NCBI GenBank assembly: GCA_900469625.1
Contig: UBXV01000028.1
Location: forward strand, 1 to 64,000
Direction of reading: 5' to 3'
DNA from: Hyphomicrobiales bacterium
GTDB taxonomy: Bacteria; Pseudomonadota; Alphaproteobacteria; Rhizobiales; Rhizobiaceae
Length of the DNA stretch: 64,000 nt
In this document: positions 1-64,000 of the stretch, piece by piece
Position numbering within the stretch: position 1 is the stretch's first letter
Layout of the letters: each line of letters starts with the position of its first letter
The notes under the pieces: generated by a model
Told to the model about the DNA's origin: nothing
What the model saw: only the letters and a program-made list of their open reading frames with translations
Databases searched by the model: none
Position numbers and translations under genes: made by a program

Positions 1-181
1 CGCCCGCCCAGGCAAAAGCCCAGAACGGCGGCGGCAGGCCGATCTCTTCCAGTTCCTCTTCCGTCTTCAGCCAGAGTTCATGCGCCTCCGTCGCCAGATG
101 CAGCCGGACTTCCGGTACATGCGGTGGCGACAGAATGCCGGTATTGGCGAGGATGAAGCGTTCGGGATCGGTCTTCAACAT
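1..181 (-). CDS. Class I SAM-dependent methyltransferase, N-terminal part (cut by window edge)
   Basis: Only the first 60 or so codons are in the window; the gene runs off the left edge. From an ATG at 181 the translation begins MLKTDPERFI and reaches PPFWAFAWAG at the edge. That last motif is typical of the COG3897/ETFB-lysine methyltransferase-like family, where it precedes the SAM-binding glycine motif. It lies 55 nt downstream of the EVE-domain gene on the same strand, so it is probably the last visible member of the tsaD operon. The family methylates protein lysines or small amines; the substrate here cannot be told. Confidence 0.6.
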   Translation of the reverse strand, partial: MLKTDPERFILANTGILSPPHVPEVRLHLATEAHELWLKTEEELEEIGLPPPFWAFAWAG

Positions 182-236
182 AGGCTCCAGGCGTGGCCCG
201 AAACAGGCTTTCGGGCAGTCCAGGCGGAAATCGAAC

Positions 237-668
237 TTACCGTGGCGGCTGTTCGAGCCCGGCCATGCGGCAGACCTCGATCCATTCGTCCTCGGTCACC
301 GGCTGCACCGAAAGCCGCATGCTGGTAACCAGTGCCATGTTGGAGAGCTTGGGATTGTCCTTGATCTCCTTCAGCGTCACCGGGCGCGGCACGTCGCGGA
401 CGGCGCGAATGTCGACGCAGTCCCAGCGCGCGTCGCCCTCGGCGGTCGAATCCGGATGAGACAGCGCGCAGACCTCGGTGATCCCGACGATCTCCAGCCC
501 CTCGTTGGAGTGGTAGAAGAAGCCCTTGTCGCCGATCTGCATCGCCCGCATGTTGTTGCGCGCGAGATAGTTGCGAACGCCGGTCCATTCGGTACCCGAG
601 GCGCCTGCATCCTTCTGCATCTGCCAGGACCACTTGAAGGGTTCGGATTTGTAAAGCCAGAATGCCAT
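237..668 (-). CDS. EVE domain-containing protein
   Basis: A 143-residue protein that is a single EVE domain (PUA/YTH-like fold), starting MAFWLYKSEP and containing the typical WTGVRNYLARN and FFYHSNEG stretches. EVE domains bind modified bases in RNA or DNA, but the ligand of these stand-alone bacterial forms is not generally established. The start lies 6 nt after the stop of the YciI-like gene, so the two are almost certainly cotranscribed in the tsaD-gpsA-yciI-EVE row. The length is normal for the family and nothing looks broken. Confidence 0.85.
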   Translation of the reverse strand: MAFWLYKSEPFKWSWQMQKDAGASGTEWTGVRNYLARNNMRAMQIGDKGFFYHSNEGLEIVGITEVCALSHPDSTAEGDARWDCVDIRAVRDVPRPVTLKEIKDNPKLSNMALVTSMRLSVQPVTEDEWIEVCRMAGLEQPPR

Positions 669-674
669 TACGCC

Positions 675-968
675 TTATGCCTCCGGGTTGTTGAAGACCC
701 AGTTGAAGGCCTTGATTTCGACGTTGGAGAACAGGCCTGCCCTGGCATAGGGATCGGCTTGCGCAATGGCGCGGGCATCTTCGATCGTCTCTGCCTTGAC
801 GATGACGAGGCTGCCGGTCGGCTTGCCGTCGTCGCCGAGGAAGGGACCGGCCATCTTCAGGATGCCCTTGGCATTGAGATCGTTGAGATAGGCGACGTGC
901 TCAGGTCGCGTGTCGAGCCGAAGCTGCAGCGCGCCTGGTTTGTCGGTGCATTGAAGTGCGAAAAGCAT
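675..968 (-). CDS. YciI family protein
   Basis: A 97-residue ferredoxin-like alpha+beta protein of the YciI/YCII family. The family His and Asp appear as HVAYL and DPYARAGL, and the C-terminus NWVFNNPEA is typical of the alphaproteobacterial members. The start is the ATG at 968, preceded by a strong AGGAGGAAG ribosome site; an upstream in-frame ATG at 1004 lacks one. The family is related to muconolactone isomerases and stress proteins and has no firmly known reaction. It sits between gpsA and the EVE gene on the same strand. Confidence 0.85.
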   Translation of the reverse strand: MLFALQCTDKPGALQLRLDTRPEHVAYLNDLNAKGILKMAGPFLGDDGKPTGSLVIVKAETIEDARAIAQADPYARAGLFSNVEIKAFNWVFNNPEA

Positions 969-1046
969 GCTTCCTCCTGGGGGTTCGTTTGGTGCGGGAT
1001 GCAAAGGGAAAACTGCCTGGCACTTTTCCTGATCCCGCCTGCCAAT

Positions 1047-2036
1047 TCATTCCTGGGTGATCGGACGGGACATCAATTGTTCAAGGGCGGTGCGCACGTC
1101 GAGCCTGCCGTCGATGATGGCGGCGACCGCTTCGGTGATGGGCATCTCGACGCCGAGATCGTGGGCGACGCGCGCGGCAACCGAAGCGGCGAAGGCGCCC
1201 TCGACCAATTCGCCCTGGCGCCCGCTGGCGCGACCATCCTTGCCGAGCGCAATGCCGAAGCGCAGATTGCGCGACTGGTGGCTGGTGGCCGTCAGCACGA
1301 GATCGCCGAGACCCGACAGACCGCGAACCGTATCGGCGTCCCCGCCTTCGGCGACGACGAAGCGCGACATTTCCGCAAGACCGCGCGAGATCAGCGCCGC
1401 GCGGGCGCTATCGCCGAGCCCGGCGCCCTCGACGATGCCGCAGGCAATCGCCAGCACGTTCTTCAGCGCGCCGCCGAGTTGCACGCCGATGCGGTCTTCC
1501 GAAGGATAGAGACGGAAGGTGGGCCCGGACAGCGCCTCGGCGAGACGTGTCGCCGTGGCATTGTCGTGCGCTGCAACCACCATCGCCGTCGGCAGCCCCT
1601 TGGCGATATCCGCCGCAAAGCCGGGGCCGGAGAGCACGGCGATGCTATGGCCCGGCAACTCCTCCGCCAGAACGTCGGTCAGGAGGCGGCCCGTCGCCTG
1701 CTCCATGCCCTTGGCACAGGTGACGATCGTCGCCGCGGCATTGATCGAGGCGCCGTACTGGCGCGCCGCTTGCCGATGCGCCTGCGACGGCATCACGAAC
1801 AGCACGATGTCAGCATCGCCGAGAACGGCCGTATCGGCGCTGTGCTTGAGCCCCTCCGGCAAAGTGATGCCAGGAAGCGCCTGTTCGTTGCGACCGGTCC
1901 GCCGGCATTCGTCTGCAATCTCTTGCCGCCTGGCGAGAAGCGTGACGTCACTGCCGTCGGCAGATGCGGCAACGGCAGCAAGCGCCGTGCCGAAGGCACC
2001 CGCACCGACCACCACGATCTTCGGGTTGGTATTCAT
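1047..2036 (-). CDS. gpsA: NAD(P)+-dependent glycerol-3-phosphate dehydrogenase
   Basis: Makes sn-glycerol 3-phosphate from dihydroxyacetone phosphate for phospholipid synthesis in the cytosol. The 329-residue product opens with a Rossmann motif, [13 protein letters not shown], followed by CAKGMEQ and [15 protein letters not shown], then the C-terminal domain motif [11 protein letters not shown]. Length and motif order are those of GpsA. The start at 2036 is chosen because the nucleotide-binding motif begins a few residues later; the open frame upstream overlaps tsaD and has no family similarity. It follows tsaD by 31 nt, a common order in alphaproteobacteria. Confidence 0.95.
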
Positions 2037-2067
2037 CGTCTGTCCATCATGCCCTGGCTGATTTCCG

Positions 2068-3162
2068 TCATGCCTTGGCGCCGCGCTTGCCCGAGCCGAG
2101 CAATGTCTGCGCCTGCTGGTCGAGCGGCCAGCGCGAGCGCGGCGCGACGTCGAGACCGTCGGCCGGCAGGCCGGCGGCAAACCGCTCGGCACCCGCCCAG
2201 GCGATCATCGCCGCATTGTCGGTGCAAAGCTGAAGCGGCGGCGCAATGAAGTCGAAGCCGTTTTTGTTGCACAGCTCCTGCAGCGTCGCGCGAAGCACCT
2301 GGTTGGCGGCAACGCCGCCGGCAACGACGAGCGCCGGCTGCTCGACCGAGCCATAATCCGTCTTGAACCGCTTCAGGCCGCGGCCGATCCTGTCCTTCAG
2401 CGTGCGCGAGATCGCCCGCTGGAAGGAGGCACAGATGTCGGCGATGTCCTGATCGCTCACCGGCTCCAGCGATTGCGCCGCCTGGCGCACCGCCGTCTTC
2501 AGCCCGGAAAAGGAGAAATCGAGCCTGGCGTCGCCGACCAGCGGCCGCGGAAAATCGAAGCGCTCGCCATTGCCGGTGAGTGCCGCACGCTCGACGGCCG
2601 GGCCGCCGGGATAGGGAAGGCCGAGCAGCTTTGCCGTCTTGTCGAAGGCTTCGCCGAGCGCGTCGTCGATGGTCGTGCCCCAGCGCTCATAGTCGCCGAC
2701 GCCCTTGACCAGGATCAGCTGGGTGTGGCCGCCCGAAACCAGCAGCATCAGATAGGGAAAGGAGAGACCATCGGTCAGCCGCGCCGTCAGCGCGTGGCCC
2801 TCGAGATGATTGACGGCATAGAGCGGTTTTCCGGTCGCCCGCGCGATCGCCTTGCCGGTCATCAGCCCGACGATCAGGCCGCCGATCAGACCGGGACCAC
2901 TTGTCGCAGCAATGGCATCGATGTCGTCGAGCGTGACGCCGGCACGCAAGAGCGCCTCCTCGATCAACGTGTCGAGCGCCTCGACATGGGCGCGCGCTGC
3001 GATCTCCGGAACCACGCCGCCATAGGCGCTGTGCTCTTCCAGCTGGCTCAAAACCACGTCGCCAAGGATGCTTCCCTGGCCGTTTTCGTCGCGCAGCACG
3101 ACGGAGGCGGCGGTTTCGTCGCAGCTTGTTTCTATGCCGAGGATGCGCAAGGGCGGGGACAT
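2068..3162 (-). CDS. tsaD: tRNA N6-threonylcarbamoyladenosine synthase subunit TsaD
   Basis: Transfers the threonylcarbamoyl group to A37 of tRNAs that read ANN codons, working with TsaB and TsaE. The 364-residue protein has the ASKHA-fold start [11 protein letters not shown], the metal-binding HLEGH motif, SGGHTQL, and the late GGVAAN and [10 protein letters not shown] motifs, all expected for TsaD. It is the first gene of a leftward row and is divergent from hemC across about 75 bp. Confidence 0.96.
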
Positions 3163-3236
3163 CAGGAACTACTCAAAGATTGCGGTCACACCGAAAGGTG
3201 GGTACACGGAACTCCGGTAACAATGGATAGCCTTTG

Positions 3237-4166
3237 ATGCAAACGAAACCTTTCCGGATCGGCACGCGCGGCAGCCCGCTCGCGCTCGCTCAAGCCCATG
3301 AAACGCGCGATCGCCTCGTCGCCGCGCATGGTCTGTCGCCGGATATGTTCGAGGTCGTCGTGCTCTCCACCAAGGGCGACCGCATCACCGATCGCTCTCT
3401 CGCCGAGATCGGCGGCAAGGGCCTGTTCACCGAGGAAATCGAGCAGCAATTGCTCTCGGGCGAGCTCGATTTCGCCGTGCACTCCTCCAAGGACATGCCG
3501 ACCAAACTTCCCGACGGCCTGTTTCTTTCCGCCTTCCTGCCGCGCGAGGATATCCGCGACGCCTTCATCGGACGCACCGCGCCGAAACTGATGGAATTGC
3601 CCGAGGGCGTGACCGTCGGCTCGTCGTCGCTGCGCCGCCAGGCGCTGATCCGAAGGCTGAGACCCGACATCAACGTCATCACCTATCGCGGCCAGGTCGA
3701 GACGCGGTTGCGCAAGCTTTCCGAAGGCCAGGTCGATGCGACGCTGCTTGCCTATGCCGGCCTGAAGCGGCTCGGAATGACCGACGTGCCGACCGAACTG
3801 CTCGATGCGGAAGAATTTCCGCCGGCGCCGGCGCAAGGCGCGATCTGTCTTGAGAGCAGGATCGGCGACAACCGCGTCAACGACCTGCTCGCCGCCATCG
3901 ACGATGCCAGGACCCATGAGGCAGTCGCCTGCGAACGCGGCTTTCTGGCCACGCTCGACGGGTCCTGTCGCACGCCGATCGCGGGCCTGGCGATTTCGGA
4001 CGGCACCCACATCCGCTTCTCCGGCATGATCCTGACGCCCGATGGCCTGACCCATCACCGCGTCGCCATCGAGGGCAGGTCCGCCGACGCCGAGGCGCTC
4101 GGACAAAAGGCCGGCGAAGAGATCCGCGCGAAGGCGGGGCCAGGCTTCTTTTCGAGCTGGACCTGA
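3237..4166 (+). CDS. hemC: Hydroxymethylbilane synthase (porphobilinogen deaminase)
   Basis: Polymerises four porphobilinogen molecules to hydroxymethylbilane in tetrapyrrole synthesis. The 309-residue protein shows the family start [21 protein letters not shown], the HSSKDMPT catalytic region, SSLRRQAL, and the dipyrromethane-cofactor cysteine in [11 protein letters not shown]. The start is the ATG at 3237; a TTG directly before it is less likely. It is followed after 3 nt by hemD, so the two consecutive steps are cotranscribed and probably coupled. Confidence 0.96.
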
Positions 4167-4169
4167 GCC

Positions 4170-4880
4170 ATGCGGCTGCTCGTGACCCGGCCGCAGCCCG
4201 CAGCCGAGGCGACAGCCGGACGGCTCGAGCGCCTGGGTCACCGGCCGCTGCTTCTGCCACTGGCACAAGCAGAACACCTGCCCGACGCTGCGCTGGCAGC
4301 GCTGCGATCGCCGCATGCGGCGATCGCCATGACTAGCGCCGAGGCGGTGCGGGTGCTGGCAAATCTCGGGGCTGATCTGGAGCCCTATACCGCAAAGCCC
4401 TGTTTCTGCGTCGGCGAGGCCACGGCCCGCGCGGCGCGCCGGCTCGGCTTCAGCTCGCTCCATGCTGCGGCAGGCACCGGCAAGAGCCTTGCCGAACTGA
4501 TCGCCGACAGGCTTGGCACACCTGAAGCGCCGCTCCTCTATCTCGCGGGATCGCCGCGCTCAGAGGGTTTTGAGGCCACGCTGCGGCAACGTCGGATCGC
4601 CCATCTCACGGTCGAATGCTACCGGATGCGGCCGATCGCCCATCCGCAAGACATCATGGCAAGGCTGACGTCGGACGGCATGCCGGATGCCGTGCTGCTC
4701 TATTCCCACGACACTGCGCGACGCTTCGCCGCGCTGCTTGACGAAGCGGGCATTGCGCCCGCCGCCTTCTCGCCACGCTACCTATGCCTCAGCGCCGTGG
4801 TTGCCGAAGCTCTGCCGGAAGGCGCACGGGTCGAGATCGCCGCAAGACCCGACGAGGAAAGCCTTTTCAGCCTCCTCTAA
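4170..4880 (+). CDS. hemD: Uroporphyrinogen-III synthase
   Basis: Cyclises hydroxymethylbilane to uroporphyrinogen III, the common precursor of heme, siroheme and cobalamin. The 236-residue product starts MRLLVTRPQP, the usual first strand of this two-domain family, and carries the FCVGEATARAARRLG and LYLAGSPRSEGF motifs. HemD sequences diverge strongly, so the call leans partly on its position 3 nt after hemC and upstream of the COG4223/hemY pair, the standard rhizobial order. Confidence 0.9.
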   Translation: MRLLVTRPQPAAEATAGRLERLGHRPLLLPLAQAEHLPDAALAALRSPHAAIAMTSAEAVRVLANLGADLEPYTAKPCFCVGEATARAARRLGFSSLHAAAGTGKSLAELIADRLGTPEAPLLYLAGSPRSEGFEATLRQRRIAHLTVECYRMRPIAHPQDIMARLTSDGMPDAVLLYSHDTARRFAALLDEAGIAPAAFSPRYLCLSAVVAEALPEGARVEIAARPDEESLFSLL

Positions 4881-4982
4881 TGCTAATTCGATCAAAAACG
4901 GAACGAGGGGGGCTTTCCCTCATCGGCCAGCCTGACTAGGTTTGTTGCAAGAACCGACAGGCAACAACGGTAGGAGGTCACC

Positions 4983-6209
4983 ATGGTATCGGAAAACCCG
5001 CCGCGCCGCTCGAAAGCCGGAAAAGAGCCGCTGACAATCGATCTCGAAGCGGAAAAGTCCGTGGCGGAAAACACCGAGACGACCGCGAGCCGCGCCACTG
5101 ATGCCGACGAGACGTCCGTCGAACCCGATGGCGCTGCGGAAGCGCGCGCCGAAGAGGAGATCGAGGAACAGCGCGCCGATGCGGCCGCCGCCGCCTTCAC
5201 CGAGGAGCCGCCGCATGTCGGCCGCGCGCCCGAGGCGACCCCCGTGCAAAAGCCACCGTCCAACTCCGGCGCATTGGCAGCGGGTATCCTCGGCGGCCTG
5301 GTGACGCTGCTCGGCTTCGGCGTGTTGCAGTATGCAGGCTATATCCCGGCGCTCGGCCCCGATCGCGGCGCATCGTCGACGGAACTGACGCTCTCGAGCG
5401 AGATCCAGGCGCTTCGCGACCAGGTGGCCGGCATCCAGGCACCAACGGCAACTGTCGACATCGCGCCGCTCGAAAGCCGTCTTGCGGCCCTGGAGCAGGT
5501 TGCACCGGACGCCGGCGGCGCACCGGCTGGCGAAGTGACCACGCTCAAGGCCGAGGTTGAAAATCTCACCAAGGAGATTGCCGCGCTGAAGTCGGGTCTT
5601 GCCGAAGCGCAGCAGTCGGCAGCGACGGCCAGGGCCGACCTTGCGAGCCGCATCGAAACTGCCGAGAAGAAACTCGACGAACCTGCCAACGATATCCAGC
5701 TCGCCAAGGCTGTCGCCGTCACCGCGCTCAAGACCGCGATCGACCGTGGCGGGCCATTCCTGGCTGAGCTCGATGCGCTGCGCAGCGTTGCGCCGGACGA
5801 AACGGCCGTGACCGGGCTTGCGCAGGACGCAACGACGGGCGTCGCGACACGCGCCGATCTTCGTCGCGACTTTAGCGCGGTGGCCGACACCATGCTCGCG
5901 ACGCTCCATCAGCCGGATCCGAACGAAGGCATCTTCGACCGCCTCGTCTCCAGCGCCATGTCGGGCATCCGCGTGCGCCCCGTCGGCAGTGTCGAGGGTG
6001 ACACGCCGGAGGCTGTGGTCGCCCGCATCGAGGACAAGCTGAACAACGGCGATCTCAAGGGCGCGGCGCTGGAATGGGACGCCCTGCCGCCTGCGTCCAA
6101 GACCGCCGGCGAAGCGTTCAAGGCCAGGCTCGACCAGCGCCTGAAGGTCGAAGGCATCATCGACGCCGCGGTCGCTGCAACGATGAACACGTCCGCCACT
6201 GCAGGTTGA
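4983..6209 (+). CDS. COG4223 mitofilin-like inner-membrane protein
   Basis: A 408-residue anchored protein. Residues 1-90 are charged, acidic and probably disordered. Residues about 95-117 form one transmembrane segment (AAGILGGLVTLLGFGV). Residues about 130-240 are heptad-rich and likely coiled coil, and a helical C-terminal domain follows. This architecture and its place between hemD and hemY match the alphaproteobacterial COG4223 family, which is described as distantly related to mitochondrial mitofilin/Mic60. A role in membrane shaping is inference from that relationship. The start ATG has a strong AGGAGG site 5 nt upstream. Confidence 0.8.
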   Translation: MVSENPPRRSKAGKEPLTIDLEAEKSVAENTETTASRATDADETSVEPDGAAEARAEEEIEEQRADAAAAAFTEEPPHVGRAPEATPVQKPPSNSGALAAGILGGLVTLLGFGVLQYAGYIPALGPDRGASSTELTLSSEIQALRDQVAGIQAPTATVDIAPLESRLAALEQVAPDAGGAPAGEVTTLKAEVENLTKEIAALKSGLAEAQQSAATARADLASRIETAEKKLDEPANDIQLAKAVAVTALKTAIDRGGPFLAELDALRSVAPDETAVTGLAQDATTGVATRADLRRDFSAVADTMLATLHQPDPNEGIFDRLVSSAMSGIRVRPVGSVEGDTPEAVVARIEDKLNNGDLKGAALEWDALPPASKTAGEAFKARLDQRLKVEGIIDAAVAATMNTSATAG

Positions 6210-6220
6210 GGAAGACAGAC

Positions 6221-7867
6221 ATGATCCGCATTTTGATCTTCATCCTGATCGTGCTCGGTCTCGGCCTCGGCTTTGCCTGGCTTGCGGATCGGCCGGGCGA
6301 GCTGTCGCTCGTCTGGCAGGGCCAGCTCATCGAGATGAGCCTGATGCGGGCCGCGTCGCTGCTGATCTCGCTCGTGGCCGCCGTGCTGATCGCCATCTGG
6401 CTGCTGCGCACCGTCTGGCTGTCGCCGCACACCGTCACCCGCTATTTCCGCGCCCGCAAACGCGACAGGGGTTACCAGGCGCTGTCGACAGGTCTGATCG
6501 CCGCCGGCGCCGGCGACGCCAACCAGGCACGAAAGATGACGGCGCGCACCCGCGGGCTGATCAGCGCCGATCAGGAGCCGCTGATCCATCTGCTCGAAGC
6601 CCAGACCTTCCTGATCGAAGGCAAGTATGACGACGCCCGCAAGAAGTTCGAACTGATGGCCGACGACCCGGAGACGCGCGAGCTCGGCCTGCGCGGCCTC
6701 TATCTCGAAGCCAAGCGGCTGGGCGCGCACGAGGCGGCCCGCCAATATGCCGAAAGGGCCGCCGAAAAGGCGCCGCATCTGCCCTGGGCGACCCTGGCGA
6801 CGCTCGACAGCCAGAGCCAGGCCGGCCAGTGGGACGACGCGCTGCGCCTGCTCGACCAGAGCCGCACCGCCCACGTGCTCGAACGCAAGGAGGCAGACCG
6901 CAAGAAGGCCGTGCTCCTGACCGCCCGCGCGATGAGCCGGCTCGAAGGCGATGTGAAGTCCGCGCGCGACGACGCGCTTGCGGCCCTCAAGCTCGACGAA
7001 CACCTTGTGCCGGCCGCCCTCATCGCCGCCAAGGCGCTGTTTCGCGAGGACAACCTGCGCAAGGGCGCGTCGATCCTCGAAAAGGCCTGGAAGCACGAAC
7101 CGCATCCCGACGTCGCCCGTCTTTACGTCCGCGCGCGCGGCGGAGATACGGCGGTCGACCGGCTGAAACGGGCGCGAAAACTCGAGGCGCTGCGCCCGAA
7201 CAACGCCGTGGCGATGGCCGCCGTTGCCGAGGTCGCGCTCGAGGCCCGCGAACTGCTGCTGGCCCGCACCAAGGCCGAGGCCGCGGCAAGGCTGGAGCCG
7301 ACCGAGAGCATCTTCCTGCTGCTCGCCGACATCGAGGAAGCCGATACCGGCGACGAGGGCCGCATCCGCCACTGGATGGCCCAGGCGCTGAAGAGCCCGC
7401 GCGACCCGGCCTGGACCGCCGACGGCGTGACGTCGCCGACCTGGCTGCCGGTCTCGCCGGTCAGCGGCCGGCTCGACGCCTTCGAATGGAAGGCACCGGC
7501 GCTTCAGCTTTCGGCCCAGATCGAGGATGGGCACCTCAGCGCCGATCAGGCGATCCGCAGCCTGCCGCCTGTCGTCGCCGAACACCATCCGGCCACCCAT
7601 GGCACAGCGCCGGAACGAGAGGTCGTCGACACGCCCGTCATCATCGAGGCAGCACCGGAAACCCCGCGTGAGCGCCCCGAACCGATCAAGGTGGCGGAAG
7701 CCAGAAAGCCGGCCTCCATCGTCGAGAAGCCTCGCGAAAAGGACGTCACATCCAATGGCGAGCCTGTCGCAGATCCTTTCTTCGGCCGCCCGCCTGACGA
7801 TCCGGGCGTGCGGGAACCGGCGCCCGGCGAGCCCGCGCCGGATAAGACCAGTTTCCGGTTGTTCTGA
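6221..7867 (+). CDS. hemY: HemY N-terminal domain TPR membrane protein
   Basis: A 548-residue protein with two N-terminal membrane segments (residues 1-20 and 43-63) and a long helical TPR-like region, then a low-complexity Pro/Glu-rich tail. The FRARKRDRGYQALSTGLIAAGAGD region is typical of HemY in proteobacteria. Despite the name it is not protoporphyrinogen oxidase; it lies downstream of hemCD in many proteobacteria and its exact function is unsettled. The ATG at 6221 begins the hydrophobic segment 11 nt after the preceding stop; the longer open frame upstream overlaps the previous gene. Confidence 0.88.
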   Translation: MIRILIFILIVLGLGLGFAWLADRPGELSLVWQGQLIEMSLMRAASLLISLVAAVLIAIWLLRTVWLSPHTVTRYFRARKRDRGYQALSTGLIAAGAGDANQARKMTARTRGLISADQEPLIHLLEAQTFLIEGKYDDARKKFELMADDPETRELGLRGLYLEAKRLGAHEAARQYAERAAEKAPHLPWATLATLDSQSQAGQWDDALRLLDQSRTAHVLERKEADRKKAVLLTARAMSRLEGDVKSARDDALAALKLDEHLVPAALIAAKALFREDNLRKGASILEKAWKHEPHPDVARLYVRARGGDTAVDRLKRARKLEALRPNNAVAMAAVAEVALEARELLLARTKAEAAARLEPTESIFLLLADIEEADTGDEGRIRHWMAQALKSPRDPAWTADGVTSPTWLPVSPVSGRLDAFEWKAPALQLSAQIEDGHLSADQAIRSLPPVVAEHHPATHGTAPEREVVDTPVIIEAAPETPRERPEPIKVAEARKPASIVEKPREKDVTSNGEPVADPFFGRPPDDPGVREPAPGEPAPDKTSFRLF

Positions 7868-7892
7868 GTTTTGAGGGGCCTTGCGCGAAACC

Positions 7893-8375
7893 ATGTTTGA
7901 ACGCTTCAGGACGTTTCTCGAGGGCCTGTCAGGCCCGACGATGCGGATCGCAAGGGATGATCCGCGCGTGGCGGTCATCGCGCTGTGCATTCAGGTGATG
8001 GAGGCTGACGGCAAGATCCTCGCCTCCGAACAGCGCAAGATGCGCGCCATCATCAAAGAGCATTACGAACTCGACGATGCCGCGCTCGACGCCCTGGTCG
8101 AGGCCGGCCAGTCGGCCGAAAGCGAAGCGATCGACTTCTACCAGTTCACCGCCGAAGTGAAGCGGCACCTGTCGGAAGAGCAGCGCATCGAGCTGATCGG
8201 CATGCTTTGGGAGATCGTCTATGCCGACGGCGAGCGCAGCGAGATGGAAGATCACGTGATCTGGCGGATCGCCGATCTGCTCGGCGTATCGGGACGCGAC
8301 CGGGTGTTGAAGCGGCGGGAAGTGGCAGCCAGGCTCGATGCGGCGGAAGATGGCGAACCGCGACAGGAAAGCTGA
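7893..8375 (+). CDS. TerB family (DjlA-like) protein
   Basis: A 160-residue all-helical protein with a TerB/DjlA-type domain: VMEADGKILASEQ and WEIVYADGERSEMEDH are the two paired acidic, metal-binding-like motifs of the fold. The name comes from tellurite-resistance clusters, but no other ter gene is nearby, so a tellurite role should not be assumed. The ATG at 7893 is preferred over a TTG at 7881 because the GAGGGG ribosome site (about 7873-7878) sits too close to the TTG. It is followed by the amidotransferase gene after 1 nt. Confidence 0.82.
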   Translation: MFERFRTFLEGLSGPTMRIARDDPRVAVIALCIQVMEADGKILASEQRKMRAIIKEHYELDDAALDALVEAGQSAESEAIDFYQFTAEVKRHLSEEQRIELIGMLWEIVYADGERSEMEDHVIWRIADLLGVSGRDRVLKRREVAARLDAAEDGEPRQES

Positions 8376-8376
8376 G

Positions 8377-9105
8377 ATGCCGATCGCCGCCGAGACCGAC
8401 AGGAAACCGATCCTCATCGTCCTGCACCAGGAGCGATCGAGTGCCGGCCGCGTCGGCCAGATCCTCTTGCAGAAGGGCTTTCCCCTCGATATCCGCCGCC
8501 CCGCCCTTGGCGACGAACTGCCGCCGACGCTGGAACACCATGGCGGCACGATCATCTTCGGCGGGCCGATGAGCGCCAATGACGAGGAGGATTTCGTCCG
8601 CCGCGAGATCGACTGGCTGTCGGTGCCACTCAAGGAAAACAAGCCCTATCTCGGCATTTGCCTCGGCGCCCAGATGCTGGCGCGCAATCTCGGCGGCAAG
8701 GTCGCACCGCATCACGAGGGCATGACGGAAATCGGCTGGTATCCGCTTGTTGCAACCGAAGCCGGCCGGGCGCTGATGGACTGGCCCGACATGGTCTATC
8801 ACTTCCACCGCGAAGGCTTCGACCTGCCGAGAGGCGCCGAGCTTCTGGCAACCGGCGACACCTACCCGAACCAGGCGTTCCGCTATGGCGAAAACGCCTG
8901 GGGCATCCAGTTTCACGGAGAGCTGACACGCGCCATGATGCATCGCTGGGTGGTGCACGGCGCCCATCGCTTCGAGATGCCGGGCGCACAGATCGGCAAG
9001 GCCCATCTCGACGGGCGCATGCAGCATGACGGGCCGCTGCGCACCTGGATGGAAAACTTCCTCGATCTCATCTTCCTGCAGCAAGGCGCCAGAAAGGCGG
9101 CCTAG
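8377..9105 (+). CDS. Class I glutamine amidotransferase (GMP synthase-like, GATase1)
   Basis: A stand-alone class I glutamine amidotransferase of 242 residues. The nucleophile is Cys95 in YLGICLGAQM and the catalytic His is His180 in WGIQFHGEL; a Glu follows two residues later. Such proteins hydrolyse glutamine or gamma-glutamyl compounds; some members act on gamma-glutamyl amines, but the substrate is not readable here. The ATG at 8377 is placed 1 nt after the TerB stop with AGGAAAG upstream; in-frame starts further upstream would overlap TerB. Confidence 0.87.
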   Translation: MPIAAETDRKPILIVLHQERSSAGRVGQILLQKGFPLDIRRPALGDELPPTLEHHGGTIIFGGPMSANDEEDFVRREIDWLSVPLKENKPYLGICLGAQMLARNLGGKVAPHHEGMTEIGWYPLVATEAGRALMDWPDMVYHFHREGFDLPRGAELLATGDTYPNQAFRYGENAWGIQFHGELTRAMMHRWVVHGAHRFEMPGAQIGKAHLDGRMQHDGPLRTWMENFLDLIFLQQGARKAA

Positions 9106-9120
9106 CGGCAAACTTGACCG

Positions 9121-10362
9121 CTACCGGCGATGCTCCGGCACGTCGAGCGTGTCGATCTTGCGCAACTGCGGGAAGCCGAGCGCCCAGAGCACAGAGACCA
9201 GCAGCGTACCGGCACCGCCGAACGCCACGGCAAAGACCGCGCCGAAGCCCGACGCCATCATGCCGGCCCGGAACTCGCCAAGCTCGTTGGACGCCCCGAC
9301 GAACACCATGTTGACGGCATTGACGCGACCGCGCAGCTCATCGGGCGTCCACAGCGTGATCAGGATTTCGCGCACATAGACCGAGATCATGTCGGCTGCA
9401 CCCATGACCACAAGCGCGGCGATCGATACCCACGGTGTTGCCGACAGGCCGAAGACGACGGTGCCGAGGCCGAAGAGCGCGACACCGGTGAACATCAGAA
9501 TACCGGCGCGGTGGCGGATGGGGTGGGCGGCAAGCCAGACGGCCATGCCGACGGCGCCGACGCCGGGCGCGGCGCGCAGCAACCCCAGCCCCCAGGGACC
9601 GAGATCAAGAATGTCGCGGGCAAAGACCGGCATCAGCGCGACGGCGCCACCGAGCAGCACGGCGAAGAGATCGAGCGAGATCGCGCCCAGCACCACCTTC
9701 TCGGCCTTGATGTAGCGAAAGCCCGCCGTGATCGTCTCCCAGCTCTGCACCGGGGCTTTGGAACGCGCCGCCGGCTTCGGGATCGCAAACACCATCAGTG
9801 CCGCAGCGGCAAAGAAGCAGACACCGACAGCATAGGGCGCGATGGAGCCAAAACCGTAGATCAGGCCACCAGCAACCGGGCCGACGATCATCGCCGTCTG
9901 CCAGGACGTCGAGTTCCAGGCAATAGCGTTGGGCAGGTCTTCCGGCGGCACCAGGTTGGGCGCCAGCGATTGCGAGGCGGGCGCCAGAAAAGCGCGTTCG
10001 ATGCCGAACACGACCAGGATCGCGTAGACAGGCCAGGGCGAGAAAAGCCCGGTGACCGTCAGCATCAGGAGCGCCACGGCGCACAACGTGCTGACAACCA
10101 TGCAGATACCCATGATCATGCGCCGGTTATAGCGGTCGGCGACCGAGCCGGTGACGAGGATCAGCACCAGCGAGGGCAGGAACTGGAAAAGCCCGATCAA
10201 ACCCAGATCGAACGGATCGCGCGTCAGGTCGTAGATCTGCCAGCCCACCGCGACCGAAATGATCTGGATGGCGAAGTAGGCAAGGAAGCGCGAGAAGAAG
10301 TAACGCCGGTAGCCGACATGCCGGAAGGCGGCGAAACGGTGCGTGGCATGAACGGCGGCCAT
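9121..10362 (-). CDS. MFS transporter, EntS-like
   Basis: A 413-residue polytopic membrane protein with about 12 hydrophobic segments. The loop motif GSVADRYNRRM after the second segment is the MFS signature (G-x3-D-R-x-x-R-R type), and APASQSLAPNLVPPEDLPNA is typical of the MFS_3/EntS-like group that exports siderophores and other small molecules. Export of a siderophore is only one possibility. The start at 10362 precedes RFAAFRHVGYRRYFFSRF, the usual N-terminus; an open frame further upstream has no family match. It converges with the amidotransferase gene with a 15-nt gap. Confidence 0.87.
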   Translation of the reverse strand: MAAVHATHRFAAFRHVGYRRYFFSRFLAYFAIQIISVAVGWQIYDLTRDPFDLGLIGLFQFLPSLVLILVTGSVADRYNRRMIMGICMVVSTLCAVALLMLTVTGLFSPWPVYAILVVFGIERAFLAPASQSLAPNLVPPEDLPNAIAWNSTSWQTAMIVGPVAGGLIYGFGSIAPYAVGVCFFAAAALMVFAIPKPAARSKAPVQSWETITAGFRYIKAEKVVLGAISLDLFAVLLGGAVALMPVFARDILDLGPWGLGLLRAAPGVGAVGMAVWLAAHPIRHRAGILMFTGVALFGLGTVVFGLSATPWVSIAALVVMGAADMISVYVREILITLWTPDELRGRVNAVNMVFVGASNELGEFRAGMMASGFGAVFAVAFGGAGTLLVSVLWALGFPQLRKIDTLDVPEHRR

Positions 10363-10495
10363 GGGGAAAGCGCTCCTCGATGAGACCGATCTTTGTCCGA
10401 CCCGTGTTAAACATGATGGCGTAGAGCAAATCGGCGTACTTGCTCGTTTAGGTCTCAATGTCTACATGTCTGTCAATAACGATTTGGAGACCGGC

Positions 10496-10789
10496 ATGAT
10501 TGCTGTCATCGGCACCTTGAACTTTATCATCAACATCGCGTGGTTTCTGATCATCGCGTCAGCCATCTTTTCCTGGCTCTACGCGTTCAACGTCATCAAC
10601 GTGAACAACCAGGCGATCAACATGATCGGCCGCTCGCTCTACCAGCTGACCGAGCCGCTCTACCGTCCGATCCGCCGGGTCCTTCCCAACATGGGTGGCG
10701 TCGACCTTTCGCCGCTCGTGGTGCTGGTGATCCTCTATTTCATCCAGCTGTTCCTGAACACGACGATCGCGCCGGCCCTGCTGCGCTGA
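10496..10789 (+). CDS. YggT family membrane protein
   Basis: A 97-residue protein with two membrane segments, near residues 5-25 and 70-92, and the conserved PLYRPIRRVLPNMGGVDLSP loop between them, diagnostic of the YggT family. YggT proteins are linked by others to osmotic or K+ balance and to cell-division genes; the molecular role is unclear. The ATG at 10496 follows a TTGGAG ribosome site. It is followed after 4 nt by the DUF167 gene, a widely conserved pair. Confidence 0.92.
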   Translation: MIAVIGTLNFIINIAWFLIIASAIFSWLYAFNVINVNNQAINMIGRSLYQLTEPLYRPIRRVLPNMGGVDLSPLVVLVILYFIQLFLNTTIAPALLR

Positions 10790-10793
10790 TCTG

Positions 10794-11111
10794 TTGACGG
10801 GCCACGCGTTTACCGCCCACGACGATCACGTGCGCGTCACCGTCCGGCTGACACCGAACGGCGGACGCGACGGGATCGACGGGGTGGAGAGCGGCGCCGA
10901 CGGGCAGGACCATCTCAAGGTCCGCGTGCGCGCCATTGCCGAAAAGGGCAAGGCCAACCAGGCCCTGATCGCCGTTCTCGCCAAGGCGATCGGTATCGCC
11001 AAGAACCGCATATCCTTCATTTCAGGCGAAACACAGCGCAAAAAAATCCTCCGGATCGATGCCGAGCCGGAGGATGTTTTAGAGCGACTTGCCGAACTGG
11101 TCGGCAAATGA
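10794..11111 (+). CDS. DUF167 (YggU-type) protein
   Basis: A 105-residue protein with the DUF167 motifs RLTPNGGRDGIDG and AEKGKANQALIAVLAKAI, and GETQRKKILRI near the end. The family is small, soluble and of unknown function. No ATG or GTG start is available early in the frame; the TTG at 10794, 4 nt after yggT, fits the family N-terminus and tight coupling to yggT. Confidence 0.88.
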   Translation: MTGHAFTAHDDHVRVTVRLTPNGGRDGIDGVESGADGQDHLKVRVRAIAEKGKANQALIAVLAKAIGIAKNRISFISGETQRKKILRIDAEPEDVLERLAELVGK

Positions 11112-11119
11112 GCTGACGC

Positions 11120-11656
11120 TTACTTCTTTTCGTTCGCAGCGCGCTCGACAGCTTCCTTGATCAGCTGCTTGGCGACGGCGGCATCCTTCCAGCCAAAAAT
11201 CTTGACCCACTTGCCGGGCTCCAGATCCTTGTAGTGCTCGAAGAAGTGCTCGATCTGCTTCAGCGTGATTTCCGGCAGGTCGGTGTATTCGTGGACCTTG
11301 TCATAGCGCTGCGTCAGGTGGCCCGACGGAACCGCGATGATCTTTTCGTCCTTGCCAGAGTTGTCTTCCATCATCATCACGCCGATCGGGCGAACGTTGA
11401 TGACGCAGCCCGGAACCAGCGGACGGGTGTTGCAGATCAGAACGTCGATCGGGTCGCCATCGTCGGAAAGCGTGTGCGGCACGAAACCGTAGTTCCCCGG
11501 ATAGTGCATCGGCGTGTAGAGGAAACGGTCGACGACGAGCGTGCCGGCTTCCTTGTCCATCTCGTACTTGATGGGATGGCCGCCAACGGGAACCTCGACG
11601 ATCACGTTGACATCTTCTGGTGGATTCTTTCCGATGGAAATCGCATCAATGCGCAT
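11120..11656 (-). CDS. ppa: Inorganic pyrophosphatase (family I)
   Basis: Hydrolyses pyrophosphate to orthophosphate and so pulls biosynthetic reactions forward. The 178-residue product has the family I signature DGDPIDVL with its metal-binding aspartates, plus [15 protein letters not shown] and [13 protein letters not shown]. Length matches the soluble Mg-dependent bacterial enzyme. It converges with the DUF167 gene, with only 8 nt between the two stops. Confidence 0.97.
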
Positions 11657-11815
11657 GGACTAACTCCAGGGTCGGTTGGGACGTTTGCCCGTCGGATAAA
11701 GGGAAACATGCCGCGATGCAATATAACTTTCGTCCGCAGCACAGATTCAACCGCTCGGTTTGCCATGTCCGCACGGCCGGCACGGTTCGCCAAATCCTGT
11801 CGAAGGGAAGCCAAG

Positions 11816-12418
11816 ATGAACGGAAGGGTTGCATGCCTGACGCTGATGCTTGCGTCTGCAGGCCCAGTTATCGCCAATGACAGCGTCTATGTCGACGTCA
11901 GTCGCGACAAGTGCCGGACGATCGCCGAGGAGCCGGGCATTTATGCCCTGATGTCCTGCCCGGGCTACCGTGATTATCCCGTGCATTTGAAGGAGATCGA
12001 TGTGCGCCAAAGCGTCTCCTTCGGCCACATCGGCAAGGACTATCTCGAAGGCGCGTTCGAAAGCTTCATCCCCTTCAACCATGCCGGCACCGTGGTGGAA
12101 TGGCGCGTGGCCGAGGGCGGCTTAGCGGTTGCCACGATCCTGCGCTGGACGATCGAGAACGCCGACCCGAAGACCGCGGAGGCAGTGCCGGCGCTGGAGG
12201 GACAGGTTCTCGTCGTCTCCAAGGTGGCAGAAAAGAGCGATGGCAAGGGCTGCGTCGCCGGCTATGTCGATGCGCTTGCCAATCCGGACCCAAACGCGAT
12301 CGCCCGGACGGTCGCCGACGAAGTGGCACCGTCATTTCGCTGCGGCGTCGACCAGCCGGCCTTCCACGGCAAACGCGGCGACAAGGCCGCCGAAACCACC
12401 AACGAACTGCCGGAATGA
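11816..12418 (+). CDS. Hypothetical exported protein
   Basis: A 200-residue protein that I do not assign to a family. Residues 1-20 look like a Sec signal peptide (MNGRVACLTLMLASAGPVIA, probable cleavage before NDSVYV). The mature part has three Cys near the N-terminus and later in the chain, and the RDYPVHLKEIDVRQSVSFG stretch is typical of small rhizobial periplasmic proteins. The start ATG at 11816 has GAAGGGAAG about 6 nt upstream. It is divergent from ppa and probably monocistronic. Confidence 0.7.
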   Translation: MNGRVACLTLMLASAGPVIANDSVYVDVSRDKCRTIAEEPGIYALMSCPGYRDYPVHLKEIDVRQSVSFGHIGKDYLEGAFESFIPFNHAGTVVEWRVAEGGLAVATILRWTIENADPKTAEAVPALEGQVLVVSKVAEKSDGKGCVAGYVDALANPDPNAIARTVADEVAPSFRCGVDQPAFHGKRGDKAAETTNELPE

Positions 12419-12463
12419 TCTTCTAACGTGCCGCTATCGCCGGAGCCGCCAGGAGCCCGGCGC

Positions 12464-12970
12464 TCAGTTCCAGGCGAAGCCAACCTTCTTGAGGTGCTTG
12501 TCGCCGAAATCTTCCATGCCTTCGGCGATATCGCTGCCGCCGGCGCCCTGGAAGAATTGGTAGGCATTGTCGCTGTCTTCGAGGCACCACACCACCAGTC
12601 CCCGGCAGCCGAGCGATCGCAGCAGGCTCTTGGCCTCGCCGAAGAGAACCCGACCAAGGCCGATGCCCTGATATTCAGGGCGCAGGTAGATCTCGTAGAT
12701 TTCGCCTTCCTGCGGCAGCGACTTGGCGCGGCTGAGACCGAGCGTCGCGTAACCCGCAATCGTTCCCGCCACATCGACGACCAGCAGGGTCGCCGGACCG
12801 CGCGTCGCCTTGCGCCACCAGACCTCGTCGCGACGATTGACCATCTGGACCAGCGGGCGGTGCGGAATGATGCCGCCATAGGTCTGCAGCCACGAAACGC
12901 GGTGCACGTCGGCAATTGCCGCCGCCTCCTGCGGTTCTCCGGGCCTGACCTCGATCGAAACAGTCTTCAT
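12464..12970 (-). CDS. GNAT family N-acetyltransferase
   Basis: A 168-residue acetyltransferase with the GNAT fold: EIYLRPEYQGIGLGRVLFG holds the acetyl-CoA-binding Q/R-x-x-G-x-G/A motif (QGIGLG), and the N-terminal AAAIADVHRVSWLQTYGGI is typical of this subgroup. Substrate unknown. It converges with the exported protein at 11816-12418, and is separated from typA by a 150-bp gap that contains the typA terminator. Confidence 0.88.
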   Translation of the reverse strand: MKTVSIEVRPGEPQEAAAIADVHRVSWLQTYGGIIPHRPLVQMVNRRDEVWWRKATRGPATLLVVDVAGTIAGYATLGLSRAKSLPQEGEIYEIYLRPEYQGIGLGRVLFGEAKSLLRSLGCRGLVVWCLEDSDNAYQFFQGAGGSDIAEGMEDFGDKHLKKVGFAWN

Positions 12971-13120
12971 GACTCACGACTCTAAACACACACAGGGCGA
13001 ACAGGAATCCCGCCCGGGAGCCGCGTCGCGTTAACCCACAGGCAACTTTAACGGCATCCTGTCGAAGGTTAACGCCTTTTTAACTTTATCCGCAAGCCGC
13101 ACCCCGCTGGCACACACAGC

Positions 13121-13147
13121 AAAAAACCCCGGATTGCTCCGGGGTTT
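13121..13147 (-). terminator. Rho-independent terminator of typA
   Basis: On the minus strand an ACCCCGG arm, a short AGCAAT-type loop and a CCGGGGT arm are followed by a run of T. It lies about 30 nt after the typA stop, the expected place and orientation. Confidence 0.85.
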
Positions 13148-13176
13148 CGAAATTTGCAGTTTATGGTCGGCTCGGC

Positions 13177-15003
13177 TTATGCAGCGCCGGCCGTGCGCGA
13201 CTTCTCGAAGCGCTTACGGTCGTTCGAGTCGAGATACATCTTGCGAAGACGGATCGACTTCGGCGTCACTTCGACGAGCTCGTCATCCTGGATCCAGGAC
13301 AGGGCGCGCTCCAGCGTCATGCGGATCGGCGGGGTCAGCTTGACGGCTTCGTCCTTGCCCGATGCGCGCATGTTGGTGAGCTTCTTGCCCTTCAACACGT
13401 TGACTTCGAGGTCGTTGTCGCGCGTGTGGATGCCGATGATCATGCCGGCATAGACCTTCTCGCCGGCTTCGATGATCATCGGGCCGCGGTCTTCCAGGTT
13501 GAACATGGCGTAGGCGACCGATTCGCCTGCGTCGTTGGAGAGCAGCACCCCGTTGACGCGGCCGCCGATCTCACCCTTGTACGGCTGGTAGGCGTGGAAC
13601 AGACGGTTCATGACCGCCGTGCCGCGCGTATCCGTCAGGAGTTCCGACTGGTAGCCGATCAGGCCGCGGGTCGGAGCGAAGAACACCAGACGGACGCGAT
13701 TGCCGCCGGACGGACGCAGCTCGACCATCTCGGCCTTGCGCTCGGACATCTTCTGAACGACGACGCCGGAATGCTCTTCATCGACGTCGATGACCACTTC
13801 TTCGATCGGCTCGAGCAACTGGCCATCGTCGTCCTTGTGCATGACCACACGCGGACGCGAAACGGCCAGTTCGAAGCCTTCGCGACGCATGGTTTCGATC
13901 AGAACCGCGAGCTGCAATTCGCCGCGACCGGACACGAAGAACGAATCCTTCTCGGAGGATTCCTCGATCTTCAGCGCAACGTTGCCTTCGGCTTCCTTGA
14001 ACAGACGGTCGCGGATGACGCGGCTCGTGACCTTGTCGCCTTCGGTGCCGGCAAGCGGGCTGTCGTTGACGATGAAGGACATGGTGACGGTCGGCGGGTC
14101 GATCGGCTGCGCGGTCAGAGCTTCGGTGACCGACGGGTCGCAGAACGTGTCGGCGACGGTGCCCTTGGTCAGGCCGGCGATGGCGACGATGTCACCCGCA
14201 TGCGCTTCGTCGATCGGCTGGCGCTCGATGCCGCGGAAGGCGAGGATCTTCGAGATACGGCCGGTTTCGAGCAGCTTGCCGTCCTGGCCGAGAACCCGGA
14301 CCGGCTGGTTCGGCTTCAGCGAACCGGAGTGGATGCGACCGGTGATGATGCGGCCGAGGAAGGGGTTTGCTTCCAGGATCGTGCCGATCATGCGGAACGG
14401 ACCTTCGGCAACCGTCGGCTCGGGAACGTGCTTGAGCACGAGGTCGAGAAGCGGCGCCATGCCCTGGTCCTTCGGACCCTCAGGCGCAACGTTCATCCAG
14501 CCATCGCGGCCTGAACCGTAGAGGATCGGGAAGTCGAGCTGCTCGTCGCTGGCATCGAGGTTTGCAAAGAGGTCGAAGACTTCGTTGATGACTTCTTCGT
14601 GGCGTCCGTCCGGACGGTCGATCTTGTTGATCGCGACGATCGGCTTCAGACCGACCTTCAGCGCCTTGCCGACGACGAACTTCGTCTGCGGCATCGGGCC
14701 TTCGGAGGCGTCGACGAGAACGATGGCGCCGTCCACCATCGACAGGATGCGCTCGACTTCACCGCCGAAGTCGGCGTGGCCGGGGGTGTCGACGATGTTG
14801 ATGCGCACGCCCTTCCACTCGACCGACGTCGCCTTGGCAAGAATGGTGATGCCGCGCTCTTTTTCGATGTCGTTGGAGTCCATCACGCGCTCGGCAACGC
14901 GCTGGTTTTCGCGGAACGAGCCCGACTGCTTCAGAAGCTCGTCGACAAGGGTCGTTTTCCCATGGTCGACGTGCGCGATAATCGCGATGTTACGAATGCT
15001 CAT
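13177..15003 (-). CDS. typA: Ribosome-associated GTPase TypA/BipA
   Basis: A translational GTPase of 608 residues that binds the 70S ribosome and aids assembly and stress adaptation, especially in the cold. The G motifs are visible: AHVDHGKTTL (P-loop), DTPGHADFGGE (G3) and NKIDRPD (G4), followed by EF-G-like domains III and V and the TypA-specific C-terminus. The ATG at 15003 gives the standard start MSIRNIAIIAHVDHG; the open frame upstream is not conserved. A terminator follows the stop. Confidence 0.97.
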   Translation of the reverse strand: MSIRNIAIIAHVDHGKTTLVDELLKQSGSFRENQRVAERVMDSNDIEKERGITILAKATSVEWKGVRINIVDTPGHADFGGEVERILSMVDGAIVLVDASEGPMPQTKFVVGKALKVGLKPIVAINKIDRPDGRHEEVINEVFDLFANLDASDEQLDFPILYGSGRDGWMNVAPEGPKDQGMAPLLDLVLKHVPEPTVAEGPFRMIGTILEANPFLGRIITGRIHSGSLKPNQPVRVLGQDGKLLETGRISKILAFRGIERQPIDEAHAGDIVAIAGLTKGTVADTFCDPSVTEALTAQPIDPPTVTMSFIVNDSPLAGTEGDKVTSRVIRDRLFKEAEGNVALKIEESSEKDSFFVSGRGELQLAVLIETMRREGFELAVSRPRVVMHKDDDGQLLEPIEEVVIDVDEEHSGVVVQKMSERKAEMVELRPSGGNRVRLVFFAPTRGLIGYQSELLTDTRGTAVMNRLFHAYQPYKGEIGGRVNGVLLSNDAGESVAYAMFNLEDRGPMIIEAGEKVYAGMIIGIHTRDNDLEVNVLKGKKLTNMRASGKDEAVKLTPPIRMTLERALSWIQDDELVEVTPKSIRLRKMYLDSNDRKRFEKSRTAGAA

Positions 15004-15205
15004 TTTTCGTCTCGGAAGGTTTAGGGCACGCCCCAATGGGCCACGCCGCTTTTTCAATGGTCGGGCTCATACAGGTTTTTTTGCGATTGCGAAAGGGGGG
15101 GCGCGCGCAAGAGCCTGACCCCGAAGTCCCGGCGGGCCATGGGTTTGCCACCGGAAAGGGCCTTGCCAGCAGGGTTTGGAAAGGGATCGGTGAGGGCTCG
15201 AACGC

Positions 15206-16768
15206 TCATGCGACAGCAGCCGGATCGAGCGTCACCCGCCACAGTTCCTGGTCCTGCCGATCCATCAGACGCACCGTCATCTGCTTCGTCTGGCCGTTGA
15301 TATCGACGATGCCGAAGAACTGCAGGCCGGCCGAAGGCGGCAGGTTGCTGTCGACGCCGCCACCCGACGCCTTGATGAAGCGGACGTCGGGGCCGAACGT
15401 CATGTCCAGCTCCTTCGGGCCGTAGGTGCCGGAATGCAGGGGACCGGAGACGAACTCCCAGAACGGGAGGAAATCCTTGAACGCCGCCCGTGACGGATCG
15501 TAGTGATGCGCCGCCGTGTAATGGACATCAGCCGTCAGCCAGACGAGGTTGTCGATGGCATTGTCCCTGATGAAGCGCAGCAGATCCGCAAACTCGGTCT
15601 CCCGGCCCATGGGCGGGCCATCGTCGCCGTTGGCGATCGCATCGGATCCGCGCCGGTTGGCATAGTCGTCCCAGACGACGAGGCCGATCGGCATGTCGCA
15701 GGCGATCACCTTCCACACGGCACGCGAGGCGGCAAGCTCCCGCTTCAGCCAGTCCGCCTGCCGCCAGCCGAACAGGCCGCCGTCGCCCTCCCCCTGGTTG
15801 GGGCCGCGATAGGATCTGAGATCGACGAAAAAGACATCGAGCAGCGGACCATAGGCGATCTTGCGGAAGATGCGGCCGGGCTCGGTCGGGATGTTGCGGA
15901 TCGGCGTCATCTCGTTGAACGCCCGGGCGGCGCGGGCCGCATAGACGCCGACGTCCTTTTCCGGATAGCGCGGATCGTCTCTGAGGTCCGTGGAGGCCGA
16001 CCAGTTGTTCAGCACCTCATGGTCGTCCCATTGATAGAAGGTCGGGCAGACGGCGTTAAGCGCGCGCACATGGGCGTCGAGCAGGTTGTATTTCCACTGG
16101 CCGCGATATTCCTCGATCGTGCGCGCCACGTCGCGCTTCTCGTGGGTGACCACCCGGTTCTTCCACACGCTTCCGTCGCGCAAGGATATCTCGTCGGGAA
16201 TGGGATTGTCGGCATAGATCGTGTCGCCGGAGTGGATGAAGAAATCCGGCTCGTGCAGACGCATGGTGGAATAGGTCTTCATGCCGACATCGTCGATGCC
16301 CCAGCCCTGCCCGGCCGTGTCGCCGGACCAGACGAAGCGCATCGAGCGCTTGCGCAAGGGCGCCGTGCGAAACCGGCCGGTCACCGGTTCGGATACTCGA
16401 TTGATGTCGTAAAGATCGGTCGCGACGAAACGGTAAAAGATATCCTGGTCGGGCAGCAGGTTTTCGAGCGAACACTTCACCGCACAATCCGTCTGCGGTG
16501 TCGCGGTGAGATCGGCGAGGCGGACCGAATTGGAAAAGCTCTCGGTCGTCGAATACTCCACCGCCACCCGCGAGGGCCTGTCGACCCGTGTCCACACCAT
16601 GCCCGAGCTTGTGTCGACATCGCCTGACTGAACCCCATGGATGAATTCCGGCCGGCCATAGCCGCGGGCATAGAATGGCGTGGCAAGGCCGGAAGACGCG
16701 ACAAGGCCGGCGGCACCGGCCGATAGAAGGAAGGAGCGGCGCGACAGCGTGCTGAGAATTTCGGCCAA
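15206..16768 (-). CDS. phoD: PhoD-family alkaline phosphatase, Tat-exported
   Basis: A 520-residue secreted phosphomonoesterase or phosphodiesterase. The N-terminus has a Tat signal, SRRSFLLSAGAAGLVA, which implies export as a folded metalloprotein. The catalytic domain shows VWSGDTAGQGWGID, HSGDTIYADNP, the QWDDHEVLNNW motif and LTADVHYTAAHHYDP, the metal-binding blocks of PhoD enzymes. PhoD enzymes use Ca and Fe and usually respond to phosphate starvation; I did not recognise a clear Pho box in the 230 bp upstream. Confidence 0.93.
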   Translation of the reverse strand: MAEILSTLSRRSFLLSAGAAGLVASSGLATPFYARGYGRPEFIHGVQSGDVDTSSGMVWTRVDRPSRVAVEYSTTESFSNSVRLADLTATPQTDCAVKCSLENLLPDQDIFYRFVATDLYDINRVSEPVTGRFRTAPLRKRSMRFVWSGDTAGQGWGIDDVGMKTYSTMRLHEPDFFIHSGDTIYADNPIPDEISLRDGSVWKNRVVTHEKRDVARTIEEYRGQWKYNLLDAHVRALNAVCPTFYQWDDHEVLNNWSASTDLRDDPRYPEKDVGVYAARAARAFNEMTPIRNIPTEPGRIFRKIAYGPLLDVFFVDLRSYRGPNQGEGDGGLFGWRQADWLKRELAASRAVWKVIACDMPIGLVVWDDYANRRGSDAIANGDDGPPMGRETEFADLLRFIRDNAIDNLVWLTADVHYTAAHHYDPSRAAFKDFLPFWEFVSGPLHSGTYGPKELDMTFGPDVRFIKASGGGVDSNLPPSAGLQFFGIVDINGQTKQMTVRLMDRQDQELWRVTLDPAAVA

Positions 16769-16999
16769 ACAAGCCTCCGGTTCGAACCTCGCGAAAGCGG
16801 GGTTTTCGCGAACCGGACCTTTGGCTGTTCTGATGTCAGCGACTTAACAGCCGCGTGAAAGAATTTGAACGGTTTGACGACAAATCGGTGAAGGCAAAGG
16901 TCGAGCACCGCTTTACGGTAAGCCGCCACGCCGCTGTCGTACGGTCGCATTTTCCGCAACCTGGCGCCTTGACGGCACGCCGACGGGAACACTAAGGGT

Positions 17000-17222
17000 A
17001 GCGGCGACGGTTCCCCCAAGGATGACTCCGACGGGGATTAATAGGGAACACGGTGAGGACGACCCAAAAGGGACCGAGACCGTGGCTGCCCCCGCAACTG
17101 TAAGCGGAATGCCGGACACCCCTCGTGGCGCGACAGCGCGCCATGCCACTGCGATCGCGCCAGGCGCGTTGCGGGAAGGCAGGTGAAAGGCGCCTGATCC
17201 GCGAGCCAGGAGACCTGCCGTC
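17000..17222 (+). promoter_or_regulatory. Cobalamin riboswitch (B12 element)
   Basis: The consensus parts appear in order: TTAATAGGGAACACGGTG, GACCGTGG paired with CACGGTG, the core CCCCGCAACTGTAAGC (about 17090-17105), GCCACTG (about 17145), GGGAAGGCAGG, and the B12-box end AGCCAGGAGACCTGCC (17204-17219). It lies upstream of a vitamin-B12/siderophore-type ABC importer. Adenosylcobalamin binding should reduce expression of the genes that follow. It is followed by a 190-nt leader containing a short open frame with a good ribosome site. Confidence 0.96.
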
Positions 17223-17273
17223 AAGCAGAAGATCCAGCGTCACGGGCGGGGTTGCCCGGAACAGGAGTTGTCC

Positions 17274-17381
17274 ATGATCCGCATACCCGGCGGCTTTGCG
17301 CCCTCTTTTCCCGTCCTTCTCGACGTTTGCGATCGTTTGTCTCCCGAAATCCGTCCGGCCGGCTGTCGCCGCTTCGGCTGA
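17274..17381 (+). CDS. Possible 35-codon leader ORF after the riboswitch
   Basis: An ATG at 17274, with ACAGGAG 7 nt upstream, opens a 35-codon frame (MIRIPGGFAP...) that stops at 17381, 33 nt before the TTG start of the binding-protein gene. Its ribosome site comes about 40 nt after the B12 box, where a translation-controlling riboswitch usually sequesters a start region. The peptide resembles nothing I know. It could be a regulatory leader ORF, or chance. Confidence 0.3.
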   Translation: MIRIPGGFAPSFPVLLDVCDRLSPEIRPAGCRRFG

Positions 17382-17414
17382 CCCTTCGCACGCTCACGAG
17401 AAGAGAGAATTCCC

Positions 17415-18458
17415 TTGAAAGCCATTTTCAATGCCGTCGGGCGCTATTGCCCATCCCTTGCCGTTTCCGTGTCCCTGCTTTTGACCGCCGCTCCCTCGAC
17501 CGCTGTTGCGGCCGCGACGAGCTACCCCCTGACCTTAAAGAATTGCGGCCAGGAGGTTACCTTTAAGGCGGCGCCGACGCGCACCGCTTCGATCGGTCAG
17601 AGCACCACGGAAATTCTTTATCTTCTCGGCCTCGCCGACAAGGTGGTCGGCACCGCCGTATGGATCGGCCCTGTCATCGAGGGCTACGAGGACGTCAACG
17701 CCAAGGTGCCGCGGCTTGCCGACAACGACCCGAGCTTCGAAAGCGTCGTTGCCACCAAGCCGGATCTCGTCACCGCGCAGTTCCAATGGCATGTCGGACC
17801 GGAGGGCATCGTCGCCACGCCGAAGCAGTTTGCCGAACTGTCGATCCCCGTCTATGTCTCGCCCGCCGATTGCGCCGCCAAGGACAACTCCGCCGGTGGC
17901 GACGGCGTGCGCCACAAATCCTTCTCTATGGAGCTGATCTACCAGGAGATATCAGAGCTTTCCGAGATCTTCGACGTGCAGGATCGCGGCGAGGCCCTGA
18001 TCGCCAAGCTAAAGGCGCGCGAGGAAGCCGCCCGCGGCAAGATCGCCAATGCCGACGGGAAGCTGTCGGCGGTCTTCTGGTTCTCCAGCGCCGAGATGGA
18101 TATCGACCCCTATGTCGCCGGCACCAATGGCGCGCCCGGCTACATCCTGTCGGCGCTCGGCATCAAGAACGTCGTGTCCACCGAAGAGGAATGGCCGACC
18201 ATCGGCTGGGAAACCATCGCCAAGGCCGACCCGAAGATCGTGGTCATCGGCAAGATGGATCGCCGCCGCTTCCCCGCCGACGACTGGGAGCTGAAGACGA
18301 AGTTCCTGAAGTCGGATCCGGTCACCAGCCTGATGCCGGCGGTCAAGGCCGACCATATCGTCGTCATGGACGCCCAGGCAATGAACCCGACGATCCGAAC
18401 CATCGAGGGCATCGAGGTGTTGGCCGACGCGGTCGAAAAAGCCGGCCTGGCGAAGTGA
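17415..18458 (+). CDS. ABC transporter substrate-binding protein, B12/iron-siderophore type
   Basis: Periplasmic binding protein of 347 residues, class III (BtuF/FhuD-like). A signal peptide covers about residues 1-33. The mature domain shows APTRTASIGQSTTEILYLLGL, DPSFESVVATKPDLV and KADPKIVVIG, typical of the two-lobed helical-hinge fold. The TTG at 17415 is the only good start, with AGAGAG upstream. Its stop overlaps the permease start by GTGA. Since a cobalamin riboswitch controls the operon, a corrinoid or cobalt-containing ligand is the likely cargo; a siderophore cannot be excluded from sequence alone. Confidence 0.88.
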   Translation: MKAIFNAVGRYCPSLAVSVSLLLTAAPSTAVAAATSYPLTLKNCGQEVTFKAAPTRTASIGQSTTEILYLLGLADKVVGTAVWIGPVIEGYEDVNAKVPRLADNDPSFESVVATKPDLVTAQFQWHVGPEGIVATPKQFAELSIPVYVSPADCAAKDNSAGGDGVRHKSFSMELIYQEISELSEIFDVQDRGEALIAKLKAREEAARGKIANADGKLSAVFWFSSAEMDIDPYVAGTNGAPGYILSALGIKNVVSTEEEWPTIGWETIAKADPKIVVIGKMDRRRFPADDWELKTKFLKSDPVTSLMPAVKADHIVVMDAQAMNPTIRTIEGIEVLADAVEKAGLAK

Positions 18459-19483
18459 GGTCAGCCCCTCTGGCAATCAACCGCACGGGCGCCGTTTCGA
18501 CGGCGCTCGCACTGCTTTTCCTTGCGCTGGCACTGGGCGCCGCCATCGGCGAGACCGCCATTCCGCTCGACGTCGTCGGCAAGACCGTTGCCAACCGCCT
18601 GTGGGGCGCCGGATACCCGCTCGATGCGATCGACGAGGGCATCGTCTGGAACTATCGCCTCAGCCGCGCTGTGGTGGCCGCCTGCTGCGGCGCAGCGCTT
18701 TCGCTCTGCGGAGTGGTGCTGCAGGCCCTGCTCAGGAACGCGCTCGCAGACCCCTATATCCTCGGCATTTCCGCCGGCGCATCGACCGGCGCGGTCGCCG
18801 TCGCCATTCTCGGCATTGGCGCGGGCATGCTGACGCTGTCGCTCGGCGCCTTCCTCGGGGCAGTCTTCGCCTTTGCCCTGGTCTCGCTGCTGGCGCTCAG
18901 GGCCGGCCGCGGCACCGGCGCCATCATTCTTGCCGGCGTCGCCGGCTCCCAGCTCTTCAACGCGCTCACCTCCTTCATCGTCACCAAATCGGCCAATGCC
19001 GAGCAGGCCCGCGGCATCATGTTCTGGCTGCTCGGCAATCTCTCCGGCGTGCGCTGGCCGGATGTGGCGCTGGCACTGCCAGTGGCGCTCGGCGGCCTGC
19101 TTGTCTGCCTCTGGCACGCACGCGCGCTCGACGCCTTCACCTTCGGCGCGGAATCGGCCGCTTCGCTCGGCATCCCGGTCAAGCGGGTCTATGTCATCCT
19201 GATTTCGGCAACGGCCCTGATGACGGCGGTCATGGTCAGCATCGTCGGCTCCATCGGTTTCGTCGGCCTGGTCATCCCGCATGCAGCGCGCTTCCTCGTC
19301 GGCGTGCGCCACGGCCTGCTGCTGCCGGCTGCGGCCCTTGCCGGCGCAATCTTCATGATTGCGGCCGATATATTGTCGCGTGTCATCATTCCCGGGCAGG
19401 TGCTGCCGATCGGCGTGATCACGGCACTTGTCGGCGCGCCGGCCTTCGCCTTGATCCTCAGCCGCGGGAGGGCGGCATCATGA
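18455..19483 (+). CDS. ABC transporter permease, FecCD/BtuC family
   Basis: A 342-residue inner-membrane permease with about ten hydrophobic segments. FecCD/BtuC motifs include LRNALADPYILGISAGAS (substrate-gate region) and VGSIGFVGLVIPHAARFLVG (the coupling loop to the ATPase). The GTG at 18455 overlaps the stop of the binding protein, which implies translational coupling; the longer open frame upstream is only the alternate frame of that gene. The stop overlaps the ATPase ATG by four bases. Expected to work as a dimer with two ATPase subunits. Confidence 0.93.
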   Translation: MRSAPLAINRTGAVSTALALLFLALALGAAIGETAIPLDVVGKTVANRLWGAGYPLDAIDEGIVWNYRLSRAVVAACCGAALSLCGVVLQALLRNALADPYILGISAGASTGAVAVAILGIGAGMLTLSLGAFLGAVFAFALVSLLALRAGRGTGAIILAGVAGSQLFNALTSFIVTKSANAEQARGIMFWLLGNLSGVRWPDVALALPVALGGLLVCLWHARALDAFTFGAESAASLGIPVKRVYVILISATALMTAVMVSIVGSIGFVGLVIPHAARFLVGVRHGLLLPAAALAGAIFMIAADILSRVIIPGQVLPIGVITALVGAPAFALILSRGRAAS

Positions 19484-20295
19484 GCCTCAGGGCCGAGACC
19501 GTCTCCTGGTCGGCCGGCGGCCGCACCATCGTCGACGCGGTCGATCTCGAGGTCGTGCCGGGCGAGTTTCTCGGCATCATCGGTCCGAACGGATCCGGCA
19601 AGACCAGCCTGATCTCGCTTCTGGCCGGTATCCGCCCGCCGAAATCCGGCACCGTCAGCCTCGGAGGGCGCCCGCTCGCCAAGACGACCCGGCGCGACAT
19701 CGCCCAACGCATCGCGCTGGTCGAGCAGCAGGCGGAAACCACCGAACGCATCACCGCCCGCCAGGCGGTCGAACTCGGCCGCACCCCGCATCTCGGCGCG
19801 CTTTCGCCCTGGTCGAGCCGCGATGCCGATATCGTCGAGCGGGCGCTCGCGCATGTGGGCATGAGCGATCTTGCCGATCGCATGTGGCACACGCTTTCCG
19901 GAGGCGAGCGTCAGCGATTGCACATCGCCCGGGCGCTAGCGCAGCAACCGCAGATCCTGCTGCTCGACGAGCCGACCAACCATCTCGACATCCACCACCA
20001 GATCGGCCTGCTCGAACTCGTGCGCGGACAGAAGCTGACGGTCGTGGCGGCGCTTCACGATCTCAATCACGCCGCGGTCTTCTGCGACCGCATGGCCGTC
20101 ATGGATCGCGGCCGCATCGTTGCCATCGGCACTCCGACTGACATCCTGACGGAGGACCGCATTCTCGCCGTCTTCGGCGTCACGGCGACGGTAGAGACTG
20201 ACGAGGATGGCTCATGCTTCGTGCGCTATCGGCGCCCGCGGCCAAAACTGCAGCTGATATCCGACACCACAAAGAGACATGACCATGCGCGCTAG
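19480..20295 (+). CDS. ABC transporter ATP-binding protein, FepC/BtuD type
   Basis: A 271-residue ATPase with Walker A GPNGSGKTS, signature LSGGERQRLHIARAL, Walker B ILLLDEPTNHLD and the switch His in ALHDLNHA. It powers the permease encoded just upstream. Its ATG at 19480 overlaps the permease stop, and its 3' end overlaps the pseudoazurin start by 17 nt, so all genes of the riboswitch operon appear translationally linked. Confidence 0.94.
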   Translation: MSLRAETVSWSAGGRTIVDAVDLEVVPGEFLGIIGPNGSGKTSLISLLAGIRPPKSGTVSLGGRPLAKTTRRDIAQRIALVEQQAETTERITARQAVELGRTPHLGALSPWSSRDADIVERALAHVGMSDLADRMWHTLSGGERQRLHIARALAQQPQILLLDEPTNHLDIHHQIGLLELVRGQKLTVVAALHDLNHAAVFCDRMAVMDRGRIVAIGTPTDILTEDRILAVFGVTATVETDEDGSCFVRYRRPRPKLQLISDTTKRHDHAR

Positions 20296-20734
20296 GATCG
20301 CCGCCACCCTCATTGCCTTCGGGCTTGCCGCCACCCCGGCCCTTGCCGAGACCATCGAAGTCAGGATGCTCAATCGCGGCGAAAACGGCTCGATGGTGTT
20401 CGAGCCCGACTACGTCGAGTTGAAGCCCGGCGACAGCGTCAAGTTCCGGGTCGGGCACAAGAGCCACAACGCCGCCTCGATCGACGGCATGACCCCTGCC
20501 GGCTATCCCGGATTCAAGGGCCAGATCAACGAGGAAATCGAAGTCACCTTCGAGACATCAGGCTTCTACGGCATCAAGTGCTCGCCGCATTTCGCCATGG
20601 GCATGGTGATGCTCATCAAGGTCGGCGAGGCCGAACTGACCGATGCCATCCGCAAGGCCGAGGTCCCCGGCCGTGCACGCGGCCGCTTCGATGCGATTTT
20701 CGCCCGGATCGACCAGGTGAAAGCGGCCCAATGA
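20279..20734 (+). CDS. Pseudoazurin (type 1 copper protein)
   Basis: A 151-residue cupredoxin with a signal peptide (cleavage expected after ALA at residue 23). The type 1 copper ligands are His63 in KSHNAAS, and Cys101, His104 and Met109 in KCSPHFAMGM, the exact pseudoazurin spacing. It is a periplasmic one-electron carrier; known partners are copper nitrite reductase and N2O reductase, but neither gene is in this window. Instead it lies inside a B12-riboswitch operon, overlapping the ATPase gene by 17 nt and the methyltransferase by four bases. The start could also be the ATG two codons later. Confidence 0.93.
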   Translation: MTMRARIAATLIAFGLAATPALAETIEVRMLNRGENGSMVFEPDYVELKPGDSVKFRVGHKSHNAASIDGMTPAGYPGFKGQINEEIEVTFETSGFYGIKCSPHFAMGMVMLIKVGEAELTDAIRKAEVPGRARGRFDAIFARIDQVKAAQ

Positions 20735-21537
20735 GCGGGGCGGCCGAGGCAACGGGATCCGCCGTTCGGAAAAACATCGATCTCAAGGACGAGATCCGCG
20801 ACTACTGGTCGAAGCGTTCCGAAACCTTCGACCTCGCCTTCGGCCATCGCATCCCACCGGGTCCGGAATTTGCCGCCTGGCAGAAACCGGTGCGCGCCTT
20901 TCTCGGGGAAGAGCCGCTGCACGTGCTCGAACTCGCCTGCGGCACCGGCGAGGTGACGCGGCTGATCCACGACCTTGGCCATGACGTCACCGCGCTTGAT
21001 TTCTCCGAGGCGATGCTTGCCGTTTCCAGGAAAAAGCATGCCGGCAAGCCCCGGCTGCGTTTCCTGCTTGCCGATGCGGAAAACACCATGGAGCCGGACG
21101 AGCGTTATGATGCCATTGTCTGCCGCCATCTCGTGTGGACACTGACTGAGCCGCAGGCGACGCTTGGCGAATGGTTCCGGCTCTTGAAGCCCGGCGGCAA
21201 GCTGCTGGTCTTCGACGGCGACTGGGCAAAGCCGACCGCTGTGGGGCGGCTCGCGTCCCTGGCGATCCGCGGGATCGACCGGGTGATCGGGCCCGACAAT
21301 CACTACGATGGCGCGCTCAGCGATCGCCACGCCGCCATCATGCAGGACCTGCCCTTCGGCAGCGGCCTCACGGTCGAAACCCTGCTGCCAATGCTCAAGG
21401 CTGCCGGCTTCGGAACGATCGAACGCCAATCCCACCGGCCGATCGCCGCCGCACAGCGCAGGACCGCAAACCTGCGCAACTGCCTGCGCACCTTCGTCTA
21501 CCGCCGCTTCATTCTCTGCGCCCGCAAACCCGGCTGA
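20731..21537 (+). CDS. Class I SAM-dependent methyltransferase
   Basis: A 268-residue methyltransferase: SAM motif I VLELACGTGEVTR, the acidic residue in DVTALDFSEAML, and the post-motif region LLKPGGKLLVFDGDW. The N-terminus IRDYWSKRSETFDLAFGH is typical of the UbiE-like Methyltransf_11 group. It is the last gene of the riboswitch operon, its ATG overlapping the pseudoazurin stop. Its co-expression with a corrinoid-type importer suggests a substrate taken up by that system, but this is inference; the actual acceptor is unknown. Confidence 0.88.
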   Translation: MSGAAEATGSAVRKNIDLKDEIRDYWSKRSETFDLAFGHRIPPGPEFAAWQKPVRAFLGEEPLHVLELACGTGEVTRLIHDLGHDVTALDFSEAMLAVSRKKHAGKPRLRFLLADAENTMEPDERYDAIVCRHLVWTLTEPQATLGEWFRLLKPGGKLLVFDGDWAKPTAVGRLASLAIRGIDRVIGPDNHYDGALSDRHAAIMQDLPFGSGLTVETLLPMLKAAGFGTIERQSHRPIAAAQRRTANLRNCLRTFVYRRFILCARKPG

Positions 21538-21698
21538 CGAGACGGGCTTGCGTAAGGCTGCGCGCCGGCATCCGCATGGCATTTGCCGAAAGCCCTGCTA
21601 TGAAGATGCTCGTCCATGGCCATGGCTCTGCGCCCGGCCGAGGACGCAACGCTTCAACGCGCCGCCCGGCGACCGCAGATACCGGCAGGTTCCTCATC

Positions 21699-23027
21699 GT
21701 GTCCCAATCGACCACTCCCGCACGCGACCATCTCGAACGGATCCTGGCAAGGCTCGATGCCCGTCGGGACAGCGAAAAGGCCTATGTTACTCTCTATGCG
21801 CAAAGCGCCCGCGCCGAGGCCGATGCTTCCGATCGCCGCCGGCAGAAAGGCACCACGCTCGGACCGCTCGACGGCAGGATCGTGTCGATCAAGGACCTCT
21901 TCGACATCATCGGTGAACCGACGCTCGCCGGCTCGATCATCAAGCGCACGGCGCCAGCGCCGCAAAGGGATGCCGTCATCGTCGAGCGCTTGCGCGCCGC
22001 CGGCGCCGTGATCGTCGGCAAGACCCACATGACCGAATTCGCCTTCACCGCGGTCGGTCTCAATCCGCATTACCCTGTTCCCGGCAACGCGACCGATGAA
22101 AGCCTGATCCCCGGCGGCTCGTCGTCGGGCGCTGCGGTTGCGGCCGCCGAAGGCACCTGCGACATCGCCATCGGCTCCGACACCGGCGGCTCCGTGCGCA
22201 TCCCGGCGGCACTCAACGGTCTTGTAGGCTTCAAGCCCACCGCAAGCCGCGTGCCGCTCGACGGCGCCTTTCCGCTTGCGCCGAGCCTTGATTCGATCGG
22301 TCCGCTCGGCCACACCGTCGAGGATTGCGCCGCGGCCGATGCCGTCATGGCCGGGGAGCCGGCGAGCGCGCTTGTCCCCCGACCGTTGACGGGCCTGCGC
22401 ATCGGCCTGCCGCGCGGCCAGCTTCTGGCCGGTCTCTCGACCGCGGTCGCAGACGCGTTTGCAGCCAGTCTTGAGCGCCTCGCGGCCGCCGGCGCCGTGC
22501 TTGTCGATTGCCGCATCGACGATCTCATCGATCGCTTGCGCAGGGCAACCGCGATCGGCTCGATCGCCGGCCTTGAGGCAAGCAGGCTGCATGCCGAGTG
22601 GCTGCCAGACCGGGACGCGCCGGTCGATGTCAGGGTCACGTCGACGCTCCGGCGGCGCTTGCTGACGCCGCAGGCCGCACTCGACGCGCTGCTTGTGACA
22701 AGAGCGGATCTCGCGCAGGCAATGGATGAAAGACTGTCGGCCTACGACCTCATCGTCCTGCCGACGACGCCGATCGCCGCGGTGTCGATCGCCTCTGTGG
22801 AGGCGGACGAAGCGGAATATGACCGCGTCGAGGGCCTGCTCCTGCGCAATTGCCAGGTCGCAAACCAGTTCGACCTCACCGCCATAACCCTGCCGATGCC
22901 GGGCGTGACCCGGCCAACTGGCCTGATGTTGATGGGCAGGAACGGAACGGACAGGACGCTGCTGGCGATCGCGGCCACGGTCGAAGCGGTCTTGCGCGAC
23001 AAGCCAAGCGGCGAGCACGGAGCCTGA
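21699..23027 (+). CDS. Amidase (amidase signature family)
   Basis: A 442-residue amidohydrolase with the Ser-cisSer-Lys triad: Lys65 in VSIKDLFD, the GGSSSG loop (residues 139-144) and the nucleophile Ser165 in GSDTGGSVR. The family contains AtzF/GatA-like and general aliphatic or aromatic amidases; the substrate is not readable. I chose the GTG at 21699 because the family N-terminus starts near RDHLERILARLDA; ATGs at 21576 and 21600 would add a low-complexity extension. The gap of 160 bp from the methyltransferase suggests it is a separate unit. Confidence 0.88.
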   Translation: MSQSTTPARDHLERILARLDARRDSEKAYVTLYAQSARAEADASDRRRQKGTTLGPLDGRIVSIKDLFDIIGEPTLAGSIIKRTAPAPQRDAVIVERLRAAGAVIVGKTHMTEFAFTAVGLNPHYPVPGNATDESLIPGGSSSGAAVAAAEGTCDIAIGSDTGGSVRIPAALNGLVGFKPTASRVPLDGAFPLAPSLDSIGPLGHTVEDCAAADAVMAGEPASALVPRPLTGLRIGLPRGQLLAGLSTAVADAFAASLERLAAAGAVLVDCRIDDLIDRLRRATAIGSIAGLEASRLHAEWLPDRDAPVDVRVTSTLRRRLLTPQAALDALLVTRADLAQAMDERLSAYDLIVLPTTPIAAVSIASVEADEAEYDRVEGLLLRNCQVANQFDLTAITLPMPGVTRPTGLMLMGRNGTDRTLLAIAATVEAVLRDKPSGEHGA

Positions 23028-23119
23028 GCGCAAAGGTTGGAGGGGTCGAAGCCGACCCGGTCCCCGCATGAAATGCCGTCGGAAAACCGCAGCGCTTGGG
23101 CGCGACGACGCGCTTCGGC

Positions 23120-23281
23120 TCAGTGCATCGTTTCGCCGGAAACCTCGTCACGAAGGATGCGGAACGCATCCTCGAGGGCTGCGACCAGCACGTTGGTCAA
23201 CTCTTCGCCGTCATTGTTGCTGAGGAACAGGGCAACGGTCGCATCCTGCGGATCGGTATAGTGCTCGACATCGTTTGACAT
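23120..23281 (-). CDS. Small hypothetical protein, 53 residues
   Basis: A 53-residue acidic protein (MSNDVEHYTDPQ... to SGETMH) with a good AAAGGAC ribosome site before the ATG at 23281. A longer in-frame open frame upstream has no ribosome site. It has no recognisable domain; composition is mostly helical and soluble. The intergenic region of about 220 bp to the divergent gene at 23499 probably carries its promoter. Confidence 0.55.
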   Translation of the reverse strand: MSNDVEHYTDPQDATVALFLSNNDGEELTNVLVAALEDAFRILRDEVSGETMH

Positions 23282-23498
23282 ATCATCGTCCTTTGTTCGC
23301 CGTGTCACATCCCCGGCTCTTGGTGCGATGATATGAAGACCGACTTGCGCAAGGCTGGATGACACGGCGGCTGCCGCGCGCACTTGCCCGTGCGGCACGC
23401 CAACAGGACGCTTGTCGCGTATCTTATCCGCATCGGGTGATTTCACTTGCGAGCCGGATGCTCTAGGAGGACGCGGGAGATGAACGCCGGAACTGAAA

Positions 23499-24008
23499 AT
23501 GTCGAAGAAACCGAAACGCGACAACGCCCATGACGAGCAGCGATTGAAGGCAGAGTTTCCCGAACTTTACGGCGACGTGCTGGCGGGCAGGATCCCATCG
23601 CTGCGCAAGGCCCTTGTCATGGCCGGCCTGAAGGCGCAGCGCACCCGGCTCGAGAAACTGAAGAATTCCTGGGCAAAGGCAACCGCCGGCGAGCGCGAGG
23701 GATTTCTGACGTGGCTGACGATATCGGGCGCGCTGCCCGCCGTTTCTGCGGCATCAACCGTCGCGGCTGCCGCCCCCCTGCCGCCAGCCGGTGCCCCCAT
23801 CGCCAGCGGCCGTTATCTGCTTCCCTCCACTATCACGCGGATCAGGGCGATCATGGCGAAGCGCCGGCTGAAGCCTGATGATGTCATGGCCGAGATGGGT
23901 TTCCTGTCCGACGGCCAAGCCCTTGCGCGGGCGCTGGCCAAGAACGCGAGCCTGAGGCTTGCGGTGATTGCCGGACTGGAGATGTGGCTGCGCACGCACG
24001 AAGACTGA
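23499..24008 (+). CDS. Hypothetical protein, 169 residues
   Basis: A soluble basic protein I do not recognise. Residues 1-75 are helical and charged (EFPELYGDVLAGRIPSLRKAL, RTRLEKLKNSWAKA), residues 76-100 an Ala/Pro linker, and residues 105-169 a second helical part (STITRIRAIMAKRRLKPDDVMAEMGF) that resembles a short DNA-binding-like helix set. The strong AGGAGG at 23465-23470 is well placed for a different ATG (23480) that opens only a 17-codon frame overlapping this start, so the real start mechanism is uncertain. Confidence 0.65.
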   Translation: MSKKPKRDNAHDEQRLKAEFPELYGDVLAGRIPSLRKALVMAGLKAQRTRLEKLKNSWAKATAGEREGFLTWLTISGALPAVSAASTVAAAAPLPPAGAPIASGRYLLPSTITRIRAIMAKRRLKPDDVMAEMGFLSDGQALARALAKNASLRLAVIAGLEMWLRTHED

Positions 24009-24331
24009 CGGCGGCGGCGCGGCGGTGCGGGCATTCGTTGCCCTGCCGTAAAGCTGCGGCCGTCCATGTCCCGGGCCTCGTTTCGGAGGTTGCCAAGAAC
24101 TGGCGCGATACATCCACAGGTGCTAATATTGCGCCGTCATGCAGAAATTCAGATGGTTCAGCGACCTCAGCGCGTCCGAAAGGGCGTATGGCGCAGTGGG
24201 TTTCTGGCGAACAAATCTCGCAGTCGATAATCAGATAAACGCGAATTGCTTCCAGCCAAGTGCCGCGCCTTCGAGCCCCCGCTCGATGAGCAGAGTCGTT
24301 TTTCGGCGACATCAACGTGGAGGAAAAGCCA
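24009..24331 (+). other. Intergenic region with no gene seen
   Basis: About 320 bp between two plus-strand genes. Short open frames are present in several phases but none has both a ribosome site and a plausible protein. It presumably carries the promoter of the DUF937 gene; I see no clear operator, terminator or repeat. Confidence 0.5.
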
Positions 24332-25480
24332 ATGGCCAGCAATCTTGTTTCCTACATTGCGCAGATGCTTACCCCTGACATGATCGCACGCATCGCCTCG
24401 ATGCTGGGCCTCGACAGCAGCAAGGTACAGGGCGCCGTCGCCGCTGCCGTGCCTGCGTTGCTGGCTGGACTGACCGGCGTCGCCGCCCAGCCGGACGGCG
24501 CGCAGAAGATCGCCGACACCGCCAGGCAGCAGGGCGGCTCGCTCGATAATCTCATAGGCATGCTGTCGGGCGGCGACCAGACGTCGCTTGCCCAGAGCGG
24601 TTCGCAGATCATTTCCTCGCTGTTTGGCGCCAGCAACGGCAGCGCGCTGGCAAATGCCGTGGGCGGTGCGTCCGGCATCGATCAGCGGGCGAGCGGCTCG
24701 CTACTTGCAACGCTTGCTCCTCTCGTCATGGGCGGCCTCGCCCGGCAGAGCGGTGGAGACCTGAGCGCCAACGGCATCGCCGGATTGCTTGCCAGCCAGA
24801 AGGACAACATCGCCGCCGCATTGCCGCCAGGTGTCCGGGAAATGCTCGGAGGCACCGGCCTGCTCGGTTCGCTCGGCGCTTCGGCGCAGTCCGCTGCCAA
24901 CTCCGCGACCCAGGCGGCCAACCAGGCTGCCCGCAGCGCCGCGGCCTCGGCTTCGGCAGCAAGTGCGGCGAGCCAGCGCGCGGCCGCGGCTGCGGCTCCA
25001 AGTTCGTCACGCAACTGGCTCTATTGGGTAATCGCAGCCTTGGTGCTTGCGGGGTTGCTGTTCTACCTCTTCGGTCGACCGGGTGAGCCGGTTACGCCCC
25101 AGGCCGGCACGCCCGAGCAGGTCACGCCGCAGGCCAGTACGCCGGCAGAAAGCCTCACCGTGGGCGGCATCGATGTCGGCCAGCAGGTGAGGGACGCCAT
25201 GGCCAGCCTGCAGACGACGCTGACAGGCGTTACCGACGCCGCTTCCGCCACCGCGGCCGTGCCCAAGCTCGAGGAAGTCTCGACCGGGCTCGACAAGGTC
25301 ACCGGCGTGGCAGGACAACTCTCGGCCGGCCAGAAGGCGGCGCTTGCGGCGCTGATCACCCCGATGATGTCGACGATCAACGGCCTGTTCGACAAGGTGC
25401 TCGCCATTCCCGGCGTTTCGGACGTCCTCAAGCCGACGATCGACGGGCTGAAGGCGAAGCTTGCGGCCCTCTCGGCCTGA
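24332..25480 (+). CDS. DUF937 domain membrane protein
   Basis: A 382-residue protein. Residues 1-175 form a DUF937 (YidB-like) domain, with MLTPDMIARIASMLGLDSS and LLATLAPLVMGGLARQSG. Residues 185-226 are very rich in Ala, Ser and Gln. One membrane segment spans residues 229-248, followed by a Pro/Thr linker and a helical C-terminal domain, probably periplasmic. DUF937 has no settled function. The ATG at 24332 follows a perfect GGAGGAAAAG site; a GTG five codons upstream overlaps that site and is rejected. Confidence 0.8.
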   Translation: MASNLVSYIAQMLTPDMIARIASMLGLDSSKVQGAVAAAVPALLAGLTGVAAQPDGAQKIADTARQQGGSLDNLIGMLSGGDQTSLAQSGSQIISSLFGASNGSALANAVGGASGIDQRASGSLLATLAPLVMGGLARQSGGDLSANGIAGLLASQKDNIAAALPPGVREMLGGTGLLGSLGASAQSAANSATQAANQAARSAAASASAASAASQRAAAAAAPSSSRNWLYWVIAALVLAGLLFYLFGRPGEPVTPQAGTPEQVTPQASTPAESLTVGGIDVGQQVRDAMASLQTTLTGVTDAASATAAVPKLEEVSTGLDKVTGVAGQLSAGQKAALAALITPMMSTINGLFDKVLAIPGVSDVLKPTIDGLKAKLAALSA

Positions 25481-25568
25481 ATTGTTGCGATATCGACCGC
25501 AACGGGCGCGCCGCGCGCAGCGGCGACGCCCGTCCTGAACACGGAAACCGAGCGAAGGAGGGTCGGCC

Positions 25569-26066
25569 ATGGCTGACAAATCGACATTCACCCCGGACGA
25601 ATGGACGCTGCTTCTGGAGAGCGTGATGATGGCGGGCATAGCCGTGACCGCGGCGGAGCCGAGCGGCCTGTGGGGCATGCTGAAGGAGGGCCTTGCCAAC
25701 AGCAGCGCGCTCCTGCAGGCAAAGACGGACGCAGCCGCGAACCCGCTGGTCAAGGCGCTCGTCGCCGACTTCGAAACGTCACAGGGACGGACCACCGCTC
25801 GCGACGGCCTGCAGACAAAGCTGAAGGGCGCCAAGCCCGAAGACATGAAGGCCCGGTGCATCGAGACGCTGCAGCAGGCCCGCACGACCGTCGAGGCGAA
25901 AGCCCCCGGCGACGCCGCCGCCTTCACCGCATGGCTCTACCAGATCAGCCAGCGCGTCGCCGAAGCGGCCAAGGAAGGCGGGTTCCTCGGCTTTGGCGGC
26001 GTGGCGGTGAGCGACGCGGAAAAGGCAACCCTGTCGGAAATATCGACGGCATTGAAGGTTGCCTGA
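25569..26066 (+). CDS. Hypothetical protein, 165 residues
   Basis: A soluble helical protein starting MADKSTFTPDEWTLLLESVMMAG, with a conserved-looking C-terminal GGFLGFGGVAVSDAEKATL segment. I know of similar small proteins in rhizobia but no function. The ATG is preceded by GAAGGAGGG. It is 88 nt downstream of the DUF937 gene on the same strand and may be cotranscribed; a GC-rich hairpin near 25500-25535 lacks a T-run and is not a convincing terminator. Confidence 0.7.
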   Translation: MADKSTFTPDEWTLLLESVMMAGIAVTAAEPSGLWGMLKEGLANSSALLQAKTDAAANPLVKALVADFETSQGRTTARDGLQTKLKGAKPEDMKARCIETLQQARTTVEAKAPGDAAAFTAWLYQISQRVAEAAKEGGFLGFGGVAVSDAEKATLSEISTALKVA

Positions 26067-26250
26067 CGCATGTGCAGGGAAAGCGCCAAGCGGCTTTTCC
26101 AGAGGGAATGTGCGAAAAAGGAAGGTGGGGCGTGCGTCCGGCCGGATCGGAAACGCCCTTCCGCCTCGTCGCGGACAACAGCCCGCCGTCGCCTGAGATC
26201 ACTCAGGCGAGCCGGAAGAGATGTGGGCTAAGGCAGGATCGAAGTCCCGA

Positions 26251-26340
26251 TGGCGGAGAGGGTGGGATTTGAACCCACGATACCCTTGCAGGTATGCCGC
26301 ATTTCGAGTGCGGTGCATTCGACCACTCTGCCACCTCTCC
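26251..26340 (-). tRNA. tRNA-Ser(CGA), left copy
   Basis: A 90-nt class II tRNA with encoded CCA. The acceptor stem GGAGAGG pairs with CCTCTCC, the anticodon loop is CTCGAAA giving anticodon CGA (reads UCG), a long variable arm follows, and the T-loop is GTTCAAATC. It is identical to the copy at 40964-41053. Both copies keep the same upstream promoter, so both should be expressed. Confidence 0.96.
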
Positions 26341-26375
26341 GCATAGTCGGTCGGCGCTTGTTCGGCGCGGTCGGG

Positions 26376-26404
26376 TTCATAGCGGCAGATTCGGGTGCTG
26401 GCAA
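26376..26404 (-). promoter_or_regulatory. Promoter of the left tRNA-Ser copy
   Basis: On the minus strand TTGCCA (26399-26404), a 17-bp spacer and TATGAA (26376-26381) form a good sigma-70-type promoter 35 nt ahead of the tRNA. The flanking repeat ends exactly at the first base of the -35 hexamer. Confidence 0.75.
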
Positions 26405-26516
26405 TTTCGAATTCTGCGACGAGTGTGTGGCCGAGGCGTGCCGCCTCAACAGAAACGGACTGCAGTAACCCCCTCGGCCGCCCCCGACTCAAGGTCTTGC
26501 CGATACGCTCGCTCTA

Positions 26517-27656
26517 TCACTCGCTCTCCTCATCCTGGGCGCGCACCTGCCGTCCCAACCGAGCCAGCGGCTCATGAAGAGCATCCTCCAGCCGGCGTAG
26601 GTTGCGCGACAGCCAGTCTGCGATTGTTGGCCAGTTTTCGCGGTCGTAGCCGTCAAAATCCTGAGCGAAAACGATCAAGCTCTGTTTCTTGTCGTTCATC
26701 CGGCGCCAATCGAGCCGGGAACCGAAGGCGGCATCGATGGACGACTGTTCCGCAAGCAGCTGATCGAAAAGCCACTTGTTTTCCGCTCCCTCGGGCCGGG
26801 CTAACGACAGTTGAACACGCGCCTCGTCCTTCCCGAAGATCATCTGCCAAGGACAAGCACGCACGCCGGATCCCGCACTGAGCCAGTGATCCTTCGTTGG
26901 GCTGATGTTAGCGAAAAGGTTCACTCCGTCCTCACGTAGCTTCGCGAGCGCTTTCGCCCAGAACTGCTGCCGCAACTCGTGCCGACGCTTCTGTGTGCCC
27001 TGCACGGCGGTCTCTTCAACCTCCTTCGATGATATCCCGACCATGTAATCCGCGGCCTCCGGCGGAGGAATGATCTGCTGCAGATCGATGAAGAGCTCGT
27101 CCTCATAAGCAAAAGGCAACACTCGAAAGCACTGGGCACGAATACCGCGACTGAGCAACCACAGCACCGTTGCCGTGACCTCTCGGCGGAAGTTCGCCGC
27201 GATGAAAATCATGCGCTGCCCATTCCCCGGGTTTAGAACCGTCTCCTCCAGTTCCTCAACTTCCATAAATTCGCAGATCCGGGCGACAGCGCTACCGCCG
27301 CCGAAATAACGATCCAGGTAGTGTTGGTGGATCTCGACGATCTGGGCCTTGGTCAGTCCCGACACATAGGCAGTGTATTTTAGCGCCTGCCAGGTAACAT
27401 CTCGGCCCGAGTCGTCGAGCTTGTTCTCGATCACAACGAGATTTCCGGCCTTGTCGAGTGCCAGCAGGTCTAGCCGTTCGCGCGTCTCGTCGAAGCCGTC
27501 AAATTCCTTCTGAAGAATGAGTAGATCTTCGCCCAGGGCGTCCGGCTGGTGGACAAGCCATTCCTGTAAATGGTCACGTTCACGCAGGGCGAGTTCGCTG
27601 AAGCGCTTCTGGGTCAGGCGGGAGATACGGTTGCTGGGACGATCGACACGGAACAT
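26517..27656 (-). CDS. DUF4268 protein with PD-(D/E)xK nuclease-like N-terminal domain
   Basis: A 379-residue protein. The N-terminal half carries a NucS/PD-(D/E)xK-type core: Asp63 in RLDLLALD, then VVIENKL with Glu77 and Lys79, and Gln90 in WQALKY. The C-terminal half matches DUF4268 (FWAKALAKLRED, KDHWLSAGSGV, DWRRMNDKKQS). Such proteins occur often in defence islands and may act as stand-alone nucleases, but the reaction is not established. It is the leftmost island gene, transcribed toward the tRNA. Confidence 0.8.
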   Translation of the reverse strand: MFRVDRPSNRISRLTQKRFSELALRERDHLQEWLVHQPDALGEDLLILQKEFDGFDETRERLDLLALDKAGNLVVIENKLDDSGRDVTWQALKYTAYVSGLTKAQIVEIHQHYLDRYFGGGSAVARICEFMEVEELEETVLNPGNGQRMIFIAANFRREVTATVLWLLSRGIRAQCFRVLPFAYEDELFIDLQQIIPPPEAADYMVGISSKEVEETAVQGTQKRRHELRQQFWAKALAKLREDGVNLFANISPTKDHWLSAGSGVRACPWQMIFGKDEARVQLSLARPEGAENKWLFDQLLAEQSSIDAAFGSRLDWRRMNDKKQSLIVFAQDFDGYDRENWPTIADWLSRNLRRLEDALHEPLARLGRQVRAQDEESE

Positions 27657-27991
27657 CAGGCGACACTCGCTGGTGTCACGCCAAGTCTACCCAGTTCTTC
27701 AGAGCATAAATTGCTTACGTTCAGACCAATGGTGGATGCTTCTTGAGATTTGCCAACGCTCATACACTTGTCTCGCGGTTATTCAACTTCTCGATGCATC
27801 TCCATTAGCATGGTCTGGTGCCGTGACGTCAAACCCACGAGGCAAGGAACTACGCATACTCACAGGCGAAATTCGCTCGAAGGCCGATCCGATTTGGAAT
27901 GTCTTCTGAGTAGGCGCCCAAGCGTTTCTGCAGAGGCGCTCCAGAGCTATTCTCTATAGGGCGTTTTAGTCCCGACTGAATAAGTCATCAG
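27657..27991 (+). other. Island intergenic region with no gene seen
   Basis: About 335 bp between the start of the DUF4268 gene and the end of the HEPN/zinc-ribbon gene, both on the minus strand. It presumably holds the DUF4268 promoter. Open frames here are short, without ribosome sites, and look like chance. Composition is lower in GC than the neighbouring chromosome. Confidence 0.5.
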
Positions 27992-28957
27992 TTACTCCCG
28001 CATAAGCTTATCGAGTTGATGGCTGCAGTAGCCGCACAAGCCGTCATGCTCCGCATAGATAATCTCATTGATCGGGATCGATGTGCCGCAGCGATCGCAG
28101 TCAGGCTGACCATACTCATATCCGCAATTTGCACAGGCCCCCTCGAAGTCTACGTAGGAGTCGTTTCCGCATTCGGTGCAATGAAAGATTGGTCCGTCTT
28201 CTCCAGTCTCCTTTGCACGGATGTGACCTTCGGAGCTGAGAGCATCGCTCAGCGAGCCTACAATAGTTTTCTCAGTATCTGACTCAGCGCCACAGGCCCG
28301 GCAGACTAGCTCCATGTTTCGTTGCTCGGCGTTGGCCTGATCGCGTTGGCGAACCAGTTTCGAGTCACATGTTGGACAAATCAGACCGGCATCGGCAAGC
28401 GTTTCCGAAATCCAATCGACGTTCGAGAAGCTATCACGACAGCTCTTAAGCTCCTTCTCATACAATGTCTTGGCTTCGAGCATTAAGGGCCATGCGTCGC
28501 CCAGATGGTCTCCCGGAGCTTCATCGATATGCTCGAACAACTGCACAACGACAGGGAAAGCATTCGCGATTGCCTCGCGAACTGCCTCGCGGGGCTTCTG
28601 AGTAAAGAGATGCTCAACGTCGTTTCGAATCCGGTTGAGGTCGTCCAATGCCTTTTGATCGATCGCGAGCCCAAAGTCCTTGAACCGTCGCCCAATGGTA
28701 ACAAAATCAATTGTCGTCCCACCGTCCGCCACATACTCCACGCCTCCCTGGCCGTCTGGAACTGGCTTATACCTCGCCGCGATCAGGTCATCGATGTCGG
28801 CTTCGGGAACAGCCCTTACGAGCGTCTCCTTGGCCAGAAGGAGAACGCCTGCATAGAAATTTCGGACAGCAGATATCGCGCGCCTCGGATCATTGGATTG
28901 ATAATCCTCTACGCCCAATTGGATGGAAACAATCGCGTTCTCAAAGAGCTTGCTCAT
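27992..28957 (-). CDS. HEPN-like domain protein with three zinc ribbons
   Basis: A 321-residue protein not recognised as a named family. Residues 1-150 are helical and contain RNDVEH at 111-116, matching the R-x4-H motif of HEPN ribonuclease domains, after a helix AVRNFYAGVLLLAKETL that resembles HEPN helix 1. Residues 194-311 carry six CxxC pairs: 194/197 with 219/222, 260/263 with 275/278, and 287/290 with 308/311, that is three zinc ribbons. It is divergent from hsdM across 143 bp. An RNA-cutting or RNA-sensing role tied to the restriction system is inference; a structural HEPN is possible. Confidence 0.75.
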   Translation of the reverse strand: MSKLFENAIVSIQLGVEDYQSNDPRRAISAVRNFYAGVLLLAKETLVRAVPEADIDDLIAARYKPVPDGQGGVEYVADGGTTIDFVTIGRRFKDFGLAIDQKALDDLNRIRNDVEHLFTQKPREAVREAIANAFPVVVQLFEHIDEAPGDHLGDAWPLMLEAKTLYEKELKSCRDSFSNVDWISETLADAGLICPTCDSKLVRQRDQANAEQRNMELVCRACGAESDTEKTIVGSLSDALSSEGHIRAKETGEDGPIFHCTECGNDSYVDFEGACANCGYEYGQPDCDRCGTSIPINEIIYAEHDGLCGYCSHQLDKLMRE

Positions 28958-29100
28958 TCAATTTTTCCGCTAACGTATCTTCTGCAACAACTACACATTT
29001 CGAGAGTGTTTTATTCGCCTATCCCATATTGTCCAGATAAATTGCCTGCGCGCCCTGATCTGGTAGGATTGGCGGCAAATCATGACGGGGATTGCATAAC

Positions 29101-30580
<1,480 letters not shown>

Positions 30581-30591
<11 letters not shown>

Positions 30592-31813
30592 CGTGCCGAG
30601 CGGATGGCGACGCGTCGACCTGGGCGATGTTGCGAAAGAAGGTCGCTCCCGCAACTCGGATTTGCGAATCTCCGAGGACCGACTGGTTGGTGTGTTCAAA
30701 GATCAAGGCATGACTCCAATGCGAGAACGCGTTCGCGGCACTAGCTTCGAACGTTGCAAGGTGGTTCGCCCTGGCGATTTTGCTTACAACCCCATGAGAA
30801 TTAACATTGGGTCGATTGCGAGATCTACGGCTGATGCCGATCTGATGGTGAGCCCGGATTATGTTGTCTTCTCGCCAGACACAAATCAGATTGACGGCCT
30901 TTTCCTTGACTACCTCCGAAAATCAGATGCATGGGCCGCGTTTGTTGGCAACTCTGGCGATGGTGGCGTTCGCATTCGGATCTATTTTGAGCATTTGGCG
31001 CGCTTTCGATTCAATCTCCCTCCGCTCCACGAACAGCGGCGCATTGCCGAAATCCTATCGAGCGTCGACGAGGCCATTGCGGCAACGCGGGCGGTGATCG
31101 CGCAGACCAGAAAGGTGAAGCAGGGGATGCTGGAACGTCTGCTCACCAGAGGCATTGGCCACACGCGCTTCAAGCAAACGGAGATCGGGGCGATCCCGGA
31201 GGAGTGGGAGGTCCTACGAATTGGTGATTTTTGCCGAGTTCAAGGCGGTTATGCTTTTAAGTCATCAGAGTTTCAAGAAGATGGCGCTCCACTCGTTCGC
31301 ATATCAAATATCCGAGGAGGATCCGTGGACCTGGAAGGTGGTCCGCGCTTACCTCAAAAGTATCTTGCGGAATTTGCACAATTTGTTGTCGACCGAGGTG
31401 ATATCCTAATGGCTCTCTCTGGAGCAACTACTGGTAAATGGGGAGTAGCCGATCTTGAAGAGGCGGCACTTCTCAACCAGCGAGTTGGTCGGTTCGTTTT
31501 GACGAATTGCAGACGTGTCTCTTCAAAATTCCTTCCGGTTGTTGTCGAGAAAATAGCAGAATCTGTTCTGGAAAAGGCCTATGGCGGCGCACAACCTAAT
31601 ATTAGTCCCAACACCATTGAGAAAATAGTGGTCGCCGTGCCAGGACTTAGTGAACAAGAATTTATTGGTGACTATGTCAAACAATCTGACTTAGCGGCTC
31701 AGACAGATAAAAACCGCCTTGCGGCGCTGTTCGACCTGAAATCCGCCCTCACGTCCGACCTTCTCACCGGCCGAAAACGCGTCACCGACGCCTTGCCCAT
31801 GGCAGCGGAGTGA
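30581..31813 (+). CDS. hsdS: Type I restriction-modification system, specificity subunit
   Basis: A 410-residue DNA-recognition subunit with two target-recognition domains, each followed by a conserved helical spacer. The first ends in FNLPPLHEQRRIAEILSSVDEAI; the second begins IGAIPEEWEVLRIGDF and ends in LAALFDLKSALTSDLLTGR. The two domains should read the two halves of a bipartite site. The DNA of the recognition domains is AT-richer than hsdM, as usual for exchanged specificity modules. The start ATG at 30581 lies inside the hsdM 3' end. No second or partial hsdS is present. Confidence 0.93.
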
Positions 31814-31820
31814 GCGCCCT

Positions 31821-34800
31821 ATGAGCCACGGCCCCGAATGGCATTTCGCCGAGCGTCCGACGATCGAGCATCTGCAGGCCATGGGCTATGGCTTCGTGAC
31901 GCCAGCGGAGCATGCCACCTCACGCGAAAGCGAGAACCAAGTTCTGTTTCGCCTGCACCTCATCGACGCACTCATGCGCATCAACGGGATCGACCGCACT
32001 TCGGCCAAGGCCGCCTATGGCGAGCTGGCGGCGATCAGCGATAACGAGGCTTGGCTGAAGGTGCTGCGCGGCGACTATGCGCGCAAGGCTACCGGCCAGG
32101 ACACGCGGCAGACACTGCGCGTGATCGATTTCCTCAATCCGGCCAACAATCAGTTTTCCGTGACGCATCAATTGCGGGTGAAGGCGGAGAACACGCGCAA
32201 GCCGGATGTCGTGGTCTACTTGAACGGCATCCCGCTGGTGGTGATCGAGGCGAAAAGCCCGCTGAACGTGAAGGACAAGACCGGCGAGGCCTTCGAGCAA
32301 ATCAAGCAATATGAGCGAGACATACCGCGCCTGTTCTTCTCCAATGTCTTCAACATCGTCACCGACGGTGCGATGCTGCTCTATGGCGCGACCGGCTCCG
32401 GCTCCAAATACTTTGCCGAGTGGCGGGATCCCTGGCCGAAAGCGGAGGCCGATTTTCCCGACAGCCTCGCCAAAGGTCTGTGGTGCCTGCTGGAGCCGGG
32501 CCGGCTGCTCGACCTGATCGCGCACTACGTGGTGTTCGAAAAGACCGAAAGCGGCACGATCAAGAAGATCTGCCGCTACCAGCAGTTCCGCGCCGTCAAT
32601 CGCATCGTCGAGCGCGTGCTGGACGGCAAGCACCGGCAGGGGTTGATTTGGCATACACAGGGCAGCGGTAAATCGCTCACTATGGTGTTCGCGGCGCTGA
32701 AGCTGAAAACGCACCGGACCATTCAGTCCGAGGCTCTCACGAACCCGAACATTCTCGTGCTGACCGACCGCGTCGACCTGCACACCCAGATCAGCGGCAC
32801 ATTTGTCGCCTGCGGTCTGCAGAACCCGACACCGGTCGAGAGCATAAAGGACCTGCATGACCTGATCCGCAGCGGCAAGGACGGGCACACGGCGCTTTCG
32901 ACCATCTTCAAGTTCCAGGGTTCGAAGGAGCCGATCGAGAATTCCGAAAACTGGATCGTGATGGTGGACGAGGCCCATCGCACGCAGGAAAAGGATCTCG
33001 GCGCCTATCTGCGCGCCACGCTGCCGCACGCCCGCTTTTTCGGTTTCACCGGCACGCCGGTGAAGAAGGACGATAAGAACACCTACGAGAATTTCGGTGT
33101 GCCCGGCGAGGGCTATCTCGACAAATACGGCATCGACGATGCCGTGGCCGATGGCGCGACCGTGCCGATCTACTACACCGGCCGTAAGACCGACTGGCAC
33201 ATTGACGAGGCGAAGATCGACATCCTGTTCGACACCTGGTTTGCCGAGCTTGACGATGACAAGCTGAACGAGATCAAAAAGCGTGGGGTTCAGGTCGAGG
33301 ATCTGGTGAAGCATCCGCGCCGCATTGAGCTGATAGCTTACGACATCTGGACGCATTTCAAGCAATATGCCCGGCCGGATGGTTTCAAGGCGCAGATCGT
33401 TGCCATCGATCGCGAGGCAGTGATGCTCTACAAGCAGGCGCTGACCAACGTGATTGCAGAACATCTGCAGGCCGAGGGGCTAGAGGCAACCGAGGCGCTG
33501 GCACGCGCCGATGCCATGTCGGCCTGCGTTTATTCGATCAACCAGGAAGACAGCAAGCCGAGCGAGGATCCGCACAAGCAGGCGATCCGCACCGAGCTGA
33601 AAGCGCACTATCTGGATGCCGAAGCAGAAAAACTGGCGAAGAAGGCCTTTGGCCGCAAGGGCGACGACCCACAGTTCCTGATCGTTTGCGACAAGCTTCT
33701 GACCGGCTTCGACTGCCCGATCGAAAGCGTGATGTATCTCGACAAACCGCTGAAGGAGCATGGCCTGCTGCAGGCCATCGCCCGCACCAACCGCGTCTCC
33801 GATGCCAAGAAGCGCAACGGGCTGATCGTCGATTACATCGGTGTCTCGGGCCATCTGGAGGAAGCCCTCTCTTCCTACCGCACCGATGACGTGAAGAACG
33901 CCATGCGCGACCTGGACGATCTGCGCAATCAGTTGCGGGCGGCGCATTCTGCCGCGGCAGCCCTGATGAGGCCGCTGAAGCGCAAGGCGAGCAACAAGGA
34001 CGGGGTGAAGGCGGAGTATGATGCTTTCGTAAAGCTGCTGGGCAGCGAAGACAGGTGGTTCGACTTCAAGGCCAAGGCGCGCAGCTTCATCGCGCTTTAC
34101 GAGACGCTGAGCCCGGACCCGAGCGTTCTGGATTTCACCGTCGACCTGAAGTGGGTCGCAAACTTCCTGCTCTATGGCACGCAGCACTTCGAGAAGCGCC
34201 AGGCCTTCGACCAGATGACCTACAGCGAGAAGATCCGCGAGATGCTGGAGAAGCATCTGGAGGCGACGGGTCTGAGCGTCACGGTCAAGCTCCGCCATAT
34301 CACCGATCCGGACTTCTGGGAGGATTTCGATCCGGCCGACAAGACCGAGGAAGATCTGATGACGGCCGCGATTCGCAAGACGACGGAGCTCCGCAAGACC
34401 GTGACCGAGCGGATCGACGACAGCCCGCATCAATATGGCAAATTCTCGGAACGGCTACGCCAGCTTCTGGAAAAGCTGGAAACCGCGCAGCTCTCCTGGT
34501 CGGAGAAGCTGAAGGCGGCTGAGGAACTGGCAAAGGACATCACCGCCGAGGATGCCGCGCATGTCGAGGCGGGTCTCTCTCCCGGCGCCTACGGCATCCT
34601 GCAGATCCTCAACGGCTTTACCTCGGGGCCGGAGGGAGAAGATCTAGCAATCCGGCTGGAAGGCCTCTACAGCGATCCCGTGACCGCACCTGCTGGGTGG
34701 TGGGAAAAGGACGGCCTGCGCAAGAGCCTTCGCCAGCAGGTGCGTTCCATGGCACATCTGGCTGGCCTGACGCAGCTCAAGGAGATCCCGGAAGTGGTCG

Positions 34801-34835
34801 AAGCCTACGCGCTCAAGCATTTTGCGGGTGAATAA
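31821..34835 (+). CDS. hsdR: Type I restriction-modification system, restriction/translocase subunit
   Basis: A 1004-residue motor-nuclease. The N-terminal PD-(D/E)xK site is Asp129 with Glu143 and Lys145 in VVIEAKSP. The helicase has Walker A TQGSGKSLT (about 279-287), the DEAH-type box VDEAHRTQ, FTGTP, and late motifs LLTGFDCP and QAIARTNR. A long helical C-terminal domain binds the methylase. It cuts DNA lacking the host mark at a distance after translocation. It starts 7 nt after hsdS and appears intact. Confidence 0.96.
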   Translation: MSHGPEWHFAERPTIEHLQAMGYGFVTPAEHATSRESENQVLFRLHLIDALMRINGIDRTSAKAAYGELAAISDNEAWLKVLRGDYARKATGQDTRQTLRVIDFLNPANNQFSVTHQLRVKAENTRKPDVVVYLNGIPLVVIEAKSPLNVKDKTGEAFEQIKQYERDIPRLFFSNVFNIVTDGAMLLYGATGSGSKYFAEWRDPWPKAEADFPDSLAKGLWCLLEPGRLLDLIAHYVVFEKTESGTIKKICRYQQFRAVNRIVERVLDGKHRQGLIWHTQGSGKSLTMVFAALKLKTHRTIQSEALTNPNILVLTDRVDLHTQISGTFVACGLQNPTPVESIKDLHDLIRSGKDGHTALSTIFKFQGSKEPIENSENWIVMVDEAHRTQEKDLGAYLRATLPHARFFGFTGTPVKKDDKNTYENFGVPGEGYLDKYGIDDAVADGATVPIYYTGRKTDWHIDEAKIDILFDTWFAELDDDKLNEIKKRGVQVEDLVKHPRRIELIAYDIWTHFKQYARPDGFKAQIVAIDREAVMLYKQALTNVIAEHLQAEGLEATEALARADAMSACVYSINQEDSKPSEDPHKQAIRTELKAHYLDAEAEKLAKKAFGRKGDDPQFLIVCDKLLTGFDCPIESVMYLDKPLKEHGLLQAIARTNRVSDAKKRNGLIVDYIGVSGHLEEALSSYRTDDVKNAMRDLDDLRNQLRAAHSAAAALMRPLKRKASNKDGVKAEYDAFVKLLGSEDRWFDFKAKARSFIALYETLSPDPSVLDFTVDLKWVANFLLYGTQHFEKRQAFDQMTYSEKIREMLEKHLEATGLSVTVKLRHITDPDFWEDFDPADKTEEDLMTAAIRKTTELRKTVTERIDDSPHQYGKFSERLRQLLEKLETAQLSWSEKLKAAEELAKDITAEDAAHVEAGLSPGAYGILQILNGFTSGPEGEDLAIRLEGLYSDPVTAPAGWWEKDGLRKSLRQQVRSMAHLAGLTQLKEIPEVVEAYALKHFAGE

Positions 34836-35580
34836 GGTGGCCCTCTATCGCATCGGTGAGCGGGAGATCGAATACACGCTGCGTCGATCGCCCAAGGCGC
34901 GCAAGGCAAGCCTGAGCGTCACACCGCAGTCCTTCGAGCTGCTGGTGCCGGAAGGCGCGACCGACGTGCAGATCAACGCCGTTCTCGATCGCCGTCGCGC
35001 CTGGATCATCGAGACCGTGCAGCACATGGCCGAACGCGCCAAGGCCCAGACACGCGTCTACCAGTTCGTTACCGGTGCCAAGATCCCTTATCGCGGCCGC
35101 ATGACCAGGCTTACCATCGAGCCCTTCGACGGACGCCTGGTCGAGGTGAGCTTCCGTAACGGCTTCCAGATCCGCAAACCCTTCGACCTTTCCATAGAAT
35201 CGTCCGACGCCATCGTCGAAAGTGCGCTTCGGCTCTGGCTGAAGCGTCGCGTGCGAGACGATGCCCGCGTATTCATTCGCCGACATGGCGAACGCCATGG
35301 GTTGAAGCCGCGCGGCGTGCAAATCAAAGACCAGAAGCACATGTGGGGCAGCTGCGGCCAGGACCGACAGATCAACCTCAATTGGCACCTGATCTTCGCG
35401 CCGAAGCCCGTGCTTGAATACGCTGTTGTTCATGAGATGTGCCACCTGAAGCACCGGAACCACGAGACGGAGTTCTGGGACCTCGTTGGGCGGGTATTGC
35501 CGGACTGGGAAATGAGGAGGGCTTGGCTCGACAAGAATGAACACATGCTGGGCTGGGAGAAGGTGGAGGCGGTGGTCTAG
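34828..35580 (+). CDS. YgjP-like (DUF45) zinc metallohydrolase
   Basis: A 250-residue protein of the YgjP/COG1451 group (M48-like). The zinc site is HEMCHLKHRNHETEFW, with HExxH and a third His, and GSCGQDRQINLNWHLIF upstream is typical of the family. It is often encoded right after type I hsdR genes, though its role there is unknown. The GTG at 34828 lies within the last codons of hsdR; a GTG at 34837 is an alternative start. Coupling to hsdR is therefore close. Confidence 0.85.
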   Translation: MNKVALYRIGEREIEYTLRRSPKARKASLSVTPQSFELLVPEGATDVQINAVLDRRRAWIIETVQHMAERAKAQTRVYQFVTGAKIPYRGRMTRLTIEPFDGRLVEVSFRNGFQIRKPFDLSIESSDAIVESALRLWLKRRVRDDARVFIRRHGERHGLKPRGVQIKDQKHMWGSCGQDRQINLNWHLIFAPKPVLEYAVVHEMCHLKHRNHETEFWDLVGRVLPDWEMRRAWLDKNEHMLGWEKVEAVV

Positions 35581-35701
35581 CGAGCAGTATGCATTCTTTG
35601 ACTCGAGGATGGTCACTGGCCGGCTCGGTGGTCGCAAGCATTGCTTCGCAGCTCACGACATGCAAAACGCCCAGGTGAGTCTCCCAGTCGATTTCGACAT
35701 G

Positions 35702-36268
35702 CTACTCAATCCGGACGCCCCGTAGAATACGAGCCAGTGTTTTTGGATGGACCTGATACCTCGAGGCCACCTCAGAGATGGGCTCCAGATCGATATTGAC
35801 CGCCCGCTTAGCAGCATCGGTCTGCACTTTTGTCATCGACGGTCGACGTCCTATGCGAGATCCTCGCGCTCTCGCTGCTTCCATCCCCGCCTTGGTGCGC
35901 TCGCTGATGATGGCTCTTTCAAATTCTGCCATCGCCGCCATCATGTGGAATACCAGCCGTCCGCCCGACGACGACGTATCGATGCTCTCCGTCAGCGATC
36001 GGAAGTCACAGCCCCGCTTCGACAGCCCGTTCACGGTTTGAATAAGGTCGACAAGGGATCGCCCAAGTCGGTCAAGCCGCCAAACGACCAGCATATCACC
36101 CCTCTTGATTTGCCTTAGAGCACTGCGAAGGCCAGGACGCTGGAAGTCGGCACCGGATAATCCGTGATCGGTGAAGATCTCCGAGCAACCTGCCACCTTC
36201 AGCGCGCCAGTCTGCATATCGAGGTTCTGCTCAACCGTTGAAACACGGGCATAACCGACCAGCTTCAT
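35702..36268 (-). CDS. Serine recombinase, resolvase/invertase family
   Basis: A 188-residue small serine recombinase. The catalytic Ser10 lies in GYARVSTVEQ, with FTDHGLSGAD and VVWRLDRLGRS (the Arg-rich active-site region), EFERAIISERTKAG (long helix) and a C-terminal helix-turn-helix RYQVHPKTLARIL. It may be a transposon resolvase or DNA invertase; no partner transposase is seen. The ATG at 36268 gives the normal family N-terminus; the open frame upstream to 36394 is extra. Confidence 0.92.
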   Translation of the reverse strand: MKLVGYARVSTVEQNLDMQTGALKVAGCSEIFTDHGLSGADFQRPGLRSALRQIKRGDMLVVWRLDRLGRSLVDLIQTVNGLSKRGCDFRSLTESIDTSSSGGRLVFHMMAAMAEFERAIISERTKAGMEAARARGSRIGRRPSMTKVQTDAAKRAVNIDLEPISEVASRYQVHPKTLARILRGVRIE

Positions 36269-36417
36269 CTCCAATACCCTCACGCTCTGTATCGTTTCTA
36301 AGCCATTGACATAAAGGAACCTTTTCGCTCTGTCGGTGTTAAAATCGAGCCAGACCGGAAGCCCTTGAAACCTTAGGACCGGTCGGTCTGGCATTTAACT
36401 GCATCGTCTATCGGACA

Positions 36418-36783
36418 ATGGTTCCCTTTCGCTCTCGTTGGCCAGAACACAAAAGGCGGACTTTGAGCTTTTTGGCGATTCTCATCGCATCTGGGGCCGT
36501 GTTTGGAGGAGGCAGTGCGATCATCGCGTCCAATAAGAACCGTGACCCGTTGGGCTGGTTTTTGCTGGGTTTTTTGTTCAGCATCGTCGCACTTATCGTT
36601 GTCGCCGCGTTGTCCCCGGTAACAGGTCCCCAGGCAGCACGAGCTAAGCAGGTAGGCCGCGGCAAACGATTGCGCTCATCGTCTAATGTGCGAAAGGCTG
36701 ACCAGACAGATGATGACAGTTGGAAACAGCCTGGCGAGTTTGTCGCCAAGCCACAAGATCCTGAAAGGCCGTGGCTTGGTTGA
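36418..36783 (+). CDS. Small membrane protein, hypothetical
   Basis: A 121-residue protein with two hydrophobic segments (about residues 17-35, LSFLAILIASGAVFG, and 44-65, GWFLLGFLFSIVALIVV), joined by SNKNRDPLG, a layout common in small uncharacterised membrane proteins. The C-terminal half is charged and polar. It is divergent from the serine recombinase. The ribosome site is weak, so the start is not certain. Confidence 0.5.
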   Translation: MVPFRSRWPEHKRRTLSFLAILIASGAVFGGGSAIIASNKNRDPLGWFLLGFLFSIVALIVVAALSPVTGPQAARAKQVGRGKRLRSSSNVRKADQTDDDSWKQPGEFVAKPQDPERPWLG

Positions 36784-37021
36784 CTTCGCCAGGCATTGTT
36801 GGTTCGACTCCAGAAGCTTGCAATCTTTTCGGTGTCCGGCGTGGGAGGGAGATCAACCAAGACATGCTGGGCCGTCCCTTGAGCGACGTGTCGGGATACT
36901 GAGATCGAGCATCAAGGAAACTCTGCTGGGTGACTCCCAGGCGCTCACTGACCGGCGTCGACAATTCCGATGAGGAAATGATCGTCGGAAGCTCAGCGCG
37001 CGCCTGTGAGCGTCTATGAGC

Positions 37022-37351
37022 TTACTGCGCCGCCGCTGATACGTTCCGGTTTGAAGCTGCGATTTGAGAGTGGCTTTTCTTAAGCAGCACGTTGAGGAAG
37101 AGACTGGCGACGTCTGCGTAGGTATGCCTGGCGATCGGCCTACCCAAACGAGCTTGGATCCGAAGGCGTCGCAAATTCTCCCTAAACCCAAATGGAAAGG
37201 GCTCCAGATCGCCTATAAGTAGGTCGCTACATTCGAGAAGTGTGAGAGGCGACCCGTCGAGTTGGCTGCCATCTGCCTCATAGCCTTCTTCCAGGTAAAC
37301 CTCTAAGCGGTTCCGAAAGAGCCGGCGAATGTCCGTGATGTCGATATCCAT
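37022..37351 (-). CDS. Hypothetical protein, 109 residues
   Basis: A soluble protein starting MDIDITDIRRLFRNRLEVYLEEGYEADGS without a family match that I know. The ATG at 37351 has TTAGGAG 7 nt upstream, good evidence that the frame is real. It lies downstream of the larger gene at 37488-38492 on the same strand; between them is a 19-bp inverted repeat with an AT-rich centre, which may separate or regulate the two. Confidence 0.55.
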   Translation of the reverse strand: MDIDITDIRRLFRNRLEVYLEEGYEADGSQLDGSPLTLLECSDLLIGDLEPFPFGFRENLRRLRIQARLGRPIARHTYADVASLFLNVLLKKSHSQIAASNRNVSAAAQ

Positions 37352-37400
37352 TTGAACTCCTAACGTCGGGAAGAAAGATGACTATCCGGAGAGTAATTCG

Positions 37401-37467
37401 GATGTAACGGTCGGCCTATTTTCTTTCTTCTTTTAAAGAAATATAAATATAGGGCGACCGTTACATC
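37401..37467. repeat. 19-bp inverted repeat with AT-rich spacer
   Basis: Arms 37401-37419 and 37449-37467 are reverse complements at 18 of 19 positions (GATGTAACGGTCG core), around a 29-bp spacer of very low GC. Outside the arms a second pair, ATCCGGAGA, also faces inward (about 37384-37392 and 37475-37483). It lies between two minus-strand island genes. It could be a terminator, an operator or a recombination/replication site. Confidence 0.8.
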
Positions 37468-37487
37468 ATCTTGTCTCCGGATCATCT

Positions 37488-38492
37488 CTAGGCCGAAGGT
37501 TGAGGATGAAGGAGAGCGGCAGCCTTAAGCGCGCGATGGCGTCGCGTTCGACGACGTTGACCCTCCTTCCGGGTTTCATCTCTCCGGTCCTTCAGCGGAG
37601 ACAAGCTGCCGTTCCGGCGGACCATCGTTTTAACAACGACCTCGCAGGTCTTTGAGCACAGTGAGGCAAAAGGGCATCCGTGGCACTCGACAACCGGTGC
37701 CGCCGGAACACCGAAGCATCCCGGCACGAAGCTGATAAGTGGCAACCGCTCTTCCGGCTCGATCATCACACGCCCGTGAGCCAGTTCAGATCTGAGACTT
37801 GAGATAACGTTCTTGCGCATTGGCTTCGACACCGCCCTCATCGCCGACGTCAGCGGAAGATATCGACGCTCCAGGCAGTAAGTCTGCACCATCATGTCCC
37901 AAGGCCTGGTCGCGCTTCTGAGCTCGCCGAACAGGTAGTCGCGGAGATCGTCTTGTGACGTCAGCCCCCGGTAGTTTTCGACTCGGTATTGAGGCAGATC
38001 GGACAATTCCCGTAGACATGCCTCGAAGGGTCCGTCGAGAAAATGTTCGAGCTTACCAAACCAAGCCTCGCGAGAGTTCCCAGTGCCGAACACTTGGCCT
38101 GGCCTAGGCGGTTTTCGCCACCTTCGACGAGACGCAAAGTCGAGGCCAAATTCGATAAGGAGATGGTAGGGGATGCCCATCTCGTCGGCATCTAAGCGAG
38201 CATTCCAGACCTCGGTCAGAACGCGATCTGGGGCATCGAAGAGATCGAGCCTAAGACCACGCACTTGGTTTGCCCTGTCGACGTCCTGAAAGGTTCGAAC
38301 ATGTCTCTTCAGGACTTCGCGATAGACGTCTGCGAAATGCATCGTTGCGGCCAAGGGAGACATAAAACGATATCCATACCATTTGGTCTCGGCGACAGCT
38401 TTCTCACGTGCAAGGACCGCCGGCATGACCAGCTCGCACGACCTGACCACGTCCTGGACGCGAGCATTCACGGTTCGATGAAATTTAGACAT
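37488..38492 (-). CDS. Hypothetical protein with Cys cluster, 334 residues
   Basis: I do not recognise this protein. It is basic and mainly helical, with KWYGYRFMSPLAATMHFADVY near the start, GIPYHLLIEFGLDFASRRRW in the middle, and the cluster CHGCPFASLCSKTC near residue 270 (C-x2-C-x5-C-x3-C), which could bind zinc or an iron-sulfur centre. The C-terminal 40 residues are strongly basic, suggesting nucleic-acid binding. The stop lies 20 nt beyond the large inverted repeat. The frame and codon use look coding, but function is unknown. Confidence 0.6.
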   Translation of the reverse strand: MSKFHRTVNARVQDVVRSCELVMPAVLAREKAVAETKWYGYRFMSPLAATMHFADVYREVLKRHVRTFQDVDRANQVRGLRLDLFDAPDRVLTEVWNARLDADEMGIPYHLLIEFGLDFASRRRWRKPPRPGQVFGTGNSREAWFGKLEHFLDGPFEACLRELSDLPQYRVENYRGLTSQDDLRDYLFGELRSATRPWDMMVQTYCLERRYLPLTSAMRAVSKPMRKNVISSLRSELAHGRVMIEPEERLPLISFVPGCFGVPAAPVVECHGCPFASLCSKTCEVVVKTMVRRNGSLSPLKDRRDETRKEGQRRRTRRHRALKAAALLHPQPSA

Positions 38493-39074
38493 AGCTACTC
38501 CGTCGCGCCCGAAAGCACGTTGAAAAAAATGGATGGTGAGAGGCCAGTGTTCTGGCTTGATCGAGGTCGCTATAGCGAGATCGAAAAGGCTTACCCGAAA
38601 AATCTTGAACTTACTTCGGCCTGGTGGCGATGAGAGATTTTTTCAGCGGGCAAGCAACGGTCCGGCAGCGTTTTCACTGGCGCGCGAATAGTTCTGCGCC
38701 TCTCCAATACTGATATTGCCGGCGTCCAGCAGGAAAAACGCAGAAAATAGGCTGTTCGTCTCAACTTATGGGAAAGTTAGCGACAATGATCTTCTTATTT
38801 TCGATAAGAGGAAAGCCGTCCGAGTTGCACATCCTCATTCTCACTCGGACTCAAATGTAAGCGCCAAGCGGCGCCAAAAGTTGGCAGAATGTAAACGTGA
38901 ACGAGCGGGAGGAGCGGTGGCTACGTCCCCACTTTACTGCGGCGCCAGAATGCATCCCCTTTGAACAGATCGATTTTTCCTAGGACTTCGCTCGCCTTTG
39001 TGCCCTAGCGAAAATGACCCGTCATCGCCCATGCGATCCTGTGGGACGACGACGATCATCGGCTATGGACTGGT
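38493..39074 (+). other. Island intergenic region, about 580 bp
   Basis: Lies between the start of the Cys-cluster gene and the end of the integrase gene. An 82-codon plus-strand frame at 38716-38964 has no ribosome site and no recognisable protein; I do not call it. The stretch near 38750-38850 is AT-richer than its flanks. No tRNA, IS end or CRISPR-like repeat is seen. Confidence 0.5.
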
Positions 39075-40067
39075 TTATCCGAGACGCGCAACGAGATCGT
39101 CAGCGCTGAGGTGCGTATAGCGCTTCAACATCCGGAGCTCCTTGTGACCCGAAATACTGCTGACCTCGATGATGTTCAGACCACGTTCGAACAGCCGGCT
39201 AACGCCCTCATGTCGTAGATCATGAAAGCGCAGCACCTTGACGTTCGATCGCGTCAGCAAACGACGCCAGGCTTGTTCAAGCGCTCCGGCTTTCATAGGG
39301 AATACGGCGGACTGACTTACATCTGCGCTATCCTTCCACTCGCTCAACGCCTTGAACGCACGCTGCGACAGAGGCACCTCGCGACCGGAGCCGTTTTTGG
39401 TCATCGTCAGTGTGATTACTCGACGATTGTGGGAGATGTCGTTCCACTTGAGCCCCAGAATTTCCCCTCGGCGCATCCCGGTCTCGATGGCGAGAATGAC
39501 GATCGTCTTGAGGAAAGGGATCTGACCCGCATCGCAGCCGTCGAGCAGAAGCTGCTCTTCGTCACCGGACAGGCGTCGGCTGCGCTCATTCCGGATCACC
39601 GGACGTCGCACCATTTTCACCACATTACGAGCCAGAGGCAGACCCCAATCGCGGATCGCGACTTCAATGACGTGACTGAGGATCGCAAGCTCTCGGACAG
39701 TCGTCGATGGAGCTACCGACTTGAGCCGTTCATCTCGGAACGAGGAGATATCCTGAGGTGAGAGACCCACCATCGTCCGATAGGCAATGTCGTGCCGCTT
39801 CAGCACGTCGATACGCTGGATCTCCTGGACTGATCCGCGCTTGGTCGGCGACACTTCTGTTTTGTAGCGCTCCAGGAGCTCCCTGAGCGTTGTTGACTCG
39901 AGGATACGAGTATCTGGTGCTGCGCCGAACCGATCGACCTGAGCCTCAAGCTCGCGCGCCCACTTATCGGCTTCGAGCTTGCTGTCGAATGATTTGCAGC
40001 GGGGTTTCATACCGCGCCGGCGAACCTGGGCCTGCCAGCGTCCTCGGAGTTTTCGGATCGTCGCCAT
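39075..40067 (-). CDS. int: Tyrosine recombinase/integrase of the island
   Basis: A 330-residue site-specific recombinase. An N-terminal AP2-like arm-binding region (RKLRGRWQAQVRRRG) and a SAM-like core-binding domain precede the catalytic domain. The catalytic residues are Arg199 in TGMRRGEIL, Lys224 in TKNGSGR, His282 and Arg285 in FHDLRHEG, His308 in SGHKEL and Tyr317 in KRYTHL, so it looks active. It sits about 0.9 kb from the 3' end of the right tRNA-Ser copy, as expected for the enzyme that inserted this island. Confidence 0.93.
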   Translation of the reverse strand: MATIRKLRGRWQAQVRRRGMKPRCKSFDSKLEADKWARELEAQVDRFGAAPDTRILESTTLRELLERYKTEVSPTKRGSVQEIQRIDVLKRHDIAYRTMVGLSPQDISSFRDERLKSVAPSTTVRELAILSHVIEVAIRDWGLPLARNVVKMVRRPVIRNERSRRLSGDEEQLLLDGCDAGQIPFLKTIVILAIETGMRRGEILGLKWNDISHNRRVITLTMTKNGSGREVPLSQRAFKALSEWKDSADVSQSAVFPMKAGALEQAWRRLLTRSNVKVLRFHDLRHEGVSRLFERGLNIIEVSSISGHKELRMLKRYTHLSADDLVARLG

Positions 40068-40215
40068 GTGATCTCCAACTGGAGTTGAAGATCACGCGTA
40101 GGATGCCCCTGGAGAGGTGCCAAGGATAATTCCATTGCAGCGAAAATCTAACGAAACCTCGAAGCATTCTTTAGGGAGTATCTGATACCTCCACGAAAAA
40201 GAGGAATCGATTGTA

Positions 40216-40788
40216 ATGGCATATATAAGATCCACCACATTCCCTAAAAAAGATGACCCACCCACTTTTATAAAAGAAATAATAAAGGCATTCGAAAGAA
40301 CGACTGATCTCGACTATAAGGCAGAAAACCCTAAGGAGTATACTAGTGACGCAATACTTAAAAAGATCGGGAAAAGCCTATCAGATTTAGGTTTTGACGT
40401 TGAGAAACGCGGAGATTCCTCTAAAAGAATAAAGAAGTCAATCTCAACAGGAAACGACGCTCAAATACAATACTTTATAGATGCTTACCACCCTGTATGG
40501 CGATGCGGCCTAGAGGTTGAAGCAGGTCGAGGATGGAAAAGCAACGCTGTATACCGAAATATTGTTCAATCGATACTTACGCTAGACGTTGATCATTTAG
40601 TTATCGCGGTTAGAAATGAGTATCGCTCGAAAAAAGAAATCAGCAAGGATTATGACAAGCTCGCTAGACTTTGCGACGCGTTATATTCAAACAACCGCAT
40701 AGAGATGCCGGTCACCATGTGTGTGATTGGATACGGAATGCCCGCCGTGCGCGATAATCCGAAGAATCCCGGAGGGTTTGAGCGATGA
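40216..40788 (+). CDS. AT-rich hypothetical protein, possible PD-(D/E)xK nuclease
   Basis: A 190-residue protein whose DNA is strikingly AT-rich next to its neighbours and uses AT-ending codons, a sign of recent transfer. Residues 85-135 read as strand-Asp89-strand-Glu100-x-Glu102 (GLEVEAGRGWKSNAVYRN), then a helix and the strand HLVIAVRN, resembling the core of type II restriction-like nucleases. This is pattern-based and not secure. It lies between the integrase and the right repeat, a typical cargo spot. Confidence 0.6.
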   Translation: MAYIRSTTFPKKDDPPTFIKEIIKAFERTTDLDYKAENPKEYTSDAILKKIGKSLSDLGFDVEKRGDSSKRIKKSISTGNDAQIQYFIDAYHPVWRCGLEVEAGRGWKSNAVYRNIVQSILTLDVDHLVIAVRNEYRSKKEISKDYDKLARLCDALYSNNRIEMPVTMCVIGYGMPAVRDNPKNPGGFER

Positions 40789-40963
40789 CACGTAAGGCGC
40801 ATCACTTGGGCATGCGCAGTTGCGCGCTTATCGGCTGACGCAGATGACACGGTAAGTCGCAAAGGCGTGCCGAGAGTGTGGCCCTAGCCAATTTCGGTAT
40901 CGGCATGCTAGCTTGAGAAAAATCAACGGACAGTGAGGAGACCTTACGATCTAAGGGAGCCAA

Positions 40964-41053
40964 TGGCGGAGAGGGTGGGATTTGAACCCACGATACCCTT
41001 GCAGGTATGCCGCATTTCGAGTGCGGTGCATTCGACCACTCTGCCACCTCTCC
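40964..41053 (-). tRNA. tRNA-Ser(CGA), right copy
   Basis: Same 90-nt sequence as the left copy: acceptor GGAGAGG/CCTCTCC, anticodon CGA, long variable arm, encoded CCA. The integrase lies beyond its 3' end, so this copy probably corresponds to the original insertion target side. Confidence 0.96.
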
Positions 41054-41088
41054 GCATAGTCGGTCGGCGCTTGTTCGGCGCGGTCGGG

Positions 41089-41117
41089 TTCATAGCGGCA
41101 GATTCGGGTGCTGGCAA
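41089..41117 (-). promoter_or_regulatory. Promoter of the right tRNA-Ser copy
   Basis: Minus-strand TTGCCA (41112-41117), 17-bp spacer, TATGAA (41089-41094), identical to the left copy. Upstream DNA beyond the -35 differs between the copies, so upstream activation, if any, would differ. Confidence 0.75.
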
Positions 41118-41358
41118 GTGCCTCGATGAAGATTATCCAATGTGGCGAGTGCCTTCTTCTTGACAGAGGGCAGGGTTTCCCTTAATTCGCGCAATGGAAG
41201 TGGTGTGGCTTGCCCTCACCGCAGCGGGTGTGATTTGCGCCCATTCACCGGCAGGACCTCGGGAATGATCCCGAAATTCTGCTCAAAATGTCGACTGACA
41301 AAAAGACGGCCTTGCCCCCTTGGGGTAAAGAGCCGGCCCGAACATGAAAGGATAAAGA

Positions 41359-41730
41359 ATGTTCGCAGTCATCAAGACCGGCGGTAAGCAGTACCGCGTG
41401 GCAGCCAACGACGTCGTAACCATCGAAAAGCTGGAAGGCGTAGCAGGCGACAAGATTGAATTCACCGAGATCCTGATGGTCGGCGTCGGCGCCGATGCAA
41501 CCATCGGCGCTCCGTTTGTCGAAGGTGCTGTCGTCAGCGCCGAAGTCGTTGAACAGGGCCGCGCCAAGAAGGTCATCGCCTTCAAGAAGCGTCGCCGCCA
41601 GAACTCCAAGCGCTCGCGCGGTCACCGCCAGCACCAGACGACCGTCCGCATCCTGGACATCGCTGCTGCCGGTGGCAAGGCAAAGAAGGCTTCCAAGAAG
41701 TCTGAAGCCGCCGCTGAAGCTGCAAACTGA
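41359..41730 (+). CDS. rplU: 50S ribosomal protein L21
   Basis: A large-subunit ribosomal protein of 123 residues, starting [14 protein letters not shown], with [17 protein letters not shown] in the rRNA-binding part and the C-terminal basic Lys/Ala tail common in alphaproteobacteria. The start has AAAGGATAAAGA upstream. It is cotranscribed with rpmA 33 nt downstream. It borders the right repeat of the island. Confidence 0.98.
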
Positions 41731-41763
41731 GTTTTGGGATCGAAGGTTTAAAGGAGAACACCA

Positions 41764-42033
41764 ATGGCACACAAAAAAGCTGGCGGTTCGTCGCGCAACG
41801 GTCGCGATTCTGAGTCCAAGCGCCTTGGCGTGAAGAAGTTCGGCGGCGAGAAGGTCATCGCCGGCAACATCATTCTGCGTCAGCGCGGCACCAAGTGGCA
41901 TCCGGGCGCCAATGTCGGCCTCGGCAAGGACCACACCATTTTTGCGCTTACGGCGGGTAACGTGGACTTCCGTACGAAGGCCAATGGCCGCGTGTACGTG
42001 TCTGTAATGCCGAAAGCGGAAGCAGCGGAATAA
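41764..42033 (+). CDS. rpmA: 50S ribosomal protein L27
   Basis: An 89-residue protein with the L27 signature [16 protein letters not shown]; its N-terminus reaches the peptidyl-transferase centre. There is no N-terminal extension that would need processing, unlike in Firmicutes. The AAAGGAG site lies just upstream. A strong terminator follows at 42107-42143. Confidence 0.98.
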
Positions 42034-42106
42034 GCCGGTAGCGCTCTAAAACAGCCGGCGTCTCATCGACCCGGCTGGCGCACCTGATGGTTCCAAGCCA
42101 GACCTG

Positions 42107-42143
42107 AAAAGGGGAGATGGGGCAATACCCAACTCCCCTTTTT
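42107..42143 (+). terminator. Terminator after rplU-rpmA
   Basis: AAAAGGGGAG and CTCCCCTTTTT form a stem with a loop of about 16 nt, followed by T residues. It lies about 75 nt after rpmA and 20 nt before the first acetyltransferase start. The near-symmetric A and T flanks would let it work in both directions. Confidence 0.8.
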
Positions 42144-42163
42144 CTCGTTCTGGAGGACGAACC

Positions 42164-42796
42164 ATGCAAACCGAACTGTTGAGGGAAGACCAATCACGGT
42201 CTCCCGAACAAAGGCTGAGGCCCCAGAGGTCAAGGACCGATTGCCCGATATTGTTGTCACCCCGGCTCGTTCTGCGCGCGCCCCATGAAGACGATATCGA
42301 CGCCCTTGCCCATCTTGCCAACAACGCCAATGTCGCGACCATGGTCTCGCGCATGCCGCACCCGTATACGACGGCCGACGCCGCCGATTTCGTGCGACGC
42401 GCGAAAGCCGGCACGATTGGCAAGTGCGTCTACGCAATTACCAAAGCGGATAATGGCGCATTTCTCGGTTGCTGCGGTATCGAGCCGCATCCCGATGGCA
42501 AGACGGCTGAACTCGGCTACTGGCTGGGCGAACCCTACTGGAACCAGGGCTATGCCACGGAGGCAGCCCAGGCGCTGACCGACATGGCCTTCCGCACCCG
42601 CGACATCGACCAGATCGACGCGCGCTGCAGGGTCATGAACCTGGCATCGCGCCGGGTCATCCAGAAGTGCGGCTTCCAGTTCCAGGGCAGCGGCATGGTC
42701 GGCAGCCTGGCACTCGGCGGATCGATCTCGGTCGAATGGTACCGGCTCGATCGCAAGACTTGGGTTTCGCTCAGAAGCTGGGGAGGCATGCGATGA
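42164..42796 (+). CDS. GNAT acetyltransferase, RimJ-like
   Basis: A 210-residue acetyltransferase with SPRLVLRAPHEDDIDAL at the start of the fold and GYWLGEPYWNQGYATEAAQAL, where the acetyl-CoA loop is (WNQGYATEA); VMNLASRRVIQKCGF is the usual C-terminal motif. RimJ/RimL enzymes acetylate ribosomal protein N-termini or small substrates; the target here is unknown. It overlaps the next acetyltransferase by ATGA, and it follows the rpmA terminator, but readthrough from rplU-rpmA is possible. Confidence 0.9.
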   Translation: MQTELLREDQSRSPEQRLRPQRSRTDCPILLSPRLVLRAPHEDDIDALAHLANNANVATMVSRMPHPYTTADAADFVRRAKAGTIGKCVYAITKADNGAFLGCCGIEPHPDGKTAELGYWLGEPYWNQGYATEAAQALTDMAFRTRDIDQIDARCRVMNLASRRVIQKCGFQFQGSGMVGSLALGGSISVEWYRLDRKTWVSLRSWGGMR

Positions 42797-43377
42797 ACGC
42801 GCTGACTTCCGATCGGTCTCACACCGTCGCTCGCCTCGGTCCCGGCCCCTGCCCTGTCATCAAGACCGGGCGCCTGGTGCTGAGACCACACCGGCTGGAT
42901 GATGCCGAGGCGATCGCCCAGTCCCTGGCCGATTTCCAGGTGGCGCGCATGCTCGCGCGCGTGCCGGCACCCTACGATCAGCAGGACGCGTTCGATTGGC
43001 TGACACGCCAGACCTCCGGGCTCACCCCCGACTGGACGCTGGCGATCACCACCGGCGACGACGTGCACATCGGCTGCATCGGCATCGAGCTGATGCACGG
43101 CCAATGGCATGTCGGCTACTGGCTGAACCGGTTCTACTGGGGCAAGGGCCTGGCGAGCGAGGCGGCCTATGCGGCGATCGAGCGCTTCTTCCGGCGCATG
43201 CCGGAGACAACCCTGCATTCCGGCGTCTTCGCCGACAATCCGGGGTCGCTGAAGGTGCAGGAAAAGCTCGGCTTCCACGTCACTGGCTGCGCCCAAGTCT
43301 ATGCGCTCGCGCGCAATGCGATGGTGGCGCATATCGAAACGCGGATGACCGCGGCCGATCTGCGCCGGCCGCATTGA
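42793..43377 (+). CDS. GNAT acetyltransferase, RimJ-like (second copy)
   Basis: A 194-residue acetyltransferase, similar in layout to its upstream neighbour: TGRLVLRPHRLDDAEAI, GYWLNRFYWGKGLASEAAYA and VFADNPGSLKVQEKLGF. The ATG at 42793 overlaps the previous stop, so the two are coupled. They look like diverged paralogues that arose by tandem duplication, though an independent origin is possible. Confidence 0.9.
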   Translation: MNALTSDRSHTVARLGPGPCPVIKTGRLVLRPHRLDDAEAIAQSLADFQVARMLARVPAPYDQQDAFDWLTRQTSGLTPDWTLAITTGDDVHIGCIGIELMHGQWHVGYWLNRFYWGKGLASEAAYAAIERFFRRMPETTLHSGVFADNPGSLKVQEKLGFHVTGCAQVYALARNAMVAHIETRMTAADLRRPH

Positions 43378-43380
43378 AAC

Positions 43381-43411
43381 AAGTCGCGCGTGAAGCGATC
43401 ACGCGCGACTT
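43381..43411 (+). terminator. Terminator after the acetyltransferase pair
   Basis: A perfect 13-bp stem (AAGTCGCGCGTGA with its complement) and a 5-nt loop lie 4 nt after the stop, followed by a few A/T bases (GATCAAAAAC). A rather weak T-run makes it imperfect in the plus direction. Confidence 0.6.
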
Positions 43412-43424
43412 GATCAAAAACATT

Positions 43425-43451
43425 CCCCCGCGAGGCATGCCGTCGCGGGGG
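43425..43451 (-). terminator. Hairpin at the end of the endonuclease-family gene
   Basis: CCCCCGCGA and TCGCGGGGG form a 9-bp stem around a 9-nt loop, 9 nt after the stop of the convergent minus-strand gene, followed on that strand by AATGTTTTTG. Fits a terminator for that gene. Confidence 0.6.
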
Positions 43452-43459
43452 GACGACCG

Positions 43460-45416
<1,957 letters not shown>

Positions 45417-45417
45417 C

Positions 45418-46587
45418 ATGACGAAGACCCGCAAGCCGCTTCAAAAGTATCGCAGGGTCGTCATCAAGATAGGGTCGGCCCTGTTGGTCGACCGCGCGAC
45501 CGGGCTGAAAAAAGCCTGGCTCGACGCCATGTGCGCCGACATCGCCGCGTTGAGGGCCAAGGGTGTCGACGTTCTCGTCGTCTCCTCCGGCGCAATCGCC
45601 CTTGGCCGCACGGTGCTGAAGCTGCCGGCGGGCGCATTGAAGCTCGAAGAGAGCCAGGCCTCAGCCGCCGTCGGCCAGATCGCGCTTGCCCGCGCCTGGT
45701 CGGAGAGCCTATCGGCTGACGCCATCGTTGCCGGCCAGGTGCTGCTGACGCTCGGCGACACCGAGGAGCGCCGCCGCTACCTCAACGCCCGAGCCACCAT
45801 CAACCAGCTGCTGAAGCTCGGCGCCGTGCCGATCATCAACGAGAACGACACGGTCGCCACCACCGAGATCCGCTACGGCGACAACGACCGGCTGGCCGCG
45901 CGCGTCGCCACCATGGTCGGCGCCGACCTGCTGGTGCTTTTGTCCGACATCGACGGGCTCTATACCGCCCCGCCGCATCTCGACCCCGATGCCCGCTTCC
46001 TCGACACGATCGCCGAGATCACGCCCGAAATCGAGGCGATGGCGGGTGGTGCGGCGTCCGAGCTGTCGCGCGGCGGCATGCGCACCAAGATCGATGCCGG
46101 CAAGATCGCCACCACTGCCGGCTGCGCCATGATCATCGCCTCGGGCAAGCCCGATCACCCGCTGGCCGCCATCGAGGACGGTGCGCGTTCGTCCTGGTTC
46201 GCCCCATCGGGCTCGCCAGTAACCGCGCGAAAAACCTGGATTGCCGGGCAGTTGCTGCCAGCCGGCACGCTTGCGATCGACGCCGGCGCCGAAGAGGCGC
46301 TGCGATCCGGCAAGAGCCTGCTGCCTGCCGGCGTGCGCGACGTGAAGGGCACGTTCAGCCGGGGCGACACAATTGCCATTACCGGGACATCTGGCCGCGA
46401 GATCGCCCGCGGGCTTGCCGGCTACGATGCTGACGAGGCCCGCCAGATCGCCGGCAAGAAATCCGCCGAGATCGCTGCCATCCTCGGCTATGCCGGCCGC
46501 GCCGCCATGGTGCACCGCGACGATCTGGTGATGACCGGCAAGCGTGCCGACGAGAAGGACGGCCGGAGGGATGAAGTTCATGCTTGA
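45418..46587 (+). CDS. proB: Glutamate 5-kinase
   Basis: First step of proline synthesis: phosphorylates glutamate. The 389-residue protein has the amino-acid-kinase domain ([53 protein letters not shown]) and a C-terminal PUA domain from about residue 280. It starts 1 nt after obgE and overlaps the proA start region. The full length matches ProB with PUA; feedback inhibition by proline is expected from the family. Confidence 0.97.
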
Positions 46588-47863
46588 TGAAGTCAGGAAG
46601 ACGGATAGCGTCGAGAACGTCATGCTGGAGATCGGCCGACAGGCGAAGGCCGCCAGCCGACCGCTTGCCGTCGCCACCGCAGAGCGCAAGCACGCGGCCC
46701 TGGTTGCCATGGCTGAGATCATCGTCAATCGACGCGACGCAATCCTCGCCGCCAACGCAATCGACCTCGAAAACGCCCGCCAGTCCGGCGTCGCCGCCTC
46801 TTTCATCGATCGGTTGACACTTTCGGAAGACCGCATCCGCGATATGGCGAACGGCATTCGCGCCATCGCCGAACTGAAAGATCCGGTCGGCGACACCATC
46901 GCCGAATGGGACCGTCCGAACGGCCTGCACATCGAGCGCGTCCGCACGCCGCTCGGCGTCATCGGCGTCATCTATGAAAGCCGCCCGAACGTGACGGCGG
47001 ATGCAGGCGCCTTGTGCCTGAAGGCCGGCAACGCCGTCATCCTGCGTGGCGGCTCCGATAGCTTCCACTCATCGCGCGCCATCCATGCCTGCCTCGTCGA
47101 GGGCCTGAAAGCCGCCGGCCTGCCCGAACATGCGATCCAGATGGTGCCGGTCGCCGATCGCGCTGCCGTCGGCGCCATGCTGACCGGCCTTGGCGGCACC
47201 ATCGACGTCATTGTGCCGCGCGGCGGCAAGAGCCTGGTCGCCCGCGTCCAGAACGAGGCGCGCGTGCCGGTCTTCGCCCATCTCGAGGGCCTGTGCCACA
47301 TCTATGTCGACGCGTCTGCCGATCTCGCCATGGCGGAACGGATCGTCGTCAACGCCAAGATGCGCCGTACCGGCATCTGCGGTGCGGCCGAGACGCTGCT
47401 GATCGACGGCAAGGACGCCGACAGGCTGGCAAAGCCGTTGCTTCAGGCGCTGCTTTCGGCCGGCTGCGAGGTGCGGGTGTCCAGGGAACTGGCCGACAGC
47501 ATCGACGGGCTCAAGCCCGCGACCGAGGCGGACTGGTCGACGGAATATCTCGACGCGATCATCTCGGTCCGGCTGGTGGATGGTATTTCCGGCGCGATCG
47601 AGCACATCAACACCTGGTCGTCGGCGCACACCGAGGCCGTGATCGCCGAGGATGCCAGTGTGGTGGAGCGTTTCTTCGCAGAAATCGATTCCGCCATCCT
47701 GCTGCACAACGCCTCCACCCAGTTTGCCGATGGCGGCGAATTCGGCATGGGCGGCGAGATCGGCATTGCCACCGGCAAGATGCACGCCCGCGGTCCTGTC
47801 GGCGTCGAACAGCTGACATCGTTCAAGTATCGCGTGCGCGGCGCCGGACAGGTCAGGCCCTGA
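46580..47863 (+). CDS. proA: Glutamate-5-semialdehyde dehydrogenase
   Basis: Second step of proline synthesis: reduces gamma-glutamyl phosphate. The 427-residue enzyme has [18 protein letters not shown], the catalytic Cys in [11 protein letters not shown], and a C-terminal [21 protein letters not shown]. The ATG at 46580 is chosen because GGAGG (46565-46569) is 10 nt upstream; an ATG at 46571 sits directly on the site. It overlaps proB by 8 nt, so coupling is likely. Confidence 0.96.
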
Positions 47864-47864
47864 C

Positions 47865-48488
47865 GTGACATCTTCGGACGTGAACGGCCGCTACCTGCGC
47901 ATGCCCCATGTCGAGAGCGGCATGGTGGTCGGCCTGTTCGGGGGCTCGTTCAACCCGCCGCACGAGGGACATGTGCTGGTTGCCGAAACGGCGATACAAC
48001 GCCTCGGCCTTAACCAGCTCTGGTGGATGGTCACGCCGGGAAACCCGCTGAAGAACCACGACAATCTGGCGCCGCTTTCAGACCGCATCGCGCTCAGCGA
48101 AAAGATCGCTCCCGACCCGCGCATCAAGGTGACTGCCTTCGAAAAGGCTCTGGGGCAGAGCTACACCGCCCGAACGCTGGCGATGGTGAAGGCGCGCAAC
48201 CGCGACATCCGCTTCGTCTGGATCATGGGCGCCGACAATCTGAAAAGCTTTCACCGCTGGCAGAACTGGCAGACGATCGCCCGCACCTTTCCGATCGCCG
48301 TCATCGACCGGCCGGGCTCGACGCTTGCCTATCTCTCCTCGCGCATGGCAAAGACGTTCGACTATGCCCGCATCGACGAGGACGACGCCCGGCGCCTTGC
48401 TTTTCACCAGGCACCCGCCTGGACCTTCATCCACGGGCCACGCTCATCGATGAGTTCGACGGCTCTGCGGTCTGCCGCCACAGCGTGA
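47865..48488 (+). CDS. nadD: Nicotinate-nucleotide adenylyltransferase
   Basis: Joins nicotinate mononucleotide to AMP in NAD synthesis. The 207-residue protein has the nucleotidyltransferase motif VGLFGGSFNPPHEGHV, WIMGADNLKSFHRW and a late MSSTALR, equivalent to the ISSTxIR signature. The GTG at 47865, 1 nt after the proA stop, gives the longest form; an internal ATG at 47901 is an alternative. Order proA-nadD-rsfS is common in alphaproteobacteria. Confidence 0.94.
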   Translation: MTSSDVNGRYLRMPHVESGMVVGLFGGSFNPPHEGHVLVAETAIQRLGLNQLWWMVTPGNPLKNHDNLAPLSDRIALSEKIAPDPRIKVTAFEKALGQSYTARTLAMVKARNRDIRFVWIMGADNLKSFHRWQNWQTIARTFPIAVIDRPGSTLAYLSSRMAKTFDYARIDEDDARRLAFHQAPAWTFIHGPRSSMSSTALRSAATA

Positions 48489-48532
48489 AATCACATGATT
48501 CATTTCTCATGTCTTGAAACCGCTGTGGTTTG

Positions 48533-49024
48533 ATGCCTACATTTACTGACGGTTCGAGCGAAACAGTCGAATCGAAAGTGCCTGTTCTGTTCACTTGGAA
48601 AGGAAAAACCCTGACAACAGCACACGCCAAGGGATATGCGGCCTCCGCAATCCCACGCAGCACGGGATCTAGCGACGAAGCCGCTGTCCGTGCGCTTCAA
48701 CTGGTCCTCGAAAGCCTAGAGGACTCGAAGGCAGAAGATATCGTCACCATCAACATTGCCGGCAAGTCGGCGCTGGGAGACTTCATGGTCGTTGTCTCCG
48801 GGCGATCGAGCAGGCATGTCGCGGCGATTGCCGACCACCTGACGACGGATCTGAAGGACGAGGGCTTCGGCAACGCCCGCGTCGAAGGTCTGGAAACAGG
48901 TGACTGGGTGCTGATCGATACCGGCGATGTGATCATTCACATCTTCAGGCCGGAAATCCGGGAGTTCTACAACATCGAGAAGATGTGGGCGACACCGGAA
49001 ATCGAGGACGGCACGCTGCATTGA
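48533..49024 (+). CDS. rsfS: Ribosomal silencing factor RsfS
   Basis: Binds L14 on the 50S subunit and blocks subunit joining under starvation. The DUF143 core is clear: LQLVLESLEDSKAEDIVTINIAGKSALGDFMVVVSGRS, then GLETGDWVLIDTGDVIIHIF. Length is 163 residues from the ATG at 48533. The segment before residue 27 is not typical, and a GGAAAGGAAAA ribosome site stands right before a CTG at 48611, which would give 137 residues; the true start may be that non-standard codon. Confidence 0.93.
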   Translation: MPTFTDGSSETVESKVPVLFTWKGKTLTTAHAKGYAASAIPRSTGSSDEAAVRALQLVLESLEDSKAEDIVTINIAGKSALGDFMVVVSGRSSRHVAAIADHLTTDLKDEGFGNARVEGLETGDWVLIDTGDVIIHIFRPEIREFYNIEKMWATPEIEDGTLH

Positions 49025-49286
49025 GACCGTCGGGTTCGCAGGACGTCTGAGCCGTCGCGCGAGCCGGTTGCGGTCATGCATGTTGGGAATGTGGCTGTTT
49101 TCGCCGACCTGGCGTATCACAGCCGAGATAATTGTTGCGACTGATTGCAGCTTGCAGCGCCACCGCCTTCTTCATGAGGCGCAAGGTCGCTGTCACGCGT
49201 CATGCGCTGCACGGTTTCTACCTGAACCGAACCCGGTTTCAGGGACTGTGTAACGCGGTTCAGCGCAGGCGGAGACGGATAGGGTC

Positions 49287-49769
49287 ATGCGTATCGGACT
49301 TTTCGCAGTCGGCCGCCTCAAGGCGGGGCCGGAAAAGGACCTTGCGGCCCGCTACCTCGACCGCTTTGCCAAGGCCGGTCCGGCGATCGGCCTGGAACTC
49401 TCCCGCGTGGTTGAAGTCAACGAAAGCCGATCGTCCAACGCCGATACGCGCAAGCGCGACGAAGCCGCCCAGCTTGAAAAGGCGCTTTCGGAAGGCAGCC
49501 TGCTGGTGCTGCTCGACGAACGCGGCAAGGCGCTTGATTCCGAAGGTTTCGCATCCCTGCTCGGCAGCTTCCGCGACAGCGGCAAGCGTGACCTGATGAT
49601 CGCGATCGGCGGCGCCGACGGGCTCGACCCAAACCTTCATGCGCGCGCCGATGCGGTGCTCAATCTCGGCAAGATGACCTGGCCGCACCAGCTCGTGCGC
49701 ATCCTGATCGCCGAACAGCTCTATCGCGCCGTGACCATCCTGTCCGGCCATCCTTATCACCGCGTCTGA
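49287..49769 (+). CDS. rlmH: 23S rRNA (pseudouridine1915-N3)-methyltransferase
   Basis: A 160-residue SPOUT methyltransferase that modifies helix 69 of 23S rRNA. The start MRIGLFAVGRLKAGPEKDL, LLDERGKALDSEGFASLL and the trefoil-knot motif IAIGGADGLDP are those of RlmH; the C-terminal LVRILIAEQLYRA and HPYHR complete it. It follows rsfS by about 260 bp on the same strand. Confidence 0.96.
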   Translation: MRIGLFAVGRLKAGPEKDLAARYLDRFAKAGPAIGLELSRVVEVNESRSSNADTRKRDEAAQLEKALSEGSLLVLLDERGKALDSEGFASLLGSFRDSGKRDLMIAIGGADGLDPNLHARADAVLNLGKMTWPHQLVRILIAEQLYRAVTILSGHPYHRV

Positions 49770-49975
49770 GAAACGGCGCGCGCCGGCGATAACGAGAATA
49801 TGTGTTGGTCGCATCCCCCAAATCAGACTAGGCTTTTTGAGCAGAGCGTCACACGCCGGGCAGGCTTGCCCGGTCCAAGCGCCGAAACATGGAAACCGCA
49901 CGTGCCGTTTGCCGACAACCCATTCGGGTGGGCGGACGGATCCACGCAGACTGTCCGGCTGGACGCATGGGACGA

Positions 49976-51409
49976 ATGACACGCCGAAGCATGATGAGCG
50001 CTTTCGAAAAGATCGGTGGCGATGCATGGCGATCCGCCTGCAGCGCGGTGCTGCTGGCGCTCGGGCTTCTCACGGCGCTTCCGGCTGTCGCCCAGGATGC
50101 CCCGGCGACGCCCGATGCCACGGCGGCCGACCAGCAACAGGGACCGCCCGATCCGGCGGCCGACCTGACGCTGCGCCGCGACAGCACGCGCAGCGAACTG
50201 GATGCATTGTCGAAAACCATCACGCTGTCGCAAGAGCGCGCCGACGCGCTGGCAACGGCCATCGCCGATATCGACAAGAGCAATGAGGCGCTCCGCGCCG
50301 CCATCGTCGATTCAGCAAGGAAGCGACAGGATCTGGAGCAGCAGATCGTCGACGGCGAAAAAAAGCTGAGCGATTTGCGCACCAAGGAAGACAAGGTGCG
50401 CCGCTCGCTGCGCGCCCGTCGCGGCGTGTTGGCGGAGGTGCTGGCGGCGCTGCAGCGCATGGGCCGCAATCCGCCGCCGGCGATCCTGGTAACGCCGGAG
50501 GACGCCCTCGGCTCCGTTCGCAGCGCCATTCTGCTTGGGGCCGTCGTTCCCGGCATTCGCGAGGAAACGGACAATCTCGTCGCCGACCTGAAGGCGCTTG
50601 CCGACATCCGCGCCGGTATCGGCAAGCAGCGCGAGGAACTGACGGCGGCCATGACGGCCAATGTCGAGGAAGAGCGCCGCATGTCGATGCTCGTCACCGA
50701 AAAGGAAAAGCTGCGGCAGAAAAGTGCGGCCGAGCTGGCCGCCGAACAACGAAAAGCCCAGGAACTCGCCTCCCAGGCGACCAATCTCGAAGGTTTGATC
50801 GGCGCGCTCGAAAACGACATAGCCTCGGTGCGCGACGCCGCCGCCGCCGCGCGGGCCCAGGAGCAGGAGCGCCTGCGCATGAGCGAGGCCGAGCGCGAGG
50901 CCGCGCGCGAGCTGGCCCGCAGCGCCGTGCCCGACAAAAACCGCATTGCGCCAGCATACGTGTTTTCGGAGCTGAGGAACAAGCTTGCCTATCCGGCCGC
51001 GGGATCGCTTTTGCGAAAGTTCGGTGATGCCGATGGCACGGGGCACTCCCTGCAAGGGATCATGCTGGAAACCAACCCCGGTGCGCTGGTGACGGCGCCG
51101 TCAGATGGCTGGATCGTCTATGCAGGCAATTTCCGCAGTTATGGGCAGATGATCATTCTCAATCCAGGTGACGGCTACCATGTGGTGCTGTCTGGCATGG
51201 AGACGGTGAGCGTGCAGACCGGGCAGTTTGTCGTGGCGGGTGAGCCGCTGGCGACGATGGGCGCAAAAAGAGTCGCAAGTGCTGCGGCCTTGGCGCTGGA
51301 AACCGACCGGCCGACGCTTTACATTGAATTCCGAAAAGACGGAAAACCGGTTGATTCCCGACCATGGTGGACCGCAGCAGAGGCTGGAAAGGCGCGAAAT
51401 GATACGTAG
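49976..51409 (+). CDS. EnvC-like murein hydrolase activator (M23 peptidase domain)
   Basis: A periplasmic protein with a signal peptide, a long coiled coil (about residues 40-320, heptad-rich) and a C-terminal LytM/M23 domain. The domain lacks the usual HxH and Asp zinc set (it reads NPGDGYHVVLSGM), as in EnvC, which activates amidases rather than cutting peptidoglycan. The ATG at 49976 is the likely start (477 residues); a 49889 start adds an unlikely N-terminus. Its 3' end overlaps ctpA by 11 nt. Confidence 0.85.
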   Translation: MTRRSMMSAFEKIGGDAWRSACSAVLLALGLLTALPAVAQDAPATPDATAADQQQGPPDPAADLTLRRDSTRSELDALSKTITLSQERADALATAIADIDKSNEALRAAIVDSARKRQDLEQQIVDGEKKLSDLRTKEDKVRRSLRARRGVLAEVLAALQRMGRNPPPAILVTPEDALGSVRSAILLGAVVPGIREETDNLVADLKALADIRAGIGKQREELTAAMTANVEEERRMSMLVTEKEKLRQKSAAELAAEQRKAQELASQATNLEGLIGALENDIASVRDAAAAARAQEQERLRMSEAEREAARELARSAVPDKNRIAPAYVFSELRNKLAYPAAGSLLRKFGDADGTGHSLQGIMLETNPGALVTAPSDGWIVYAGNFRSYGQMIILNPGDGYHVVLSGMETVSVQTGQFVVAGEPLATMGAKRVASAAALALETDRPTLYIEFRKDGKPVDSRPWWTAAEAGKARNDT

Positions 51410-52721
51410 GGCTTCACTTGTTCTGGTCGGGGCGCTGATGGGTGCGACCGCTATGGGCGTCGTTTATTCGGCTGTCGCTCCAGCCGTCGCGGCCAACACC
51501 TCGACTTATCGCGAACTGGCGATTTTCGGCGACGTGTTCGAGCGCGTGCGCGCGCAGTACGTCACCCCTCCGCAGGATGACAAGCTGATCGAGAATGCCA
51601 TCAACGGCATGCTCACCTCGCTTGATCCGCATTCGAGCTACATGAACTCGACCGACGCCGAGGACATGCGTACCCAGACCCGCGGCGAATTCGGCGGCCT
51701 CGGCATCGAAGTGACGATGGAAGACGACCTCGTCAAGGTGACGAGCCCGATCGACGACACGCCTGCGGCCCGTGCCGGCGTGCTCGCCGGCGACTTCATT
51801 TCCAAGATCGATGGCGTGGACGTGCGTGGCCTGAAGCTTGAAGACGCGGTTGAAAAAATGCGGGGCGCTGTCGGCACCCCGATCAAACTGACGATCCTGC
51901 GCAAGGGCGCCGACAAGCCGATCGAACTGTCGATCGTGCGTGACGTCATCGCCGTTCGCGCCGTCAAGTTCCGCACCGAAGGCGATGTCGGTTACCTGCG
52001 CGTGATCTCGTTCACCGAGAAGACCTACGACGACCTGAAGAAGGGCATCGAGAAGATCAAGGCGGACGTGCCGGCCGACAAGCTCAAGGGCTATGTGCTC
52101 GACCTGCGCCTCAACCCGGGCGGCCTGCTCGACCAGGCGATCAACGTGTCCGACGCCTTCCTGGAACGTGGCGAGGTCGTTTCGACCCGTGGCCGCAATC
52201 CGGACGAGACCCGCCGCTTCAACGCCACCCCTGGCGACCTGACCGACGGCAAGCCGGTCATCGTTCTCGTCAACGGCGGCTCGGCCTCCGCATCGGAAAT
52301 CGTTGCCGGCGCCCTGCAGGACCTGAAGCGCGCGACCGTTCTCGGCACGCGTTCCTTCGGCAAGGGCTCTGTCCAGACGATCATTCCGCTCGGCGAAGCC
52401 GGCGCATTGCGCCTGACGACGGCGCTTTATTACACGCCGTCGGGCAAATCGATCCAGGGTACGGGCATCACGCCCGACATCAAGGTCGAACAGCCGCTGC
52501 CGCCGGAACTGCTCGGCAAGGTGGAAGCCCAGGGCGAATCCGATCTGCGCGGTCACATCCAGGGACAGAGCGAGACCGACGAAGGTTCCGGCTCGGTCGC
52601 CTATGTGCCGCCGGAAACCAAGGACGACCTGCAGCTCAACTACGCGCTCGACCTCTTGCGCGGCAAGAAGTCCGACAAGGCCTTCCCGGCAAGCCCGGAA
52701 CAGGCCGAACTCAAGAAGTAA
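51399..52721 (+). CDS. ctpA: Carboxy-terminal processing protease (S41)
   Basis: A periplasmic or membrane-anchored serine protease of 440 residues. A signal/anchor at the N-terminus (ASLVLVGALMGATAMGV) is followed by a helical region, a PDZ domain (VTSPIDDTPAARAGVLAGDFI) and the S41 core with GYVLDLRLNPGGLLDQAI, catalytic Ser in GGSASASEIVAGAL and Lys in RSFGKGSVQT. It probably trims envelope or peptidoglycan-linked proteins. It overlaps the EnvC-like gene and is followed by a clear terminator. Confidence 0.95.
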   Translation: MIRRASLVLVGALMGATAMGVVYSAVAPAVAANTSTYRELAIFGDVFERVRAQYVTPPQDDKLIENAINGMLTSLDPHSSYMNSTDAEDMRTQTRGEFGGLGIEVTMEDDLVKVTSPIDDTPAARAGVLAGDFISKIDGVDVRGLKLEDAVEKMRGAVGTPIKLTILRKGADKPIELSIVRDVIAVRAVKFRTEGDVGYLRVISFTEKTYDDLKKGIEKIKADVPADKLKGYVLDLRLNPGGLLDQAINVSDAFLERGEVVSTRGRNPDETRRFNATPGDLTDGKPVIVLVNGGSASASEIVAGALQDLKRATVLGTRSFGKGSVQTIIPLGEAGALRLTTALYYTPSGKSIQGTGITPDIKVEQPLPPELLGKVEAQGESDLRGHIQGQSETDEGSGSVAYVPPETKDDLQLNYALDLLRGKKSDKAFPASPEQAELKK

Positions 52722-52728
52722 GCCTTCG

Positions 52729-52759
52729 AAGGCGCCGGGCTGGTCAACCCGGCGCCTTT
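52729..52759 (+). terminator. Terminator after ctpA
   Basis: AAGGCGCCGGG and CCCGGCGCCTTT pair over a short TGGTCAA-type loop, then TATACT. It starts 7 nt after the ctpA stop and is the strongest terminator in this stretch. Confidence 0.85.
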
Positions 52760-52857
52760 ATACTATGTCGGCAGCAGGTGCTGTCGATATCAGATGATTC
52801 TCGAAAAACGGCGCATCCCTCACCGGCAACGCTCCTTCAGGTCGACCGAGGCTCCGT

Positions 52858-54078
52858 TTGGGAACAGATCTCAATGCCCCCCTTGGCCAGAACCGCCGGG
52901 TAAAGCCCGCGCCAAAGCGCGACCGCCGTCGTCTTATCGGCTATTCCCTCGTCGGCATCTTTGCCGTTTGCACAATCGGCCTCTCCGCCTGGAACGTCAT
53001 TTCGCCCGACGGCTTGCGCAGGCAACCCTCGACGCCCGTCGAAGCCACACCGGCGGAGCACGCGCAGATGGCGGACAAGGCACCCAATCCGACAAGCGGC
53101 CAGGCGTCCAATACCAGGGGCGGCACGCTGAAGCCGGGCAGCGCCTTCTCCGGCGCAAACGTCGAGCAAACCCTGACCAATGACGGTGCCACCGTCACCA
53201 AGTTCACGCCGCGCCAGCGCGACGGCAGCGGGCCTGCGCTGATCAATGTCGGGCCGACCCGCGGCCAGGACGCGCGCATGGCCGCCCTGCCGAATGACGA
53301 TCTTCTCGAAGACGACAAGGCGGGCCGGCTGCCGATCATCGGCGCAGACGGGCTGCGGCCGATGGACCAATATGCCCGCCCGTGGTCGGGCGCGCGCGGC
53401 ACGCGCATCTCCCTTGTCGTCGGTGGCCTCGGCCTCAGCCAGACGGGCACGCAGAAGGCCATCCGCGACCTGCCGCCGGATGTCACGCTCGCCTTTGCCG
53501 CTGCCGGCAACAGCCTGCAGCGCTGGATGCAGGAGGCAAGACGCGGCGGCCACGAGATCCTGCTGCAGATCCCGATGGAGCCCTTCGACTATCCCGACAA
53601 CGACCCCGGACCGAACGCGCTGCGGCTGTCTGCCGGTGCGACGAAGAATCTGGCCGCGCTGCACAAGAGCATGGCGCAGATCACCAACTATACCGGCATC
53701 ATGAACTATCTCGGCGGGCGCTTCCTTTCCGATGCCGATGCGCTGGAGCCGGTCATGCGCGACCTCGGCAAGCGCGGCGTGCTCTTCCTCGACGACGGCA
53801 CCTCGGCGCAATCGCTGTCCGGCAAGCTCGCGGGCGCCTTCGACGTTCCCCACGGCTTTGCCGACATGACCGTCGACAGCGAGCTCAGCCGCAGCGCGAT
53901 CCTGAAGAAGCTCGACGAACTGGAACGCATCGCCCGGCGCAACGGCACCGCGATCGGCGTCGCATCGGCCTTCGACGAGAGCGTCGCTGCGATCGCCCAA
54001 TGGGTCGGCGAGGCGCAAGGGCGCGGCATCGAGATCGTTGGCGTTTCCGCGCTGGTGAAGGATCCGCAGCAGCGATAG
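52858..54078 (+). CDS. Divergent polysaccharide deacetylase family protein
   Basis: A 406-residue exported protein of the YibQ/DUF610 group. A membrane segment at about residues 26-46 (IGYSLVGIFAVCTIGLSAWN) anchors it; a Pro/Thr-rich linker leads to a deacetylase-like barrel with LVVGGLGLSQTGT, HEILLQIPMEPFDYP and FLDDGTSA. The group is thought to act on peptidoglycan or related glycans in the envelope, which fits the EnvC-CtpA neighbourhood. It starts with TTG at 52858; the following MGTDLNAPLGQNRR is typical of rhizobial members. Confidence 0.87.
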   Translation: MGTDLNAPLGQNRRVKPAPKRDRRRLIGYSLVGIFAVCTIGLSAWNVISPDGLRRQPSTPVEATPAEHAQMADKAPNPTSGQASNTRGGTLKPGSAFSGANVEQTLTNDGATVTKFTPRQRDGSGPALINVGPTRGQDARMAALPNDDLLEDDKAGRLPIIGADGLRPMDQYARPWSGARGTRISLVVGGLGLSQTGTQKAIRDLPPDVTLAFAAAGNSLQRWMQEARRGGHEILLQIPMEPFDYPDNDPGPNALRLSAGATKNLAALHKSMAQITNYTGIMNYLGGRFLSDADALEPVMRDLGKRGVLFLDDGTSAQSLSGKLAGAFDVPHGFADMTVDSELSRSAILKKLDELERIARRNGTAIGVASAFDESVAAIAQWVGEAQGRGIEIVGVSALVKDPQQR

Positions 54079-54346
54079 GCGCCGGGCAGAGCTTGGGCGG
54101 CCACGATGTCGACCGGTGAAACCGAACGCTCCATGCCCCGTTCCTCGGATCGGACAGAGCATGAGGAGAGCGGCCCGCGCTCACGTCTACCTCCCGTCCG
54201 GAGGCCGGCTTCGATGGCGAATGGCAGGAAACCGTTGCAGACCGGCAATCGGGGTGCGATGAGACATCGAAACGGTTCGAACATTTGGAGGACCGCGCCA
54301 CTGCGACCAGGCGGCGCGTCGACTTTGACCGAGGAGAGGACAGCGA

Positions 54347-54874
54347 ATGAGCAAACACAAAGACACGCCCGTGCGGGCGGAAGACCTGCCCTATCGCCCC
54401 TGCGTCGGCGTGATGGTACTCAACCGTGCCGGCCTCGTCTGGGCCGGCCACCGCATTGCTGTCGGCAATTCCGAATATGACGGATCGCCGCAGCAATGGC
54501 AGATGCCTCAGGGCGGCATCGACAAGGGCGAGGACCCTCTGAAGGCCGCCTATCGGGAACTCTACGAAGAGACGGGCATGCGCACGGTGTCTCTGCTCGC
54601 CGAAGCGCCGGGCTGGATCAATTACGACCTGCCTGCGCACCTGATCGGCATCGGCCTGAAGGGCAAGTTTCGCGGCCAGACGCAGCGCTGGTACGCCTTC
54701 CGCTTCGAGGGCGACGAAAGCGAAATCGCCATCAACCCGCCGCCGGGCGGCCATGAGCCGGAATTCGACGCCTGGGACTGGAAGCCGATGCGCGACCTGC
54801 CCGGCATGATCGTGCCTTTCAAGCGCAAGGTCTACGAAGAGGTCGTCGCCACCTTCGCGCATCTGTCCGCCTGA
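54347..54874 (+). CDS. rppH: RNA pyrophosphohydrolase (Nudix)
   Basis: Removes pyrophosphate from 5'-triphosphate mRNA and starts decay. The 175-residue protein has the full Nudix box, [20 protein letters not shown] and then TG, with [18 protein letters not shown] before it and [19 protein letters not shown] after. The ATG at 54347 has GAGGAGAGGAC upstream. It closes the ctpA-deacetylase-rppH stretch typical of alphaproteobacteria. Confidence 0.94.
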
Positions 54875-55505
54875 TCCGCTGGCCGGAGCACGGCACAGCG
54901 GTTCGCGCCCGATCGACGGAAACGGCAGGCGGGCTGCCGTTCGTCATCGCCCCGGGCGACGGGCGCTGGAAGCGCAAGCCGCAGTTTCTAGCGCACGCCA
55001 TCACCGGGACCGCCCTGCCGAGGTTCCACTTCGATCCCGCCCGGGGTGCCGGATCAGCCCGGGCCGCTGTGTCGCCTCTCTTGGCATCGCAGGGCCGGCC
55101 GCTCCCAAGGGATCCCGTGAGCTCTTCCGACCTTGAGCGGAAACACCCTCATTCCTTGTTTTCAGGTTTTCCTGACGGAAACCGATCCGCAGTTTCCGGA
55201 CACGCGCGGGCCGCTTGAAGCGGAAACCCGCCACGCCGTGTCAAACAGCGCGCCATCCCCTTTTCTCGCTTGTGGCGATGGTCGACTCGTCGGTCGCCAT
55301 CACCGCCATGCATCGCCGCCATCGCGCGAAGGTTTCGCATGCATATGCTGGAGGAAGGACGTGATTGCGGCAGGCATCCTCGAGGTCTGGTGCCAGGGCA
55401 CACCAGTGCGGCGAACGTGCTGCGGCGGCCAAAAGGATCAAGGCCCGGACATGGAAAAGGCCGCCGAGGTGATCGGCGGCCTTTTGGCGTGAACAGGTGC
55501 GATGC
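54875..55505 (+). other. Intergenic region, about 630 bp
   Basis: Lies between rppH and bfr. A frame opening right at the rppH stop (CTG at about 54873) runs in phase +1 for about 115 codons without a normal start (RWPEHGTAVRARSTE...); it may be a remnant or chance in GC-rich DNA. Other open frames overlap the terminator at 55455-55485 and are not convincing. No RNA gene is recognised. Confidence 0.4.
55455..55485 (-). terminator. Bidirectional terminator after bfr
   Basis: AAAAGGCCGCC and GGCGGCCTTTT pair over a GAGGTGATC loop. The T-runs on both strands allow bidirectional use; it lies about 20 nt beyond the bfr stop. Confidence 0.85.
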
Positions 55506-55997
55506 TCAGTCGACTTCGGCTTCGTTGGCCGGCGCGGCATTGAGCTGGCCGTATTTCTCTTCGCCGATCTTCTCCAGAAGCTCGAGCTGGGTTTCGAGGA
55601 AGTCGATATGGCCTTCCTCATCGGCCAACAGCTCTTCGAACAGCTTCATGGAGACGTAGTCTCCGGCCTCATGACAGATGTCGCGGGATTTCTTGTAGGC
55701 CGTGCGGGCGTCGTATTCGCCGGCAAGGTCCGCCTTCAGCACTTCCTTGACGTTCTGGCCGATACGCAGCGGCCCGACCGTCTGCAGGTTCGGATGGCCT
55801 TCGAGGAAGATGATGCGCGCCACGAGCTTGTCGGCATGGTGCATTTCTTCGATCGACTCGGCACGTTCCTTCTTTGCGAGGAGCGTGTAGCCCCAATCTT
55901 CGAGAAGGCGGAAATGCAGCCAGTACTGGTTGACGGCACCGAGTTCGAGATAGAGCGCTTCGTTAAGCTGCTCGATGACCTTTTTGTCGCCTTTCAA
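55506..55997 (-). CDS. bfr: Bacterioferritin
   Basis: Iron-storage protein that forms a 24-mer with heme between dimers. Read from the TTG at 55997 (163 residues) the key residues fall exactly at the classic numbers: Glu18, Glu51, His54 and Glu127-region ligands for iron, and Met52 for heme. GGAGGG lies 6 nt before this TTG, so it is preferred over the ATG at 56021. It overlaps bfd by 35 nt. Sequence features match the rhizobial Bfr with [19 protein letters not shown]. Confidence 0.95.
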
Positions 55998-56274
55998 GAT
56001 CCGCCCTCCGGTTATCCTCATGGAATTGTTTGAGGCGGGTCATGAAATCAAATATCTCGACATCCGTCGAGTCGCGACGGCCGTGATACTGCTCGGTGGT
56101 GCGGATGATGATGTCGACGACATTGGGGAAACAACCGCAGCAGCGGCCACGTTTTTCCATCGCGTGATAGACTTTCGCCGGCACGATCAGCTGCCAACAG
56201 TCCTCGTCGAGGAGGCCGACAATCGTATCCTCGATCTCTTTTTCCGTGATGAAATTGCAGCTGCAAACCAGCAT
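55963..56274 (-). CDS. bfd: Bacterioferritin-associated ferredoxin
   Basis: A 103-residue [2Fe-2S] protein that reduces Bfr heme to release iron. The cluster Cys are C4-x-C6 (MLVCSCNF) and C45-x2-C48 (RCCGCFP). The N-terminal start is typical of Bfd; the open frame upstream is not. A 30-residue charged C-terminal extension is longer than in E. coli. Translationally coupled to bfr by a 35-nt overlap. An Irr-like box lies upstream. Confidence 0.92.
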
Positions 56275-56763
56275 GTCGTCTTGCCTGTGATACGCAACGT
56301 CCTGAATTCGCTCATAAAGCAAAAGAGGATATTTATTGTCAACAAAAATGTCCGCGAGCGAAAATCGCGTATGGATTAGAACGAATCTAAACATGACAAA
56401 AAACATCGTATTTTCATAATATTAGCGCAAGACGGCTGACACCTCCGCCTGTGGATTTCGACGGAGCGCCATTGGCAGGCTGCGACATTTTTACACAGTT
56501 GCGACGCCAGCGCGCGGGCACTCGCCGAAAACCGGGGGACAGTGGCGAAAAGAAGGTCTTTCAAGGCCTGTCGAAAAGGCGGGCTGGCGACGATGAGGCG
56601 GAAGGCCTCGCTGCAACCGATTGAAGAGGCCAGGCGAGCGCAGCGGAAATCCGGCCTGGAAACACCGTGCCGCAAGCGCACAGGATATCGGGTGTGCAGG
56701 AGATCAGCCGTCCAAGCCTCGTCCAGCCCGTCGTCCATCAAGGACCGCCGCCACTGCCTGCCG
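56275..56763 (-). other. Intergenic region upstream of bfd
   Basis: About 490 bp between dnaE2 and bfd. The part near bfd holds its promoter and the ICE candidate. The rest (about 56400-56763) shows only chance-like open frames; one minus-strand frame (56376-56828) overlaps the dnaE2 end and has no coding signature. Confidence 0.5.
56376..56390 (-). promoter_or_regulatory. Irr-type iron control element (ICE) candidate
   Basis: TTAGAACGAATCTAA is a dyad (TTAGA and TCTAA) close to the ICE motif bound by Irr in rhizobia and Brucella. It lies about 100 nt before bfd, right after a TTGTCA hexamer (56394-56399 on the minus strand) that could be the -35, so a bound protein would cover the promoter. 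Irr is known to repress bfr in iron-limited rhizobia. Confidence 0.6.
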
Positions 56764-59700
56764 CTAATGGAAATTGCGCCCCTTCGGCATGACACCGGCA
56801 ACCTCCGTTGCGCCGACCTGCTCGCCACTGCCGGCAGCGCGGCGGGCAGCCGCCAGCCGCAGCTCCTTCAGCACCTTCTTCTCACGGGCATCGGCCGTCG
56901 GACGCAGCGCCTCGTCGGCGCGTTCGTTGGCGCCGAAATGACGCTCTTCCTTGCGCAGAAGCCCGAGCATCGGGGTCATGTCCTCGATATACTCCGCCAC
57001 CACATGGATGACCTCGCTTTCGCGCTGAAGCCGACCGCGGATCTTGACGAGACGCGCGCCCATGACCACCGGCCGATACTGATCGAAGACCTTCGGCCAG
57101 ACGATGGCGTTGGCGACCCCGGTCTCGTCCTCGATGGTCATGAAGATCACGCCCTTGGCCGAGCCCGGGCGCTGGCGAACGAGCACCAGCCCGGCAACCG
57201 TCACCCTGCGGCCGACGGGTGCGGTGGCCAGCGCGCGGCTTTCCACCAGTCCCTGCGCCGAAAGCTCCGCCCGCAGGAAGGAAACCGGATGCGCCTTCAG
57301 CGAGAAGGTGAGCGAACGGTAGTCGTTGATCACCTGCTCGCCCTCCAGCATCACCGGCAGCGACACCGGCGGCTCCAGCTGGAATTCGTCCTGCGCCGCC
57401 TGTTCGAACAGCGGCAGCCGCTCGGCCGCACTTTTCTCGTCCAGCGCCTTGACCGCCCAGAGCGCGTTGCGCCGATCGAGCCCGATCGAGCGAAACGCAT
57501 CGGCATCGGCGAGCTTCTCCAGCACTGAGCGCGGCAATCCGGAACGCAGCCAGAGATCGCGAACCGAACTGTAGCCGGCGCCGCGATGGGCGACGAGCTT
57601 GTCGACGATCTCGGCCTCCCGCAGCCCCTTGACCAGGCTGAAGCCGATACGGACGGCCTTGTCCGTCCTGATCACACCCAGCATGTCACGATGGCGTGGC
57701 TCCACCGCGCGCCTGTCGTGCCCGCCCTTTTCGAGGCTCGAATCCCAGTCGGAATGGTTGATGTCGACCGGCAGCACCCGCACCCCATGTTCACGCGCGT
57801 CCCGCACCAATTGTGCGGGCGCGTAAAAGCCCATCGGCTGCGAGTTCAACAGCGCCGCACAGAAGACGTCGGGATAATAGGTCTTCAGCCAGCAGGAAAC
57901 GTAGACGAGCAAGGCGAAGGAGGCCGCATGGCTTTCCGGAAAGCCGTATTCGCCAAACCCTTCGATCTGCTTGAAGCAGCGCTCGGCGAAATCCCGATCA
58001 TAGCCATTGTCGACCATGCCCTCGACCATCCTTTGCTGGAAGGTGTGAATGGTGCCGGTCCGCTTGAAGGTCGCCATCGCCCGCCTGAGCTGGTCGGCCT
58101 GTCCGGGCGTGAACTTCGCCGCGGTGATGGCGATCTGCATCGCCTGCTCCTGGAACAAGGGCACGCCCAAAGTCCGCTCCAGAACCGCTTCCAGTTCCTT
58201 GCTCGGATATTCGATCGGTATTTTTTTATCCCGCTGCTCCCGACGCTTCAGATAGGGATGCACCATGTTGCCCTGGATCGGTCCCGGCCGCACGATCGCC
58301 ACCTCGATGACGAGGTCATAGAAGATGCGGGGCCTGAGCCGCGGCAGCATGCTCATCTGCGCCCGGCTCTCGATCTGGAAGACGCCGATCGTATCGGCCC
58401 GGCAGATCATGTCGTAGACGGCCTTCTGCTCATCCTTGTAGAGCGTATGCAGGTCCGTTTTCACGCCGTAATGCCGGTCGAGAAGCTTGAAGGCACGGGC
58501 GATGCAGGTCAGCATGCCGAGCGCCAGAATGTCGATCTTCAGGATCTTGAGGGTATCGAGATCGTCCTTGTCCCACTCGATCATGTAGCGATCGGGCATC
58601 GCCGTGTTCATGATCGGCACCACCTCGTCGAGCCGGTCGCGGGTGATGACGAAACCACCGACATGCTGGGAAAGATGGCGAGGAAAACTCATCAGCTCGG
58701 TGGCATAGTCGAGCACCCGCACCGTCGTCGGATCCTTGGTGTCGAGGCCGGCGGCCTTGGCTTCCCGCTCCGACAGGTCGGCGGCCGACCAGCCCCACAC
58801 CGAACCGGCAAGCGCCGACTGCACGTCCTCCGAAAAGCCGAAGGCCTTTGCCGTTTCGCGGCCGGCCGAGCGCGCCCGGTAGCTGATGACGGCGGCGGTC
58901 AGCCCTGCATGTTCCTTGCCGTAGGTCCGATAGATATGCTGGATGACCTCTTCGCGCTTCTCGTGCTCGAAATCGACGTCGATATCCGGCGGCTCGTCGC
59001 GCTCGGTAGACAGGAAGCGATCGAAGAGCAGGGTCGTCGAAAGCGGATCGACTTCGGTGATGGCAAGACAATAGCAGACCGTCGAATTCGCCGCCGACCC
59101 GCGCCCCTGGCAGAGAATGTCGACGCTGCGCGCATACACCATGATGTTGCGCACGGTCAGGAAATAGGGCTCGTAGCGCTTGTCGGCGATCAGACCGAGC
59201 TCGTACTCGATCTGGGTCGAGACCTTCTCGGGAATGCCCTGCGGATAGCGCACATGGGCGCCTTCCATGGTCAGTCGCCTGAGCGTCTCGGTCGTCGTTT
59301 CGCCGGCAAAACTCTCGTCGGGATATTGATATTCGAGCTCCAGCAGGTTGAACTTCAACCGGCGAAAAAAATGCCCGGTATTGTCGATCGCTTGCGGGTA
59401 GTCGCGAAAGATCCGCGCCATTTCCGCCGGCGGTTTCAGGTGTCGTTCGGCATTTGCCTGGAGCCTGTATCCTGCCTGCGCCACCGTCACGTGCTCGCGG
59501 ATGGCGGTGACGATATCGGCGAGCGGCCGGCGTGCCGGCCCGTGGAACAGCGGGCTGTTGGTGGCGATCAGACGCGTGTCCGCGTTGCGGGCGATGGTGG
59601 CAAGCCCGGCAAAGACAAGCTGGTCGAAGCCGTCATAGCGCGGCACCAGCGCCAGATAGAGCCGGTCGGCAAACTGCGGCTTCAGCCGCTTCAGGAACGC

Positions 59701-60120
59701 CGAGAGTTTGTTGGCCTCCGGTGCACCGATCACCGGATCGGGGACGACGGCAAGAAGAATATCCTCGCCCCATTCGACAAGATCGGCCTCGTAGAGCGTG
59801 CAGTCGCCCTTGGTCGAGCGCAGGTTGCCCGCACTCAGCATGCGGCAGAGATTGCCCCAGCCCCGGCGATTGCGCGGATAGGCAAGCACATCCGGGATAT
59901 CGTCCGTGAAGGAAAGGCGGGCGCCGGGCTGGAAGGCATATCCCTCTACCTTCGCCTGCGCATGGGCGCGCACCACGCCTGCCACCGTATTGCGATCGGC
60001 AATGCCGAGACCCGTGAGGCCAAGGCGACTGGCGGCAACGATCATTTCACCCGGATGGGAGGCGCCTTCGAGGAAGGAGAAATTCGACCAGGCGCCAATC
60101 TCGAAATAGGGCGTTTTCAT
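56764..60120 (-). CDS. dnaE2: Error-prone DNA polymerase DnaE2 (ImuC)
   Basis: A C-family DNA polymerase of 1118 residues used in SOS-induced translesion synthesis with ImuA and ImuB. The PHP domain lies at the start ([13 protein letters not shown]), then the palm motif with the catalytic aspartates in [18 protein letters not shown], and the OB domain [23 protein letters not shown]. It is shorter than replicative DnaE1 because the C-terminal clamp/tau-binding part is reduced. The ATG at 60120 overlaps the imuB stop, giving the standard imuA-imuB-dnaE2 order. Confidence 0.96.
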
Positions 60121-61739
60121 GCGAAGACCCCATGCATGAACCAGCGCGGCTGCGTCGGCCCGCCATAATGGCCTTCGCGAAACAGCCAGAACCGCCGGCC
60201 TCTCTCGTCCTCCACCCGGAAATAATCCCGCTCGGCCGCCGTCTCGCCATCGACCCACCATTCGGCCGCGATCCGTTCCGGGCCCTCGGCGCGTGCGATA
60301 CGGTGCAGGCTGCGCCGCCAGCGAAAGCTTCTGGGTGGCCCCTCCGGCACCTCGGCCACCGCCTCCACCGGTTCCGGACTTTGAAACAGCCGCTGCGGCC
60401 GGGCGGAGGTTGCCAGAAGCGCGGCCGGGACGGCGCAGACAGCCTCTCCCAAGGTCTTCAGCATCTCCACATCCGCAAGCGGCTGAAAAACCGCAGCCCG
60501 CTCCGGCATGTGGCTCTCGGACAATACGGGCACAAACAGGCTTTCCGCCCCCAGCCGTGCCATGACCCTGTCGGCAAAGGCAGCAAGCGGTCGCTCACGA
60601 TCCGGCGTGCCGGAAAAATCCTCCTGCATCACCTCGTATTTTTCGCTTCTGGGCACCGACAATCGCAGGATCTCGAAGCCGAAACCGGCATCGAGATCGT
60701 CATGGACCGCTTGCAGCCGCTCGCGGAAGAGGCCGGCGATGCGGCCCGGTTCGATCAACGGCGAAGACGTTCCCGCAGCAATGCGGAAGACCCGGCCATC
60801 GACCCGGAAAAGCAGGAGCTCGAACAGCCGCCCGCCCTGCCCGCGCTTTTCCAGTTCCGGCTTCAGCCGTGCCGCCAGCTCCTGCGTGAGAACAAGAATA
60901 TCGTCCTCGCCCTGGACCGGCTCCGAAAGCCGGCGCTCGGCCGAGAGGCTGGCGACGGGAAGCCGCGGCGAAAGCGGCTCGTCCTCCAGCCCCATCGCCT
61001 GATCGAGGCGCAGGAGCAGCATGGATCCGAAGCGGCGGGCGAGCGGTGCCCGCGGCGCCTCGATGATGTCGCCGACCTGCTTGAGCCCGACCCGGCCGAG
61101 CGTCTCGATCGTCTCGGCCGGAAGCCTGAGGGCTGCCATCGGCAGCGGCGCCAGCACGCCCGCAGCCTCTTCCGCAGCAATCACGCCCTGCGTGCCGAAG
61201 CGTGCCACGGCCCAGGAGAGCCCGGCCGAAGACGAGATCGCCGCGCGCGCTTCGATGCCCAGATGAAAGAGCCGCGCCAGCAGGTCGTCGAGAAGCGATT
61301 TCTCTCCGCCGAGAAGATGGGCGCAGCCGGTAATATCGAGATAAAGGCCACTTTCGCCGTCGAGCGCCACCAGCGGCGTATAGCGGCTGCACCAGTCGGC
61401 GAGCCCTTCGAGAAGGGCGCGATCCGCCGCCCGGTCGGCCGGCAGCACATCGACCTCGGGGCACATGGCCCGCGCCTCGGCAACGCCCTGGCCCAGCTGG
61501 AACCCGGATTTTTCGGCAAGGCCGTCGAGCGCCACCAGGCGCATGGCATTCCGGACCCGGTCGGCAAAGACGACGGGCGGATGCTCAGGACGCCCGCGGG
61601 AAAGCCAGGAGGTGCCCCAGCGGCTCCGCGCCACCCGGTCGGCCGGAAGATGCGGAAAGTCGAGCGACAGAATGCGCTGGTTCTGGATCTGCCGCAGCAG
61701 CGGCTGGCAAGGGCTCGACGGGGTAAAAGCGGCGGTCAT
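60117..61739 (-). CDS. imuB: ImuB, Y-family polymerase-like mutasome protein
   Basis: A 540-residue Y-family-like protein that recruits DnaE2 to the clamp; it is considered non-catalytic. The N-terminus [15 protein letters not shown] replaces the usual DxD metal motif of active Y-family polymerases, and the [30 protein letters not shown] and [13 protein letters not shown] segments are family-typical. The ATG at 61739 lies 155 nt inside the imuA coding region, an unusually long overlap. The stop overlaps dnaE2 by four bases. Confidence 0.93.
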
Positions 61740-62544
61740 GGGGATTCCACTCCAGGAAGAGGCCGACGGGAGCAGGAGACCTGCTTTTTTCGGCAATGAC
61801 GTGAAAGACGGGATGGCCGATGCTGCCGCAAAGCATCGAGCCGTCAGGAAGGGGGCGCTCGCGGGCGGGCGCCGGTTCGATATGAAGCCGGAAGAAGGCG
61901 CTGCTTGCCTCCTCGTGGCCGGACTGGCGCAGAAGCAGAAGCGGAATGCGGCCGGCGCGGGCACGAACATGCAGGCGCCGGCTTTCGCTCAAGGCGAGCG
62001 ACGCCGGATTGCCGCGAATTTCCAGAATAACGGCACAGAAGGCCGAAACGGAAAGCGCCGTCTCGGCAATCCAGAGCGCGTCCTTGACGGTGCGTGGCAG
62101 GCTGAGGATCAGGCTGCGAATGTCGAGCCCATATGCGCTGAGGCCGAGACCATAGGGCAGGCCCGCCTCGGTCGAGGCCAGCGACTGGCTGATCCACAGC
62201 ACCGGCGCTCCGTCATCGCCCTTTTGCTGGCGCGCCCGCTGACAGAGGGCACCGAGCGCGGTGGCAAACCCGGCTGCAGCGCCGGCATCGCGCGTCTGCG
62301 CATTGCGGATCTCCGTCATGCCCTCGAGCGGCAGCCCGCCCTCGAGGAGATCGTCGAGGTCCGGAATACCGAGCGGCAGGACCTTGCGGCCGGATGCCGG
62401 AGTGCCTTCTTGCCTCAGCCGAAAGCCCGCGGGATCGGCCGCCTTGACCGTCTTCACGACCCCCGCAAGCCTGCGGTTCTCGATCCGCGCTATGGTTTCG
62501 CGAAGCGAAAGAACGGTCTCCCGCTGCACGGCGTTATCGGCCAT
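61585..62544 (-). CDS. imuA: ImuA, RecA-like mutasome protein
   Basis: A 319-residue protein distantly related to RecA/SulA, the first gene of the SOS mutagenesis cassette. It contains LPLGIPDLDDLLEGGLPLEGMTEI and LILSLPRTVKDALWIAETAL, typical of ImuA. The ATG at 62544 follows GGGAG 8 nt upstream and a LexA box just before. It shares 155 nt with imuB in another frame. Confidence 0.9.
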   Translation of the reverse strand: MADNAVQRETVLSLRETIARIENRRLAGVVKTVKAADPAGFRLRQEGTPASGRKVLPLGIPDLDDLLEGGLPLEGMTEIRNAQTRDAGAAAGFATALGALCQRARQQKGDDGAPVLWISQSLASTEAGLPYGLGLSAYGLDIRSLILSLPRTVKDALWIAETALSVSAFCAVILEIRGNPASLALSESRRLHVRARAGRIPLLLLRQSGHEEASSAFFRLHIEPAPARERPLPDGSMLCGSIGHPVFHVIAEKSRSPAPVGLFLEWNPHDRRFYPVEPLPAAAAADPEPAHSVARLSASSGRPGGAEPLGHLLAFPRAS

Positions 62545-62567
62545 GACGGTCAACTCCCATATAAGAT

Positions 62568-62582
62568 GTTCCTGTTATGTTC
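62568..62582 (-). promoter_or_regulatory. LexA-binding site (alphaproteobacterial SOS box)
   Basis: GTTC-N7-GTTC (GTTCCTGTTATGTTC on the plus strand), the alphaproteobacterial LexA motif, 23 nt upstream of the imuA start. It makes the imuA-imuB-dnaE2 operon SOS-inducible. Confidence 0.9.
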
Positions 62583-62714
62583 TTATAGATTCCAGAGCTG
62601 CCCGGAGGAGTCAACAGCCAAATTTAAGAATTTATTCCTTGATCCTTGCGGCCGGAATTCAACACTCGAAAAATAAAGGCAAAATCGCTATATGGAGGAC
62701 AACAAGGAGTGCCT

Positions 62715-63149
62715 ATGGCCCGCATTGACCAGACCGATGATTGGCGGGAACGCCACGCACCGACACTTACGACATTCGAACAGCTCGCAGTGGAAGCCTA
62801 CGGCCACCTGCCGCAGGAGTTCCGCAAGCTGACGACCGACCTCATCATCGAGGTTGCCGATTTTCCCAGCGACGACGTCTTCGAGGACATGGCGCTGGAA
62901 ACGCCGTTCGACCTGCTCGGCCTGTTCGAGGGGCGCGGCATCACCGAACGTTTCACCATGGAGACGGGCGAATTTCCGAACCGGATCACCCTTTATCGCC
63001 GGCCGATCATCGACTATTGGGCGGAAAACGAGGAAACGCTGGGTGACATCATCACCCATGTGCTGATCCACGAGATCGGCCACCATTTCGGTCTGTCCGA
63101 CGATGACATGGAACGGATCGAGGCAAGCGTCGAGCACGTGGGCAACTGA
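62715..63149 (+). CDS. Metallopeptidase family protein (zincin-like)
   Basis: A 144-residue minimal zincin. The zinc motif is HEIGHHFGLSDDD, that is HExxHxxGxxD; FPNRITLYRRPIIDYW precedes it. Such proteins (PF06262-type) have unknown substrates. The ATG at 62715 has AAGGAG 6 nt upstream; an earlier open frame is rejected because it lacks a ribosome site. It is divergent from imuA. Confidence 0.88.
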   Translation: MARIDQTDDWRERHAPTLTTFEQLAVEAYGHLPQEFRKLTTDLIIEVADFPSDDVFEDMALETPFDLLGLFEGRGITERFTMETGEFPNRITLYRRPIIDYWAENEETLGDIITHVLIHEIGHHFGLSDDDMERIEASVEHVGN

Positions 63150-63170
63150 CAGGCTCGCCTATTCACTTTG

Positions 63171-63335
63171 CCCCTCATCCGCCGCCCGCACCTTCTCCCC
63201 GCAAGCGGGGAGAAGAAACACCGCGGCATCGCTTCTCTGAAAAGCATCCCCGCAGAGGGACGATACCACGTGACGACGGAGCTTTCGCCCGCGTCGCCTC
63301 TCCCGCCTTCGGGGAGAGGCAAGGGTGGGGGCCTA
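63171..63335. repeat. Rhizobial intergenic mosaic repeat (RIME-like)
   Basis: GC-rich intergenic unit beginning CCCCTCATCC, with two hairpins: CTTCTCCCCGC/GCGGGGAGAAG (63192-63215) and GCCTCTCCC/GGGAGAGGC (about 63296-63320), then GGCAAGGGTGGGG. This layout matches the palindromic RIME-type elements scattered in Sinorhizobium and relatives. Confidence 0.7.
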
Positions 63336-63354
63336 ACGGGCCTGACGGCCCGCC

Positions 63355-63561
63355 TTACTGCTCCGACAGCTTGATGTCGGGATTATAATCCTTGCCTTCG
63401 ACCTCCTTGAAGACAGCCTGCCCGCACTGCATGTACTGCTTATCCGCATTGAAGGCGTAGGTCGGCGAGCCGTGCAGGGACCAGCCCTGGTTCAGCGCCG
63501 CCGTTACCTTATGGCAGAAGGACGCATCGTCGGGGCCGGTGAGGAAGCGGTAAAGTTTCAA
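63355..63561 (-). CDS. DUF1737 domain protein
   Basis: A 68-residue protein starting MKLYRFLTGPDDASFCHKV, with LNQGWSLHGSPTYAF, the diagnostic core of DUF1737. Function unknown. Its ATG overlaps the stop of the upstream CoA-ester lyase gene by ATGA-type overlap (63558-63561), so they are cotranscribed. Confidence 0.88.
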   Translation of the reverse strand: MKLYRFLTGPDDASFCHKVTAALNQGWSLHGSPTYAFNADKQYMQCGQAVFKEVEGKDYNPDIKLSEQ

Positions 63562-64000
63562 AATCTTGCCTTTCGTTTTTCAATCGTGGCCGCCTTGGCG
63601 GCGAGCCTCAGGGCCTGATCGAGATGAAGCCGCTCGATCATCCTGCCATGAAGATTGATGACACCCTTGTCGGCGTTCTCATTAAGCGCGAAGGCGGCGA
63701 TGATGGCGCGCGCCTCGTCGACGGCGGCCTGCTCGACGCCGAAGCGCTCGTTGGCCGGGCCGATCTGCAACGGGTGGATCAGCATCTTGCCGTCATAGCC
63801 CATGTCGCGCCCCTGGCGGCACTCCTCGTCGAAGCCATCCGCGTCGCGGAAGTCGTTGAACACCGCGTCGATGACATCGAGACCGCTGCCGCGGGCTGCG
63901 AGCAGGATCTGCATCAGCCAGGGGATCAGGTAAGGCCGACCCGGACGGTCGGGAACCCCGGTTTCCTTGCGCAGGTCGTTGAGACCGACGACGAAACAAT
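63558..64000 (-). CDS. HpcH/HpaI aldolase/citrate lyase family protein (CoA-ester lyase), C-terminal part
   Basis: The gene runs off the right edge; about 146 codons of its 3' end are present. It shows FVVGLNDLRKETG, the PWLMQILLAARGSGLDVIDAVFND strand-helix set, and DGKMLIHPLQIGPANERFG, the conserved Lys/His-containing motif of citrate lyase beta and (L)-malyl-CoA/methylmalyl-CoA lyases. The exact CoA ester is not readable from this part. Confidence 0.88.
   Translation of the reverse strand, partial: CFVVGLNDLRKETGVPDRPGRPYLIPWLMQILLAARGSGLDVIDAVFNDFRDADGFDEECRQGRDMGYDGKMLIHPLQIGPANERFGVEQAAVDEARAIIAAFALNENADKGVINLHGRMIERLHLDQALRLAAKAATIEKRKARF

What the first reader, a model, noticed from the sequence alone, without database searches (positions are those of the whole stretch)
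26250..41117. Genomic island flanked by a perfect 155-bp direct repeat at tRNA-Ser(CGA)
Seen: 26250-26404 and 40963-41117 are identical, with immediate divergence outside. Between them lie a tyrosine integrase with all catalytic residues, a type I restriction system and several unknown genes. Known: tRNA-targeting integrases normally duplicate only the 3' end of the tRNA (about 15-60 bp). Here the whole tRNA and 64 bp upstream are duplicated. Inference: the incoming element carried a full tRNA cassette, or a later conversion copied it.
Basis: partly seen in the sequence, partly recalled or inferred. Interest (0 to 1): 0.75.

Follow-up and report, generated by a model that had tools for sequence, protein, structure and literature searches.

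The report
Defence island carrying a whole tRNA gene
A mobile DNA island in a bacterium from the family of the root-nodule bacteria is bordered on both sides by a complete tRNA gene with its control region, apparently because islands of this kind carry a whole tRNA gene as their docking site instead of the usual fragment.

Summary
Confirmed: 26250-26404 and 40963-41117 are a perfect 155-bp direct repeat, running from a -35-like box through CCA of tRNA-Ser(CGA). Three congeners have one unit cleanly joining both flanks; 15 of 15 congeners have a single match at E<=1e-20. It is not a one-off: of 37 integrase-bearing genomes, 19 have two full-length copies on one contig, 2 a truncated second copy, 16 neither. 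The integrase lies between the copies in 21 of 21, and points the tRNA's way in 20. Two natural hybrids, one chromosomal and one on plasmid pRL10, place the crossover in the anticodon arm. Paired motifs on the element sides (16 of 21, 19 of 21; host sides 3 and 1 of 21) look like integrase arm sites. So attP appears to be a whole promoter-bearing tRNA gene between two arms. The element-derived promoter matches its own host best in 14 of 22, suggesting re-capture. Sampled relatives carry restriction-modification genes in 10 of 11. Islander rejects full-length hits (PMC4383910). A new variant of a known kind; expression, excision and arm binding untested.

The parts
26250..26404 (-). Distal (D) copy of the 155-bp unit: by analogy element-derived promoter and tRNA 5' half, host-derived 3' half
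   Evidence: Perfect repeat; assignment from hybrid junctions in relatives
40963..41117 (-). Proximal (P) copy of the 155-bp unit, rplU side: by analogy host promoter and 5' half, element-derived 3' half
   Evidence: Perfect repeat; upstream flank contiguous in relatives
26251..26340 (-). tRNA-Ser(CGA), D copy
   Evidence: ARAGORN and Rfam RF00005
40964..41053 (-). tRNA-Ser(CGA), P copy
   Evidence: ARAGORN and Rfam RF00005
26376..26404 (-). Inferred promoter of D copy: TTGCCA-N17-TATGAA
   Evidence: Read from sequence; similar in relatives; the strict sigma-70 scan did not call it
41089..41117 (-). Inferred promoter of P copy, same sequence
   Evidence: As above; not called by the strict scan
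26296..26314 (-). Inferred crossover zone (anticodon arm), D copy
   Evidence: Bounded by hybrids G443 and pRL10; not measurable here, copies identical
41009..41027 (-). Inferred crossover zone (anticodon arm), P copy
   Evidence: As above
26426..26442 (-). Candidate integrase arm site GGCAC-N5-GGCCACA
   Evidence: Only match with <=1 mismatch in the window; 16 of 21 one-contig pairs, window included, <=2 mismatches
40867..40883 (-). Candidate integrase arm site GGCCACA-N5-GGCAC
   Evidence: Only match with <=1 mismatch in the window; 19 of 21
39075..40067 (-). Tyrosine integrase, 330 aa
   Evidence: Pfam PF00589 9e-31; residues by eye; relatives
37488..38492 (-). Recurrent protein of unknown function, C-terminal Cys cluster
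   Evidence: Homologues in 15 of 97 fetched loci; phrog_2500 1e-23; alignment
35702..36394 (-). Serine recombinase/invertase-like protein, recurrent in relatives
   Evidence: Pfam Resolvase 5e-46; homologues in 31 of 97 fetched loci
29092..30591 (+). HsdM, type I R-M
30575..31813 (+). HsdS, type I R-M
31821..34835 (+). HsdR, type I R-M
34813..35637 (-). Unknown ORF beside hsdR
   Evidence: Six loci; no family hit
26517..27656 (-). DUF4268 protein, PADLOC candidate PDC-S11
   Evidence: 7e-168
27992..28957 (-). PADLOC candidate PDC-S64
   Evidence: 6e-44
26405..40962 (.). Island body between the repeats, 14,558 bp

Best explanation
This is an integrated genomic island with a restriction-modification system, whose attachment site (attP) is a complete, promoter-bearing tRNA-Ser(CGA) gene lying between two integrase arm sites. 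The tyrosine integrase recombines the anticodon arm of the attP gene with that of the host gene. One end then holds host promoter + host 5' half + element 3' half; the other holds element promoter + element 5' half + host 3' half, so both ends are whole tRNA genes. Later the element's copy is re-matched to the resident host gene by homologous exchange (conversion, or excision by crossover elsewhere in the repeat), which would explain a perfect 155-bp repeat of the host genus's own type. Shown: repeat, empty site, recurrence with the integrase, hybrid junctions, motifs. Inferred: arm function, route of homogenisation, expression of both copies.
For: Empty site: G004, G015 and G014 have one unit next to both flanks; G011 and G003 too, but with about 130 bp of other sequence before the left flank. 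An in-silico empty site aligns to L034 as one block of 957 columns, 91.7%, 7 gaps. Recurrence: 19 of 37 integrase-bearing genomes have two full-length tRNA-Ser(CGA) on one contig, 2 more a truncated second copy (37 of the 38 loci were used, L115 left out). The integrase lies between the copies in 21 of 21, in the tRNA's direction in 20. Copies are identical for at least the first 91 nt in 15 of the 19. G036, with a 67% integrase, has identical tRNA and promoter at both ends. Crossover: G443 has a foreign promoter on D and a foreign variable arm on P, so exchange lies between position -2 and 47; on pRL10 the 5' halves differ up to position 28 and P has the type of two empty plasmids. Motifs: 16 of 21 D-side, 19 of 21 P-side, spacer 5 in all hits; host sides 3 and 1 of 21; held-out P copies 5 of 5 plus G036 and G319. 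Host matching: own host first in 14 of 22; G444's element promoter equals the host promoter of G443.
Against: In the window the copies are identical, so crossover and origin of each half rest on relatives. Whole-gene duplication is not universal: of the other 16 genomes, 5 have further full copies only on other contigs, 8 have one full copy (G427, G431 and the complete chromosome of G446 among them) and 3 none; G134 and G266 (72% and 69% integrases) show one copy beside the integrase. Some D copies decay: one-base deletions in G428 and G442, a damaged gene in G319, so function of D is not always kept. Eight of 22 genomes do not match their own host best, and close-range transfer could explain the matches. 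D-side motifs fail in 5 of 21 and in 2 of 3 held-out D copies. The motif was noticed in these same sequences. The pRL10 hybrid is clean on the 5' side only. Promoter scans were negative.
Confidence: 0.78

Rival explanations
1. Conventional element with only a 3' tRNA fragment in attP; the distal fragment was later extended to a whole gene by conversion from the intact copy.
For: Copies are identical here; a distant phage integrase (39.8% identity) uses a 64-bp 3' fragment (PMC7326022, section 19); some carriers show one full copy only.
Against: D copies in G443, G436, G428, G434 and pRL10 are whole or nearly whole genes whose upstream promoter region is not the host's, so the element brought it.
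Confidence: 0.1
2. One-off imprecise excision: a single ancestral circle picked up host DNA and this strain received it.
For: The repeat ends sharply and matches the native unit of six congeners at 98-100%; nine others at 90-92%.
Against: The same architecture recurs in 19 other genomes of many genera, with the same motifs.
Confidence: 0.07
3. The second tRNA is cargo kept for codon supply of island genes, and its place at the att end is incidental.
For: A Sinorhizobium study reports extra tRNA genes inside phage-related sequences and suggests codon adaptation (PMC11476347, section 2.3).
Against: In the 20 pairs with tRNA and integrase in one direction the copy sits at the end, in the target's orientation, and is the target's own isoacceptor.
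Confidence: 0.05

Closest known systems
tRNA-targeting tyrosine-integrase islands as defined by Islander (PMC4383910; passages seen)
   Same: Tyrosine integrase, tRNA target restored at integration, anticodon-centred crossover class
   Different: [quoted passage not shown] here both ends are whole genes with promoters
Pseudomonas phages YA3 and Ab31 (PMC7326022; passages and section 19 seen; L163)
   Same: Integrase 39.8% identical over the query, tRNA-Ser target; ARAGORN calls a tRNA-Ser(CGA)-like stretch beside the Ab31 integrase
   Different: att identity is the last 63 bp of the tRNA plus 1 bp, a conventional 3' fragment; the 5' part of the Ab31 stretch looks degenerate (by eye)
Phage-related sequences with extra tRNA genes in Sinorhizobium meliloti (PMC11476347; passages and section 2.3 seen)
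   Same: Integrated elements in a related genus that bring complete tRNA genes
   Different: Other tRNAs and elements; the authors saw no evidence that such genes become new integration sites
Phage HP1 of Haemophilus and Streptomyces SLP1 (both recalled, no paper seen)
   Same: Long att identity over tRNA genes, as recalled
   Different: Promoter content and host matching not compared

Membership tests
Integrative genomic island with tyrosine integrase at a tRNA gene | Integrase gene inside the element with catalytic residues | tested here: met
Integrative genomic island with tyrosine integrase at a tRNA gene | Related genomes with an empty target site | tested here: met
Integrative genomic island with tyrosine integrase at a tRNA gene | Excision and circular form | not testable with these tools
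   Needs PCR or reads
Islander-type signature | Whole tRNA gene at one end, tRNA fragment at the other | tested here: not met
   Both ends whole
Islander-type signature | Crossover at anticodon, T-loop or T-acceptor junction | tested here: inconclusive
   Anticodon arm in relatives; copies identical in the window
ICE or IME | Relaxase or type IV secretion genes | tested here: not met
   None among 10 main island ORFs; smaller ORFs and an oriT not tested
Prophage or phage satellite | Structural or packaging genes | tested here: not met
   None in Pfam for 10 main ORFs nor in PHROGs for 10 ORFs, R-M genes left out

The most novel reading that the evidence does not exclude
The element uses a living tRNA gene as its attP: a promoter-bearing tRNA-Ser(CGA) unit that is re-captured from each host, so that integration regenerates a complete, expressed target at both ends. 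The ends can then serve as new docking sites (arrays), and the attP promoter records the previous host, as G444's element with the promoter of a G443-like host suggests.
Probability: 0.36. Interest if true: 0.68.

Novelty: new variant of a known kind. Interest (0 to 1): 0.52.

Why it matters
The Islander definition of tRNA islands assumes a whole gene plus a fragment, and its pipeline discards hits in full-length tRNA genes, so islands like this may be missed systematically. If both copies are expressed, the element never puts the tRNA at risk, can build arrays and leaves a readable trace of host history in its attP. It also marks tRNA-Ser(CGA) as a docking site for restriction-modification islands in this bacterial family.

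Tried and rejected
Structure prediction of 37488-38492 gave mean pLDDT 57 and pTM 0.38, so no fold search was made; PDB and Pfam profile searches gave only weak hits. The strict promoter and terminator scan showed no tRNA promoter or terminator. Viral contigs gave one relative, L169, with no tRNA in the 10.5 kb held. The integrase tree is weakly resolved (6 of 29 inner branches starred) and does not prove transfers. Thirteen genomes whose best integrase is 40-56% identical (fragments included) have no tRNA-Ser(CGA) match near it; the trait was seen from 64% identity upward. G448 has its integrase against the tRNA's direction, so I no longer use it for the crossover. Rows dropped: searches used 22 of the 26 groups (G448, G429, G430, G426 out); in G432 and G433 the copies lie on different contigs and were labelled by elimination. 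The name Mesorhizobium for the host genus, used in my notes, is my guess; no call names the window. That this is not in print rests on ten text searches only; Williams 2002 was not held.

Full report
The blocks 26250-26404 and 40963-41117 are identical over 155 bp and diverge at once on both sides. Each holds a tRNA-Ser(CGA) on the minus strand. Read in tRNA orientation the block starts with TTGCCA-N17-TATGAA and ends one base past CCA. A strict sigma-70 scan did not call this promoter; it is inferred from position and from similar sequences upstream of the tRNA in relatives.

Between the repeats lie 14,558 bp at 56.5% G+C against 64.6% and 63.5% in the flanks. They hold a tyrosine integrase, a serine recombinase, a recurrent protein of unknown function, a type I R-M system and two PADLOC candidates. 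No relaxase or phage structural gene was seen among ten main ORFs.

Empty sites exist. G004, G015 and G014 carry one unit with both flanks directly beside it; G011 and G003 carry one unit with about 130 bp of other sequence before the left flank. An in-silico empty site of this window aligns to L034 as one block of 957 columns at 91.7%. All 15 other congeners held have one match at E<=1e-20 and none has this integrase at E<=1e-60. G014 and G013 also hold tRNA-Ser-like relics on other contigs (81 and 61 query positions); ARAGORN calls no tRNA there and no homologue of 17 window island ORFs lies in the 15 and 10 kb fetched. In G013 the main tRNA is followed by a P-type motif and integrase-like fragments without a second copy.

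The duplication goes with the integrase. Of 394 family genomes 38 matched at E<=1e-70; a scan of genome contigs gave 38 loci, 28 of which hold a tRNA-Ser(CGA) in the fetched DNA. Thirty-seven of those 38 genomes were searched for the tRNA: 19 have two full-length copies on one contig, 2 (G458, G448) a truncated second copy, 5 further full copies on other contigs, 8 one full copy and 3 none. The integrase lies between the copies in 21 of 21; it points the tRNA's way in 20, G448 being the exception. Spacing is 11.9-24.9 kb in 19 of 21, with 5.9 and 58.7 kb besides. Copies agree for at least the first 91 nt in 15 of the 19. Single-copy carriers on long contigs, such as G427, G431, G446, G134 and G266, show that the second copy can be lost or decayed. 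Among the 37 family genomes, the two with two near-full-length copies at 85% or more in the listing (G000, G036) are both carriers; the listing was cut at its weak end. G036, with a 67% integrase, has identical tRNA and promoter at both ends.

Crossover. In G443 the distal copy has a promoter unlike the host's and a native-type variable arm, while the proximal copy has the host promoter and a foreign variable arm, so exchange lies between positions -2 and 47 as numbered (two higher than in the gene). 'Native' rests on the relative G444. On plasmid pRL10 of Rhizobium ruizarguesonis a relative of the element has two copies 10 kb apart; two related plasmids have the empty site. The proximal 5' half has the plasmid-type bases, up to position 28, with a few mismatches, and the distal 5' half and promoter do not. 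The distal 3' half of pRL10 is not that of the two empty plasmids, so this hybrid is clean on one side only. Together the exchange lies within 29-47, the anticodon arm. In phage YA3 the att identity is the last 63 bp of the tRNA-Ser plus 1 bp (PMC7326022, section 19), which would also start near the anticodon stem.

Motifs. On the element side of each copy stands a pair of half-sites: GGCAC-N5-GGCCACA upstream of D in 16 of 21 one-contig pairs (window included), GGCCACA-N5-GGCAC downstream of P in 19 of 21, with two mismatches allowed and a 5-nt spacer in every hit; host sides show 3 and 1 of 21. An earlier count with two label faults gave 18 and 22 of 25, host sides 6 and 4, simple shuffles 4.8% and 1.8%. 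The motif was noticed in these sequences, so held-out copies matter: 5 of 5 further P copies have it, as do the P copies of G036 and G319, while of three further D copies (G426, G036, G319) only G319's does. In the window each occurs once at <=1 mismatch. In the 16 of 22 genomes with both at <=3 mismatches their centres lie 127+-10 and 148+-6 bp from the anticodon. I take them as integrase arm sites, by inference.

Why a perfect repeat here? D-P homology upstream of the tRNA reaches at least 40 nt in 20 of 22, median 57. The element-derived promoter is closest to the resident host copy in 14 of 22, although the window's integrase is 80-88% identical to those of many genera. The window's distal promoter is 100% identical to its own host copy and at most 75% to those of the other 21. 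G444's element promoter is identical over 60 nt to the host promoter of G443. The simplest account is capture of host sequence by conversion or homologous excision and carriage to the next host; long residence within the host genus cannot be excluded.

Arrays. The copy L149 of Shinella WSJ-2 has motifs on both sides and this genome has two such integrases (G113), as if a regenerated copy had taken in a second element; the contigs are not joined, so this is a lead.

Cargo. Twenty large ORFs from 11 relative islands were scanned with PADLOC: restriction-modification models matched in 10 of 11, L138 being the exception; L137 has homologues of the window's type I genes. Of 97 fetched loci, some overlapping, 54 match the integrase, 31 the serine recombinase and 15 the 37488-38492 protein.

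Known context. [quoted passage not shown] A Sinorhizobium study describes extra tRNA genes in integrated phage-related sequences but no use as new sites (PMC11476347, section 2.3). Ten text searches found no paper on this family. I rate it a new variant of a known kind.

Noticed in passing
window 16991-17236 (+): Cobalamin riboswitch, 99.7 bits, outside the island.
   Followed up: no
window 37401-37467: Inverted repeat with 33-nt arms, 82% complementary, 1 nt apart.
   Followed up: no
L037 (G013), 9846-13721: A congener has a remnant at the same tRNA with two integrase-like fragments and a P-type motif but no second tRNA copy.
   Followed up: partly
L172 7277-7356 (G014) and L173 4924-4973 (G013): Degenerate tRNA-Ser(CGA)-like relics that keep the anticodon arm, on other contigs of two congeners.
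   Followed up: partly
L165 and L166 (plasmids CP049732.1, NZ_CP090092.1): Plasmid empty sites hold a divergent tRNA-Ser(CGA)-like sequence followed by a stretch like that downstream of the island P copies; perhaps a relic of an earlier visit.
   Followed up: partly
L164 7797-7832 and 14604-14691 (Shinella oryzae plasmid): Element remnant with a whole tRNA at one end and only a tRNA 3' part at the other, a motif at each.
   Followed up: partly
L167 (Rhizobium sp. NLR16a plasmid p3): A plasmid carries rplU, rpmA, obgE, proB and a tRNA-Ser-like unit, as if a chromosomal block had moved.
   Followed up: no
L163 5801-5887 (Pseudomonas phage Ab31): ARAGORN calls a tRNA-Ser(CGA) beside the integrase, although the YA3 paper's table lists no tRNA for Ab31; the 5' part looks degenerate.
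   Followed up: partly
L147 and L148 (G448): Pair identical from 68 nt upstream to position 42, then diverging in the anticodon arm; the integrase between them points the other way.
   Followed up: partly
window 34813-35637 (-): Unknown ORF overlapping the end of hsdR; relatives beside the same hsdR in other islands.
   Followed up: no
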